From an uncultured bacterium (GTDB lineage Bacteria > Patescibacteriota > Minisyncoccia > Moranbacterales > GWC2-37-73), in contig CAIOVI010000002.1 of NCBI GenBank assembly GCA_903861715.1, positions 1-37,996 on the forward strand: DNA of 37,996 nt, written 5' to 3'. How positions within the stretch are numbered: position 1 is the first letter of the stretch; each line of letters starts with the position of its first letter. Under the pieces are notes generated by a model, which ran no database searches, was not told where the DNA came from, and was given only the letters and a program-made list of their open reading frames with translations. This document shows positions 1 through 37,996 of the stretch, piece after piece. The position numbers were made by a program, and so were the translations under genes.

Positions 1-1161
1 GGCATAATAGGTATGATCAGTGGCATCCCAAGTTGCAGTCGCAGGACCACGTGTAATAGCAGCACCATCGGGATATTTGGTTGTCATCATGTTTTCTTTC
101 AACCAACATTGCGAACCAATGGTAACGGTGCTGTAAAGATTGACATCAATATCTTGCACGGTCGACGTTCCGCACGTGAAATTGGACGTGTTGGCTCCGC
201 AAACAGCCGTGGAACCTCCACCCAAACCAAGACATGACCAGGACCAAGCACCAGCGCCAGTGACAGCCGAAGCCGTGCCAGTAGCGCAAAGATTTGAGGC
301 TGGAGCCGAAGAAACCGTGGTGCCATTGGCAGAGCCGCAAGAACCATTAACTAAAAGTGGAGTGTTATAAACGCAACGGACAGAAAAAGCGTTTAGCTTA
401 TAAGCGGGAATACGTTCGACTTTCTGTTGTTCAGCACTAAGAGATCGAGCCCATCCAAAAGAAGACATAAATTCAGAAGATGACCAGAATGTGGCGACGG
501 ATGAATGATTAAAAAACCCCCCAGTAATATCACGATAGCCAGCCAAGTGTCCCGTAAACCCAGTAGAATTGGTGCCACCAGAAGTTTCGGTGGAAAGTTT
601 AGAACCCTCATTAGTGCCTCGCCAACCAGTAGCAGTTGTATCAAAAGGAAAATCGGTGGCGCAAGTGCCAGAGGTGCAAACTGCTCTTTCAAGGGTGGTG
701 AATTCATCGTGAGTTGGCACGTGCCAACCACTTGGACAAACACCTTGAACACCTGGAGTGGTCGAGCCATGCATGGCTGCGTTCCATTGATATAGAAAAC
801 CGAGGTTACCAGTTTTAATGTTGGCTAGCGTTTCTTCAGCGTTGTTGGAGGTGTTAGGCGGATAAACATAATAGCTATGGTCAGTCCCATCCCACGTTGC
901 CGTCACTGGCCCGCGCGCGATGGCAGTGCCATCTGGATATTTGGTCGTCATCAGATTGGACTTCATCCAACATTGAGAACCAACCGCAACGGTGCTGTAA
1001 AGATTACTATCAGCATCCATTACGCTGGACATTCCACAAGCAAAACCCATGGCTGCCCTGGCCTCGGGAACAAAGAAAACAATTTCAAAAACAAAAGCAA
1101 ACAAGGCAATCAAAACGAAACTCAAATTCGTCAAACTTGAAACGAATATTTTGCTGCGCAT
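1..1161 (-). CDS. Secreted FISUMP-domain protein, 3' end beyond the window
   Basis: An open frame of 387 codons runs from an ATG at 1161 to the left edge without a stop, so the C-terminus is missing. Residues 1-37 look like a signal peptide: a basic start, a long hydrophobic stretch (about 10-31), then an AxA-type site (EARA|A). Two related units follow. Each opens with a CG pair, then 'NLYSTV.(V/I)GSQCW(M/L)K.N(L/M)MTTKYPDG', which is the pattern of the Fibrobacter succinogenes major paralogous domain (FISUMP, TIGR02145). The first unit also has the domain's middle and end: GVCPSGWHVPT, TGFTGHLAGYRD, TFWSSSE and FSVRCV. A Ser/Thr/Gly/Ala-rich linker with spaced cysteines joins the units. FISUMP proteins are exported and probably surface-exposed; their biochemical role is unknown. 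A promoter lies about 105 bp upstream, but no clear Shine-Dalgarno precedes the ATG. I am confident of the family and of the start region, not of the function. Confidence 0.85.
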   Translation of the reverse strand, partial: MRSKIFVSSLTNLSFVLIALFAFVFEIVFFVPEARAAMGFACGMSSVMDADSNLYSTVAVGSQCWMKSNLMTTKYPDGTAIARGPVTATWDGTDHSYYVYPPNTSNNAEETLANIKTGNLGFLYQWNAAMHGSTTPGVQGVCPSGWHVPTHDEFTTLERAVCTSGTCATDFPFDTTATGWRGTNEGSKLSTETSGGTNSTGFTGHLAGYRDITGGFFNHSSVATFWSSSEFMSSFGWARSLSAEQQKVERIPAYKLNAFSVRCVYNTPLLVNGSCGSANGTTVSSAPASNLCATGTASAVTGAGAWSWSCLGLGGGSTAVCGANTSNFTCGTSTVQDIDVNLYSTVTIGSQCWLKENMMTTKYPDGAAITRGPATATWDATDHTYYA

Positions 1162-1266
1162 ATTTTTTTGATTATTTTTTTGGAAAAACTAGTTAAGGTT
1201 TTTATTATTAAGCATAGTGAGTGCTTGCCTTGAAAGGAAGCGTCGCAGGAGGGTTAATACTTTTTT

Positions 1267-1307
1267 ATTATACCATAAAAATAAAGAAGCAAGCAAAGTT
1301 ATCCACA
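1267..1307 (-). promoter_or_regulatory. Promoter with DnaA-box-like site for the FISUMP gene
   Basis: Read on the minus strand there is a -35 TTGCTT (1291-1296), an 18-nt spacer and a -10 TATAAT (1267-1272). Directly upstream, at 1299-1307, is TTATCCACA (TGTGGATAA on the minus strand), a perfect match to the E. coli DnaA-box consensus. The same combination recurs before the histone-like gene near 30.4 kb. The transcript would carry a leader of about 100 nt. Confidence 0.55.
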
Positions 1308-1395
1308 GAAAAATAACCTTCTTGCGAAAAATACAATCATTGAATTTTGCTGAAATTAAACTCCTTTGAGATGGTATTAAATATGCAAGGTCGAA

Positions 1396-1608
1396 ATGAA
1401 AATATTAATTCCCCTTAAGCACAACAAACATATGTACGATCAAGAAGCTGGTGAAGAAATGGAACTTTTTTGTTGCGAAGGAAAATTCAAGAAGGAATTC
1501 AAGTTGGCTCACCTCAAAAAGAAAGAAGGCATTTTGGAAGCTAAATTGGGATTCGTTCGTGAAATAAAGGAACTGGTGGAAAAATCTCACACAGAAACCA
1601 AAGCCTAG
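1396..1608 (+). CDS. Small hypothetical protein, 70 aa
   Basis: I do not recognise this protein. The frame gives a 70-residue, charged, Lys/Glu-rich, probably helical product with a central FCCEGKF segment and a C-terminal KSHTETKA tail. The composition is protein-like, while the opposite-strand frame is the phenylalanine-rich shadow expected of a Lys/Glu-rich gene, so the plus strand is preferred. No strong ribosome binding site precedes the ATG, which is common in this genome. It ends just before a bidirectional hairpin terminator (1621-1651) and is convergent with the frameshifted PRA-PH-like gene. Confidence 0.4.
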   Translation: MKILIPLKHNKHMYDQEAGEEMELFCCEGKFKKEFKLAHLKKKEGILEAKLGFVREIKELVEKSHTETKA

Positions 1609-2034
1609 CAACAAACAACAAAAAATATTCCCTTAAAAAGGAGTATTTTTTGCTGAAAAATTTTTATCATTTTTTCTGTTTCAAAAAACTTTTTGACATT
1701 GGGTTTGAAATAGCCAGTACCCTTAATCATTTTGTAGGGGCTATAGTCTTTGCTCATGTGCGAATTGTGAACTTCCCAAAAAATATCTTCAATTTTGTCT
1801 TGCAAGCCATGCTCCAAAATCGTCCCATAAACGCCATACAAAATATCGCACAACTCTTTGGCGATGTTTTCCAGGTCGCCCTTTTCTGCACCCTTCCAGA
1901 TATTCTCTGACTTCCTCTTCCATTAAAGCATATCTTAAATTATATCTGTCCTTAGGAATCAACCCAGGTGTATTTAAAATTGGGGCCTTGAATTTTTCAT
2001 GAAAAATTTTGACCAACTCGAGTTCTTCTTTCAT
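1605..2034 (-). pseudogene. Frameshifted MazG/PRA-PH-like pyrophosphohydrolase
   Basis: Two overlapping minus-strand frames join into one protein. Frame 1 starts at 2034 and gives 'LVKIFHEKFKAPILNTPGL...RYALMEEEVREYLEG'. Frame 2 continues 'AEKGDLENIAKELCDILYGVYGTILEHGL...EVHNSHMSKDY...KGTGYFKPNV'. This matches the phosphoribosyl-ATP pyrophosphohydrolase-like (all-alpha NTP pyrophosphatase, MazG/HisE superfamily) pattern: FHEKF, EEEVxE, ADILY-like and VHxSxMSK. Members hydrolyse nucleoside triphosphates to monophosphates plus PPi. The frames join if one base is dropped in or beside the CCC run at 1891-1893. A second one-base change in the T6 tract near 1690 would end the protein as KKFLKQKK before the terminator; as it stands the frame runs through the terminator to a stop at 1605. 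The change is either a true frameshift mutation or sequencing/assembly error. I am confident of the family and of the frame break. Confidence 0.75.
1621..1651. terminator. Bidirectional terminator hairpin
   Basis: AAAAATATTCCCTT and AAGGAGTATTTTT form a stem with one wobble and one bulge around a short A loop, with A and T tracts on either side. It fits termination of both the plus-strand small gene ending at 1608 and the minus-strand gene that reaches this point. Confidence 0.55.
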
Positions 2035-2161
2035 ATTACCCTGTTAAATAAGCTCTGAATTTCTCACGGCGAGAAACAGTTTATTTTTCTAATTATTATA
2101 ATTGTGCTAAAAATCATATCTCCCAGGAAACTTATTCTGCCTTTATTATCTAGCGAAGTGA

Positions 2162-2197
2162 GCGAAATGAATTCGCCGGCTGGCGAATTCATTTCGC
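2162..2197. repeat. 36-bp perfect palindrome
   Basis: GCGAAATGAATTCGCC and its exact reverse complement are separated by GGCT, giving a 16-bp stem. There is no T tract, so it is not a typical intrinsic terminator. The core GCC-GGCT-GGC resembles the GCC-AGCT-GGC palindromes at 5476 and 30458. Confidence 0.8.
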
Positions 2198-2342
2198 AGC
2201 AGCCTGTCCGCCTTTGGAGGAAGCGACGATAACAAAAGGTTTTTGCCTACGAGGCTTGTCCACCTCGGCGAGCCTAAGGCGAGACGGGCCTCGTGAGCCT
2301 GAAGGGTCCAGGGCTTGCCCTGGTGTATTAATACCCTTTTAT

Positions 2343-2373
2343 TTTATCACTAAGCTAAATATTGCTCAAATTA
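2343..2373 (-). promoter_or_regulatory. Putative promoter upstream of the PRA-PH-like gene
   Basis: On the minus strand TTGAGC, a 17-nt spacer and TAAAAT are followed by GTATTAATAC. The transcript would have a leader of about 300 nt crossing several hairpins (CCAGGGC/GCCCTGG, an ACGAGGC/GCCTCGT pair and the palindrome at 2162-2197) before the ATG at 2034. There is no gene in 2035-2390. Confidence 0.35.
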
Positions 2374-2390
2374 AAAACATCTCTTTTTCC

Positions 2391-3134
2391 TTATTTAAGC
2401 CCAATAATGGCAACCATAGCTTCAACTGTTGCAGGCTTGTCGCGTCTGAAAGAAAAATAGTTTTCATTTTCGAATATACAAGTGTTGTCACTTGTAATAC
2501 TTTGAATCTCAACTCCAAGCGCAAGCAACTGTTTTCGTAAAATGCTTTTCAAGTCGACAAAAATTTTTCCACCTCTATTGCTAATCGCTTCCGGATGCTT
2601 TGAAAATTCGCCCAGCACATCTTCCTTGATTTCAAAATGGCAAGCGTTGAGTCCTGGGCCAAGTGCGACTTTCAACTTTTCTGGCTGGCCACCCAGGGCC
2701 ACAATTTTGACCAAAGCATTTTCAATCACTCCACTCAGAATTCCCCGCCAACCGCAATGAACAACCGCCACAATTTTTTGCGCTGGCTCCCAAAAATAAA
2801 CCGGGATGCAATCAGCAACCGTAACCGTCAGAAAAACTTTTTTGTCCTTGGTGACCAGTCCGTCGGCGCCAAAAATCAACTCAGGACTTTTTCCATTGAC
2901 AATTTCAACTGCCTTGCCGTGCACAATTTCAGCTGACACAATTTTGCTTCCAATGAGGTTAATTTTTTGAAAAAAGTTTTTTCGATTTTCCAAATTCAAA
3001 TCACTGTTTTGCAACAGTTTCATTGAGCCGTCTCTTCGCTCCGACATAACCGCCAAAATTTCCGGCTGGTCTTTGAAAAATTCAAGCATAAATTTTAACC
3101 CAAAAAATATTCCCCAAAAATCGCTCACATCCAT
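2391..3134 (-). CDS. pgeF: Peptidoglycan editing factor PgeF (YfiH/DUF152, laccase-like)
   Basis: This is a 247-aa protein of the multicopper-polyphenol-oxidase-like/DUF152 family (YfiH, YlmD, human LACC1). Metal and active-site signatures are intact: His72 in AEIVHG, Cys109 in VADCIPV, His126 in HCGWRG, plus LGPGLNACHFEI (158-169) and the C-terminal NTCIFENENYFSFRRDK. In E. coli the protein keeps L-Ser from replacing L-Ala in peptidoglycan precursors; relatives also show purine nucleoside phosphorylase or deaminase activity, so cytosolic nucleoside or cell-wall editing is the likely role. The length is normal. The first Met (3134) lies inside a 24-bp near-palindrome, while Met16 (3089) also fits the family's usual N-terminus, so the start is uncertain. 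It stands alone, with non-coding sequence on both sides. Confidence 0.92.
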   Translation of the reverse strand: MDVSDFWGIFFGLKFMLEFFKDQPEILAVMSERRDGSMKLLQNSDLNLENRKNFFQKINLIGSKIVSAEIVHGKAVEIVNGKSPELIFGADGLVTKDKKVFLTVTVADCIPVYFWEPAQKIVAVVHCGWRGILSGVIENALVKIVALGGQPEKLKVALGPGLNACHFEIKEDVLGEFSKHPEAISNRGGKIFVDLKSILRKQLLALGVEIQSITSDNTCIFENENYFSFRRDKPATVEAMVAIIGLK

Positions 3135-3151
3135 ATATCGATTTATGGATG
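3128..3151. promoter_or_regulatory. Near-perfect 24-bp dyad at the pgeF start
   Basis: CATCCATATATCGATTTATGGATG is its own reverse complement apart from one mismatched pair. It overlaps the first possible pgeF start codon, as an operator or translation-blocking hairpin would. No regulator can be assigned. Confidence 0.35.
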
Positions 3152-3304
3152 TAAAAAATATTAGGTTTTTTAGGCTTTTAAGTTATTTTCATTCTAACAT
3201 CGAATAACTTCTTGCTCAAGCCAAGCCAAGAACTTTTTTTCTTGAAAAGTTTATTTTATTTCCTGAAATTTGACTTGAAATTTTAATTTTGTTACAGTAG
3301 ATTC

Positions 3305-3539
3305 ATGACAATGAAAAACTACAAAAAATCTTCAGCTTGTTGCTGCTGCGCCCTTCTTGGCGGCAGGCTGTTTTTGCATGTTTGATAGCGATTTTTCCAA
3401 AATCAAAATCAAGAAAATGCAAATCGGCTCCGCAGCCGGTTTTTTTGTTGTCCAAAATAGTTCTTTGGGTTTTAGCTCTTTTCAAAAACAATTTAAAATC
3501 GAAAAACCATGTGCAGCTGCAAAGTTATTATCAAATTAG
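3305..3539 (+). pseudogene. Possible frameshifted lipoprotein-like ORF
   Basis: From the ATG at 3305 the frame reads MTMKNYKKSS and then turns Cys-rich and stops. Dropping one A from the A6 run at 3323-3328 instead gives MTMKNYKNLQLVAAAPFLAAGC, which is a convincing lipoprotein signal peptide with a LAAGC lipobox, followed by about 58 residues to the stop at 3537-3539. The mature part matches nothing I recognise, and the opposite strand is also open, so this is tentative. If correct, it is a second homopolymer indel within 2 kb of the one in the PRA-PH-like gene. Confidence 0.25.
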
Positions 3540-3643
3540 AGGAAGGCGTGGTCATCCAAATTGACCCACGAGATTTTCAAGACTTTCAGTCTGAGCCAAA
3601 AAAAGAAACACCGTGCTTAACACTGGAAACATGTGCATCCTAA
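3509..3643 (+). CDS. Small hypothetical protein, 44 aa
   Basis: The frame gives a 44-residue acidic protein starting MCSCKVIIKLEEG and ending in a TPCLTLETCAS tail, with four cysteines, two at each end. It overlaps the end of the preceding doubtful ORF in another frame. It is followed within 10 bp by a 12-bp-stem hairpin (3653-3680). No family is recognised. The beta-strand-like KVIIKLEEGVVIQIDP stretch suggests a folded domain, but the call rests only on composition and context. Confidence 0.3.
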   Translation: MCSCKVIIKLEEGVVIQIDPRDFQDFQSEPKKETPCLTLETCAS

Positions 3644-3652
3644 AAATCCCCT

Positions 3653-3680
3653 GGCAAGTCTATGAACCCATAGACTTGCC
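3653..3680. terminator. Hairpin with 12-bp stem, weak terminator
   Basis: GGCAAGTCTATG and its exact complement flank an AACC loop. Only a short T run is found on the minus-strand side (GGGGATTTTT), so termination is possible but not typical. Confidence 0.35.
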
Positions 3681-3727
3681 AATCCAAACATCAAGTAATT
3701 TTAAATATATTTTTCATTCAAGCGTCG

Positions 3728-3832
3728 ATGAATGAAAAGAAAAAAACCATCGTCGTGGTTTTGCCCGACACCGGCGAACGCTATCTCTCCACTTGGCTTT
3801 TTCAAGAAGCCGAAGGCGAAGTGCAAATCTAA
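3728..3832 (+). pseudogene. cysK: C-terminal remnant of cysteine synthase
   Basis: A 34-codon frame reads MNEKKKTIVVVLPDTGERYLSTWLF and so on to TAA. 'TIVVVLPDTGERYLST.LF' is the characteristic C-terminal end of the PLP-dependent O-acetylserine sulfhydrylase (CysK/CysM) family, which is about 300 aa when complete. Nothing resembling the PLP-binding lysine region or the substrate loop lies upstream, so about 90% of the gene is gone. The remnant still has its own intrinsic terminator just downstream (3848-3879). A deletion during genome reduction is the simplest reading; a short relic peptide is unlikely to be functional. Confidence 0.7.
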
Positions 3833-3847
3833 AAAAATAATTTCAAC

Positions 3848-3879
3848 AAAAAAGCTACCAAGAAAATGGCAGCTTTTTT
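3848..3879 (+). terminator. Intrinsic terminator of the cysK remnant
   Basis: AAAAAAGCTACCA and TGGCAGCTTTTTT form a stem with one mismatch around AAGAAA and end in a T6 run on the plus strand. Confidence 0.7.
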
Positions 3880-3937
3880 ATGTTATTGCTGAGGATTTCC
3901 CCACTCCGGGAATACCTGTTAGGCAAAATTTACGCAT
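3878..3937 (-). pseudogene. N-terminal fragment of a P-loop protein
   Basis: A 19-codon minus-strand frame begins MRKFCLTGIPGVGKSSAIT and stops at the edge of the cysK terminator. GIPGVGKSS is a Walker A (P-loop) motif of the kind that opens small nucleotide kinases and NTPase domains. The rest of the domain is missing. A promoter-like TCGTTG-N16-TATAAT lies just upstream (about 3973-4000), so the front of a real gene seems to have been kept while its body was deleted. The exact family cannot be told from 19 residues. Confidence 0.35.
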
Positions 3938-4057
3938 AGTGAAAAAACTTGCTTATTAATAGTTTCTTTATTAATGCTCACATTATACCACCAATTTTAG
4001 CAACAACGAAAAAGAGGGGGTCATAATAATTTAATGACCTCCCTCCTTCGCCTTTGT

Positions 4058-4405
4058 TTAGGCGGCTTTAGAAAGAACTTTTTTGAAACGCTTCTTTTTT
4101 AGCTTTAACTTTGCATAACAGTCGTCTATGGACAAAAAAGTAGCCCAAGTACGTGGATGCCTGTTAACATTACCCTCTGCAATAAGAGTTATGCAGATGT
4201 GTCCACCAACACTGTTTCCAAGACCGAAAGGTTCGAAAAATCCCTGGACTAAGAAAATTGATGAAATTCTTTGTTCTTTCCAGGTACAAACATTTCCTTC
4301 AAGAAAAACTTCATCAATTGAAATACGCAGCTCAGGAAAATTTCTTTTTATTGCTACAACAAAAGCTTTTTTAGCTTTTGTTGGATCAATGACTATTTTT
4401 CTCAT
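4058..4405 (-). CDS. Hypothetical protein, 115 aa
   Basis: This is a 115-residue protein beginning MRKIVIDPTKAKKAFVVAIKRNFPELRISIDEV, with a central SIFLVQGFFEPFGLGNSVGGHICITL segment and a strongly basic C-terminus (LKLKKKRFKKVLSKAA). No signal peptide or membrane segment is visible and I recognise no family. The opposite-strand frame of similar length has poorer composition, so the minus strand is chosen. It is flanked by non-coding sequence and seems to be a single-gene unit. Confidence 0.5.
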   Translation of the reverse strand: MRKIVIDPTKAKKAFVVAIKRNFPELRISIDEVFLEGNVCTWKEQRISSIFLVQGFFEPFGLGNSVGGHICITLIAEGNVNRHPRTWATFLSIDDCYAKLKLKKKRFKKVLSKAA

Positions 4406-4580
4406 TTTGCAGCTACCATTTTTAGTTATGGAATATTATAGTGGAAAGAACTTAAATAAATTGTATAACGTAATAGCCTAGCACAAAAACCAAGCCGTGT
4501 CAAACCCAAAAATCCAGAAGATGCCTTTTTGAGGGATTTTTAGTCAAAAAACCCCAATATTTGAGGTAACGGTGAACAAT

Positions 4581-4616
4581 AAAAAAACTGGTAGGGCTAT
4601 CTAGGATAGCCCTACC
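4581..4616 (-). terminator. Strong intrinsic terminator
   Basis: A perfect 12-bp stem (GGTAGGGCTATC with GATAGCCCTACC, 3-nt loop) is followed on the minus strand by AGTTTTTTT. It directly follows the hypothetical gene ending at 4643. Confidence 0.8.
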
Positions 4617-4642
4617 GTTAAAAGAATTGCCGTTTTGAAAAG

Positions 4643-4954
4643 TTAGCCACATTTCCTGCTTTTGAACTTGTCCGCGTGGTGCATTATGTAAATAAAAATA
4701 TCACCATCGGTAAACATCGCAGGAACTCCAGGAAGAACTTGATAAAAAATAATTTCATCGCAATCACCACTTTCCTGACATTTGATTGGATGCCTGCTCA
4801 AAGGAAGGCAACGCCCAAGCTCCCCGGAAAAAGGACCCTCCACCTCGCCGGCCTTATCAGGCTCTATTTCAATTGTCTTTCCGAGACCACGCACTTTGTG
4901 CCAAGCAACGGCCTTAATCTTGAAAGAGCAGATGTTATCAATTTTAATCCCCAT
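4643..4954 (-). CDS. Hypothetical protein, 103 aa
   Basis: The gene starts MGIKIDNICSFKIKAVAWHKVRGLGKTIEI behind a purine-rich ribosome site (AAAGGGGG, 9 nt before the ATG) and ends before a strong terminator. The product has a possible cysteine pair (KCQESGDC), an acidic middle and a FTDGDIFIYIMHHADKF stretch, and ends KSRKCG. It looks like a small cytosolic domain, but no family is recognised. Expression signals on both sides make it a credible gene. Confidence 0.55.
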   Translation of the reverse strand: MGIKIDNICSFKIKAVAWHKVRGLGKTIEIEPDKAGEVEGPFSGELGRCLPLSRHPIKCQESGDCDEIIFYQVLPGVPAMFTDGDIFIYIMHHADKFKSRKCG

Positions 4955-5100
4955 GTTTCTATCCCCCTTTTATTTTTCAATTATTCTGAAAAAGGAATCA
5001 TCAGCTTCATAAAAATAGAAATCAAAAAAATCTTTTCAAGCTAGAAGTGCAAAGAACTTCCAGGCAGTTTAAACCAAAAAATCTTCACTGTCAAGCCTGG

Positions 5101-5598
5101 TTACAAATAACTCCCAAAGCGAATGAAATGGCAAGTGTAGCCCTGGGGATTTTTTTGCAAATAATCCTGATGATAATCTTCCGCCAGATGGAATTTTTCC
5201 AAGGGCTCCAGCGTTGTGACCACTGGTTTTTTCCAGCGTCCAGATTTTTCCACAATTTCAATCATTTTTTCCGCTTCACTTTTTTCTGCTTGGTTTGCAT
5301 AAAAGATAGCCGAACGATATGAAGAACCTCGGTCATTCCCTTGTTGATTCAAAGTTGTGGGATCGTGGATTTGAAAGAAAAAATCCAGAATTTTTTGAAG
5401 CGAGGTTTTGTCCTGGTCATATTCAATTTCCACCGCCTCCGCGTGGCCCGCATGATTTTCATAGGTTGGATTTTCTCCGCCAGCTGGCGGATTGCCACCA
5501 GCATAGCCAACTCGAGTGCTCACCACGCCCAACTGCTTTCTGCTAAGTTCTTGCAAACCCCAGAAACAACCGCCCGCTAAAACTATTTTTGTATTCAT
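5101..5598 (-). CDS. msrA: Peptide-methionine (S)-S-oxide reductase MsrA
   Basis: MsrA reduces the S-epimer of methionine sulfoxide in proteins. The 165-aa product begins [14 protein letters not shown], with the catalytic cysteine at position 11 in GCFWG, and keeps [56 protein letters not shown] and AEDYHQDYL. The start at 5598 is chosen because it gives the standard N-terminus and a 4-bp overlap with msrB (ATG inside its stop region); a longer upstream frame runs through msrB out of frame and is not real. After GYAGG the protein carries about five extra residues (NPPAG) encoded by a perfect 16-bp palindrome (5476-5491) also found in a spacer at 30458. Transcribed with msrB. Confidence 0.95.
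5476..5491. repeat. 16-bp palindrome inside msrA
   Basis: TCCGCCAGCTGGCGGA is perfectly self-complementary and lies in frame within msrA, encoding part of N-P-P-A-G-G. An identical copy is found in the intergenic region at 30458-30473. Confidence 0.9.
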
Positions 5599-5957
5599 AC
5601 CTTTTTTCCCGGAACAAACTTCATTGAAATTGAATTCACGCAATGACGAATGTTTTTGGCTGTTAGATTTTCTCCTCCAAAAATATGTCCGAGATGCGCC
5701 CCGCAATTGGCGCAAGTGATTTCTGTACGCTGACCATCACCATCCAGCGTTCTTTTGACCGAGCCTGGGATTTCTTCGTCAAAACTTGGCCAGCCGCAAA
5801 AAGATTCGAATTTATCTTTTGAGTCATAAAGCGATTTTCCGCATTGCTTGCAGACATAAACGCCAGCTTCTTTGTTATTAACATACTCACCCGAAAAAGG
5901 AGCCTCTGTGCCTTTGTCGAGAATGACTCTTTTTTCCGCTGGAGTTAACTTGTTCAT
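5595..5957 (-). CDS. msrB: Peptide-methionine (R)-S-oxide reductase MsrB
   Basis: MsrB reduces the R-epimer of methionine sulfoxide, complementing MsrA. The 120-aa protein has the zinc site as two CxxC pairs (C36/C39 and C82/C85), the [10 protein letters not shown] segment, and the catalytic cysteine at 106 in [13 protein letters not shown]. The length is normal for a single-domain MsrB. It lies directly upstream of msrA with a 4-bp overlap, so the two are translationally coupled. The LCP gene upstream ends 43 bp before its start, leaving little room for a separate promoter. Confidence 0.95.
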
Positions 5958-5999
5958 CTTAATGGTTTTTAATTTTTAGCAGAGATTAACCACCAGCAA

Positions 6000-8090
6000 T
6001 TATATTTTTGGTTTAATGTCGGATTGCCCCTTGGTGTCATTGAAAACATTTTGGAAAAGATTGCGAATTTGATCATAGTTGTCCCCTCGTGGCAACAGGA
6101 TGTAGCCTGTCTCAGGCGTGGGATCTGGAGCATAAAGCAAACCTTCTTTTGAATCTTCCAAAACTCTTTGATAAATTTTTGGATTTTTCATGCCATTATA
6201 CAAATCCAGAAGTCTTCTCATTTCCCAGAGTTGCATGTCAGTCTGAACATTGTCGCCCAAGGTGTCCAAAATGGAATTTACCTTTCCAAATTCATCAAAA
6301 CCAATTTGGACAATCTTCTGTTTCAATTGTTGCAAAACAAGTTGCTGCCTTTTGGCGCGTTCAAAATCACTGGTGAGATATCTGGAACGAACAAAGCAGA
6401 GTGATTGCTGACCCGTGAGGATGTTTTTTCCAGCTGGCAAATGAAAATCTCCACCACATTCCGGATTGCTATTTTTGCAAAGAGGATATTGAGCAACGAC
6501 CCTGCCTCTCTTTTTCTTGATTTGAAACTCTCCCGTTGGAACATTGTAATTGCCTGCATCGCAGACATTAACATCGGCAAATTGCGCACCTTCGTCAAAT
6601 GGCTTGGGAAGATCAACTTCCACTCCGCCCACAATGTCCACCAATTGTTTGAAACCATCAGTGCTCACGATTGCAGTGTAGTCAATTGAAAGTCCCGTGA
6701 TCTGGCCAATCATATTTTCAACATCTGATATTCCTTGTCCAGCTCCTTTCTCCTGCCCATAAACATAAACTGCATTCAATTTGCTTTTGGTTTCCTTTCC
6801 AGGATCAGTGACCCACAAATCGCGCGGAATGGAAACCACGGACAACTTTCCTGCCTTTGGCTTGATGCTGACAACCATAATGCTATCCGTGTTCAAGCCT
6901 CCACCTTGATGATTGGCGCCCAGAATTCCCAGCAGCAAAATGTTGATCCGATCTTCGCTTTCTCCTTTCAGCTGACTCTGATTGGGAAGTCCAGCTTGCA
7001 CAAGGCTGCCCACTGATTCGCCTTTCACTGAAATTTTGTTCAAAGTTTTTTCAACTTTCCAAAAAACAAGTGCCAGCAAAGCAAACAAGATTGCGAAAAT
7101 CACGCCAACCGTTATCCACCACTTCCTGCTTTTATTTCTGAGTTTTTTGACATGATGTTTGGCATGCGCATGAACACGATGTAATTTTATTTTTCTCCCA
7201 AAAGCCAAAAGCACTTCCCAATATTTTTTTGAAGAAAAAAAGTTTCCTATTGCTTTGAAATATCTCCACAGCAAAATTATTGCCACAACAAAGAAAAATA
7301 TCGCCGCCAAAAATGTTTCCTGCACTTTACGATTCGTTTTCAATTTCAGCCAAAAAGTCTGTTGAGCCACAACTTTTTTTTGAACGATTCCCTTGGGAAA
7401 AGAAAGCACTGTGGTTATTCCTTCTCCGGCAACCACGCCTTTGTAGGAATAGTCAGCCTCCATGTCTCTTCTGCCACCAAGCCGATTGATACACTGCACG
7501 GTGGCAACATGTTGGCCGATAAAACATTCTTTGATTATCTTGCTGATCTCAACTTTTTGAGGCAAGGCTATGGTGACTTCTGGATATTTGACATAAATTG
7601 GCCATTTGTCGCCGGTGGCATTCCAAAAAATTTCGTCGCTGACACCGCCAAATTTAACCGCGCCCTCAACCGTATAGCGAATCACATAGGTTTTCGAACC
7701 CGAAAAAGGTTGATCCGCATAGTCAATGGCCAGTGCCAGATAGTTTGCTTTTTTGTCGCCGCTTTGGAAATTGGCTTGTTGGAAAACGTATGGATTGTTG
7801 TCTTGGTCGGTCACTGTGACATTGCTGACACTAATTGCAATTTTCGCACCGCCAAGATCCCGATAATTCAAAGGAATATACCGCGTCCAACCAAGCTTAG
7901 CCTGATTTCCATAGTTATAACTGACAGTTTCCGTCACCGCAATCGTGGCATCACTGCTGACGTTCAAGTCTGCAGCATACGAGTCTACATGGGTGACTCC
8001 CTCGGGCACGATGGTTTCAGCCTTAACCTGAAAAGCAAAAAAAGCCCCAAACAAAAAAACAGTCATGGATAACCGGGATATTTTTTTCAT
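6000..8090 (-). CDS. DUF2207-LCP fusion membrane protein
   Basis: This 696-aa protein joins two families. Residues 1-24 are a signal peptide (ending KAE). Residues about 30-245 are an extracellular DUF2207-type domain (HVDSYAADLNVSSDATIAVTETVSYNYG, RYIPLNYRD, DEIFWNATGDKWP). A membrane segment follows at 259-277, a His/Lys-rich cytosolic loop (286-323), a second membrane segment at 324-344, then an external LytR-CpsA-Psr catalytic domain (about 380-650) with NILLLG, the TDSIMVVSI strand, SIPRDLWV (421-428), KLNAVY, and FVRSRY...ERAKRQQ. LCP enzymes move glycopolymers from undecaprenyl carriers to the cell wall. DUF2207 proteins are predicted membrane proteins of unknown function and normally occur alone. 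Two cysteine-rich short insertions lie in the LCP part. It begins the minus-strand run into msrB-msrA. Confidence 0.85.
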   Translation of the reverse strand: MKKISRLSMTVFLFGAFFAFQVKAETIVPEGVTHVDSYAADLNVSSDATIAVTETVSYNYGNQAKLGWTRYIPLNYRDLGGAKIAISVSNVTVTDQDNNPYVFQQANFQSGDKKANYLALAIDYADQPFSGSKTYVIRYTVEGAVKFGGVSDEIFWNATGDKWPIYVKYPEVTIALPQKVEISKIIKECFIGQHVATVQCINRLGGRRDMEADYSYKGVVAGEGITTVLSFPKGIVQKKVVAQQTFWLKLKTNRKVQETFLAAIFFFVVAIILLWRYFKAIGNFFSSKKYWEVLLAFGRKIKLHRVHAHAKHHVKKLRNKSRKWWITVGVIFAILFALLALVFWKVEKTLNKISVKGESVGSLVQAGLPNQSQLKGESEDRINILLLGILGANHQGGGLNTDSIMVVSIKPKAGKLSVVSIPRDLWVTDPGKETKSKLNAVYVYGQEKGAGQGISDVENMIGQITGLSIDYTAIVSTDGFKQLVDIVGGVEVDLPKPFDEGAQFADVNVCDAGNYNVPTGEFQIKKKRGRVVAQYPLCKNSNPECGGDFHLPAGKNILTGQQSLCFVRSRYLTSDFERAKRQQLVLQQLKQKIVQIGFDEFGKVNSILDTLGDNVQTDMQLWEMRRLLDLYNGMKNPKIYQRVLEDSKEGLLYAPDPTPETGYILLPRGDNYDQIRNLFQNVFNDTKGQSDIKPKI

Positions 8091-8161
8091 GCAACGTCTT
8101 TGATTATTAAAAAGAATAATATCTTTTTTGAATTAGCTTTAATATTGACAGTTGATCCAGT

Positions 8162-9202
8162 TTAACACATCTTATAATGCGTAGCACGTCCCTTGCCAAC
8201 TTTGACAATTATTCCAAGGGCAATAAGCTTTCGAAAGTCCAAATTCCTTGTCGGCTTGGCACGCTTTGTCAATCCTGTATAATCCTTGTCAGTGATGAAA
8301 CCGTTATCTTTAATAAAATCAATTATTTTCTGATGATACGTTTTCAAAACATCCTCGGGATTGATAGCTTCTTTTTCCAATTCTTTTGTCACCCGCAAAA
8401 GTTCATCTATGATCCCATCGGTGAAATATTCCAACCAACTTGTGAAATCAATTTGACTGACAAGGTCATAATAGTTCCCCAGCAGTCCGACTTCTGCAAA
8501 ATATTTGGTTACATTGCTATTGTAATAATTTTCAAAGCTGAACAAATTGAAAGTGTCCAACCCCATTTTTGCCAGCAAAATCTTGGTGGCAAGCCTGGCT
8601 GTGCGACCATTGCCATCCACAAAAGGATGGACGATCACAAATTGTCTGTGAAATATTCCAGCCAAAACCAAGGGATCAATTGTTCGATTGTTTTTCTTCA
8701 AAAATTCAAACAACTCCTTGAGCATCGGAATCACTTCTTGATGATCTGGTGGCCAATAAATGGTTTTTCCAGCCCTTGGATCATTAACGAAAACTGGCTC
8801 TTGCCTAATGTGTCCACAATTATGCTTTGCGACAAGTCCCTCAACAACCAGTTTCTGAATCTTCTCGAGCCAATCAAGATCCAAAGAAATTTTTTCCGCT
8901 TTTATCAGCCCATCCAATTCGACTAAGGCTTTATTATAGTTCAATACTTCTTTCTCACTGTCACGAACAAACTCCGACTTATTTTTGAGAATTCTTTTGA
9001 CATCAGTCAACGGCAAAGGATTGCCCTCAATACTAGTCGAAGAATAAGCTGAAACTGCGCGAGCACGACGCTCCATTTCCAAAAGCACAACTCTTGGAAA
9101 ACTGCGACTATTGAGATCGGTAACGATTTCCGCTATGCGTTTTATGTTGCCTAAAAGCCTATTGGTTATGGTATATTTTGGATTGAACATAAAGTTTTTC
9201 AA
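8162..9202 (-). CDS. Fic family protein with N-terminal inhibitory motif
   Basis: Fic proteins transfer AMP or other phosphate-containing groups to target proteins. The 346-aa product carries the complete active motif HPFVDGNGR (residues 192-200). In the N-terminal helix it has SSTSIEGN (54-61), the (S/T)xxxE(G/N) inhibitory motif whose glutamate (E59) blocks ATP binding, so it is a self-inhibited class II type protein. The C-terminal part (about 290-346) looks like a winged helix. This whole architecture is common in bacteria as a stand-alone regulator or modifier. The start at 9202 or Met5 cannot be decided. No antitoxin gene is adjacent, in keeping with the built-in inhibitory helix. Confidence 0.93.
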   Translation of the reverse strand: MKNFMFNPKYTITNRLLGNIKRIAEIVTDLNSRSFPRVVLLEMERRARAVSAYSSTSIEGNPLPLTDVKRILKNKSEFVRDSEKEVLNYNKALVELDGLIKAEKISLDLDWLEKIQKLVVEGLVAKHNCGHIRQEPVFVNDPRAGKTIYWPPDHQEVIPMLKELFEFLKKNNRTIDPLVLAGIFHRQFVIVHPFVDGNGRTARLATKILLAKMGLDTFNLFSFENYYNSNVTKYFAEVGLLGNYYDLVSQIDFTSWLEYFTDGIIDELLRVTKELEKEAINPEDVLKTYHQKIIDFIKDNGFITDKDYTGLTKRAKPTRNLDFRKLIALGIIVKVGKGRATHYKMC

Positions 9203-9285
9203 CTAACACTTATAGACGTATTTTAGACGATAATTAGACGATTGTCAATGGCCCATTTTCTAATTCTTATTTTTTTCAAAAACGT

Positions 9286-9311
9286 AAAAAACGCTTTAAA
9301 TAAGCGTTTTT
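9286..9311. terminator. Bidirectional terminator hairpin
   Basis: AAAAACGCTT and AAGCGTTTTT pair around TAAAT, with T and A tracts at both ends. It separates the Fic gene from the upstream minus-strand genes. Confidence 0.65.
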
Positions 9312-9432
9312 AGGCTACTTGCATGGGGCTAGAGCTTGTCTGCCGATGAAGCAGGAAACTAATATGCTGGAAAATTGGGACAGGATTGATGTCAGATTAC
9401 AGCGCGCTCAAGCCTTATTACAGCAAATTTAG
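9304..9432 (+). pseudogene. Remnant with TnpB-like C-terminal tail
   Basis: A start-less plus-strand frame reads GYLHGARACLPMKQETN followed by MLENWDRIDVRLQRAQ and stops at 9430-9432. A related stretch lies at 17160-17271: over 49 bp the two DNA segments agree at 34 positions and keep the same coding pattern (ETN.LENW...(D/E)(V/A)RL(Q/K)), and both follow a terminator hairpin. The MKQE tail is reminiscent of the C-termini of IS605-type TnpB nucleases, but the family call is a guess. Both look like the leftover right ends of mobile elements. Confidence 0.35.
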
Positions 9433-9581
9433 TTCTTATTCATATCACTAAATGATAAATATAAATTAGCGAGTGAATCCAACCATTCATCAGCCGTTTC
9501 ACTTAATACATCCAAGGCGTGATTTGCCTTGAAATAAGCGATTAATCTAGTTCTTAATTCTTCCGAGAATTTATATTGCAT
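9429..9581 (-). CDS. Small conserved-looking protein, 50 aa
   Basis: A short minus-strand gene encodes MQYKFSEELRTRLIAYFKAN and so on, ending LYLSFSDMNKN. It is an amphipathic, probably all-helical peptide (HALDVLSETADEWLDSLANLY). It starts 5 bp after the stop codon of the DUF2726 gene, so the two are co-transcribed and possibly translationally coupled. The reading frame ends at 9429 and overlaps the convergent TnpB-like remnant by 4 bp. Coding quality and tight spacing support a real gene. Its function is unknown; a small partner or regulator of the DUF2726 protein is conceivable but unproven. Confidence 0.6.
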   Translation of the reverse strand: MQYKFSEELRTRLIAYFKANHALDVLSETADEWLDSLANLYLSFSDMNKN

Positions 9582-9586
9582 ACACT

Positions 9587-10099
9587 TTAAAGATTTTCCG
9601 GGTTAGCATCACTTTTTAAATTATCGCTAATGACATTCACTAATTCTAAAAAGTTTCCACCAACTTGAATATGTTCTATTGGCAAACCTATCGCATCGTA
9701 CAATTCATCCACGAATTGATCACGATTTTTTCGTCTTGGGTCATTGTGTGATTTTCCATCCAACTCAATTGCAAGCAATGGTTTTGTTGTGGCATGATTG
9801 CACACAAGAAAATCCACATGACGCGATTTGATTTTGCCACGAAGACCCCAATGGCTATTGTTGGATATGTTTTTCTTATCCACATCCACAAAGTCCTCAA
9901 TGCGCACCTTGGACAAGACAATATAAGCGTCGCCCAAAGCTTTCTGCAGATTGATGAATAATGCTTGTTCTGATTCATTCATCACTCTTTCTTTCTTTTG
10001 ATATGAAGACAAGCTCGTCAGTCTTTCCTTCTTCTCAATGAATACCTTAGCAAGAGCAACAGAGACGATGAAGACTATTAAGATAATTGTCCAAAGCAT
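9587..10099 (-). CDS. Membrane-anchored DUF2726 family protein
   Basis: This is a 170-aa protein with one N-terminal membrane anchor (residues 3-19) followed by a cytosolic DUF2726-type domain. The diagnostic parts are VMNESEQALFINLQKALGDAYIVLSKVRIEDF, KIKSRHVDFLVCN, PLLAIELDGKSHND and DQFVDELYDAIGLPIEHIQV. The D-x(n)-E-x-DGKSH arrangement resembles a restriction-endonuclease-like (PD-(D/E)xK) nuclease core, as suggested for the family, so it may act on nucleic acid. It forms a pair with the 50-aa gene downstream. It lies next to the restriction operon but is separated from it by about 85 bp, so functional linkage is only inferred. Confidence 0.8.
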   Translation of the reverse strand: MLWTIILIVFIVSVALAKVFIEKKERLTSLSSYQKKERVMNESEQALFINLQKALGDAYIVLSKVRIEDFVDVDKKNISNNSHWGLRGKIKSRHVDFLVCNHATTKPLLAIELDGKSHNDPRRKNRDQFVDELYDAIGLPIEHIQVGGNFLELVNVISDNLKSDANPENL

Positions 10100-10186
10100 A
10101 GTTTTGTTTTTATTGAATTATGATTAATGATACCCGAAAACAAATCAGCCTGCTTGTTTATTTTGCAATAATTGAAGAAAAAAATT

Positions 10187-12646
10187 TTATTTTTTCTTCA
10201 AATTGATATTAACTGAACCACATGAACATCGAAGTGCTTCTGGCTGATTTTGCTTTAAGACCAAATACAAAATACTATTGCAATCATCATTTTGACAAAA
10301 AAATGACTTAACAAGTTCTTGATATGCAACAACAACTGGAGCAAACTCCGTGGCTTGAAGATTTTCCCAATTATTAAAATGAATAGCGGGATTTATCTGC
10401 CATTGTTCAATACTTGATTTTGCAACACATTCGTCAAATTCTTTTTCTCTAGAAGTGATGCCTTTAATTTCTTCTGTCTGATTCCATGATTGAGCGGCTT
10501 CTTTACCCTTTTTTAATATTTTTTTAAAATGAGAAGTCGCACTTGGAAGCAGATCTCCCAATTCGTATTTGGCGTCACTTCGATATTCTACCCTAGCACG
10601 AATTTGGTGACATATTTCTGCCGAAATAAATTCCAAATAATACCGAAGCAAACCTGCAGCAGCTCGAACATTATTTTTTTTCAACTCTTCGTTGATTTCA
10701 TTCCATATATCCTTGTCTTCCCATTCGATAGGGCCCTGGTCCACATTCCAAACTCTAAAATGCATAAAAGATTTTCCGGATATCAATCCCTCAGTTTGCA
10801 TATGCTTAAGCCAGATAGGATCGTGTGTTGTAAAAATAAATTGCGTATCTGGAAATTCATCTTTCAATAATTTGCATATTTCTCGTCTATGGCCAGAATC
10901 AACAGACATTAAAACATCATCTAATACTGCAAATTTGAAAGATTGCCCCAATAAATGTTTCATGAGGCTCAAATAAAGGCAAATTCCCATTCCATCCTGA
11001 TGTCCTTCGCTGTGGTATGCACCTGGCGGAAAAAAACCGCGACCATAAAAATCCACATCAAATCCAAGTTTACCAAGTGATGGATTCAGACGTGCAGAAA
11101 AGCCACCTTCGTCATCATGATTTATCAAACAATAAAGTCTACTAAACTCTTTTTCAACTTCCTTATAAATATTACTAAGCATTTCAGTACTTACTCTCAC
11201 ATAGGTGTCTGAAACTTTTCGTGTGAGATCAGCTCGTTCCTCAGCCCTTTTATGACGAAGCGAAACTCCTCTGTATGCCTCCAACCTTTCTTGCCCAATA
11301 ATTAAATAGTCTCTGGCAGCATCTTGTTGATTAAGGTCCGGTATTGCGTTTACCGCATCCTCAATTACTGTAATAGCGTCTAAAACAGCAGAAGGAACAT
11401 CATTAAATTTTTTCAAAGAAGCAATTGTTTGCGATAATGGAATAAATTCTTTTATATCCTTAGATTTAATTTTTATATCAGCAACAAAATCTTTTATGGG
11501 TTGAGTATCAACGATAGGATTCAGCAATGCTCCATAACGCCCAATAGATTCCAATATTGATACAGTATCATTCAGCAATAAAGTGATACTCTCAAGCGAC
11601 GATTCTATCTCTATTCTTTTTGCCTTTACTTCCTCAAAATGTTTAAGCTTGGAATTTATAACCTTTTTTAATTCATCAATTTTCCATGGGGTTTCACATA
11701 CTGGACATGCCTCTGAATCAATCAGCTCAAGAGCAGACATTAAAAATTGTTCTCGTGTTATGCCAGATTCCGCCAAAGGATCTGCACTTAGGACAGAAAT
11801 TTTTTCAATAGCTTTTTTGCATATATCGATATTTTCAGGGCTTGAAAAAGACGAAAGTATTTCGTGAACCTTATCAATATCAGCAAGAGCTTGTATTTTT
11901 GAAACACGTGATGACTGACTTGCAGAAGTTGCCGTCACAAGTCCATCCTTTAAAGACGTTGCTGCTGTAAGAATTGTAATTGGCTGAAGTCCTATCAATG
12001 AGCGCCGCGAATTTACCGCTCCAAGCATTTTACTCTTGCTAAGTTCCGTGATTTCAAGTGATTGCACGAGTTGCTCCTCCGCATTATCCTTTTCCCTTTT
12101 AAGTGGGGCAACCTCCTTTTGCGAAGAATTTGCAATTTTTTGAAATATTGTACGCAAATTTTCGATTTCATCTAATCGCAAAAGAGCCTGGACTTCTTTT
12201 GCCCTATCTCCTGGTGCTGAAATCACATATCGTATAAGTTCCCTTCGCGAGAGAACGAATTCTGGATGAAGACTGACCTGTTCTAATATTTTTAAAATAT
12301 CTTGATTAGTAGGAGTAATTTTAGGACTAAGAGGATTTTTTACATTTCTTTCAAGTGTGACATGCTTGTTTAAACTTGGAATAAACATTGTAATTTCAAC
12401 AGACGCTTTCATTGGATCATTACGACTGTCAACGTGTGGTGCATGTTCTTTCACGGAAACGCCACCAGTTCCCTTTCCAGAAAGACGAGAAATATTTCCA
12501 GTAAGTGCAAATTCCAACGCATCAACAATACCACTTTTTCCGGTACCATTTGGACCACATATAGCAAAATTATTTCCCGAAAAATTCATCGTGAGATTAC
12601 GAATACCTCTAAATTCTTTGATTGTAATTGTTTCAACTTTAATCAT
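10187..12646 (-). CDS. SMC/Rad50-like zinc-hook ATPase of a defence operon
   Basis: This is a large AAA/ABC-type ATPase of the RecF/RecN/SMC class. Numbered from a Met four codons further upstream (12658), it has Walker A GPNGTGKS (35-42), a long middle with predicted coiled coils, a zinc-hook CPVC (318-321), an ABC signature-like SEGHQDGMG (550-558), Walker B FAVLDD (576-581) and a switch His in TTHD (610-613). A C-terminal domain of about 200 residues ends in a four-Cys zinc ribbon (C788, C793, C811, C813). The start at 12646 is preferred because its ATG overlaps the stop of the 67-aa gene. Such ATPases are common partners of nucleases in anti-phage systems. It ends the operon mod-res-67aa-ATPase, so a role in DNA sensing or translocation linked to the restriction genes is likely but inferred. 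No nuclease domain is recognised in it. Confidence 0.8.
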   Translation of the reverse strand: MIKVETITIKEFRGIRNLTMNFSGNNFAICGPNGTGKSGIVDALEFALTGNISRLSGKGTGGVSVKEHAPHVDSRNDPMKASVEITMFIPSLNKHVTLERNVKNPLSPKITPTNQDILKILEQVSLHPEFVLSRRELIRYVISAPGDRAKEVQALLRLDEIENLRTIFQKIANSSQKEVAPLKREKDNAEEQLVQSLEITELSKSKMLGAVNSRRSLIGLQPITILTAATSLKDGLVTATSASQSSRVSKIQALADIDKVHEILSSFSSPENIDICKKAIEKISVLSADPLAESGITREQFLMSALELIDSEACPVCETPWKIDELKKVINSKLKHFEEVKAKRIEIESSLESITLLLNDTVSILESIGRYGALLNPIVDTQPIKDFVADIKIKSKDIKEFIPLSQTIASLKKFNDVPSAVLDAITVIEDAVNAIPDLNQQDAARDYLIIGQERLEAYRGVSLRHKRAEERADLTRKVSDTYVRVSTEMLSNIYKEVEKEFSRLYCLINHDDEGGFSARLNPSLGKLGFDVDFYGRGFFPPGAYHSEGHQDGMGICLYLSLMKHLLGQSFKFAVLDDVLMSVDSGHRREICKLLKDEFPDTQFIFTTHDPIWLKHMQTEGLISGKSFMHFRVWNVDQGPIEWEDKDIWNEINEELKKNNVRAAAGLLRYYLEFISAEICHQIRARVEYRSDAKYELGDLLPSATSHFKKILKKGKEAAQSWNQTEEIKGITSREKEFDECVAKSSIEQWQINPAIHFNNWENLQATEFAPVVVAYQELVKSFFCQNDDCNSILYLVLKQNQPEALRCSCGSVNINLKKK

Positions 12647-12842
12647 TTTCCTGATCAACAGATAATAATGAACCTTTAATTGCGGCTTCGCTTAAATTTT
12701 TATCTTCAATAAGAACTTTTTTAAGATTATCTATTACATCATTAGGGACTACTTCTTTAAGCTCAATCAAAAATTTCTCACAGACTAACTGTGGAACCTC
12801 AGCTATCTTATTTTTTTCATTGGTATCTTTTTTTGGTGTCAT
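12639..12842 (-). CDS. Small operon protein, 67 aa
   Basis: A 67-residue, charged, Lys/Glu-rich helical protein (MTPKKDTNEKNKIAEVPQLV...) is encoded between res and the SMC-like ATPase. It starts 18 bp after res and its stop overlaps the ATPase start by 8 bp, so all four genes form one coupled operon. No family is recognised. The leucine spacing in KFLIELKEVVPNDVIDNLKKVLI suggests a helical interaction module, plausibly a subunit or adaptor of the ATPase. Confidence 0.6.
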   Translation of the reverse strand: MTPKKDTNEKNKIAEVPQLVCEKFLIELKEVVPNDVIDNLKKVLIEDKNLSEAAIKGSLLSVDQEND

Positions 12843-12860
12843 ATTTTTTCACAAAGTGCA

Positions 12861-15101
12861 TTAATTCAAATCTAAAAATTTCCAATCTTTCAAATCATTT
12901 GGATTATACGAATAGTTTTTATTATCATTAAAGCGCCAGCTGTTATTTTCGCTGATAACAATCCCGCCGAAAAGTTTTTTACTATTTTTATTTTCCTTCT
13001 CAATATACTTTGCCAAACCTTCAGCGCGATCTTTCGCTGTTTGTGCGTATATGCCACCTTTTGTATCAAAAAGACCAATCCTGCCATCACTAAACTTAAC
13101 AATAAAATCCACATAGAAAGGTTTTTCAATATCATTTTCTACATAAGGAACAGCGAAGTATGTTGAATCAGCTTTTCCATTTTTAAACCACCATTCAACT
13201 TGTTTTGCACTTTCCAAGAATTGAATAAATGAAACCTCAACATCACTATCTTCTTCAAAAAGCGAAAGATTATTTGCGCCTTTTGTTTTCGCATAATATG
13301 GAGCAATAATAGATCTTTTGTAATCCTTTTTTACAAACGTAAGATTGTATTTGATAATTTTTGGCACATTCCACGACTCATCATTCAAAACTAATTCATT
13401 CTTTCCCTTGCCAACTTCTTCTTGATAAAGTTCTTTAGCTTTATTTATAGCATTAATGAATGCTTGCTGATTTTCTTGGGCCAGAACTATAGCTTGAATT
13501 TTAGTCCAATCATCAACTCCCATTTGAAAAGCTTTATCAAAAAAACGATAGATTGAATCATTAATCCTCTTAATTGATCTTAATTCAGGAGCAAAAGGAG
13601 CAAGATTATCACGCACAAAAAAATCGAAAGCATACTGCAACTCAACATCATTTTTTGGAATATTCAATGTTCCCTTTTTCTTAATATTCTTAACTTCTTT
13701 ATCTACATCCTCAATAATTCCGCTAGCAATAATTTTTGAATCAACTATACTATGCTTCAAACTAACTTTTGATTTTAGATCAAGTTCTTCTGTCGCCTTG
13801 AAAAATGATTTTGTAAAATCTGAAGATAGGCGCGTTTCCTCCCTGAATCTTTTTGTGTGATATGAAGGAAGGTCTAGATTTTTAAATATATCATCACGCC
13901 TCTTTCCTTCATAAATAGTAAAGTACTCTTTCGCAATATCTTCAGCAATTCCAATGTCGGTCAAACTAGTGTAAACATACCCAACATTAAGATCTTGGTC
14001 ATTATAGTGCCTATGTTCCGGCATACGCATAATTCTTCCGACAGTTTGTATTGAAAAAACCATGCTTTTCCATTCTCTAAATAAAACAAGAATCGAAGCA
14101 CGAGGACAGTCCCACCCAACAGCAATTGCCTGTTTAAAAATCATCACTTCAACCTCGTTCTCATTTTTTTCGATATTTTCAAGATTGATTTTATCGTCCT
14201 TATCAGAAAGATAAATGGCTAATTTTCCATTTGCAGTAGTTTTTCCATATTTTGCCAAGAGTTGAATTATCCAATTCTTTTTATCAATTAATCCTTTCCT
14301 AGAATCTGGAATTTGAATAAGCATCAAAGGATTAACTTCAGATCCTTCAACTTCGAATTTTTTGGCAAGCTCTGCCCTCTTTTTTAATCCAGCTTCAATG
14401 ACAATTTCATCCGCAGTTTTATCAGCGACTTTTTTATCCAATTTATAGTTTTCAAAATCAGGATTTATACCAATTTCTTTTTTAACCATTCCCTCATCCT
14501 TAACATCCTTAAGTTCGATTTCTACACCCCGAAACACACCTTTTAATTGAGGTGTTGCGGAAACTTCAATTGTAATTTTGGGTCCTATTTCTTCAATTAA
14601 TTCTCTTGATGCTTCCGTATCAGCATTTCTATGACTTTCATCAATAATCAAAACGACCGTGCGCCCATCCTCATTCGTGCGTTTAACAATACTTGTTAAA
14701 TTATTATCACGCTCATTCGCCCTGACGTAAATATTTTCCTTTCTATTTATACTTGCCCAATTCAAAAAAAGAATCTCGTTTTCCTTTATTTTTCTATCAT
14801 CCAAATCCTCAAAGTATGAACATCGTAAACCAAGACCCTTGCCTTCATAGTATTTTTTTAAACTATTGCGACTTTGATCATGCAATTTATTAACTGCGAT
14901 CCAGATAAAAGAAAATTTTCTCCCATCAATCCTGGAATCAACAAGTCGCATCATAAATTCTGCCATCATCAAAGTTTTTCCTGATCCAGTCGGAGATTTA
15001 AAAACGCAAACCTTTTTATCATCCATATCTAAAAGTTCATCAACTTTTTGTTTGAGTTTTAATATTGCCTTTTCTTGATAATTTTTGAATTCTATCCACA
15101 T
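12861..15101 (-). CDS. res: Type III restriction enzyme, Res subunit
   Basis: Res supplies the ATP-dependent helicase/translocase and DNA cleavage activities of a Type III restriction-modification system. The 746-aa protein has helicase superfamily 2 motifs: Walker A SPTGSGKT (36-43), DESH box (154-157), motif III VSATP (near 180), and motifs V/VI in AVGWDCPRA and QTVGRIMRMPE. The C-terminal nuclease of PD-(D/E)xK type is visible as FYVDFIVKFSDG...LFDTKGG. It is shorter than many Res proteins (often about 900 aa), but all core motifs are present. It starts 1 bp after mod, so the two are coupled. Confidence 0.93.
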   Translation of the reverse strand: MWIEFKNYQEKAILKLKQKVDELLDMDDKKVCVFKSPTGSGKTLMMAEFMMRLVDSRIDGRKFSFIWIAVNKLHDQSRNSLKKYYEGKGLGLRCSYFEDLDDRKIKENEILFLNWASINRKENIYVRANERDNNLTSIVKRTNEDGRTVVLIIDESHRNADTEASRELIEEIGPKITIEVSATPQLKGVFRGVEIELKDVKDEGMVKKEIGINPDFENYKLDKKVADKTADEIVIEAGLKKRAELAKKFEVEGSEVNPLMLIQIPDSRKGLIDKKNWIIQLLAKYGKTTANGKLAIYLSDKDDKINLENIEKNENEVEVMIFKQAIAVGWDCPRASILVLFREWKSMVFSIQTVGRIMRMPEHRHYNDQDLNVGYVYTSLTDIGIAEDIAKEYFTIYEGKRRDDIFKNLDLPSYHTKRFREETRLSSDFTKSFFKATEELDLKSKVSLKHSIVDSKIIASGIIEDVDKEVKNIKKKGTLNIPKNDVELQYAFDFFVRDNLAPFAPELRSIKRINDSIYRFFDKAFQMGVDDWTKIQAIVLAQENQQAFINAINKAKELYQEEVGKGKNELVLNDESWNVPKIIKYNLTFVKKDYKRSIIAPYYAKTKGANNLSLFEEDSDVEVSFIQFLESAKQVEWWFKNGKADSTYFAVPYVENDIEKPFYVDFIVKFSDGRIGLFDTKGGIYAQTAKDRAEGLAKYIEKENKNSKKLFGGIVISENNSWRFNDNKNYSYNPNDLKDWKFLDLN

Positions 15102-15102
15102 A

Positions 15103-16929
15103 TTATTTAAATATTTCTCGATAAACTTTTAATATCACTTCGGGAATCGCACAAAGAGAAACACGTTTTTTAATATCCTTAAATTCTTTTTCGTGTGGAT
15201 CATCACCTAGAGAAAAAACATAGACATTAATATGACCTTCTATTTTTTTAATTGCTTTTTTAAAATCATTAATAGCATCTTCATAAAAAATAATTCCAAC
15301 GTGTTTTTCGTGATTTTTGAAAATTTTGAAATCATCCTCGTCACAAACTAATTCAAAAGCACTTTCCTTAATGCAAAGCATTTCAGTGGATTTGCTAACT
15401 AGTTTTCTTTTATTTTGATCAGTTTCCTTAGCTTCGACAAAATCATATGCTGTAAAATATTTTAGATTACCACCAAGACCTTCAATTTGTTCATTTTTAT
15501 TGTTCTTATACCCCTTTATTACTTTTTGTAATCTTGGTTGACAAACATCAGTTGCGATATTGTTTTCATTGTTTGTACAAAGAATAAATTTTCTATTTCC
15601 ACCGTCTTCTTTATTTAAATTTAAAACTGCATGACCAGTCGTTCCTGATCCAGCAAAAAAATCGAGGATTGTTATAGAATTATCATCTAATAACGTCATC
15701 AAAAGTTTTAGTAATCCAATATTTTTTGGATTACTAAACGGAAGTTTATCTGTTCCAAAAATATCCTTTAACTCAGTGCCAGCCGAAGTGGTTTTGACAT
15801 CTATTTGATAATCCTTTTTTTCATTATCTATTACTGCCTCATACTTTCGATTAACAACCAAACTCTTAAGTCTTATTTTTGTACTAAAATTTTTCTCATA
15901 CAGTTTACCATTCTTAAAATCTAAAGCATTTTCTTCGAAAAGTTCCAATATTTTTGATTTTGTATATGTATTCAAAACAAATTTATCTTCAAAATAAGAA
16001 CAATACCTCTCATACCCTCTATCCAATAAGCTCTTATTTACATCATTGATAGATCTTTCTTTTTCTATTATTATGTCATTTTCAACTTTATCATAATAAA
16101 CAATGTAATGCTTTTCCGAATTAAAATCTTTAACAATTGGATTAAATTTATTTTCTCCAACAAGAACTCTTTTACCACTATTGTGCACATAGGATCCATT
16201 TTCATCAGGTGTTAAATCAGTTGCCTGCTTAGGAATATTTTCAACAAAATAACTTTCATTCTTATCTTTCACATATATTAAGCAATATTCATTGCTAGTA
16301 GATATAAAATTTGAATTTTTTCTACCCTTGGGATTATTTTCAATCGATAGCATAGAAACAAAATTTAATTCCCCAAAAATTTCATCACAAAGCATTTTCA
16401 ATTGCGCTTGTTCATTATCATCAATACTTATGAAGATTACACCGCTTTTTTTTAAAAGATTTTTTGCAAGTTTTAATCTTTTTTCCATAAAAGCAAGCCA
16501 CTTACTATGCCTAAATGGATCATCACTTTTCACAAAATCGCTTTTAACTTTATCATTATAAATAAAATCATTTTTTCCAGTATTGTATGGTGGATCAATA
16601 TAAATAACGTCGATCATTTCCTGATGAGTAAAATTCAAAACAGCAAGCGAATGATAATTATCACCCTCAATCAATAAATTTACTGATCCTTCTTTATCAG
16701 TAATAACCTCATTCTTTTTCACTTCTTTTAAAACTGGAAATGGTTTCCCTGAAACTTCATTTGAAAATAATTCGCTTGGTGTTCTTGCGTCTGGATTAAT
16801 AAGAATATCAATCTTTTCCTCTGGCAAATCTCGATGCCAAACAAGACCATAGGTTGTTTCTTTGATCCGCTTCAATTCTTTGATAAGCTCCTCTTTCGAC
16901 CAGTTGTCGTAATTTATTCTTTTTACCAT
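15103..16929 (-). CDS. mod: Type III restriction-modification DNA methyltransferase, Mod
   Basis: Mod is the sequence-recognising N6-adenine methyltransferase of the Type III system and also guides Res. The 608-aa protein shows the beta-class order: catalytic motif IV DPPYNTG (112-118) near the N-terminus, a long target-recognition region in the middle (about 190-390), and the AdoMet-binding motif I FFAGSGTTGHAV (about 424-435) near the C-terminus. The C-terminal 100 residues (KSTEMLCIKESAFEL and after) match the extension seen in full-length Type III Mods that contacts Res. It is the first gene of the defence operon. Base composition is similar to its neighbours or slightly more AT-rich. Confidence 0.94.
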   Translation of the reverse strand: MVKRINYDNWSKEELIKELKRIKETTYGLVWHRDLPEEKIDILINPDARTPSELFSNEVSGKPFPVLKEVKKNEVITDKEGSVNLLIEGDNYHSLAVLNFTHQEMIDVIYIDPPYNTGKNDFIYNDKVKSDFVKSDDPFRHSKWLAFMEKRLKLAKNLLKKSGVIFISIDDNEQAQLKMLCDEIFGELNFVSMLSIENNPKGRKNSNFISTSNEYCLIYVKDKNESYFVENIPKQATDLTPDENGSYVHNSGKRVLVGENKFNPIVKDFNSEKHYIVYYDKVENDIIIEKERSINDVNKSLLDRGYERYCSYFEDKFVLNTYTKSKILELFEENALDFKNGKLYEKNFSTKIRLKSLVVNRKYEAVIDNEKKDYQIDVKTTSAGTELKDIFGTDKLPFSNPKNIGLLKLLMTLLDDNSITILDFFAGSGTTGHAVLNLNKEDGGNRKFILCTNNENNIATDVCQPRLQKVIKGYKNNKNEQIEGLGGNLKYFTAYDFVEAKETDQNKRKLVSKSTEMLCIKESAFELVCDEDDFKIFKNHEKHVGIIFYEDAINDFKKAIKKIEGHINVYVFSLGDDPHEKEFKDIKKRVSLCAIPEVILKVYREIFK

Positions 16930-17127
16930 AAAATAAAGGATTTTTAGATGTTTTTATGATAGCATTAAGTAAGTCTTTATTCAAGAACTCTCTTTTTATG
17001 GACAAATACCCAAAATCAATCAAAAAATGCGTTCAATTTGTCACCATTTCCAATGATTGCCTGCTTTTGTCGCAACAAGAACTGTAAAATTGCCTTTCAA
17101 TTGTTTTCACTTTATAAAAACCAAAAG

Positions 17128-17157
17128 AACACCCGACTGGGTGTTATTTTTTATTTT
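17128..17157 (+). terminator. Intrinsic terminator-like hairpin
   Basis: AACACCC and GGGTGTT pair around GACT, followed by ATTTTTTATTTTT on the plus strand. No plus-strand gene is visible upstream. The TnpB-like remnant begins just after it, as in the 9.3-kb copy. Confidence 0.5.
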
Positions 17158-17159
17158 TG

Positions 17160-17271
17160 CGCGGGCTAGGGTACACGCTTCGTCTATCCGCCTTGGGTGG
17201 AAACCAATCTATTGGAAAATTGGAATGTTGTTGAGGCGAGATTGAAGTGCGTGGCAGTATTAATGAAATGA
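17160..17271 (+). pseudogene. Second TnpB-like remnant
   Basis: This short plus-strand piece is related to 9304-9432. In one frame it reads ARVHASSIRLGW and, after a one-base shift, VETNLLENWNVVEARLK up to a stop at 17269-17271. The frame change and lack of any upstream body show it is decayed. The stretch 17272-17333 holds nothing further that I recognise. Confidence 0.35.
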
Positions 17272-17333
17272 AGAAAAATTAAGATGAATTTTAAATTTTT
17301 CTTTAAAATATAATTACTAATCTTTCCTTATTT

Positions 17334-17377
17334 TAAAAAAAGGGGGGATGAGCAAATTAATACATGCCCTCCCCCAT
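17334..17377 (-). terminator. Terminator of the Cys-rich peptide gene
   Basis: On the minus strand GGGGGA pairs with TCCCCC, and the inner GGGCA with TGCTC (one wobble), followed by CTTTTTTT. It lies 27 bp after the peptide's stop codon and fits a strongly expressed short transcript end. Confidence 0.7.
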
Positions 17378-17403
17378 ACCAAAACTACCTGATAAAAATG
17401 GAC

Positions 17404-17556
17404 TCAATCACATTTGCAATCGCACTGACAAGCGCATTTGCAAGGGCATTGCCCCTGACAAAAACTCTCGTTTCTCGGCGTGAGACCACTTGGCACAGGA
17501 GCAATTTTATTTGTGCCCCTGTGATAGGTTTTAAGTAACAACATAAGTCGAAACAT
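17404..17556 (-). CDS. Candidate RiPP precursor with alternating cysteines
   Basis: A 50-aa gene lies 56 bp downstream of a radical SAM/SPASM gene. The start at 17556 is set by a strong GGAGG placed 4 nt before the ATG; an upstream in-frame ATG has no such site. The product has an N-terminal hydrophobic/basic leader-like part (MFRLMLLLKTYHRGTNKIAPVPSGLTPRNESF) and a C-terminal core CQGQCPCKCACQCDCKCD. The core has eight cysteines, at 33, 37, 39, 41, 43, 45, 47 and 49, so from 37 on every second residue is Cys. SPASM maturases commonly make thioether links from Cys in such peptides (sactipeptides, ranthipeptides). A metallothionein-like metal binder is the main alternative. No transporter or leader peptidase is nearby. 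The gene's own terminator follows. Confidence 0.7.
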   Translation of the reverse strand: MFRLMLLLKTYHRGTNKIAPVPSGLTPRNESFCQGQCPCKCACQCDCKCD

Positions 17557-17612
17557 AATTCCTCCATGCTTAAAGTTAACAATACTCAATTTTCTAAAAC
17601 TTTATTTGAATT

Positions 17613-18644
17613 TTATTTCACCTCCTTTTTGATAAATTTATTAGGATCAAAATACAACCACTCCAGAAAACATCCTCCACCACAATAATCCCAATCCTTA
17701 CATCCTTCACAGATTTCCGATGGAAAACGCCGGGTCAGGTTTCTAAACTCCTCCATTTCCTTTCCATGCCAAAAATTCATGAATGTTTCGACGTCAGAGA
17801 AATCAACTCCAAATTTCCCCAAAGGATGAGCAGGAAAATGATTGCAGGGCAATATCTCTCCCACTTGATCAAAAATCAATCCCTCTCCACCTTGAATATG
17901 ACAACAAGTCATAATGGCTTGTGAATCCTTCATCTCATTTCGAATATCATCTGGCAATAGGCAAAGTGGAATAGAAATCCGCATATTAAATCTATTGTTT
18001 TTTTCTTTAAGAAAACGATAGATGTTAACACAGGAATCCGCAAGTTCTTTGGGATCTGGGATACCTTCACCAGAAATAATATCACCAACTACAACGGGAC
18101 TGCCCATATCAAAAGTAACTGCTGTAATATCTTCCTCTAAGAGATTATTAAGCAACCTTTCAACATGAGGAATTAATTTTGATACTAATGTAATGGAAAG
18201 GCTTGGTTCTACACCAAGTGATTTAATTATCTTGTATCCAGAAATAACATCATTATAGCAATCAACACCAGTAAGCTCCATGTACTGAAGAGAATCAGCG
18301 GCTTTTACTGAGATACTAATTTTTTTCAGTCCTGCCTCGATAAGTGCTTCAGAGAATGATGCGTCAGCAAGTTTTTTTCCATTTGTTACTAAATTTGGTG
18401 CAATACCAGCCTCTAATAAGCCTTTTATTACTGGCAAAAGATGAGGGTAAATTGTGGGCTCTCCGCCAATTAAAATAGTTTGTTTAACACCAAGCTTTTC
18501 TAGAAAGCCAATTAACTGATTCGCTAAGCCCAAAGACATGTCTTGAGGCTTATAATTAGTATCCTTTGCATAACACCATCCACAACGTAAATTACATTTC
18601 CTATTCACAGTCAGCCATGATCCCATCGAACATGTCTTTTTCAT
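17613..18644 (-). CDS. Radical SAM/SPASM peptide maturase
   Basis: This is a 343-aa radical SAM enzyme. The [4Fe-4S] cluster that cleaves AdoMet is bound by CNLRCGWC (C17, C21, C24), and the AdoMet-site GGEP lies in ILIGGEPTIYP. The C-terminal SPASM domain has the canonical spacing for auxiliary clusters: C-x13-G-x4-C (from TCCHIQGG to EILPC) and C-x2-C-x5-C-x3-C (ICEGCKDWDYCGGGC). The last SPASM cysteine found in some members is not seen after residue 335. SPASM proteins mostly modify ribosomal peptides. A ribosome site (GGAGATAAGG) precedes the start, and a Cys-rich 50-aa gene follows, the classic maturase-precursor pairing. An alternative role as an anaerobic sulfatase-type maturase is less likely because no sulfatase is nearby. 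Confidence 0.9.
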   Translation of the reverse strand: MKKTCSMGSWLTVNRKCNLRCGWCYAKDTNYKPQDMSLGLANQLIGFLEKLGVKQTILIGGEPTIYPHLLPVIKGLLEAGIAPNLVTNGKKLADASFSEALIEAGLKKISISVKAADSLQYMELTGVDCYNDVISGYKIIKSLGVEPSLSITLVSKLIPHVERLLNNLLEEDITAVTFDMGSPVVVGDIISGEGIPDPKELADSCVNIYRFLKEKNNRFNMRISIPLCLLPDDIRNEMKDSQAIMTCCHIQGGEGLIFDQVGEILPCNHFPAHPLGKFGVDFSDVETFMNFWHGKEMEEFRNLTRRFPSEICEGCKDWDYCGGGCFLEWLYFDPNKFIKKEVK

Positions 18645-18803
18645 TTCCTTATCTCCTATTTTGAAAAGTTATTCAAGGTGGCAATATTCAACATTCCAGA
18701 CAAATAATAAATAAAATTATAAAAGAGCACTATGTCAAAATATACTATCTATAAAAAAACTATCATGTACAAAATTATAAGTCAAATATGTTTTGATATA
18801 AAT

Positions 18804-19340
18804 TTAATTCATTAAAACAGCTAACTTTCTAACTGTATTAACATTTCTCGCTGTCATATTTTTATACAGTTCGGAAAGCGTAAACTTACTCATTCCACTT
18901 TTACCCCAATCCTTAACATATATATTCCAAACTATAGCACCATTGATATATAACACATTATCAACACCGACAACCTGCTTTATTAAACTAAGTGATTTTT
19001 TATTATCAAAATCATCCCACAAGAAAAGAACATCCGTTTTTTGCACACCATCATTCTGCCAATCACTTGGAATTTTTTTTGCTAACTTACCTATATTACT
19101 ACTATTTCTAATTAATACTTTAATATCAAAATTAAAATTTTCTCTTAATACTTTTTTAATTACTAAAATTAGCGTTTCAACATCTTTTTCATTACTTTCA
19201 AAAATAACATTACCACTATTTATATAAGTTAAAACATTATGAAAACCAGCATTCTCAAACACTGATTTTAACTTAATCATTTCCACTTTATTTTTTCCAC
19301 CCACATTAATTCCTCGGAGTAGTGCTATATATTTAATCAT
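18804..19340 (-). CDS. DUF1697 family protein
   Basis: This 178-aa cytosolic protein opens with IKYIALLRGINVGGKNKVEM and continues LTYINSGNVIFES, DVLFLWDDFD and SKFTLSELYKNMTARNVNTVRKL, the full-length pattern of DUF1697. The family is widespread and its function is unknown. The gene is unusually AT-rich compared with the ribosomal genes next door, like the maturase downstream, which suggests both were acquired. A 159-bp spacer with TTGACA/TATAAT-like elements separates it from the radical SAM gene, so they may be independent. Confidence 0.88.
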   Translation of the reverse strand: MIKYIALLRGINVGGKNKVEMIKLKSVFENAGFHNVLTYINSGNVIFESNEKDVETLILVIKKVLRENFNFDIKVLIRNSSNIGKLAKKIPSDWQNDGVQKTDVLFLWDDFDNKKSLSLIKQVVGVDNVLYINGAIVWNIYVKDWGKSGMSKFTLSELYKNMTARNVNTVRKLAVLMN

Positions 19341-19394
19341 ATATATATCGTTTAACCTATTATATCACAGTTCGAACTTCCCACTGCTCCATAC

Positions 19395-19426
19395 AAAAAC
19401 AAGGCTCTATAAAGCCTTGTTTTTTT
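19395..19426. terminator. Bidirectional terminator after tRNA-Trp
   Basis: AAAAACAAGGCT and AGCCTTGTTTTTT pair around CTATAA, with T/A tracts on both sides. It ends the minus-strand tRNA/rpmG transcript and could also close plus-strand reading from the DUF1697 side. Confidence 0.7.
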
Positions 19427-19431
19427 CTATG

Positions 19432-19502
19432 CACGGGTGGAGAGAATCGAACTCCCGCCAACGGTTTTGGAGACCGACGTACTACCACTATACGACACCC
19501 GC
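19432..19502 (-). tRNA. tRNA-Trp (CCA anticodon)
   Basis: The cloverleaf closes. The acceptor GCGGGTG pairs with CACCCGT (one G-T at the end), the anticodon loop is CTCCAAA, and the T arm is GGGAG-TTCGATT-CTCTC. The discriminator is G and no 3' CCA is encoded, so a CCA-adding enzyme is needed. Confidence 0.92.
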
Positions 19503-19554
19503 AATGCCATGCTAGTGCATGAAATTGTTGTTTTGATTTTCTAAAAACAGGTGT

Positions 19555-19580
19555 AACCCGTCAGTCGTGACTGACGGGTT
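19555..19580 (-). terminator. Hairpin overlapping the rpmG stop
   Basis: AACCCGTCAGT and ACTGACGGGTT form a perfect 11-bp stem whose right arm includes the first two bases of the rpmG stop triplet. On the minus strand it is followed by ACACCTGTTTTT. It could attenuate read-through into tRNA-Trp. Confidence 0.5.
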
Positions 19581-19743
19581 ATTTCATTTCCTTATGATTT
19601 GTGTGCTTGCGGCAGAATTTGCAATACTTGCTAAGTTCAAGTTTTTCCTTGATTATTTTCTTGTTACGTGAAGTGTAATAAGTGATGTTCTTGCATTCAC
19701 TGCATTTCAGTTTCACCAAATTCTCCTTTGTCTTTGTCGCCAT
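19579..19743 (-). CDS. rpmG: 50S ribosomal protein L33
   Basis: A 54-aa gene encodes MATKTKENLVKLKCSECKNITYYTSRNKKI and so on, to KYCKFCRKHTNHKEMK. The two CxxC pairs (C14/C17 and C41/C44) and TYYTSRNKK identify the zinc-binding (C+) form of bacterial L33, a small protein of the large ribosomal subunit. It sits between tRNA-Thr(GGT) and tRNA-Trp, the usual place of rpmG in bacteria, where it is followed by tRNA-Trp and secE/nusG. Here secE and nusG do not follow, because the DUF1697/radical SAM genes lie there instead. Confidence 0.95.
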   Translation of the reverse strand: MATKTKENLVKLKCSECKNITYYTSRNKKIIKEKLELSKYCKFCRKHTNHKEMK

Positions 19744-19919
19744 ATTTGTCTGTGAGGTACGAACAGCTACAAATATGAGCGTCCCGCACCAATTCTTTAT
19801 TAAAATTTACAATTATTACTAACCTAAGCCGGAGGCGTTTCCGTGAAGAAAATTTTATCCCACCTCAAATTCTTTTCGGAATTTGGTGCTGGGTACGCCA
19901 TACCTTTTAAATTTCCCTG

Positions 19920-19992
19920 AGCCGTTGTGCGGAATCGGACCGCAGACCTCATCCCTACCAAGGATGCGCTCTACCAACTGAGCTACAACGGC
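19920..19992 (-). tRNA. tRNA-Thr (GGT anticodon)
   Basis: The acceptor GCCGTTG pairs with CAACGGC, the D arm is GCTC...GAGC, the anticodon stem is CATCC/GGATG with loop TTGGTAG (anticodon GGT), and the T arm is TGCGG...CCGCA. The discriminator is T and no CCA is encoded. Confidence 0.93.
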
Positions 19993-20029
19993 AACATATT
20001 TTGGTAGTGATAAGAACTGGGTTAAGAAA

Positions 20030-20165
20030 TAAGCGTCGCGTCGTTTGTTCGTCGACACTCACAAACTCCTTGCCCTCGGCAGCGCCAAATGCTCATCCGC
20101 ATTTGTCGGCGTTCGCTGCGAAATTTTCCTACTGAAAAATTTCTAGCTCACTGCTGCCGGTTCGA
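20030..20165. repeat. Structured dispersed-type repeat between tRNA genes
   Basis: The segment holds nested inverted repeats: GCAGCG...CGCTGC around CAAATGC-TCATCC-GCATTTG (20086-20105), then GAAATTTT...AAAATTTC. It codes for nothing recognisable. A plus-strand GGTTCGAATCC (a T-loop sequence) sits at its right edge and may be a tRNA scrap. In E. coli-type gene order a tRNA-Gly would sit here, but none is found. Confidence 0.45.
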
Positions 20166-20232
20166 ATCCTTTTCTTTTGTCAATAAATTTAAAAACCAAT
20201 ACCCCTAAGGAGGCATTTGTTTTTAAATTTTG

Positions 20233-20315
20233 TGGGCAGAGAGGGATTCGAACCCCCGAAGGCGTAAGCCGTCTGGTTTACAGCCAGATCCAGTTGACCA
20301 CTTTGGTATCTACCC
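20233..20315 (-). tRNA. tRNA-Tyr (GTA anticodon)
   Basis: This is an 83-nt class II tRNA. The acceptor GGGTAGA pairs with TCTGCCC, the anticodon stem is TCTGG/CCAGA with loop CTGTAAA, a long variable arm (GGCTTACGCCTTC) follows, and the T arm is GGGGG-TTCGAAT-CCCTC. The discriminator is A and no CCA is encoded. Confidence 0.93.
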
Positions 20316-20320
20316 GAGTA

Positions 20321-20581
20321 TTATTCTATAAATTTTTCAAAAACTTTCTTTATCTGTTGTTTCAAAAATCTTTTTCCTTCCGTTGTCTTTAAATATCTCT
20401 CCCTTCTTTCTGCATCCTCCTTTATTAAATATGCTTCATAATGAACAAGCTTAACAGGTAATCGTTGACTTGTAAACTTAGCGCCACCTCTTTTATGTTC
20501 AGCTATACGTCTTTTCAAATCGTCAGTATAACCAGTATAAAATTGCTTATTATTCAACAATAATATATAAACGTAGAACAT
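20321..20581 (-). CDS. GIY-YIG nuclease family protein (UvrC-N-type), 86 aa
   Basis: A single GIY-YIG domain begins FYVYILLLNNKQFYTGYTDDLKRRIAEHKRG: YVYIL is the GIY strand, FYTGYT the YIG strand, followed by the catalytic Arg (K-R-R) and EHKRG. The glutamate is in LVHYEAYLIKEDAERRE and the C-terminus is KTTEGKRFLKQQI. These stand-alone domains (YhbQ-like) have weak DNA endonuclease activity and unclear roles. The gene sits between tRNA-Tyr and tRNA-Thr(TGT), on the same strand, with 5-bp and 17-bp gaps, which places it inside a tRNA operon. Confidence 0.92.
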   Translation of the reverse strand: MFYVYILLLNNKQFYTGYTDDLKRRIAEHKRGGAKFTSQRLPVKLVHYEAYLIKEDAERRERYLKTTEGKRFLKQQIKKVFEKFIE

Positions 20582-20598
20582 ACTTTTTTATTACCTTG

Positions 20599-20671
20599 AG
20601 CCATCTGACGGACTCGGACCGACAACCTGCTGTTTACAAAACAGCTGCTCTACCAATTGAGCTAAGATGGC
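20599..20671 (-). tRNA. tRNA-Thr (TGT anticodon)
   Basis: The acceptor GCCATCT pairs with AGATGGC, the D arm is GCTC...GAGC, the anticodon stem is GCTGT/ACAGC with loop TTTGTAA (anticodon TGT), and the T arm is GTCGG...CCGTC. The discriminator is T and no CCA is encoded. Confidence 0.93.
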
Positions 20672-20681
20672 AAAAATTATT

Positions 20682-20840
20682 TCGAAGCACTAACCGGATT
20701 TGCCCTGTCATCCGACAGGGCACCATATCGGATGATATGGCCTGCCATATCGGATGATATGGTGAACCGATAACCTACTGTTTACAAAACAGTAGCTCTA
20801 CCGTTGCTTGCCATATCGGATGATATGGAGCTAGGGTGGC
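20682..20840 (-). pseudogene. tRNA-Thr(TGT)-like gene interrupted by palindromic hairpins
   Basis: Read on the minus strand, tRNA parts appear in order: acceptor-like GCCACCC, TA, D stem GCTC, an inserted hairpin, then AAGCAACGGTA, GAGC, an intact anticodon arm (TACTG-TTTTGTAAA-CAGTA, anticodon TGT), GGTT, T stem ATCGG, TTC, an insert of about 62 nt, then AAAT, CCGGT and TAGTGCT. The T stem pairs, but the 3' acceptor side matches the 5' side poorly, so the gene is probably dead. The insertions are copies of CCATATCATCCGATATGG plus one related hairpin, falling exactly in the D loop and the T loop. Confidence 0.6.
20702..20828. repeat. Four short hairpin elements sharing a TCATCCGA core
   Basis: Perfect 18-20-nt palindromic hairpins lie at 20702-20721 (GCCCTGTC-ATCC-GACAGGGC), 20723-20740, 20745-20762 and 20811-20828 (the last three identical, 7-bp stems CCATATC/GATATGG). 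All contain TC-ATCC-GA on one strand or the other, while the outer stem bases differ but still pair. Spacing is irregular, so this is not a CRISPR array. Confidence 0.8.
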
Positions 20841-20890
20841 GCCACCACATTCCATCTATTATAAACAAATTTCAGCAAAAGACAACTGCC

Positions 20891-21544
20891 CTATTTCACC
20901 AAGCCTTCCAGCCTGCGAATTCGGGTTTTGGCTTTGTGATGAGCGGGGCTCAATTTCAAAACTTGCTTGAAACACTCCAACGAATCTTCGTGATTTTCTC
21001 TTTCCAAATAATAATCTCCCAATCTTTCATAAGCTTCGATGTCCCGCGGATTGACTGCGATTCGCTTGATGAGCACTTCCTCCAATTTGTTTTTTGATCT
21101 TGACTTTGGATTTTGCGAAACTGGACTGAGTAATTCTTGCTGACTTGAAGGCAGCACCATTTCCCTGACTCTCGGTCGATCATCTTCAGCGGCTGGCAGG
21201 ATTTCACTAGCCGGCTCAATAATTTCAGAAGCCTTTCTTTTGGCTTCTTGTTCGGCCTTCAATTTGTTTTCTCTTTTTTCTTTGATTGAATGAAAAAGCT
21301 CATTGCTGGAATTGTGAAATTTCAAAGCCAATAACTTGAGTCTGTGCATCAGTTTTTCCAACAATTTCAAACCAACGTGCACCGCTTTGGATTTGAGCAA
21401 ATCAAACTTGCCAACTGTTTTCGAATCTGAAGCTGAAGCCACAATTTCGCTTTCTGGAACATCTTCCATTTTGCGAAACAAAAACATGATCAGCGCTCCA
21501 GCGCTCAAAATGATAATCAGTGGTGGAAGAATATAATATAACAT
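20891..21544 (-). CDS. Membrane-anchored TPR protein, 217 aa
   Basis: An N-terminal membrane segment (residues 2-24, LYYILPPLIIILSAGALIMFLF) is followed by a long charged cytosolic region (about 60-105, likely coiled coil) and a disordered Pro/Glu/Ser stretch. At the C-terminus (about 150-217) are two tetratricopeptide repeats: DIEAYERLGDYYLERENHEDSLECFKQVLKLSP. TPRs mediate protein-protein contacts; no partner can be named. It is the last gene of the rpsB-tsf-ricT run, 31 bp after ricT. Confidence 0.75.
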   Translation of the reverse strand: MLYYILPPLIIILSAGALIMFLFRKMEDVPESEIVASASDSKTVGKFDLLKSKAVHVGLKLLEKLMHRLKLLALKFHNSSNELFHSIKEKRENKLKAEQEAKRKASEIIEPASEILPAAEDDRPRVREMVLPSSQQELLSPVSQNPKSRSKNKLEEVLIKRIAVNPRDIEAYERLGDYYLERENHEDSLECFKQVLKLSPAHHKAKTRIRRLEGLVK

Positions 21545-21575
21545 TTTAGTTGTGGTTTAAAACTTTTTCAAAAAT

Positions 21576-22352
21576 TTAAAGCAAATTTTCTTTTTTCACC
21601 AACACGATTGTGCCATCCGCCATACGCACTTTGATGTCGAGCGTCAGGGCGTTGAGTTCAATCACTTCACCCTTGCCATCTTTCAATTTAACCGAGCTAT
21701 GTAATTCTGGCATGCCTGCCAACATTTGTTGATATTGCCCAGCTTCATAGGAAAGGCAGCACATGAGTCGGCCGCACACCCCTGAAATCCTTTCGCTCCC
21801 TCGATTGGCAACTTGCTGAACTCTGGCCATGTCAATTGAAATGCTTGGCAAAGCCCCTGGAAATCGCAAACAACAAAGGTCGCGCCCGCACACCCCACAT
21901 CCACCCAACTTTCGAGCTTCATCTCGCGAACCAACCTGATGCATGCGCACACTGCGATGAAAAATTTTTGAAAGATTTTTCACCAAATCTCTGAAATCAA
22001 CTCGCTCATCGGAAGTAAACAGAATGATTGAATTATTGCCATCCAAACTGACGTGCGCATCAACCAATTTCATGTTCAAACCCAAACGCTTGATTTCGCT
22101 TTTGCTCAATTTCAAAATTTCAGTTTTCTTTTCCTTGTTCTTTTCAAAAGTTTCCACATCCCGCGCTGAAGCTTTGCGAACAATGTTGGTTTTCCTTTCA
22201 TCTTTGACAAATTTGTCATTTCTTTCAATCAAACCAATTTCCGTGCCAGCCTCATCCTTGACCACCACCATATCCCCGTCAGAAAGCTCAAGCTCACTCA
22301 AGCACTTGCGAACAGGTTCCCAACTATAAACACGCACGGCATATGTATACAT
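21576..22352 (-). CDS. ricT: RicT/YaaT-like PSP1-domain protein
   Basis: This 258-aa protein carries the PSP1 C-terminal domain. Its hallmarks are VDFRDLVKNLSKIFHRSVRMHQVGSRDEARKLGGCGVCGRDLCCLRF and, later, ISGVCGRLMCCLSYE. The cysteines in GCGVCGRDLCC and the second CGRLMCC correspond to those that bind iron-sulfur clusters in the B. subtilis RicA-RicF-RicT (YaaT) complex, which stimulates RNase Y-dependent mRNA processing. CPR genomes often keep this gene. It follows tsf by 24 bp in the same operon. The symbol follows family membership; RicA and RicF partners are not visible in the window. Confidence 0.88.
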   Translation of the reverse strand: MYTYAVRVYSWEPVRKCLSELELSDGDMVVVKDEAGTEIGLIERNDKFVKDERKTNIVRKASARDVETFEKNKEKKTEILKLSKSEIKRLGLNMKLVDAHVSLDGNNSIILFTSDERVDFRDLVKNLSKIFHRSVRMHQVGSRDEARKLGGCGVCGRDLCCLRFPGALPSISIDMARVQQVANRGSERISGVCGRLMCCLSYEAGQYQQMLAGMPELHSSVKLKDGKGEVIELNALTLDIKVRMADGTIVLVKKENLL

Positions 22353-22376
22353 ATTTTCTTTTGTTCCTGATTTAAT

Positions 22377-22955
22377 TTATAGTTCGAAACGAACCATCTC
22401 GCCAACCTGAATATTTTCTCCCATTTTGGCAACATTTTCCACAATCAGATCGCCAACCGTTTTTTGAGGATCTTTCACGAAAGCTTGGGTCAAAAGCGCT
22501 GACTCTTCACGGAATTTCTTTTCTTTGCCGGCCATAATCTTTTCAAGCATTTCTGCAGGCTTGCCTTCTTGTGCCAGTTGCGCTGCCCAGATTTCTTTTT
22601 CTTTTTCAACCAGTTCAGCTGAAACTTCTTCGGGTTTGATGAACTTTGGAGCAAGCGCCGTCACATGCATGGCAATGTCCTTGGCCAATTGTTGAAAATC
22701 TTCATTACGAGCCACAAAATCAGTTTCACAAAGCAATTTGATCAGCGTGCCAACTTTGTTGTTGGAATGGATGTAGGAAACCACCACTCCTTCCTTGGCT
22801 TCTTTTTCAGCTCGCTTGAGCGCTTTGCCAGCGCCCTGCTTGCGCAAAATTTCAATGGCTTTTTCTTCATTGCCACCCGCTTCATCAATGGCTTTTTTGA
22901 CCGCCACCATGCCAGCTCCAGTTTTTTCTCTTATTTTTTTGATCAGTTCCAACAT
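22377..22955 (-). CDS. tsf: Translation elongation factor Ts
   Basis: EF-Ts is the guanine-nucleotide exchange factor of EF-Tu. The 192-aa protein has the N-terminal UBA-like domain (LIKKIREKTGAGMVAVKKAIDEAGGNEEKAIEILRKQG), the core with TDFVARNEDF (the EF-Tu contact, about 79-88), and the C-terminal QAFVKDPQKTVGDLIVENVAKMGENIQVGEMVRFEL. It is of the short type, lacking the second half of the E. coli core, as is common in compact genomes. It lies downstream of rpsB in the classic rpsB-tsf order. Confidence 0.97.
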   Translation of the reverse strand: MLELIKKIREKTGAGMVAVKKAIDEAGGNEEKAIEILRKQGAGKALKRAEKEAKEGVVVSYIHSNNKVGTLIKLLCETDFVARNEDFQQLAKDIAMHVTALAPKFIKPEEVSAELVEKEKEIWAAQLAQEGKPAEMLEKIMAGKEKKFREESALLTQAFVKDPQKTVGDLIVENVAKMGENIQVGEMVRFEL

Positions 22956-23073
22956 AATTGTTACTTTACAGAATTACACAGAATTAGACAGAGCGACACA
23001 GAAAGAACTTCCGTGTATCTGTGTTTATTCTGTTTTTCTCAGTGTTTTTCTGTTTATTATTTATCTATTTATT
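22956..23073. repeat. rpsB-tsf spacer with imperfect inverted repeats
   Basis: The 118-bp spacer between rpsB and tsf holds several copies of ACAGAATTA/CACAGA on one side and TCTGTG/TTCTGT on the other, able to fold into a long imperfect hairpin. It lacks a clean T tract. It may tune tsf expression relative to rpsB, or it may be a dispersed repeat. Confidence 0.45.
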
Positions 23074-23844
23074 TTACGCTTCTGTAATCGCCTTAAAGAC
23101 GTAGGAAAGAATGATTCGCAGTGATGAAATCGCATCATCATTGGCTGGAATTGGAAAGTCAATCTTGGTCGGATCAGTGTTGGTGTCAGCAATGGCAATG
23201 ACTGGCACGCCCATTTTGCGAGCTTCAGTAATGGCCAAATTGTCTTCTTTGATGCTGGCAGCAAAAATGGCGCCCGGCAGTTCCGTCATAAATTTGATCC
23301 CGCCCATCCGTTTTTCCATCTTTTCAAGCTCTTCAATTTTTTTCATTTGTTCAAACTTGGTGTATTTTTTGTATTCATTGCGAGCCAGCTTGTCTTGAGA
23401 TTCAACCAAATAGCGAGTGCGGCCACGGATAATTTTGAAGTTGGTGAAAGTTCCGCCCAACCAACGTTCAGTCACGAAAGGCATGTTTGAAACCTGGGCC
23501 ACGTCGCGAATCAAATCTTTGGCTTGAATTTTGGTTCCTACAAAAAGAATATTTTTGCCACTTTTTTTGATGGCTTTGATGAAATCAAGCGCTTCTCGCA
23601 GTTTTTCTTGAGTCTTTTGCAAGTCAATAATGTTGATGCCTTTGCGAGTGGTGAAAATATATTCATCCATCTTTGGATTGCGACGCGCCTTCTGATGACC
23701 AAAATGAACTCCATTTTTCATCATTTCTTCGAGCGTAAACTCGATCTTGGACACATCAAGAGAAGCGAAATAGTTTTCTCGCTCAACTGCTTTTTTTGCC
23801 ACAACCGCCTCAGGAGCGACTGTCTGCACATCTTTTTCTGCCAT
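23074..23844 (-). CDS. rpsB: 30S ribosomal protein S2
   Basis: S2 is a primary component of the small-subunit head/body junction. The 256-aa product contains FTLEEMMKNGVHFGHQKARRNPKMDEYIFTTRKGINIIDLQKT, ILFVGTKIQAKDLIRDVA, ERWLGGTFTNFKII, and PVIAIADTNTDPTKIDFPIPANDDAISSLRII, covering the whole family. The start at 23844 (MAEKDVQTVAPEAVV) gives a short extra N-terminal stretch of about 30 residues before the conserved core; an upstream in-frame ATG at 23883 is less likely. It is the first gene of the operon rpsB-tsf-ricT-TPR and is preceded by a strong promoter and a leader of about 185 nt. Confidence 0.97.
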   Translation of the reverse strand: MAEKDVQTVAPEAVVAKKAVERENYFASLDVSKIEFTLEEMMKNGVHFGHQKARRNPKMDEYIFTTRKGINIIDLQKTQEKLREALDFIKAIKKSGKNILFVGTKIQAKDLIRDVAQVSNMPFVTERWLGGTFTNFKIIRGRTRYLVESQDKLARNEYKKYTKFEQMKKIEELEKMEKRMGGIKFMTELPGAIFAASIKEDNLAITEARKMGVPVIAIADTNTDPTKIDFPIPANDDAISSLRIILSYVFKAITEA

Positions 23845-24065
23845 GTTTTTTTTGCCCTGCTGAAATTCTGCCTGAGGCAGCAAACCAAACCGAGCTTTTT
23901 CCTTAATTATTACTGTCTGCCCATTAAAGGCAGTGCAATCACCTACTTTTCCCTTTTTTCGGCCTCAATCCCAATGAAATTGGGACAGGAAGAGGTCAGA
24001 GAAAGTATGTTTTTGTCAAATAGTGAGTACAAGACCAAGTATAGCACAGCCCACCCCCTTGTCAA
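23845..24065 (-). promoter_or_regulatory. rpsB promoter and structured leader
   Basis: On the minus strand a -35 TTGACA (24060-24065), a 16-nt spacer and a -10 TATACT (24038-24043) make a near-consensus promoter. The leader of about 185 nt holds two small hairpins, CCCAAT-TTC-ATTGGG and CTGCC...GGCAG, in keeping with autoregulatory r-protein leaders, though I cannot match it to a named class. A second TTGACA lies about 50 nt downstream (near 24014). Confidence 0.7.
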
Positions 24066-24187
24066 TTCTGCGCATCCATGCTACGGTAGCTGAGTGCTCA
24101 ATTTATCTATTTTAATGTTATTTGCCCGCCTCTCACCAGCAAGTGGATTTTTCCGCTATTGAAGACGGCTAAATCCATACGACATCT

Positions 24188-24469
24188 ATGAAAAAAACAA
24201 TTCACCCAACTTATTATCCGCAGGCAACAATTACTTGTTCATGTGGAGCAGTTTTGACAACCGGCTCAACTCAGGCTGAGATGACCACGGAAATCTGCAG
24301 CGCTTGCCACCCTTTCTACACTGGCAAGAAAAAAATGATTGACACCACCGGACGCGTTGATCGCTTCAAAAAACTTTCTGAAAAAGCCGCTGTGAAAAAA
24401 GAAGCTATCAAGGCCAAGCCAGCCAAGGTTGTCAAAGCAAAAGCTGAAAAGAAAGTTGAGAAGAAATAG
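24188..24469 (+). CDS. rpmE: 50S ribosomal protein L31
   Basis: This 93-aa protein starts [27 protein letters not shown] and has [28 protein letters not shown], which is L31 of the zinc-binding type (C17, C19, C37, C40). The conserved domain ends near residue 66; a Lys/Ala-rich tail ([26 protein letters not shown]) follows, as in many CPR and actinobacterial L31 proteins. It is transcribed divergently from rpsB and ends with its own terminator. A spacer of about 120 bp upstream shows no clear promoter to me. Confidence 0.97.
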
Positions 24470-24486
24470 TTTTTCTTTTCTTGATA

Positions 24487-24512
24487 TAAAAAAGCCCGCA
24501 GGGGCTTTTTTT
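24487..24512 (+). terminator. rpmE terminator
   Basis: AAAAAGCCC and GGGGCTTTTTTT pair around GCA, a GC-rich stem with a T7 tail 18 bp after the rpmE stop. Confidence 0.85.
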
Positions 24513-24633
24513 GATAACATAAAATGTAAAAAAGTGTCTTTAAAAGAGATTGTACAAATAATGCTAATGTGCTACATTATAAATAAGCTTGTCAAATGAC
24601 ATTTCAAAAAACACCATAACAAAGTAACAGCTT

Positions 24634-25275
24634 ATGCGCACTGAATTACTAAACACAATTCACAATATCGATTGTCTTGATGGGTTTAAAATGATTCCGG
24701 AAAACTCAATCGATCTCATTCTGACAGATCCTCCATATGGCCTGAACAAAGCAGGCATAAAGAATGACCAAGATTTGAGTTTGTTTTATGCATCACTCCC
24801 AGAAAGTTACCGTGTATTAAAAAAAGATTCTTTTTATATTACCTTTTTTAGTACTAAATTTTTACCAGCTGTTTTTAAAAATAATCCCTTTGAATATTTT
24901 TGGAATTTTATTCTTTACTGCCCAAATGCCAGTGTGAATTCGCCTATTGGCTTTACCAAATATATGTCCTGTATTGTCTTTAAAAAAGGAAATCCGAAGA
25001 TGGTTAACCGAAAAAAAGATATTTTTCTAGATACACCTGGCAAGATGATTGAACCAGATGAGGGCTTCATAAACCACCCAACCCCAAAACCGAAAACATT
25101 TATCAAGGAACTACTGATGCTTTTTTCAGAAGAAAAAGCCGTCGTCCTGGATCCCTTTCTTGGAAGTGGAAGCACGGCAGTAGCCTGTAAACAACTAAAG
25201 AGAAGCTATATTGGATTTGAAATTAGCGAAAACTACTGCAAATTAGCTAATGAACGACTAAAAAAAATAAAATGA
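24634..25275 (+). CDS. DNA methyltransferase, Type II RM system, beta-type
   Basis: This 213-aa N4/N6 amino-methyltransferase has catalytic motif IV TDPPYG (31-36) in the N-terminal part and AdoMet motif I LDPFLGSGSTAVAC near the C-terminus (about 170-183), giving the beta order. The middle (about 90-130) is short, so the target-recognition domain is small. It overlaps the next methyltransferase by 4 bp, so both are made together. A 12-bp palindrome (TGTCAAATGACA) at about 24590-24601, upstream of the start, is a possible control site. Confidence 0.93.
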   Translation: MRTELLNTIHNIDCLDGFKMIPENSIDLILTDPPYGLNKAGIKNDQDLSLFYASLPESYRVLKKDSFYITFFSTKFLPAVFKNNPFEYFWNFILYCPNASVNSPIGFTKYMSCIVFKKGNPKMVNRKKDIFLDTPGKMIEPDEGFINHPTPKPKTFIKELLMLFSEEKAVVLDPFLGSGSTAVACKQLKRSYIGFEISENYCKLANERLKKIK

Positions 25276-26402
25276 AAAGCAAAAAAGAAATACTGGGGCA
25301 ATACTTTACCAAAGTTGAAATTGTTCATAATCTACTGAACTTATTTTTGTCATACAAAAAATGTGAAAAAAACATTAAAATTCTTGAACCAGCCCTTGGA
25401 ACCGGAAATTTCATCAAAATCTTAAGAGAAAAAAAGTTTTCCAACGTTGATGGTTGTGAAATTGATGCGGACTTGGCTCCAGAGCCATCAGATTTCTTCG
25501 AAATGCCAACAACTCAGAAATATGACTTAGTTATTGGCAACCCTCCCTTCAGTAAATACAATTTGGAAGAAAGTTACTTCAATATCAAAGAGCATCTCTC
25601 CTTCAGTCCTCCAACTTCAACATATTTAACAAAAAATGAGGCTGGCAAGAACAAGGAAAAAATTGAAAATATATTTCTGCTTAAAGGATTGCAACACTTA
25701 AAAGACAGCACATCTTCAATTGCTTTTATTTTGCCGATTTCTTTTTTCATTAAAAACAAAAACAAATCAGTGAAAAACGAACTTTTGAAAAATTTTTCCA
25801 CTATCATCATCTACCAGGATGACAAAGTTTGGTTTGATAAGAACATCCCTTGCTGTTTTGCTATTTTTACTAATTTAGAAAAACTCAAGAATAAAATTGT
25901 CCTTATCTATGAAAACGGCAAGAAAAATGAGGAAGTTTTTGAAATTGAAAAAATTCACGAGGAGCTTATCCCTCAAGTTGTCTTTCACAAAAATAATGGA
26001 CACATAAACAATGCCAAGGGTGTGCCACTTTCAGAATTTTTCAAAACAAAAAAAGTTAAAATCAAAAAATCATACAAAGAAAATAACGTCTCAGCAAAAA
26101 ATATTCTGGAAAAAAGCACCATCCCAGAAAATAAAACAACTGAAAATTACAAAATCGCAATTGTGAGAGTTGGAAATTCAAGTGTTGGGAAATGCGGGCT
26201 AATCAATGAGCACGAAGATGTCCTAAATGATATGTTTTACGTTTTTGATTTGAAAGATCAATACACTAAAAATAAAGCAATTAAGGAAAACATCTGCAAC
26301 CAAATCAATGCTAATCCTGATTATTTCAAAAAAATAACCTGCCGAGTTGGAAGCAAATCAATCAAAAAGGAGGACATTTTAAATTTTAAAGTCATTGTCT
26401 AA
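25272..26402 (+). CDS. DNA adenine methyltransferase, Type II RM system, gamma-type
   Basis: This 376-aa enzyme has the gamma-class motif order: motif X ILGQYFT (7-13), AdoMet motif I EPALGTGNF (39-47), an acidic CEID (about 62-65), then catalytic motif IV NPPF (90-93) in VIGNPPFSKYN. A large C-terminal target-recognition region follows (about 190-376). NPPF/NPPY in this order is typical of N6-adenine enzymes such as TaqI-like methyltransferases. Its ATG overlaps the stop of the upstream methyltransferase. Two methyltransferases of different classes for one endonuclease suggest an asymmetric recognition site, each enzyme methylating one strand. Confidence 0.92.
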   Translation: MKSKKEILGQYFTKVEIVHNLLNLFLSYKKCEKNIKILEPALGTGNFIKILREKKFSNVDGCEIDADLAPEPSDFFEMPTTQKYDLVIGNPPFSKYNLEESYFNIKEHLSFSPPTSTYLTKNEAGKNKEKIENIFLLKGLQHLKDSTSSIAFILPISFFIKNKNKSVKNELLKNFSTIIIYQDDKVWFDKNIPCCFAIFTNLEKLKNKIVLIYENGKKNEEVFEIEKIHEELIPQVVFHKNNGHINNAKGVPLSEFFKTKKVKIKKSYKENNVSAKNILEKSTIPENKTTENYKIAIVRVGNSSVGKCGLINEHEDVLNDMFYVFDLKDQYTKNKAIKENICNQINANPDYFKKITCRVGSKSIKKEDILNFKVIV

Positions 26403-26428
26403 GAATATTGCCTTTAATTTTCGAAAGC

Positions 26429-27031
26429 TTACTTGTCATTAAATTTTCTTGGACCATGCTTTATCGCTTGGCCAAAAATATGACCACGAAACTCATTTTT
26501 TTCAGATGGTTCTCCAAACAATTCAAGGTAATTTTTAAAATTAAGATTGCATTGCACTCTTCTTTGATTTTTACTATCGATTTTGTGAGTTATAGTTAAA
26601 AGTCCCATTTTGTCTTTTCTTTCTTTTTTCCATTTCCTGGCAAATTCGATCCCCTGCTTTTGCCCAATTTTGCCTGCCGGAAAAATTTTTATTTTTTTGT
26701 CAAAGCTCCTGAGTTCTTCTAAAGAAATTCCGCCTCTCATTTCTTTTAAGCTTTCCAGGGTTATATCGATTTCATCAACACTTTTGATTATCTTTTTTCC
26801 CTTGAGCTGTTGCCACCTGCCAACAACAAGTGTGAACGGTTCCGCAATTTCCCAAATTCTCAAAGCACTTCCGAATTCCAATGCGTTCTTTGCTCCCATG
26901 AATTTAACACTAATGGGAATTTCATTTGGAATATCCCATTTTTGAGTATAATTAAAAGCAAGTTTTTCCACGCCAAGAACACATTTGACCCAATTCTCAA
27001 AAACAAATCCATGACTTTGAACTTCTGTCAT
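26429..27031 (-). CDS. Probable Type II restriction endonuclease
   Basis: This is a 200-aa protein with no signal peptide. NYTQKWDIPNEIPISVKFMG (27-46) carries an acidic residue (D33) followed by a strand ending ISVK (K43), compatible with a degenerate PD-(D/E)xK nuclease core; then come GSALRIWEIAEPFTLVVGRWQQLKGKKIIKSVDEI and a basic stretch ARKWKKERKDK. Type II endonucleases are poorly conserved, so context carries the call: it is convergent with two DNA methyltransferase genes (26-bp gap) and overlaps an XRE controller-like gene by 4 bp, a standard C-R arrangement. Its exact family is not recognised. Confidence 0.7.
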   Translation of the reverse strand: MTEVQSHGFVFENWVKCVLGVEKLAFNYTQKWDIPNEIPISVKFMGAKNALEFGSALRIWEIAEPFTLVVGRWQQLKGKKIIKSVDEIDITLESLKEMRGGISLEELRSFDKKIKIFPAGKIGQKQGIEFARKWKKERKDKMGLLTITHKIDSKNQRRVQCNLNFKNYLELFGEPSEKNEFRGHIFGQAIKHGPRKFNDK

Positions 27032-27243
27032 ATAAAATAGGTTATTTTTTTATTATAAATCTTGGCCAATATCTTTAATTCCACTGCATCAATTCGCCGC
27101 TCTCCTTTTTCAATTTTTGAAACATAGGACTGAGGTTTTCCAATTTTTTGAGCAACTTCAAATTGTTTAAAACCAGCCTCTTTTCTGGCCTTGAGCAATT
27201 TTTGGGTTATCTCCTTATATTCTTTTGTGTAAATTGTAGACAT
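27028..27243 (-). CDS. XRE-family controller (C) protein of the RM system
   Basis: This 71-aa protein is a single helix-turn-helix domain: ITQKLLKARKEAGFKQFEVAQKIGKPQSYVSKIEKGERRIDAVELKILAKIYNKKITYF. The size matches restriction-modification controller proteins, which first repress and then activate the endonuclease gene so that methylation comes first. The endonuclease gene starts inside its last codons (4-bp overlap). A dyad sits upstream between possible -35 and -10 elements, as expected for autoregulation. Confidence 0.85.
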   Translation of the reverse strand: MSTIYTKEYKEITQKLLKARKEAGFKQFEVAQKIGKPQSYVSKIEKGERRIDAVELKILAKIYNKKITYFI

Positions 27244-27269
27244 CTTAATATTTTTAGCAATAGCTTAAG

Positions 27270-27302
27270 TTTATATCCTATTGTAGAATATCCCAAAATA
27301 GG
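27270..27302 (-). promoter_or_regulatory. Candidate operator/promoter of the controller gene
   Basis: ATATCCTATTGTAGAATAT (27273-27291) is an imperfect 19-bp dyad. A wider CCTATT...AATAGG pair spans 27277-27302. The dyad lies against a -10-like TATAAA (27270-27275, minus strand), a place where binding would block the promoter. Confidence 0.4.
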
Positions 27303-27374
27303 TTTTAATAAAAAGACACACTACACTATAGCCTTTACAACTGGCCTTAAACCGGCTATAATCAAGTGACTATG

Positions 27375-27500
27375 CTCGGTAGTGAGAATTCAAAAACAAT
27401 CGAGTATTTTCAAAAAACAAAAAATACCTGTTCTATATTAAAGTTTTTAGTAGCAAGGAGGTTTAATTGAGCGTAGCTCATTTGAATTTCTACTACCGAG
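27375..27500 (+). promoter_or_regulatory. prfA leader bounded by 20-bp inverted arms
   Basis: CTCGGTAGTGAGAATTCAAA (27375-27394) is matched by its near-complement at 27481-27500, the last 20 nt before the prfA ATG. TAGTAG near 27449-27454 could pair with the same CTACTA, giving two mutually exclusive folds. The Shine-Dalgarno AAGGAGG (27455-27461) sits in the enclosed loop, 40 nt before prfA, and serves a small upstream frame instead. Confidence 0.5.
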
Positions 27501-27508
27501 ATGAATGA
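27467..27508 (+). CDS. 13-aa leader peptide upstream of prfA
   Basis: A TTG start 5 nt after a perfect AAGGAGG opens a 13-codon frame (read as [13 protein letters not shown]) whose TGA lies inside prfA, overlapping its ATG by 8 nt. prfA itself has no good ribosome site, so translation of this short frame probably delivers ribosomes to prfA by coupling. It ends in TGA, which RF1 does not read, so direct feedback through RF1 termination is not expected. Confidence 0.5.
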
Positions 27509-28577
27509 AAAACTAAACCTCATTAAAAAAGAATACGAAGATATCACAGCCGAGCTAAGCGCTCCGGAGATTTTAAATGATTCCAAAAAAATGGCCACCC
27601 TTGGCAAAAGACAATCCGAACTTTCCGAAATGGTTGGCAAAATTGATGAGTTGGAAAAGATCAGCAAGAGCATGAAAGAAAATGCTGAAATGATCAACGC
27701 AGCCGAAGAAGATCCAGAGATGAAGCAAATGGCCATGGAAGAAAACATCGGGCTAGCTGGGCGCAAAGCTGAGTTGGAAAAAGAAATTGAGTTGATGCTG
27801 TTGCCCAAAGATCCCAATGATCACAAAAATGTCATTGTGGAAATTCGCGGTGGCGCCGGTGGCGATGAATCCAGTCTTTTTGCAGCCAGTCTTTTTCGCA
27901 TGTATGGAAAATTCGCCGAAAAAAATCGTTGGCAGATTTCAGTTTTGAATTCCAACCAAACCGAAGTCGGCGGTTTCAAAGAAATCGTGTTTGAAATCAA
28001 TGGCAGAGCAGATAATCCAGTTTTTGCCAAAATGAAATTCGAATCCGGCGTGCACCGCGTCCAGCGCATTCCCGAAACTGAAAAGCAAGGCCGCATCCAC
28101 ACTTCCACGGCCACCGTGGCGGTGTTGCCTGAAGCGGAAGAAGTTGATTTGGTCATCAATGACAACGATTTGCGCATCGACACTTTTTGTTCCTCGGGCC
28201 CTGGCGGACAATCCGTCAACACCACCAAAAGCGCCGTGCGCATCACCCACATTCCAACTGGCGTGGTTGTTTCTTGCCAAGATGAAAAATCTCAAATGAA
28301 AAACAAAGACAAGGCTTTGAAAGTTTTGCGTTCTCGCTTGCTCCAAACGCAAGAAGAAAAAATTGCCAAAGAATTGGGCGATGCTCGCAAAAGCCAAATC
28401 GGCACTGGCGATCGCAGTGAAAAAATCCGAACCTACAACTATCCTCAAGACCGCATCACCGATCACCGCATCAAACAATCTTGGAGCAATATCGAAGGAA
28501 TCTTGGCCGGCGATCTTGACCCAATTATTTCCGCCATCAGCGAAGAAGACACTAGGCTTAAAATGGCTAATTCCTAA
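27501..28577 (+). CDS. prfA: Peptide chain release factor 1
   Basis: RF1 ends translation at UAA and UAG. The 358-aa product keeps GGAGGDES (about 117-124), the stop-codon-recognition tripeptide PET (191-193) in [26 protein letters not shown], the catalytic GGQ (235-237) in [20 protein letters not shown], and the C-terminal [14 protein letters not shown]. PxT rather than SPF marks RF1, not RF2. Length and all domains are normal. The start follows an overlapping leader peptide. prmC, which methylates the GGQ glutamine, lies 178 bp downstream on the same strand. Confidence 0.97.
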
Positions 28578-28612
28578 TGTCTAATATTTAGAATACAAAG
28601 TTAATATATTAG

Positions 28613-28713
28613 GTGTCTTTGCGAGTCAGCCAGCAGGCAGACGAAGCAATCCAGGACGATGCATGGCTCTGGATCGCCACGTATTTTTGATTACAAAAAT
28701 CCTCGCGATGACG
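28613..28713. repeat. Dispersed palindromic repeat of the TTGCGAGTC...GCGATGACG type
   Basis: The prfA-prmC spacer contains TCTTTGCGAGTC, GACGAAGCAATCCAG, an inverted CTGGATCGCC, and CTCGCGATGACGC. These are the parts of a repeat family I know from many bacterial genomes, with outer arms that can pair. No gene lies in this spacer. Confidence 0.65.
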
Positions 28714-28755
28714 CTCTTATTTATTGTTTAAATGTTTATATATTTAGATGCTTAA

Positions 28756-29658
28756 ATGACCATGACTATCGAGGAAATTATTAAAAAATATTCAAATAAG
28801 CTCGACCGACTAGACCTCGAACTTATCCTGGCTCACTCTCTTGGCAAAACAAGGGAGTTTGTTTTAGTGCATCAAGATTATGAAATACAAACAGTTAAAA
28901 TTGAAAATTTAAAATTTAAAATTTCCCAAAGGATAAAAGGTAAGCCTATTGCGTATATCACGGGGCACAAAGAATTTTATGGCTTGGATTTTATTGTTAA
29001 TAAGAATACACTGGTGCCGCGGCCGGAAACAGAAATGCTAGTAGAAAATGTTCTGCATTTTATACAAGATACAAGATACAAGATACAAGATACAAGAATA
29101 GTGGATGTAGGAACTGGCAGTGGAAACATAATCATATCACTTGCAAAAAATGCTAAAAATTTCAAATTTCAAATTTCAAATTTCAAATTTTACGGAATTG
29201 ATATTTCAGCTGAGGCGCTCAAAGTTGCCAAGAAAAATGCCAGACTTCATGGCGTTGAGAAAAAAATAAAATTCCTCCAGGGAAATTTGCTTGAACCATT
29301 TTTGAGAAATATCAAGCCATCAGTCACCAGTCACCACTCACTAATAATCACCGCAAATTTACCGTATTTATCAAAAGAAATTTATCAGAGTGCGCCAATT
29401 GACGTGAAAAAATATGAGCCCAAATCAGCCCTATATAGCGCCGAAGGTGGTCTGGCGCACTATCACGAACTACTTTTGCAACTTAAAACTAGCCATGTTC
29501 CATGTTCTATGTTCCATGTTTCATGCTTCCTCGAAATCAGCCCAGAGCAAAAAAATCCCCTTTCCAAAATTATCAAGAATATTTTTCCTACCGCTAAAAT
29601 CAGTTTCGAAAAAGACCTGGCCGGGAAATGGCGGGTTTGCAAAATCGAAATACAATAA
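28756..29658 (+). CDS. prmC: Release factor glutamine methyltransferase PrmC
   Basis: PrmC (HemK) methylates the GGQ glutamine of RF1/RF2. The 300-aa protein has an N-terminal helical domain (LDRLDLELILAHSLGKTREFVLVHQ), PIAYITGHKEFYGLDF, LVPRPETE, AdoMet motif I DVGTGSGN (117-124), and the catalytic NPPY motif here as NLPY (201-204, TANLPYLS). The C-terminal FEKDLAGKWRVCKIE is normal. Four stretches are coded by heptanucleotide tandem repeats: residues about 102-113, 135-145, 189-195 and 245-257. They fall between conserved blocks and add roughly 20 residues over typical PrmC. The first Met (28756) or Met3 may be the start. Neighbouring prfA makes functional pairing clear. Confidence 0.94.
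   Translation: MTMTIEEIIKKYSNKLDRLDLELILAHSLGKTREFVLVHQDYEIQTVKIENLKFKISQRIKGKPIAYITGHKEFYGLDFIVNKNTLVPRPETEMLVENVLHFIQDTRYKIQDTRIVDVGTGSGNIIISLAKNAKNFKFQISNFKFYGIDISAEALKVAKKNARLHGVEKKIKFLQGNLLEPFLRNIKPSVTSHHSLIITANLPYLSKEIYQSAPIDVKKYEPKSALYSAEGGLAHYHELLLQLKTSHVPCSMFHVSCFLEISPEQKNPLSKIIKNIFPTAKISFEKDLAGKWRVCKIEIQ
29062..29096 (+). repeat. Heptamer tandem repeat ATACAAG x5 inside prmC
   Basis: Five exact copies of the 7-bp unit ATACAAG. Further heptamer arrays in the same gene are TTTCAAA x4 (about 29160-29190), CAGTCAC x2 plus CACTCAC (29321-29341) and CCATGTT-type x5 (about 29493-29527). Confidence 0.9.
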
Positions 29659-29661
29659 CTT

Positions 29662-29765
29662 ATACCAAATCAACTAAAACACTGTTAGTTTCAAGGAGGC
29701 TCAACCTCCATTATGGAGGTTGAGCCTCCAACGTCTATCTACAACTAATTAAGTTAATTCCGTAT
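29662..29765. mobile_element. 104-bp MITE-like element, copy 1
   Basis: The ends are imperfect inverted repeats (left ATACCAAATCAACTAA, right read inward ATACGGAATTAACTTAA). The centre is a 35-nt hairpin (29695-29729) with a 17-bp stem. Copy 2 at 31741-31844 has the same length and differs at five positions. No coding capacity. Confidence 0.75.
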
Positions 29766-29772
29766 TATTTTT

Positions 29773-29885
29773 TGTCATACTGAACTCCATAGCGATGCCG
29801 CATGGCTGTCGTGTTTCAGCATCTACTTTCTCTGTTTCACAATACTTTCTTAAATACAAGATCCTGAAACAAGTTCAGGATGACA
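29773..29885. repeat. Dispersed repeat with TGTCATACTGAAC ends
   Basis: TGTCATACTGAACTC at the left and AAGTTCAGGATGACA at the right form inverted ends, with GTTTCAGCATC and GATCCTGAAAC as inner arms. I recognise this as a common dispersed intergenic repeat type. It occupies the spacer with the MITE copy. Confidence 0.6.
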
Positions 29886-29901
29886 GAGTTTTATTTTCCC
29901 C

Positions 29902-29938
29902 AAATTAAAAGCCCTCCAAATTGGAGGACTTTTAATTT
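29902..29938 (-). terminator. Terminator of the histone-like gene
   Basis: AAATTAAAAG.CCTCC pairs with GGAGG.CTTTTAATTT around AAATT, a stem of about 14 bp with one mismatch, 60 bp after the stop on the minus strand. T runs are short on both sides. Confidence 0.5.
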
Positions 29939-29998
29939 GTTGATGCATTCCAATTTACAATGAAATTGGAAAAAACAACGAAAGTATCAAAAGATAAT

Positions 29999-30166
29999 TT
30001 ATTTTTTCTTTGAAACTTTTTTAGCAACTTTTTTCTTAGGAGTTGCTTTTTTAACTGCTTTTTTCACAGTTTTTGTTGCTTTTTTTACAGCTTTCTTCAC
30101 AACCTTTTTGGCTGCTTTCTTAACTGTTTTTTTAGCTGCTTTTTTTGCTACTTTTTTTACTGCCAT
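29999..30166 (-). CDS. Lysine-rich histone H1/Hc1-like DNA-binding protein, 55 aa
   Basis: A 55-residue gene encodes MAVKKVAKKAAKKTVKKAAKKV and so on, to KATPKKKVAKKVSKKK. It is made almost wholly of Lys, Ala, Val and Thr in KKA/KKV repeats, with one central TP kink. This resembles the C-terminal tails of eukaryotic H1 and bacterial Hc1/AlgP-type proteins, which coat and condense DNA without a fixed fold. The start is fixed by a full-strength Shine-Dalgarno AAGGAGGTGA 7 nt before the ATG. A consensus-like promoter and a structured leader of about 215 nt precede it, so it is probably abundant and regulated post-transcriptionally. DNA binding is inferred from composition. Confidence 0.8.
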   Translation of the reverse strand: MAVKKVAKKAAKKTVKKAAKKVVKKAVKKATKTVKKAVKKATPKKKVAKKVSKKK

Positions 30167-30435
30167 GTTAAGTCACCTCCTTTTCAATAATTTGTTTTTT
30201 CTTCAAACGCAAAGCGAGATTTTTTTTCTCGCACCGCTTCTCTTTTTGCATCCAATTTTGGATGATCTCAAGAAACGGTGCGAGACCAAATCTTCAAAGT
30301 ATTGCGTTTTATTGCAAACAAATATTTTTAATTTTTATTTTTTTCTGATGCCACAACTGGCATCGAAAAGTTTTCTCTTACTCCCTTAATTATAAAGCAT
30401 ATTTTTTAAAAAGCAATGCAAGAAAGTTATCCACA
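30167..30435 (-). promoter_or_regulatory. Promoter, DnaA-box-like site and structured leader of the histone-like gene
   Basis: On the minus strand: TGTGGATAA (30427-30435), then -35 TTGCTT (30411-30416), a 16-nt spacer and -10 TATAAT (30389-30394). The leader folds into GATGCCA-GTTG-TGGCATC, then a 10-bp TCTCGCACCG/CGGTGCGAGA stem enclosing CATCCAA-AA-TTGGATG. The final stretch carries the Shine-Dalgarno in the open. Confidence 0.65.
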
Positions 30436-30846
30436 GGCACGAAAAATTTAAAATTTGTCCGCCAGCTGGCGGATGAAATTTGAAATTATCTTTTTAAGCC
30501 CATTATATCTACATTATATTACATTATTTAAATTTTTTGTATTTTTTAAAAAATAAAAAAATTCAAACTAAATTTATTTTATTTTCTAAAAATATTTTTG
30601 AAAATTTTCAAACAGAGAGAATTAAAAAAATTTTGTTAAATTAATTTTCAAAAAAACTTAATTTTTTTAAAATTGAATACTTTTAAAATTGATTTCAAAT
30701 TTTAAATTTCAAATTTCAAATTAATAATTCAGTAAAAAAAAGTTATGTCTAATATTCTAAATTTTATGTTTTGTACTACATGCTCCATTCTCCATAATCC
30801 CCGTTTTTATCCCTTTACTACGCCTAAAAATGGGCTTTTTGTCTAG
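30436..30846. other. AT-rich gene-free region
   Basis: About 410 bp of extreme AT content with no convincing frame. It contains the palindrome TCCGCCAGCTGGCGGA (30458-30473), two TTTCAAA heptamers (about 30707-30721) like those in prmC, and long A/T tracts. With the adjacent TTATCCACA it superficially resembles an origin, but only one DnaA box is seen and no dnaA or dnaN is nearby. Confidence 0.5.
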
Positions 30847-31039
30847 TTGACGCTCAAAAATCACTGAGCTACAATAAATAGACTAAAGGAAGAATTCAGC
30901 CATTGGCGGCAGTTAACCCTGTCAAAAATAGCTGAGGCTTCAACGAAAGCGCCCTTTGACAATTATTTTTAAAGCGCTGGCTGATTCGGCCCTCGGCCAA
31001 TCAAAATCAGAGCAATCTAGAAAGGAAGGTGACAACAAA
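30847..31039 (+). promoter_or_regulatory. Promoter and long leader of the membrane-anchored protein gene
   Basis: TTGACG (30847-30852), a 17-nt spacer and TACAAT (30870-30875) form a good plus-strand promoter. The leader of about 158 nt can fold TGATT-C-GGCC-CTC-GGCC-AATCA and a GCTT/AAGC hairpin, and ends in GAAAGGAAGGTGA before the ATG. It does not match any riboswitch class I can name. Confidence 0.55.
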
Positions 31040-31618
31040 ATGGAAGAATACACCCCCCAATCACAAGAAGAAAAAAATCAGCAGATTAAAAGATGGTTTC
31101 AAGATAACCTTCGCATCATCGTCAGTATTGTAATCGTGGTTGCAATCGCCGGTGGCATTTACTCTTATTCAAACAGAGGTGCGTCATCCAAAGTAGCCAA
31201 TAATTCAAATTCTGACCAAACAGTGCAAGATCAAAGTTCGACTGACACTTCAGCAACTGCTGAAAAGCCAAGCACCACCGACACAACCACCAAGGTTTCT
31301 CCGACCACAACAAGTCAAGAAACTGGAAGTTCTTTTGTTGAAACTGCTGGCAAGGGAGACGGATTGACCGTCTTGGCTCGTCAAGCAACTGCGAACTATC
31401 TTGAAAAGAATCCTGATTCAGCCCTAACCAAGGAGCATAAAATTTATATTGAAGATTATCTCCGAAAAAGTGTCGCGCATTCAGGAGGAGTTCACGTCGG
31501 AACCTCAGTTGAATTTTCAAAAGATTTGATTCAGAAAGCTATCGCTCAGTCCAAGAATCTCAATGATAAGCAACTCAAAAATCTTCAGAAATATTCTGCG
31601 AGAGTTTCCACGCTTTAA
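31040..31618 (+). CDS. Membrane-anchored protein with Ser/Thr linker and small C-terminal domain
   Basis: The start at 31040 follows a ribosome site (AAGGAAGGTGA), which sets the N-terminus as MEEYTPQSQEEK. The 192-aa protein has a short cytosolic part, one membrane segment (about 24-43), an external Ser/Thr/Asp-rich disordered linker (about 48-110), and a C-terminal domain: VETAGKGDGLTVLARQATANYLEKN, ALTKEHKIYIEDYLRK, VHVGTSVEFSKDLIQKAIAQS, LKNLQKYSARV. The GDGLTVLARQA and VGTSVEFSKDLI pieces recall a LysM-like fold with a helical insertion, seen in other CPR proteins, which would fit cell-wall attachment; I hold this loosely. It is a single-gene unit with its own promoter and terminator. 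Confidence 0.7.
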   Translation: MEEYTPQSQEEKNQQIKRWFQDNLRIIVSIVIVVAIAGGIYSYSNRGASSKVANNSNSDQTVQDQSSTDTSATAEKPSTTDTTTKVSPTTTSQETGSSFVETAGKGDGLTVLARQATANYLEKNPDSALTKEHKIYIEDYLRKSVAHSGGVHVGTSVEFSKDLIQKAIAQSKNLNDKQLKNLQKYSARVSTL

Positions 31619-31686
31619 TTTTTCGCAAGAAAAAACTTAGATCAAAAATCGTTCTTTTTCTCAAAAGAAATTCGTTTTCTTTTGAA

Positions 31687-31718
31687 ACATAAAACCCCGC
31701 AACTGCGGGGTTTTATGT
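31687..31718 (+). terminator. Terminator after the membrane-anchored protein gene
   Basis: ACATAAAACCCCGCA and TGCGGGGTTTTATGT form a perfect 15-bp stem with a tiny loop, about 70 bp after the stop. The T run is short. Confidence 0.65.
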
Positions 31719-31740
31719 TGGCTATCTAAAATCTAGAATA

Positions 31741-31844
31741 ATATCAAATCAACTAAAACACTGTTAGTTTCAAGGAGGCTCAACCTCCATAATGGAGGTT
31801 GAGCCTCCAACGCCTAGCTACCACTAATTAAGTTAATTCCGTAT
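31741..31844. mobile_element. 104-bp MITE-like element, copy 2
   Basis: Same length, ends and central hairpin (31774-31808) as copy 1 at 29662-29765; five differences, one at the hairpin centre (T to A). The spacer that follows (31845-32024) codes for nothing recognised and contains a GACCAA...TTGGTC inverted pair. Confidence 0.75.
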
Positions 31845-32024
31845 AATACTCAATTTATGATTCCAATTAAAGACTATTTCTAAATTTTTAAGAGCTTGTT
31901 TGCTTTTCAGACCACTGCGACCAACAGCGAACTGCAAGCGATTGGTCATAGTTCCCGACCAAATATGCGCGCCTCAAAAAGTAAACGAGCGAAGTAAAAA
32001 TTTCTAAATTAGTTTCCCACAACC

Positions 32025-32504
32025 CTAATTTGCGTATGACCTGGAGCCTGCTCCAGATATTTGATCACCAACTGCAATCCCGAGCTTGTCCACCGTCCCG
32101 GCGTTTAGTTCCAAAACTCGATCAGCCTTCTCTGCTGGAAGCATGGTTTGCATAAAAGAAGGCGCGATATTCTTTTTCAGAAAAATCACTCGGCCATCCT
32201 TGAGCCACAGCAAGTCCAGCGCAAATTGCATGTCCTTCATCCAAAAACCATATTTGCCGGGCTTGTCGAAAACAAACAACATTCCACAATCGGCACAAAT
32301 CGATTGCCTGCCCCCAAGCCCTTTTTCTTTGGCACTTTCACTCACAACTGTTTCAATTTTGAAAATATGACCACGAATCACAATCTGGTCAGGTTCAATT
32401 TTCAAAGCAGCATTATTTTTCCAAAAAAAATAACCTGCCAGCAGAACCAGCAACGCAGCAACGCCAACTAATTTTAAAATTTTTTTCTTAACCATAATAG
32501 TCAT
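32025..32504 (-). CDS. DUF192 family protein, membrane-anchored
   Basis: A 159-aa protein with an N-terminal membrane anchor or signal (residues about 9-28) and an external DUF192 domain: EKGLGGRQSICADCGMLFVFDKPGKYGFWMKDMQFALDLLWLKDGRVIFLKKNIAPS and VLELNAGTVDKLGIAVGD. All family hallmarks are there (GL.GR, GMLFVF, FWMK.M.F.LD, VLELNAG), plus the extra C-x2-C pair often seen in bacteria. The function is unknown, but the family is usually secreted. It closes the minus-strand envelope block. Confidence 0.9.
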   Translation of the reverse strand: MTIMVKKKILKLVGVAALLVLLAGYFFWKNNAALKIEPDQIVIRGHIFKIETVVSESAKEKGLGGRQSICADCGMLFVFDKPGKYGFWMKDMQFALDLLWLKDGRVIFLKKNIAPSFMQTMLPAEKADRVLELNAGTVDKLGIAVGDQISGAGSRSYAN

Positions 32505-32567
32505 GTCAACATGTAATCATTCAATCATACAAACACCAAGCATTTTATTTTAATTTTTACATTTTCA

Positions 32568-32603
32568 TATGTTCACATGTTTATATGTTCACATGTTTAT
32601 ATG
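32568..32603. repeat. 16-bp tandem repeat TATGTTCACATGTTTA
   Basis: Two exact copies plus a partial third, in the spacer between the MraY/WecA-type gene and the DUF192 gene. Each unit carries an internal near-palindrome (TGTTCACATG). Confidence 0.7.
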
Positions 32604-33626
32604 ATTATATGATTTCTTCTGAATGAAAACATAAAATGCAAGCATCCCACCGACTGCGCCCAGAAAAATTGCCACTTTGCCAAATGCCCCAAAATTCAGA
32701 GCCGCAATTGCAATCAAAACTGTGATCAGCCAATAAAGCAAACAAACTTTTTTCTGCGACCAACCCAGCGCCAGCAGGCGGTGATGCAGATGTCGCTGAT
32801 CGGCCTTGAAAATGCTCTCGCCTGCTCCCAAACGCTCCAAAATGACCCAGGTTGCGTCAATGACTGGAATAGCCAAAACTAGCAGGGTGGTGGCAATTTT
32901 AGCCCCCGCAAATAGCGCTAGAATGGCCAATATAAAGCCAAAGAAGACCGCTCCGCTCGTGCCAGCCAAAATTTTGGCTGGATTGAAATTAAAAACCAGA
33001 AAAGCCAAGCTCGCTCCCAGCAGAGCCATGGCGATGATAGCCACTGGCGGCTGGTTGACCTGCGGAGCAAGACTCACAAAAAAAATTGCCAAGGCACCAA
33101 TAACTGAGATTCCCCCAACAACTCCATCGATGCCATCGACCCAATTCATGGCGTTGATAATAAGCAAAATCCAAAAAACAACCAAGCTGAAGTTGAGCAA
33201 AAAGCCAAAATTATTTTCAAACAAAAAAATCCCACCGAAAGGATTGGTGACATAGGTCAGTCTGATGCCAAACAAAAAAACAAAACTAGCCAAGCCTGCC
33301 TGAAAAAGCAATTGTCTTTGCCAAGTCATTTGCCAGAGATCATCGAAAATTCCAAAAACTAAAATTGCGCCACTGGCCATCAACACGCCCAGCAGCTGAC
33401 TGGAAATGACCAACTCCTTGTTTAGCAAGAGGGTGGCGACAAAAGCCAAAATAATTCCCACTCCCCCAAAACGAGAAATGCCTGCCTGATGAATGTGTCT
33501 GGAAGTTTTTCTTTCCAAAGTGCCCGCAATTTTTTTCTGCCGGAAAAACTTCACTATTAGCAAAAGCAAAACCAGCGCCAAAAAAAATGCAGTCAGAAAA
33601 GGTGTCAAAAAAATATTATTATTCAT
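32589..33626 (-). CDS. MraY/WecA-family undecaprenyl-phosphate sugar-1-phosphate transferase
   Basis: A 345-aa polytopic membrane enzyme (about ten hydrophobic segments) of the glycosyltransferase 4 family. It shows the Mg-binding GIFDDLWQMTWQRQL, the catalytic NWVDGIDGVVGG, NFNPAKILAGTSGAVFFGF, and the C-terminal ADQRHLHHRLLALGWSQK. HLHHRL with this spacing is of the WecA/TagO/RgpG branch (UDP-GlcNAc to undecaprenyl phosphate) rather than MraY proper, so it probably starts a wall glycopolymer or surface polysaccharide. That would give substrates for the LCP protein at 6.0-8.1 kb. It follows the glycosyltransferase gene by 93 bp. Confidence 0.9.
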   Translation of the reverse strand: MNNNIFLTPFLTAFFLALVLLLLIVKFFRQKKIAGTLERKTSRHIHQAGISRFGGVGIILAFVATLLLNKELVISSQLLGVLMASGAILVFGIFDDLWQMTWQRQLLFQAGLASFVFLFGIRLTYVTNPFGGIFLFENNFGFLLNFSLVVFWILLIINAMNWVDGIDGVVGGISVIGALAIFFVSLAPQVNQPPVAIIAMALLGASLAFLVFNFNPAKILAGTSGAVFFGFILAILALFAGAKIATTLLVLAIPVIDATWVILERLGAGESIFKADQRHLHHRLLALGWSQKKVCLLYWLITVLIAIAALNFGAFGKVAIFLGAVGGMLAFYVFIQKKSYNHINM

Positions 33627-33655
33627 AGAAACGCAGCTTATAGGGACTTTATAGG

Positions 33656-33689
33656 GACTAAGTCCCCATATGGGGACTTAGTCCCTATA
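33656..33689. repeat. 34-bp perfect palindrome made of two hairpins
   Basis: GGGACTAAGTCCC and GGGACTTAGTCCC, each self-complementary, are joined head to head by CATATG, and the whole is also a perfect palindrome. A further TAGGGACTT copy is adjacent. It lies between the glycosyltransferase and MraY/WecA-type genes. The MITE hairpins share this two-in-one design with different sequence. Confidence 0.75.
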
Positions 33690-33719
33690 AACCTTCCAAA
33701 AAATCCGAGATGTTATTTT

Positions 33720-35411
33720 TTATTTTTTCCTGATCTTATCCGTCACCCAAAATTCCCCAAAGTATTTTCCAAACAAAAGTCTGGTCTGACTGTCAATGGC
33801 TGGCATCGCCCCCAGCGTTGGCGCAATAATTGGCGCCAAAAACCACTGCAAAAACATATAGATATATCTTTTCTTGGAATATTTGGCCGGGCGCGGAGGC
33901 AGCAGAAAGAAATTTAAAAACATTGAAATGATCAGCCCGCCCATGGCTAAGGTCATCAAATAGCGAGTCACAAAAGGCAAATTGTGAGCCAGCACACTTT
34001 CATTAAAAGCTGCCCCGCCAAAGATAAGCGGCAACCAACCCAAAACTGCCAGAATAAAAGCTGAAGTTGCCCAAGAATGATGACCTTCCAACATTTCAAA
34101 AGCAATGGACAATTTTTTGCTGAGTTTGACTTTTTTGTCTGGCCAAAGTGCGCGCATGATGACCGGAAAGTTTTCAATGCCATAAGCCCAGCGCCTTTTT
34201 TGCTTGTATTGATTTTTAATCGTCTTCCAATAAGTTTCTGCCAACACCGCATCCAATGAGACAGGCAAATAAATCGGCCGCACCTTGTAGTCCCCGTGAT
34301 AATAGGCAAAACATTTCCAATAGATAATGGAGTCTTCACTAATCATATTAAGCGGCCAAAAATTGACCCGCACCAGCGTGTCAAAAGGCTCACTGTGTGA
34401 GGAAAAAGTCACCATTTGATGACGCGTGCTTTGAAACATGTGCCAAAAAGAAGAGCCCGTCACAATGACCCGCACGAAAGCGTTGGTGTCCCACAAATTA
34501 TTGTGATACATCGGCAAGGGCTGATAGGAGCGTTGCAACCGCTTGGGATCAGTAATGTAAGCATAGGTCAGCGCCGCAAAATATTGAGCGTGACAAACAC
34601 TATCACAATCAAAATTTGAAAAAATCACGCGCGGATATTCAATGCCGTTTTCATTCAAATAAACCATCAACTTTTTGGCCGCATAGGTTGCATTGGAAGC
34701 TTTGCATTTCATTTCATCATCAGAAACTTCATGGGTGGTGACCAAAAATTCACGAAAGACGCCTTTGAATTTGTTTTGGAGGTAATTGACTTTTTCCAAG
34801 CGTTGACCCTCTGGCTCTCTTTCTTCCGTGGCTAGCAAAATGATGATTTGTTGCTTGGGAAAATTCGAGTCCATCACAGCCTGAATCGCAAGATCAATAA
34901 CCTCCGCTGGTTCATTGGCGGTTGGAAATAAAACTACATGCACAATTTTTCGCCAATCCCAAACTTCATACCCAGCCTTGATGATTCGTTGCACATCTTT
35001 TTGATATTCCACCAATCTTGCCAACTCTTGCTTGGCTTTTCGGATATCGCCCGCAACTGTCATTTCGCCCAGGGCGTCTTGCAATGAAACGATTCTACCC
35101 GTCAAATCTTTTTCATAGGCCACAGGATGCACAATATTTTGACAGCGCTCCCACCAGTTGATTTTTTTGCCAGCTTGAAAACGCCTGTAAGCCACAACCG
35201 AATAATAGGTAATAAAAATAGTTCTAAAAATCCAATAAATGTCGAAAAGAATGATGAACACCGCCATCCAAATTGGGAGCGCAAAAGAAAGCACGATCAT
35301 GCCAATCAAGGTTGCCCAAGTGAGCGTTCCAGGAATGATTTCCATGGTCCTTTGCGCAAAACGCTGTTTGGGATCAGTGGTTTTTGGATTTGGAAATAAA
35401 AATTGTTCCAT
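33720..35411 (-). CDS. Membrane glycosyltransferase, family 2 (cellulose-synthase-like)
   Basis: This 563-aa protein has two N-terminal membrane segments (about 29-75), a cytosolic GT-A domain with VVLFPTANEPAEVIDLAIQAV, the metal-binding DxD in FSNFDCDSV, the acceptor-site SEDSIIYWKC and the QYKQKRRWAYG motif (Q-x-x-R-W type), and three or four C-terminal membrane segments. Processive GT2 enzymes of this form polymerise and export polysaccharides. The exact sugar cannot be told. It starts 1 bp after the stop of the small membrane protein gene upstream, so they are made together. Confidence 0.88.
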   Translation of the reverse strand: MEQFLFPNPKTTDPKQRFAQRTMEIIPGTLTWATLIGMIVLSFALPIWMAVFIILFDIYWIFRTIFITYYSVVAYRRFQAGKKINWWERCQNIVHPVAYEKDLTGRIVSLQDALGEMTVAGDIRKAKQELARLVEYQKDVQRIIKAGYEVWDWRKIVHVVLFPTANEPAEVIDLAIQAVMDSNFPKQQIIILLATEEREPEGQRLEKVNYLQNKFKGVFREFLVTTHEVSDDEMKCKASNATYAAKKLMVYLNENGIEYPRVIFSNFDCDSVCHAQYFAALTYAYITDPKRLQRSYQPLPMYHNNLWDTNAFVRVIVTGSSFWHMFQSTRHQMVTFSSHSEPFDTLVRVNFWPLNMISEDSIIYWKCFAYYHGDYKVRPIYLPVSLDAVLAETYWKTIKNQYKQKRRWAYGIENFPVIMRALWPDKKVKLSKKLSIAFEMLEGHHSWATSAFILAVLGWLPLIFGGAAFNESVLAHNLPFVTRYLMTLAMGGLIISMFLNFFLLPPRPAKYSKKRYIYMFLQWFLAPIIAPTLGAMPAIDSQTRLLFGKYFGEFWVTDKIRKK

Positions 35412-35412
35412 A

Positions 35413-35802
35413 TTAATAGTTTATTAAGAGTAAACCCGCCACAGCGATTGAAATTCCCACTTGCACAATGAGCGTTGCCAACATCAACAAATGAGCCACA
35501 ATCCGTTCTTTTCGCTGATAAAACAGATAGCCCAAAAAGGCGTTAGCAAAGGCAATCAGCAGCCCAATCAGCGGCATGAGATACATTTGCCACCAAGATC
35601 CAATCAAATCGACCCCGAAATACACATTGTAATGCAAGATGATGAGAAAATCAACTGGTCGAATGAAGAAGGCAATGAAAAGCCAATTTCCAAGGTTGAT
35701 AGCCAGTGAGGCAATCAACACCCATTGAATAAGGCCGCTGTGAAAATATTCTTGCGCAAAAAAGCCCCCTAGCCTTAATTTTAATTCATTTTTTGATTGC
35801 AT
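35413..35802 (-). CDS. Small four-helix membrane protein, 129 aa
   Basis: After a short cytosolic start (MQSKNELKLRLGGFFAQEYFHSG) come four hydrophobic segments at about 24-45, 47-60, 73-93 and 100-127. No catalytic motifs are visible and I do not recognise a named family. Because its stop codon ends 1 bp before the glycosyltransferase start, it is probably a partner of that enzyme, for instance in assembly or export of the glycan. Confidence 0.7.
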   Translation of the reverse strand: MQSKNELKLRLGGFFAQEYFHSGLIQWVLIASLAINLGNWLFIAFFIRPVDFLIILHYNVYFGVDLIGSWWQMYLMPLIGLLIAFANAFLGYLFYQRKERIVAHLLMLATLIVQVGISIAVAGLLLINY

Positions 35803-35822
35803 TTCATTTTTCTCACTATTAC

Positions 35823-36947
35823 TTAGCTCAGTTCATGTGGTTTTTCCAGAGCCAAGGGCTCAATGATTTTTTCTTTGTCAGTAATTTTGGCCACATCTTT
35901 GTCGATTTTGCCAAGTTCTTTGTAGGCAGTGTTGAAATGATTAACCGTAGTGCCCAAACTGTTGCCAAGCTTTTTGAGATATTCCTCATAGGTCAAAATG
36001 TGTTTGCCAAGTTTTTCCACGTTGGCTCTGATTTCTTTCGCATTTTCTTCAATCTGAAAAGCTCGCAAACCCTGGAGCACTGTTTGCAAATAGGCCAGAA
36101 AAGAAGTTGGCGAAACGATAATCACTTTTTTGTCTTGGAAAGCATATTCGATCAAATCGCGTGTGTTGATTTGAGCGGTGCCAACCTTGTTCACCAATAG
36201 GTCATAGTAAATCGCTTCCGACGGAATAAACATGAACGCAAAATCCATCGTCCCCATTTCCGGCCTGATGTATTTCGAAGTTTCATCAATTCGATTTTTC
36301 AAATCTTGTTTGAAAAGTTTTTCAAATTTCTCTCGTTCCAAAGGATCGTTGCAATTCAAAATTCTTTCATAGTTTTCCAGCGAAAATTTTGAATCAATTG
36401 GCACAATCTTGTCTTTCACGAAAACCACTGCATCCACAATCAATTCCTGATCATTTTTGTCACTGCGACCAAGTTTATATTGCATTTGATAAGATTTTGG
36501 ACCCAACACATTCTTGAGCGTTTCTTCCAAAAAATATTCTCCCAACACGCCACGCTGTTTCGGATTTTTCAAAATATCTTGCAAGTTTTGCAGCTGCGCC
36601 GAAAAATTCACCACTTGTCGATTGGTTTCATCCAGCTTGGTGAGTTTTTCAGTCACGTTGCTGATGAGCTTGGCTGATTGGTCGGTGATGCCCTGCACAG
36701 TGCGAATTGTTTGGCTCATTTGTTCTTGACCAGCGCGATGAGTTTGCGAAAGTTTGGAATCAATCTCTTTACGAAGCTCCCGATTTTCTTCCATGATGTG
36801 CTGCAAGGATTGCTGCATGGAAACCATCCGATCCCGCTCCTCTCGCTTGTCAGCTCCCAAGGCCACACTTTTTTTCAAATCAAAAACCAACCACAGCAAT
36901 GCAGCAAGCAAACCAAGCACAATAAAGAAAATGAAAAATGATGTCAT
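35823..36947 (-). CDS. rmuC: RmuC family protein
   Basis: This 374-aa protein has an N-terminal membrane anchor (about 2-20), a long coiled coil (about 35-120) and the RmuC domain: GVLGEYFLEETLKNVLGPKSYQMQYKLG, VVFVKDKIVPIDSKFSLENYERIL, RPEMGTMDFAFMFIPSEAIYYDLL, YAFQDKKVIIVSPTSFLAYLQTVLQG. RmuC limits recombination at inverted repeats in E. coli, and the family has a PD-(D/E)xK-like nuclease core (D...SKF). That role is apt in a genome with so many palindromes, although this link is only suggestive. Confidence 0.92.
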   Translation of the reverse strand: MTSFFIFFIVLGLLAALLWLVFDLKKSVALGADKREERDRMVSMQQSLQHIMEENRELRKEIDSKLSQTHRAGQEQMSQTIRTVQGITDQSAKLISNVTEKLTKLDETNRQVVNFSAQLQNLQDILKNPKQRGVLGEYFLEETLKNVLGPKSYQMQYKLGRSDKNDQELIVDAVVFVKDKIVPIDSKFSLENYERILNCNDPLEREKFEKLFKQDLKNRIDETSKYIRPEMGTMDFAFMFIPSEAIYYDLLVNKVGTAQINTRDLIEYAFQDKKVIIVSPTSFLAYLQTVLQGLRAFQIEENAKEIRANVEKLGKHILTYEEYLKKLGNSLGTTVNHFNTAYKELGKIDKDVAKITDKEKIIEPLALEKPHELS

Positions 36948-37108
36948 GTATTTTATTTTTATAATTAAACTTCAAATGCCCCACTAATTTACTAATCGCT
37001 TACTAATATACTAATGTTTTTATTTTCACCTTCAAGATAAAATCCATAAGATGAATTTAAAAAAATATACTTACAAATCTATTAGATCTGAATTTATTAG
37101 TATATTCG

Positions 37109-37128
37109 CCTGCCTGCCGGTAGGCAGG
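37109..37128. repeat. 20-bp palindrome CCTGCCTGCCGGTAGGCAGG
   Basis: Self-complementary except for one central pair, in the rmuC/HTH spacer (36948-37155). The spacer also has four TACTAAT-type heptamers (about 36983-37015) and their inverted partners ATTAGTA near 37097 and 37135. No gene is seen there. Confidence 0.7.
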
Positions 37129-37155
37129 TACAAGATTAGTATTTTCGTGGGAAAT

Positions 37156-37761
37156 TTAGTATTTTTTCAGTCCCAAAATAAACCGCTTCAATCCTGGAAT
37201 TTTGTCCACCAGCTCAGTGTGAGGTCCAGCCAAGAAATCCAACAGAAAACGATCCAGCATATCCAGACGATATTTGAATTCATCGCTGTTCATCAAAGCA
37301 AAACTCACTTCTTTGCCGATTTCGGCTTCCAGAGTGTTCATCACATTTTTCAGCTTGCTGCGGTTCACATTGTTCACCACCAAAACCAGGTCAACTTTGC
37401 TTTTGGGATGATCAAGAAAAATTCCGCTGATCAAAGCGAGCTTGACATCGCCCACAGTTTTGAGTCGCAACAGCGTTTTGCTCTCAGGCGAAGCCGTGGA
37501 TCTGGAAAACAAACTTCGCAGTTCACTTGAAAAATGAAATTGCTGATTGAGCTGATAAACTTTTTTGCCTTTTTTGTTTTTTTCCCTGATCAAACCTATT
37601 TTTTTGAGGGCGTTAATTTCCTTTCGCACAGCAGCCAGCGTCAACATATTTTTTTTGGCAATCTCATCAATGGCATATTCGCTTTCAGCGTTGAGCAGAA
37701 AAAAACGCAGCACCCTGACTTTTGATTTTGAACCAAAAAGCACTTCAAGAACTTCGGACAT
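37156..37761 (-). CDS. HTH plus nucleotidyltransferase-like regulator, 201 aa
   Basis: The N-terminal winged helix-turn-helix reads VLEVLFGSKSKVRVLRFFLLNAESEYAIDEIAKKNMLTLAAVRKEINALKKIGLIREKNKKGKKVYQLN. The C-terminal part (about 90-195) resembles a nucleotidyltransferase (MNT-like) fold: VKLALISGIFLDHPKSKVDLVLVVNNVNRSKLKNVMNTLEAEIGKEVSFALMNSDEFKYRL. The usual GS-x-A-x-G catalytic motif is degenerate (ISGIFLDHPKSKVDLVLV), so it is likely a transcription regulator and not an enzyme. The start at 37761 (MSEVLEVLFGSK) is preferred over an upstream Met at 37782. A dyad next to a TATAAT lies upstream. Confidence 0.75.
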   Translation of the reverse strand: MSEVLEVLFGSKSKVRVLRFFLLNAESEYAIDEIAKKNMLTLAAVRKEINALKKIGLIREKNKKGKKVYQLNQQFHFSSELRSLFSRSTASPESKTLLRLKTVGDVKLALISGIFLDHPKSKVDLVLVVNNVNRSKLKNVMNTLEAEIGKEVSFALMNSDEFKYRLDMLDRFLLDFLAGPHTELVDKIPGLKRFILGLKKY

Positions 37762-37835
37762 AACCAGTGACAAGATTTCCAATGAGCCTTGCTCAAAAAA
37801 ATCTTTAAATAAAAATTAGATTTGAAAAATAAGAA

Positions 37836-37860
37836 ATTATAAGGTTAACTTTACCTTTAT
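37836..37860 (-). promoter_or_regulatory. -10 element with adjoining dyad upstream of the HTH gene
   Basis: TATAAT on the minus strand (37836-37841) abuts AAGGTTAACTTTACCTT (37841-37857), a dyad with AAGGT/ACCTT arms extended by AT on both sides. The position suits autoregulation by the winged-helix product, but this is inference. Confidence 0.4.
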
Positions 37861-37926
37861 GGTGGTTCCCTTTGTCAACACAGCTAAATTAGAAAAAGTA
37901 GAGGGAAAATTTTTAAAAATTATTAG

Positions 37927-37995
37927 CTATTGAAAATGCACTTCCCTAGGGGTTGCGTATTCCAAAGATTGATGTCTGCGGGTATTATTGTAGAA
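37927..37995 (-). CDS. C-terminal end of a DDE transposase (IS3/IS481 type), partial
   Basis: The last 22 codons of a minus-strand gene read FYNNTRRHQSLEYATPREVHFQ and stop with TAG. YNN.R.HQSLEY.TP.E. is the end of the integrase core in IS3- and IS481-type transposases. The rest lies beyond the right edge. The stretch 37862-37926 may include the element's end (a TTTGTCAACACAGC near 37871), which I cannot confirm without the other end. Confidence 0.75.
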   Translation of the reverse strand, partial: FYNNTRRHQSLEYATPREVHFQ

Positions 37996-37996
37996 A

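Follow-up and report, generated by a model that had tools for sequence, protein, structure and literature searches.

A radical SAM/SPASM enzyme paired with alternating-cysteine peptides in Patescibacteria: a candidate modified-peptide pathway

A maturase gene followed by a short cysteine-rich gene

The window analyzed here, a stretch of 37 996 nucleotides on contig CAIOVI010000002.1 of an uncultured patescibacterium, encodes on its minus strand a radical SAM (rSAM)/SPASM maturase of 343 amino acids (17613..18644), which is recognized by its open reading frame, its motifs and its matches, above the cut-off in either case, to the Pfam families Radical_SAM (66 bits) and SPASM (22.7 bits), and is preceded by an AGGAG ribosome-binding site (18653..18657, minus strand). 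Downstream of the maturase gene, after a gap of 56 bp, lies a gene for a peptide of 50 amino acids that ends with a TGA stop (17404..17556, minus strand; MFRLMLLLKTYHRGTNKIAPVPSGLTPRNESFCQGQCPCKCACQCDCKCD). This short gene has a GGAGGA ribosome-binding site just before its ATG (17560..17565, minus strand) and, on the 3' side, a terminator-type hairpin of 11 bp (17343-17375) followed by seven T residues (17336..17375, minus strand; z -2.4), as stated in the original prediction, which had been made from the DNA sequence. Also as stated there, eight cysteines fall within the last 18 residues of the peptide, and seven of these alternate. The peptide can be divided into a leader (residues 1-32; 17461..17556, minus strand), delineated by alignment and a leave-one-out test (see below), with a shared motif ending in KIAPVPSGL, and a core (residues 33-50; 17407..17460, minus strand; CQGQCPCKCACQCDCKCD), the likely boundary being placed between residues 32 and 33 by the first core cysteine. 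The core is the sole (CxC)n run of such length in the genome: the window has no second stretch of six alternating cysteine codons, 100 shuffles produced none, and there is no other case of five such codons in the 1.28-Mb genome.

The frame of the peptide gene is intact in the closest relative, the L006 locus of Falkowbacteria, and the comparison of the two copies yields pS of 0.77, with synonymous sites saturated, and pN of 0.26; for the core alone, pN is 0.11 and pS is 0.82. Because the protein is conserved despite the saturation of synonymous sites, this is a translated coding gene under purifying selection. The expectation that the peptide gene would be AT-rich does not hold: its GC content is 44%, compared with 42% in the right flank and 37% in the maturase gene.

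The maturase contains the rSAM motif CxxxCxxC (CNLRCGWC, residues 17-24), the first SPASM part CHIQGGEGLIFDQVGEILPC, of the form Cx13Gx4C, and the second SPASM part CEGCKDWDYCGGGC, of the form Cx2Cx5Cx3C, with the SPASM cysteines at positions 248, 267, 312, 315, 321 and 325, and an additional, linker cysteine at position 228. Both SPASM parts are present in 18 of the 19 full-length members of the family described below, the deviation being in the first SPASM part of L008. The canonical SPASM arrangement, CX9-15GX4C-gap-CX2CX5CX3C-gap-C (PMC6231123), ends with one more cysteine, and it is this cysteine that is absent in 16 of the 19 members, including the window copy, where no cysteine follows residue 325; the remaining three members have one later cysteine each, at non-equivalent places. 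Hence the SPASM domain, originally described as canonical in spacing, does have these motif spacings but is a variant in which the seventh, final cysteine ligand of AuxII is missing. Because most members have no cysteine beyond CX2CX5CX3C, AuxII is predicted to have three cysteine ligands in this family; in CteB, SuiB and anSME, AuxII is fully ligated, as it is in PqqE, with an aspartate in its cluster set (PMC6231123). In SuiB, the first AuxI cysteine comes from the linker (PMC6231123), and by analogy, the conserved C228 may serve AuxI in the window maturase. The residue after the second SPASM cysteine is an invariant asparagine (C267-N268).

The rSAM domain begins at residue 8-13, as judged from Pfam and from the AlphaFold model (pLDDT 88), and therefore the window maturase has no N-terminal RRE, unlike the rSAM RiPP synthases of known structure, SuiB, CteB and SkfB, which carry one (PMC6231123, PMC8326336). 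No RRE or PqqD protein was found either among the ORFs inspected within 1-1.5 kb of the members of the family. The fold and profile matches of the maturase are SPASM enzymes that act on peptides, namely, SuiB, CteB, SkfB, PqqE and anSME. By sequence, SuiB and PqqE are the nearest RiPP enzymes of known structure (5v1q, E 1e-21 in a profile search), and anSME is among the closest folds to the model (TM 0.71). The search of NCBIfam yielded no equivalog: PapB, the best thioether-peptide model, reached 52.6 bits where its cut-off is 340, none of the sactisynthase models came near its cut-off (StsB, 51 bits against 625), and the SCIFF model was outside the best 25. Assignment to a known family by way of NCBIfam and Pfam thus gave no equivalog, and none of the PDB families fits either.

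Homologous loci, their peptides and a linked HExxH protein

Altogether, 19 full-length maturase loci were collected, 14 of the Patescibacteria type, 4 from Bacillota and 1 on a viral contig. The scan of GTDB contigs yielded L006, L007 from Taylorbacteria (39% identity to the window copy) and, at 31-35% identity, L008-L011 from Bacillota; scans of relatives, with thresholds from 1e-30 to 1e-45, added twelve genomes with a match, one of which (L097) is a mere fragment at a contig end; and the IMG/VR scan produced the viral contig L121 and the truncated L122. Most of the homologs are 28-40% identical to the window maturase, the closest one, from L006, reaching about 64-65%.

In 18 of the 19 loci, across the Patescibacteria-type, Bacillota and viral sets, the maturase gene adjoins a short, cysteine-rich gene, mostly with C-x-C cores, so that the original prediction withstands the refuting conditions set for it, homologous maturases without such a neighbor and, given the intact frame in L006, a peptide gene broken in close relatives. 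The C-terminal sequences of the peptides include ...CQGQCPCKCVCQCDCVCK in L006, ...ECPCKCSECQCNCRCNCKDD in L092, ...CSFCECKCDCTYCPCSVCKI in L093, ...YCDCNGFCQCDCDCTYCPCSQNC in L100, ...CDCQCTNCEGGWGACECNCDCADD in L101 and, among Bacillota, ...RCDCWVCDCDCNCESNCACDCDCHCTYCDCDSD in L011; in several cores, CPC is found beside C-x-C. Only L010 departs from this pattern: there, the maturase gene is followed by one for a SPASM protein whose N-terminus resembles a leader, and then by a (CD)n ORF. In this Bacillota locus (L010, 6019-7580), the first residues of the SPASM protein resemble the leader of the L009 precursor (KTKIQPDKKLIGLGK), and the ORF behind it contains about nineteen cysteines in CD repeats and an ITNSSE leader. 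Because the cores of L005 (SCSTAANGCFGGGGGGLCGR) and L096 (MICGDCEE) are cysteine-poor, with two to three cysteines and no CxC, the C-x-C pattern is common but not universal. The glycine-rich L005 core (1332-1481, minus strand, in genome G053; CSTAANGCFGGGGGGLCGR) accompanies a maturase that belongs to the family, which suggests that the enzyme may not need C-x-C. The viral contig L121 (IMG/VR, 44 kb, high GC) carries, at 2941-4256, a maturase and a C-x-C precursor with the leader TTGIPQEPLIGVRP..., and lacks the HExxH gene discussed below.

The cores retain the cysteines but few other residues, whereas the leaders share the pattern LL..L..tG..P..p.G[LIVF], that is, an N-terminal helix of the LL/FI type, then T/G, then P-x-G-[LIVF]. 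The peptides were chosen by their cysteine-rich cores, independently of the leader sequence itself; of the 16 loci ranked with a leader profile from which the respective locus was left out, 10 had the true peptide first among their 24-52 ORFs and another 3 had it second, the leaders of L096, L103 and L104 not ranking high. Short ORFs with five or more cysteines in 20 amino acids and two or more CxC were present within 1.5 kb of the maturase in 11 of 18 family loci and in none of 67 other rSAM loci; the cysteine threshold was set post hoc, so that these counts give a direction rather than an exact probability. This control strongly disfavors chance pairing of the maturase with a cysteine-rich ORF. 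What characterizes a RiPP system is a short precursor, conserved in its leader and variable in its core, whose gene adjoins that of a modifying enzyme, and this combination is observed in 18 of the 19 loci; together with the homology of the leaders and the selection on the peptide, it supports the proposal of a SPASM maturase with a dedicated cysteine-rich precursor.

Neither a linked peptidase nor a transporter is found in the window, as originally noted, but the suggestion drawn from this, that the product may act inside the cell, does not hold in view of the relatives, which usually do have a candidate peptidase. A gene for a small, metallopeptidase-like HExxH protein is located at most 1.5 kb away in 11 of the 14 Patescibacteria-type loci, compared with 4 of 58 control loci, and in one of the three loci without it (L007), the contig ends there. 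The HExxH proteins align, with H121, E122 and H125 invariant (alignment A4), and the structure model is of high confidence (pLDDT 92.8). The Pfam search with this protein produced no family above the cut-off, and the PDB fold search gave nothing significant (E 0.07 or worse). The top, non-significant structural neighbors are minimal HExxH metallopeptidases (selecase, Wss1, SprT-like proteins and PprI), from which the linked protein differs in its RiPP-like genomic company and in the lack of a Pfam family. Across 384 genomes of the class, the HExxH family is present in 7 of the 8 that carry the maturase, the window's genome being the one without it, compared with 20 of the 376 others; the profile search of the window organism's own genome detected no member at that sensitivity.

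At five other loci, the HExxH gene adjoins a different rSAM/SPASM enzyme. In this second, conserved cassette (L199, L200, L201, L202 and L205, all of the Patescibacteria type), the enzyme is accompanied by a small middle protein and a member of the same HExxH family. In L200 and L201, a protein recognized by Pfam as PqqD/RRE sits between the rSAM and HExxH genes, the corresponding middle frames of L199 and L202 resemble these two, and the L205 enzyme shows a weak C-terminal PqqD match, below the cut-off. The second cassette looks like a peptide pathway of the PqqE/PqqD type without a recognized precursor. The linkage of one HExxH family to two different rSAM contexts supports a role of this protein in peptide maturation, most simply, in the removal of leaders. 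In L093 (1-462, minus strand, in genome G314), a second rSAM enzyme begins just past the HExxH gene and the cysteine-rich system and is truncated where the locus ends.

Genomic setting and transfer

The original prediction placed the two genes next to ribosomal genes; there is, in fact, one rpmG-like ORF (19579-19743), along with four tRNAs. Synteny with congeneric genomes ends at tRNA-Trp (19431..19502, minus strand), with the peptide system on the variable side: the congeners share the rpmG/tRNA side but not the side that carries the peptide system, a DUF1697 protein and a type III restriction-modification (R-M) pair. The DUF1697 gene (18804-19340, minus strand; 27% GC) lies between tRNA-Trp and the maturase gene, and the type III-like pair, consisting of an N6_N4_Mtase and a ResIII/helicase protein (12861-16929, minus strand; 31% GC), adjoins the peptide system within this variable region. 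The maturase itself is patchily distributed, being present in 2 of the 131 genomes of the order and in none of the 5 congeners.

In the phylogenetic tree, the window and L006 maturases are sisters (100/99). The Bacillota maturases do not form a single outgroup, L008 being near the base and L009-L011 within the Patescibacteria-type set, and the maturase of the viral contig is also lodged within that set. The tree, the patchy presence and the location where synteny with the congeners ends jointly point to horizontal transfer of the system, in line with the original hint. The search of plasmid and phage records gave no match at E 1e-15. An att-like repeat of the tRNA-Trp end was ruled out as an island border, the sole match being the tRNA itself, and an exact empty site could not be defined, given that the other side of the congeners and the left genes of the window map to different contigs, with no clean junction.

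A probable RiPP pathway and its alternatives

The most plausible reading of the pairing of the two genes, the homology of the leaders, the selection on the peptide and the peptidase linkage in relatives, to which we would give a probability of about 0.75, is a RiPP system: the core cysteines would be modified by the maturase, most likely into thioethers, and the leader would then be removed. Under this scheme, which treats the peptide as the probable substrate of the adjacent enzyme, the 50-residue precursor would comprise the conserved N-terminal leader (an amphipathic start, then P-x-G-[LIVF]) and the C-terminal C-x-C core, and the rSAM/SPASM enzyme would bind the leader despite having no RRE domain of its own, generate the 5'-deoxyadenosyl radical, abstract hydrogen and modify core residues, most likely by joining cysteine sulfurs to carbons of neighboring residues, with the formation of thioether rings. 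In most relatives, the leader would probably be cut off by the co-encoded HExxH zinc peptidase; because no HExxH member is detected in the window genome, another protease may act there, the leader may be retained or the copy may be incomplete. The product would be a small, sulfur-rich, probably cross-linked peptide. Where a cysteine-dense core is found beside a SPASM enzyme, bonding of cysteine sulfur to carbon is the simplest chemistry to propose. Freyrasin-type Cys-Asp bridges at all eight cysteines were ruled out because there are too few aspartates, two in the window core and one in that of L006.

The family differs from the characterized thioether maturases in having no RRE, no terminal SPASM cysteine and C-x-C cores. 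The ranthipeptide systems (SCIFF/CteB, thermocellin; PapB, freyrasin) resemble it in combining a SPASM-type rSAM enzyme with a short, cysteine-rich precursor that consists of a leader and a core, but CteB has an RRE at its N-terminus and its AuxII is fully ligated, and freyrasin formation by PapB needs aspartate acceptors. The sactipeptide systems (AlbA, SkfB, RumMC) likewise join an rSAM peptide maturase, with SkfB among the profile matches, to a cysteine-rich precursor, but differ in the presence of the RRE and in the density and alternation of the cysteines, and their family models do not match. SuiB, the streptide enzyme, draws on a linker cysteine for AuxI, as the window maturase may do, but both SuiB and PqqE form C-C bonds, the former with a fused RRE and the latter with PqqD.

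It is possible, if doubtful, that the system represents a divergent member of an existing class, ranthipeptides or sactipeptides, with a new type of core. The cysteine-rich precursor beside a SPASM rSAM enzyme and the presence of PapB among the matched NCBIfam models are compatible with such an assignment, but the PapB score is far short of the cut-off, no sactipeptide or ranthipeptide model comes near its own, and the lack of the RRE and of the final SPASM cysteine as well as the different leader set the family apart. Of similarly tentative standing is the boldest extension of the preferred reading, under which a SPASM enzyme without an RRE and with a three-cysteine AuxII would make a ladder of C-x-C thioether rings, or else a mixed thioether/thiol metal cage, and so define a new RiPP class, the product being released by an undescribed HExxH family that a second pathway, of the rSAM/PqqD type, has in common with it, and the whole having moved among host-dependent CPR bacteria, Bacillota of the gut and a virus.

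The peptide might instead be a metal-handling one, given that metallothioneins typically contain C-x-C arrays; its tail would be akin to a metallophore or a small metallothionein, and a few modifications made by the maturase would tune metal binding or stability. The retention of cysteines, but few other residues, in the cores is consistent with this possibility, and a precedent exists in the MNIO-modified bufferins, cysteine-rich RiPPs that can chelate copper (PMC12452194). Metal handling appears unlikely, however, because neither a regulator nor a transporter of metals was noticed in the neighborhood of the loci, a secreted or released RiPP would account just as well for the conserved leader and the leader-peptidase-like gene, and thiols tied up in thioethers would not be free for metal.

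Less probable still is cysteine chemistry without cross-links, such as the formation of heterocycles or an anSME-like oxidation that yields formylglycine or thioaldehyde. The similarity to anSME is genuine inasmuch as the latter, among the closest folds, is a SPASM-type enzyme without an RRE that acts on cysteine or serine, and the occurrence of CPC beside C-x-C could be read in the same vein. In anSME, the residue after the second SPASM cysteine is an aspartate, the catalytic base, but the family under study has the invariant asparagine in this place, and the CxPxR sulfatase motif is missing; furthermore, anSME modifies sulfatases, involves no leader peptide and has a fully ligated seven-cysteine SPASM domain. 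Finally, that the two genes are chance neighbors, with the maturase acting elsewhere and the cysteine-rich ORF unrelated or untranslated, as could be imagined from the unrelated R-M and DUF1697 proteins at the window locus, is hardly credible, given that the pairing recurs in different phyla, at 18 of the 19 loci, and that the peptide evolves under purifying selection.

Returning to the thioether-forming RiPP pathway that we favor, its constituents are familiar in part: graspetide RiPP clusters are known from CPR bacteria (PMC8939145), that is, from the same kind of host, but these rely on ATP-grasp chemistry, with a different enzyme and precursor, and cysteine-rich rSAM RiPPs are known as sactipeptides and ranthipeptides. 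Neither C-x-C rSAM RiPPs nor CPR rSAM RiPPs had a match in the open-access literature searched. The combination was not encountered in that literature or in the curated family libraries, and judging from the sequences, this is very probably a previously undescribed modified-peptide pathway; should its linkage turn out to be new, it may constitute a new class. CPR bacteria, for which the list of described RiPP systems is short, live attached to other bacteria or depend on them, so that a dedicated modified peptide in such an organism would be a candidate agent of host interaction or competition. The dense alternating cysteines, the absence of the RRE and the incomplete set of SPASM cysteines predict unusual leader recognition and cluster ligation, for which the 18 enzyme-precursor pairs provide a ready test set, and the linked HExxH family is a handle for finding further CPR peptide pathways.

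The window's genome also encodes a second, different rSAM peptide system (L117; contig C60 of genome G000, 224-7710). There, a His-Xaa-Ser peptide resembling HxsA3 (GYHVSHGSHGSHGSHGSHSSGGWC) is followed by five rSAM genes, two of them PapB/HxsB-like and three HxsC-like, all scoring below the NCBIfam cut-offs.
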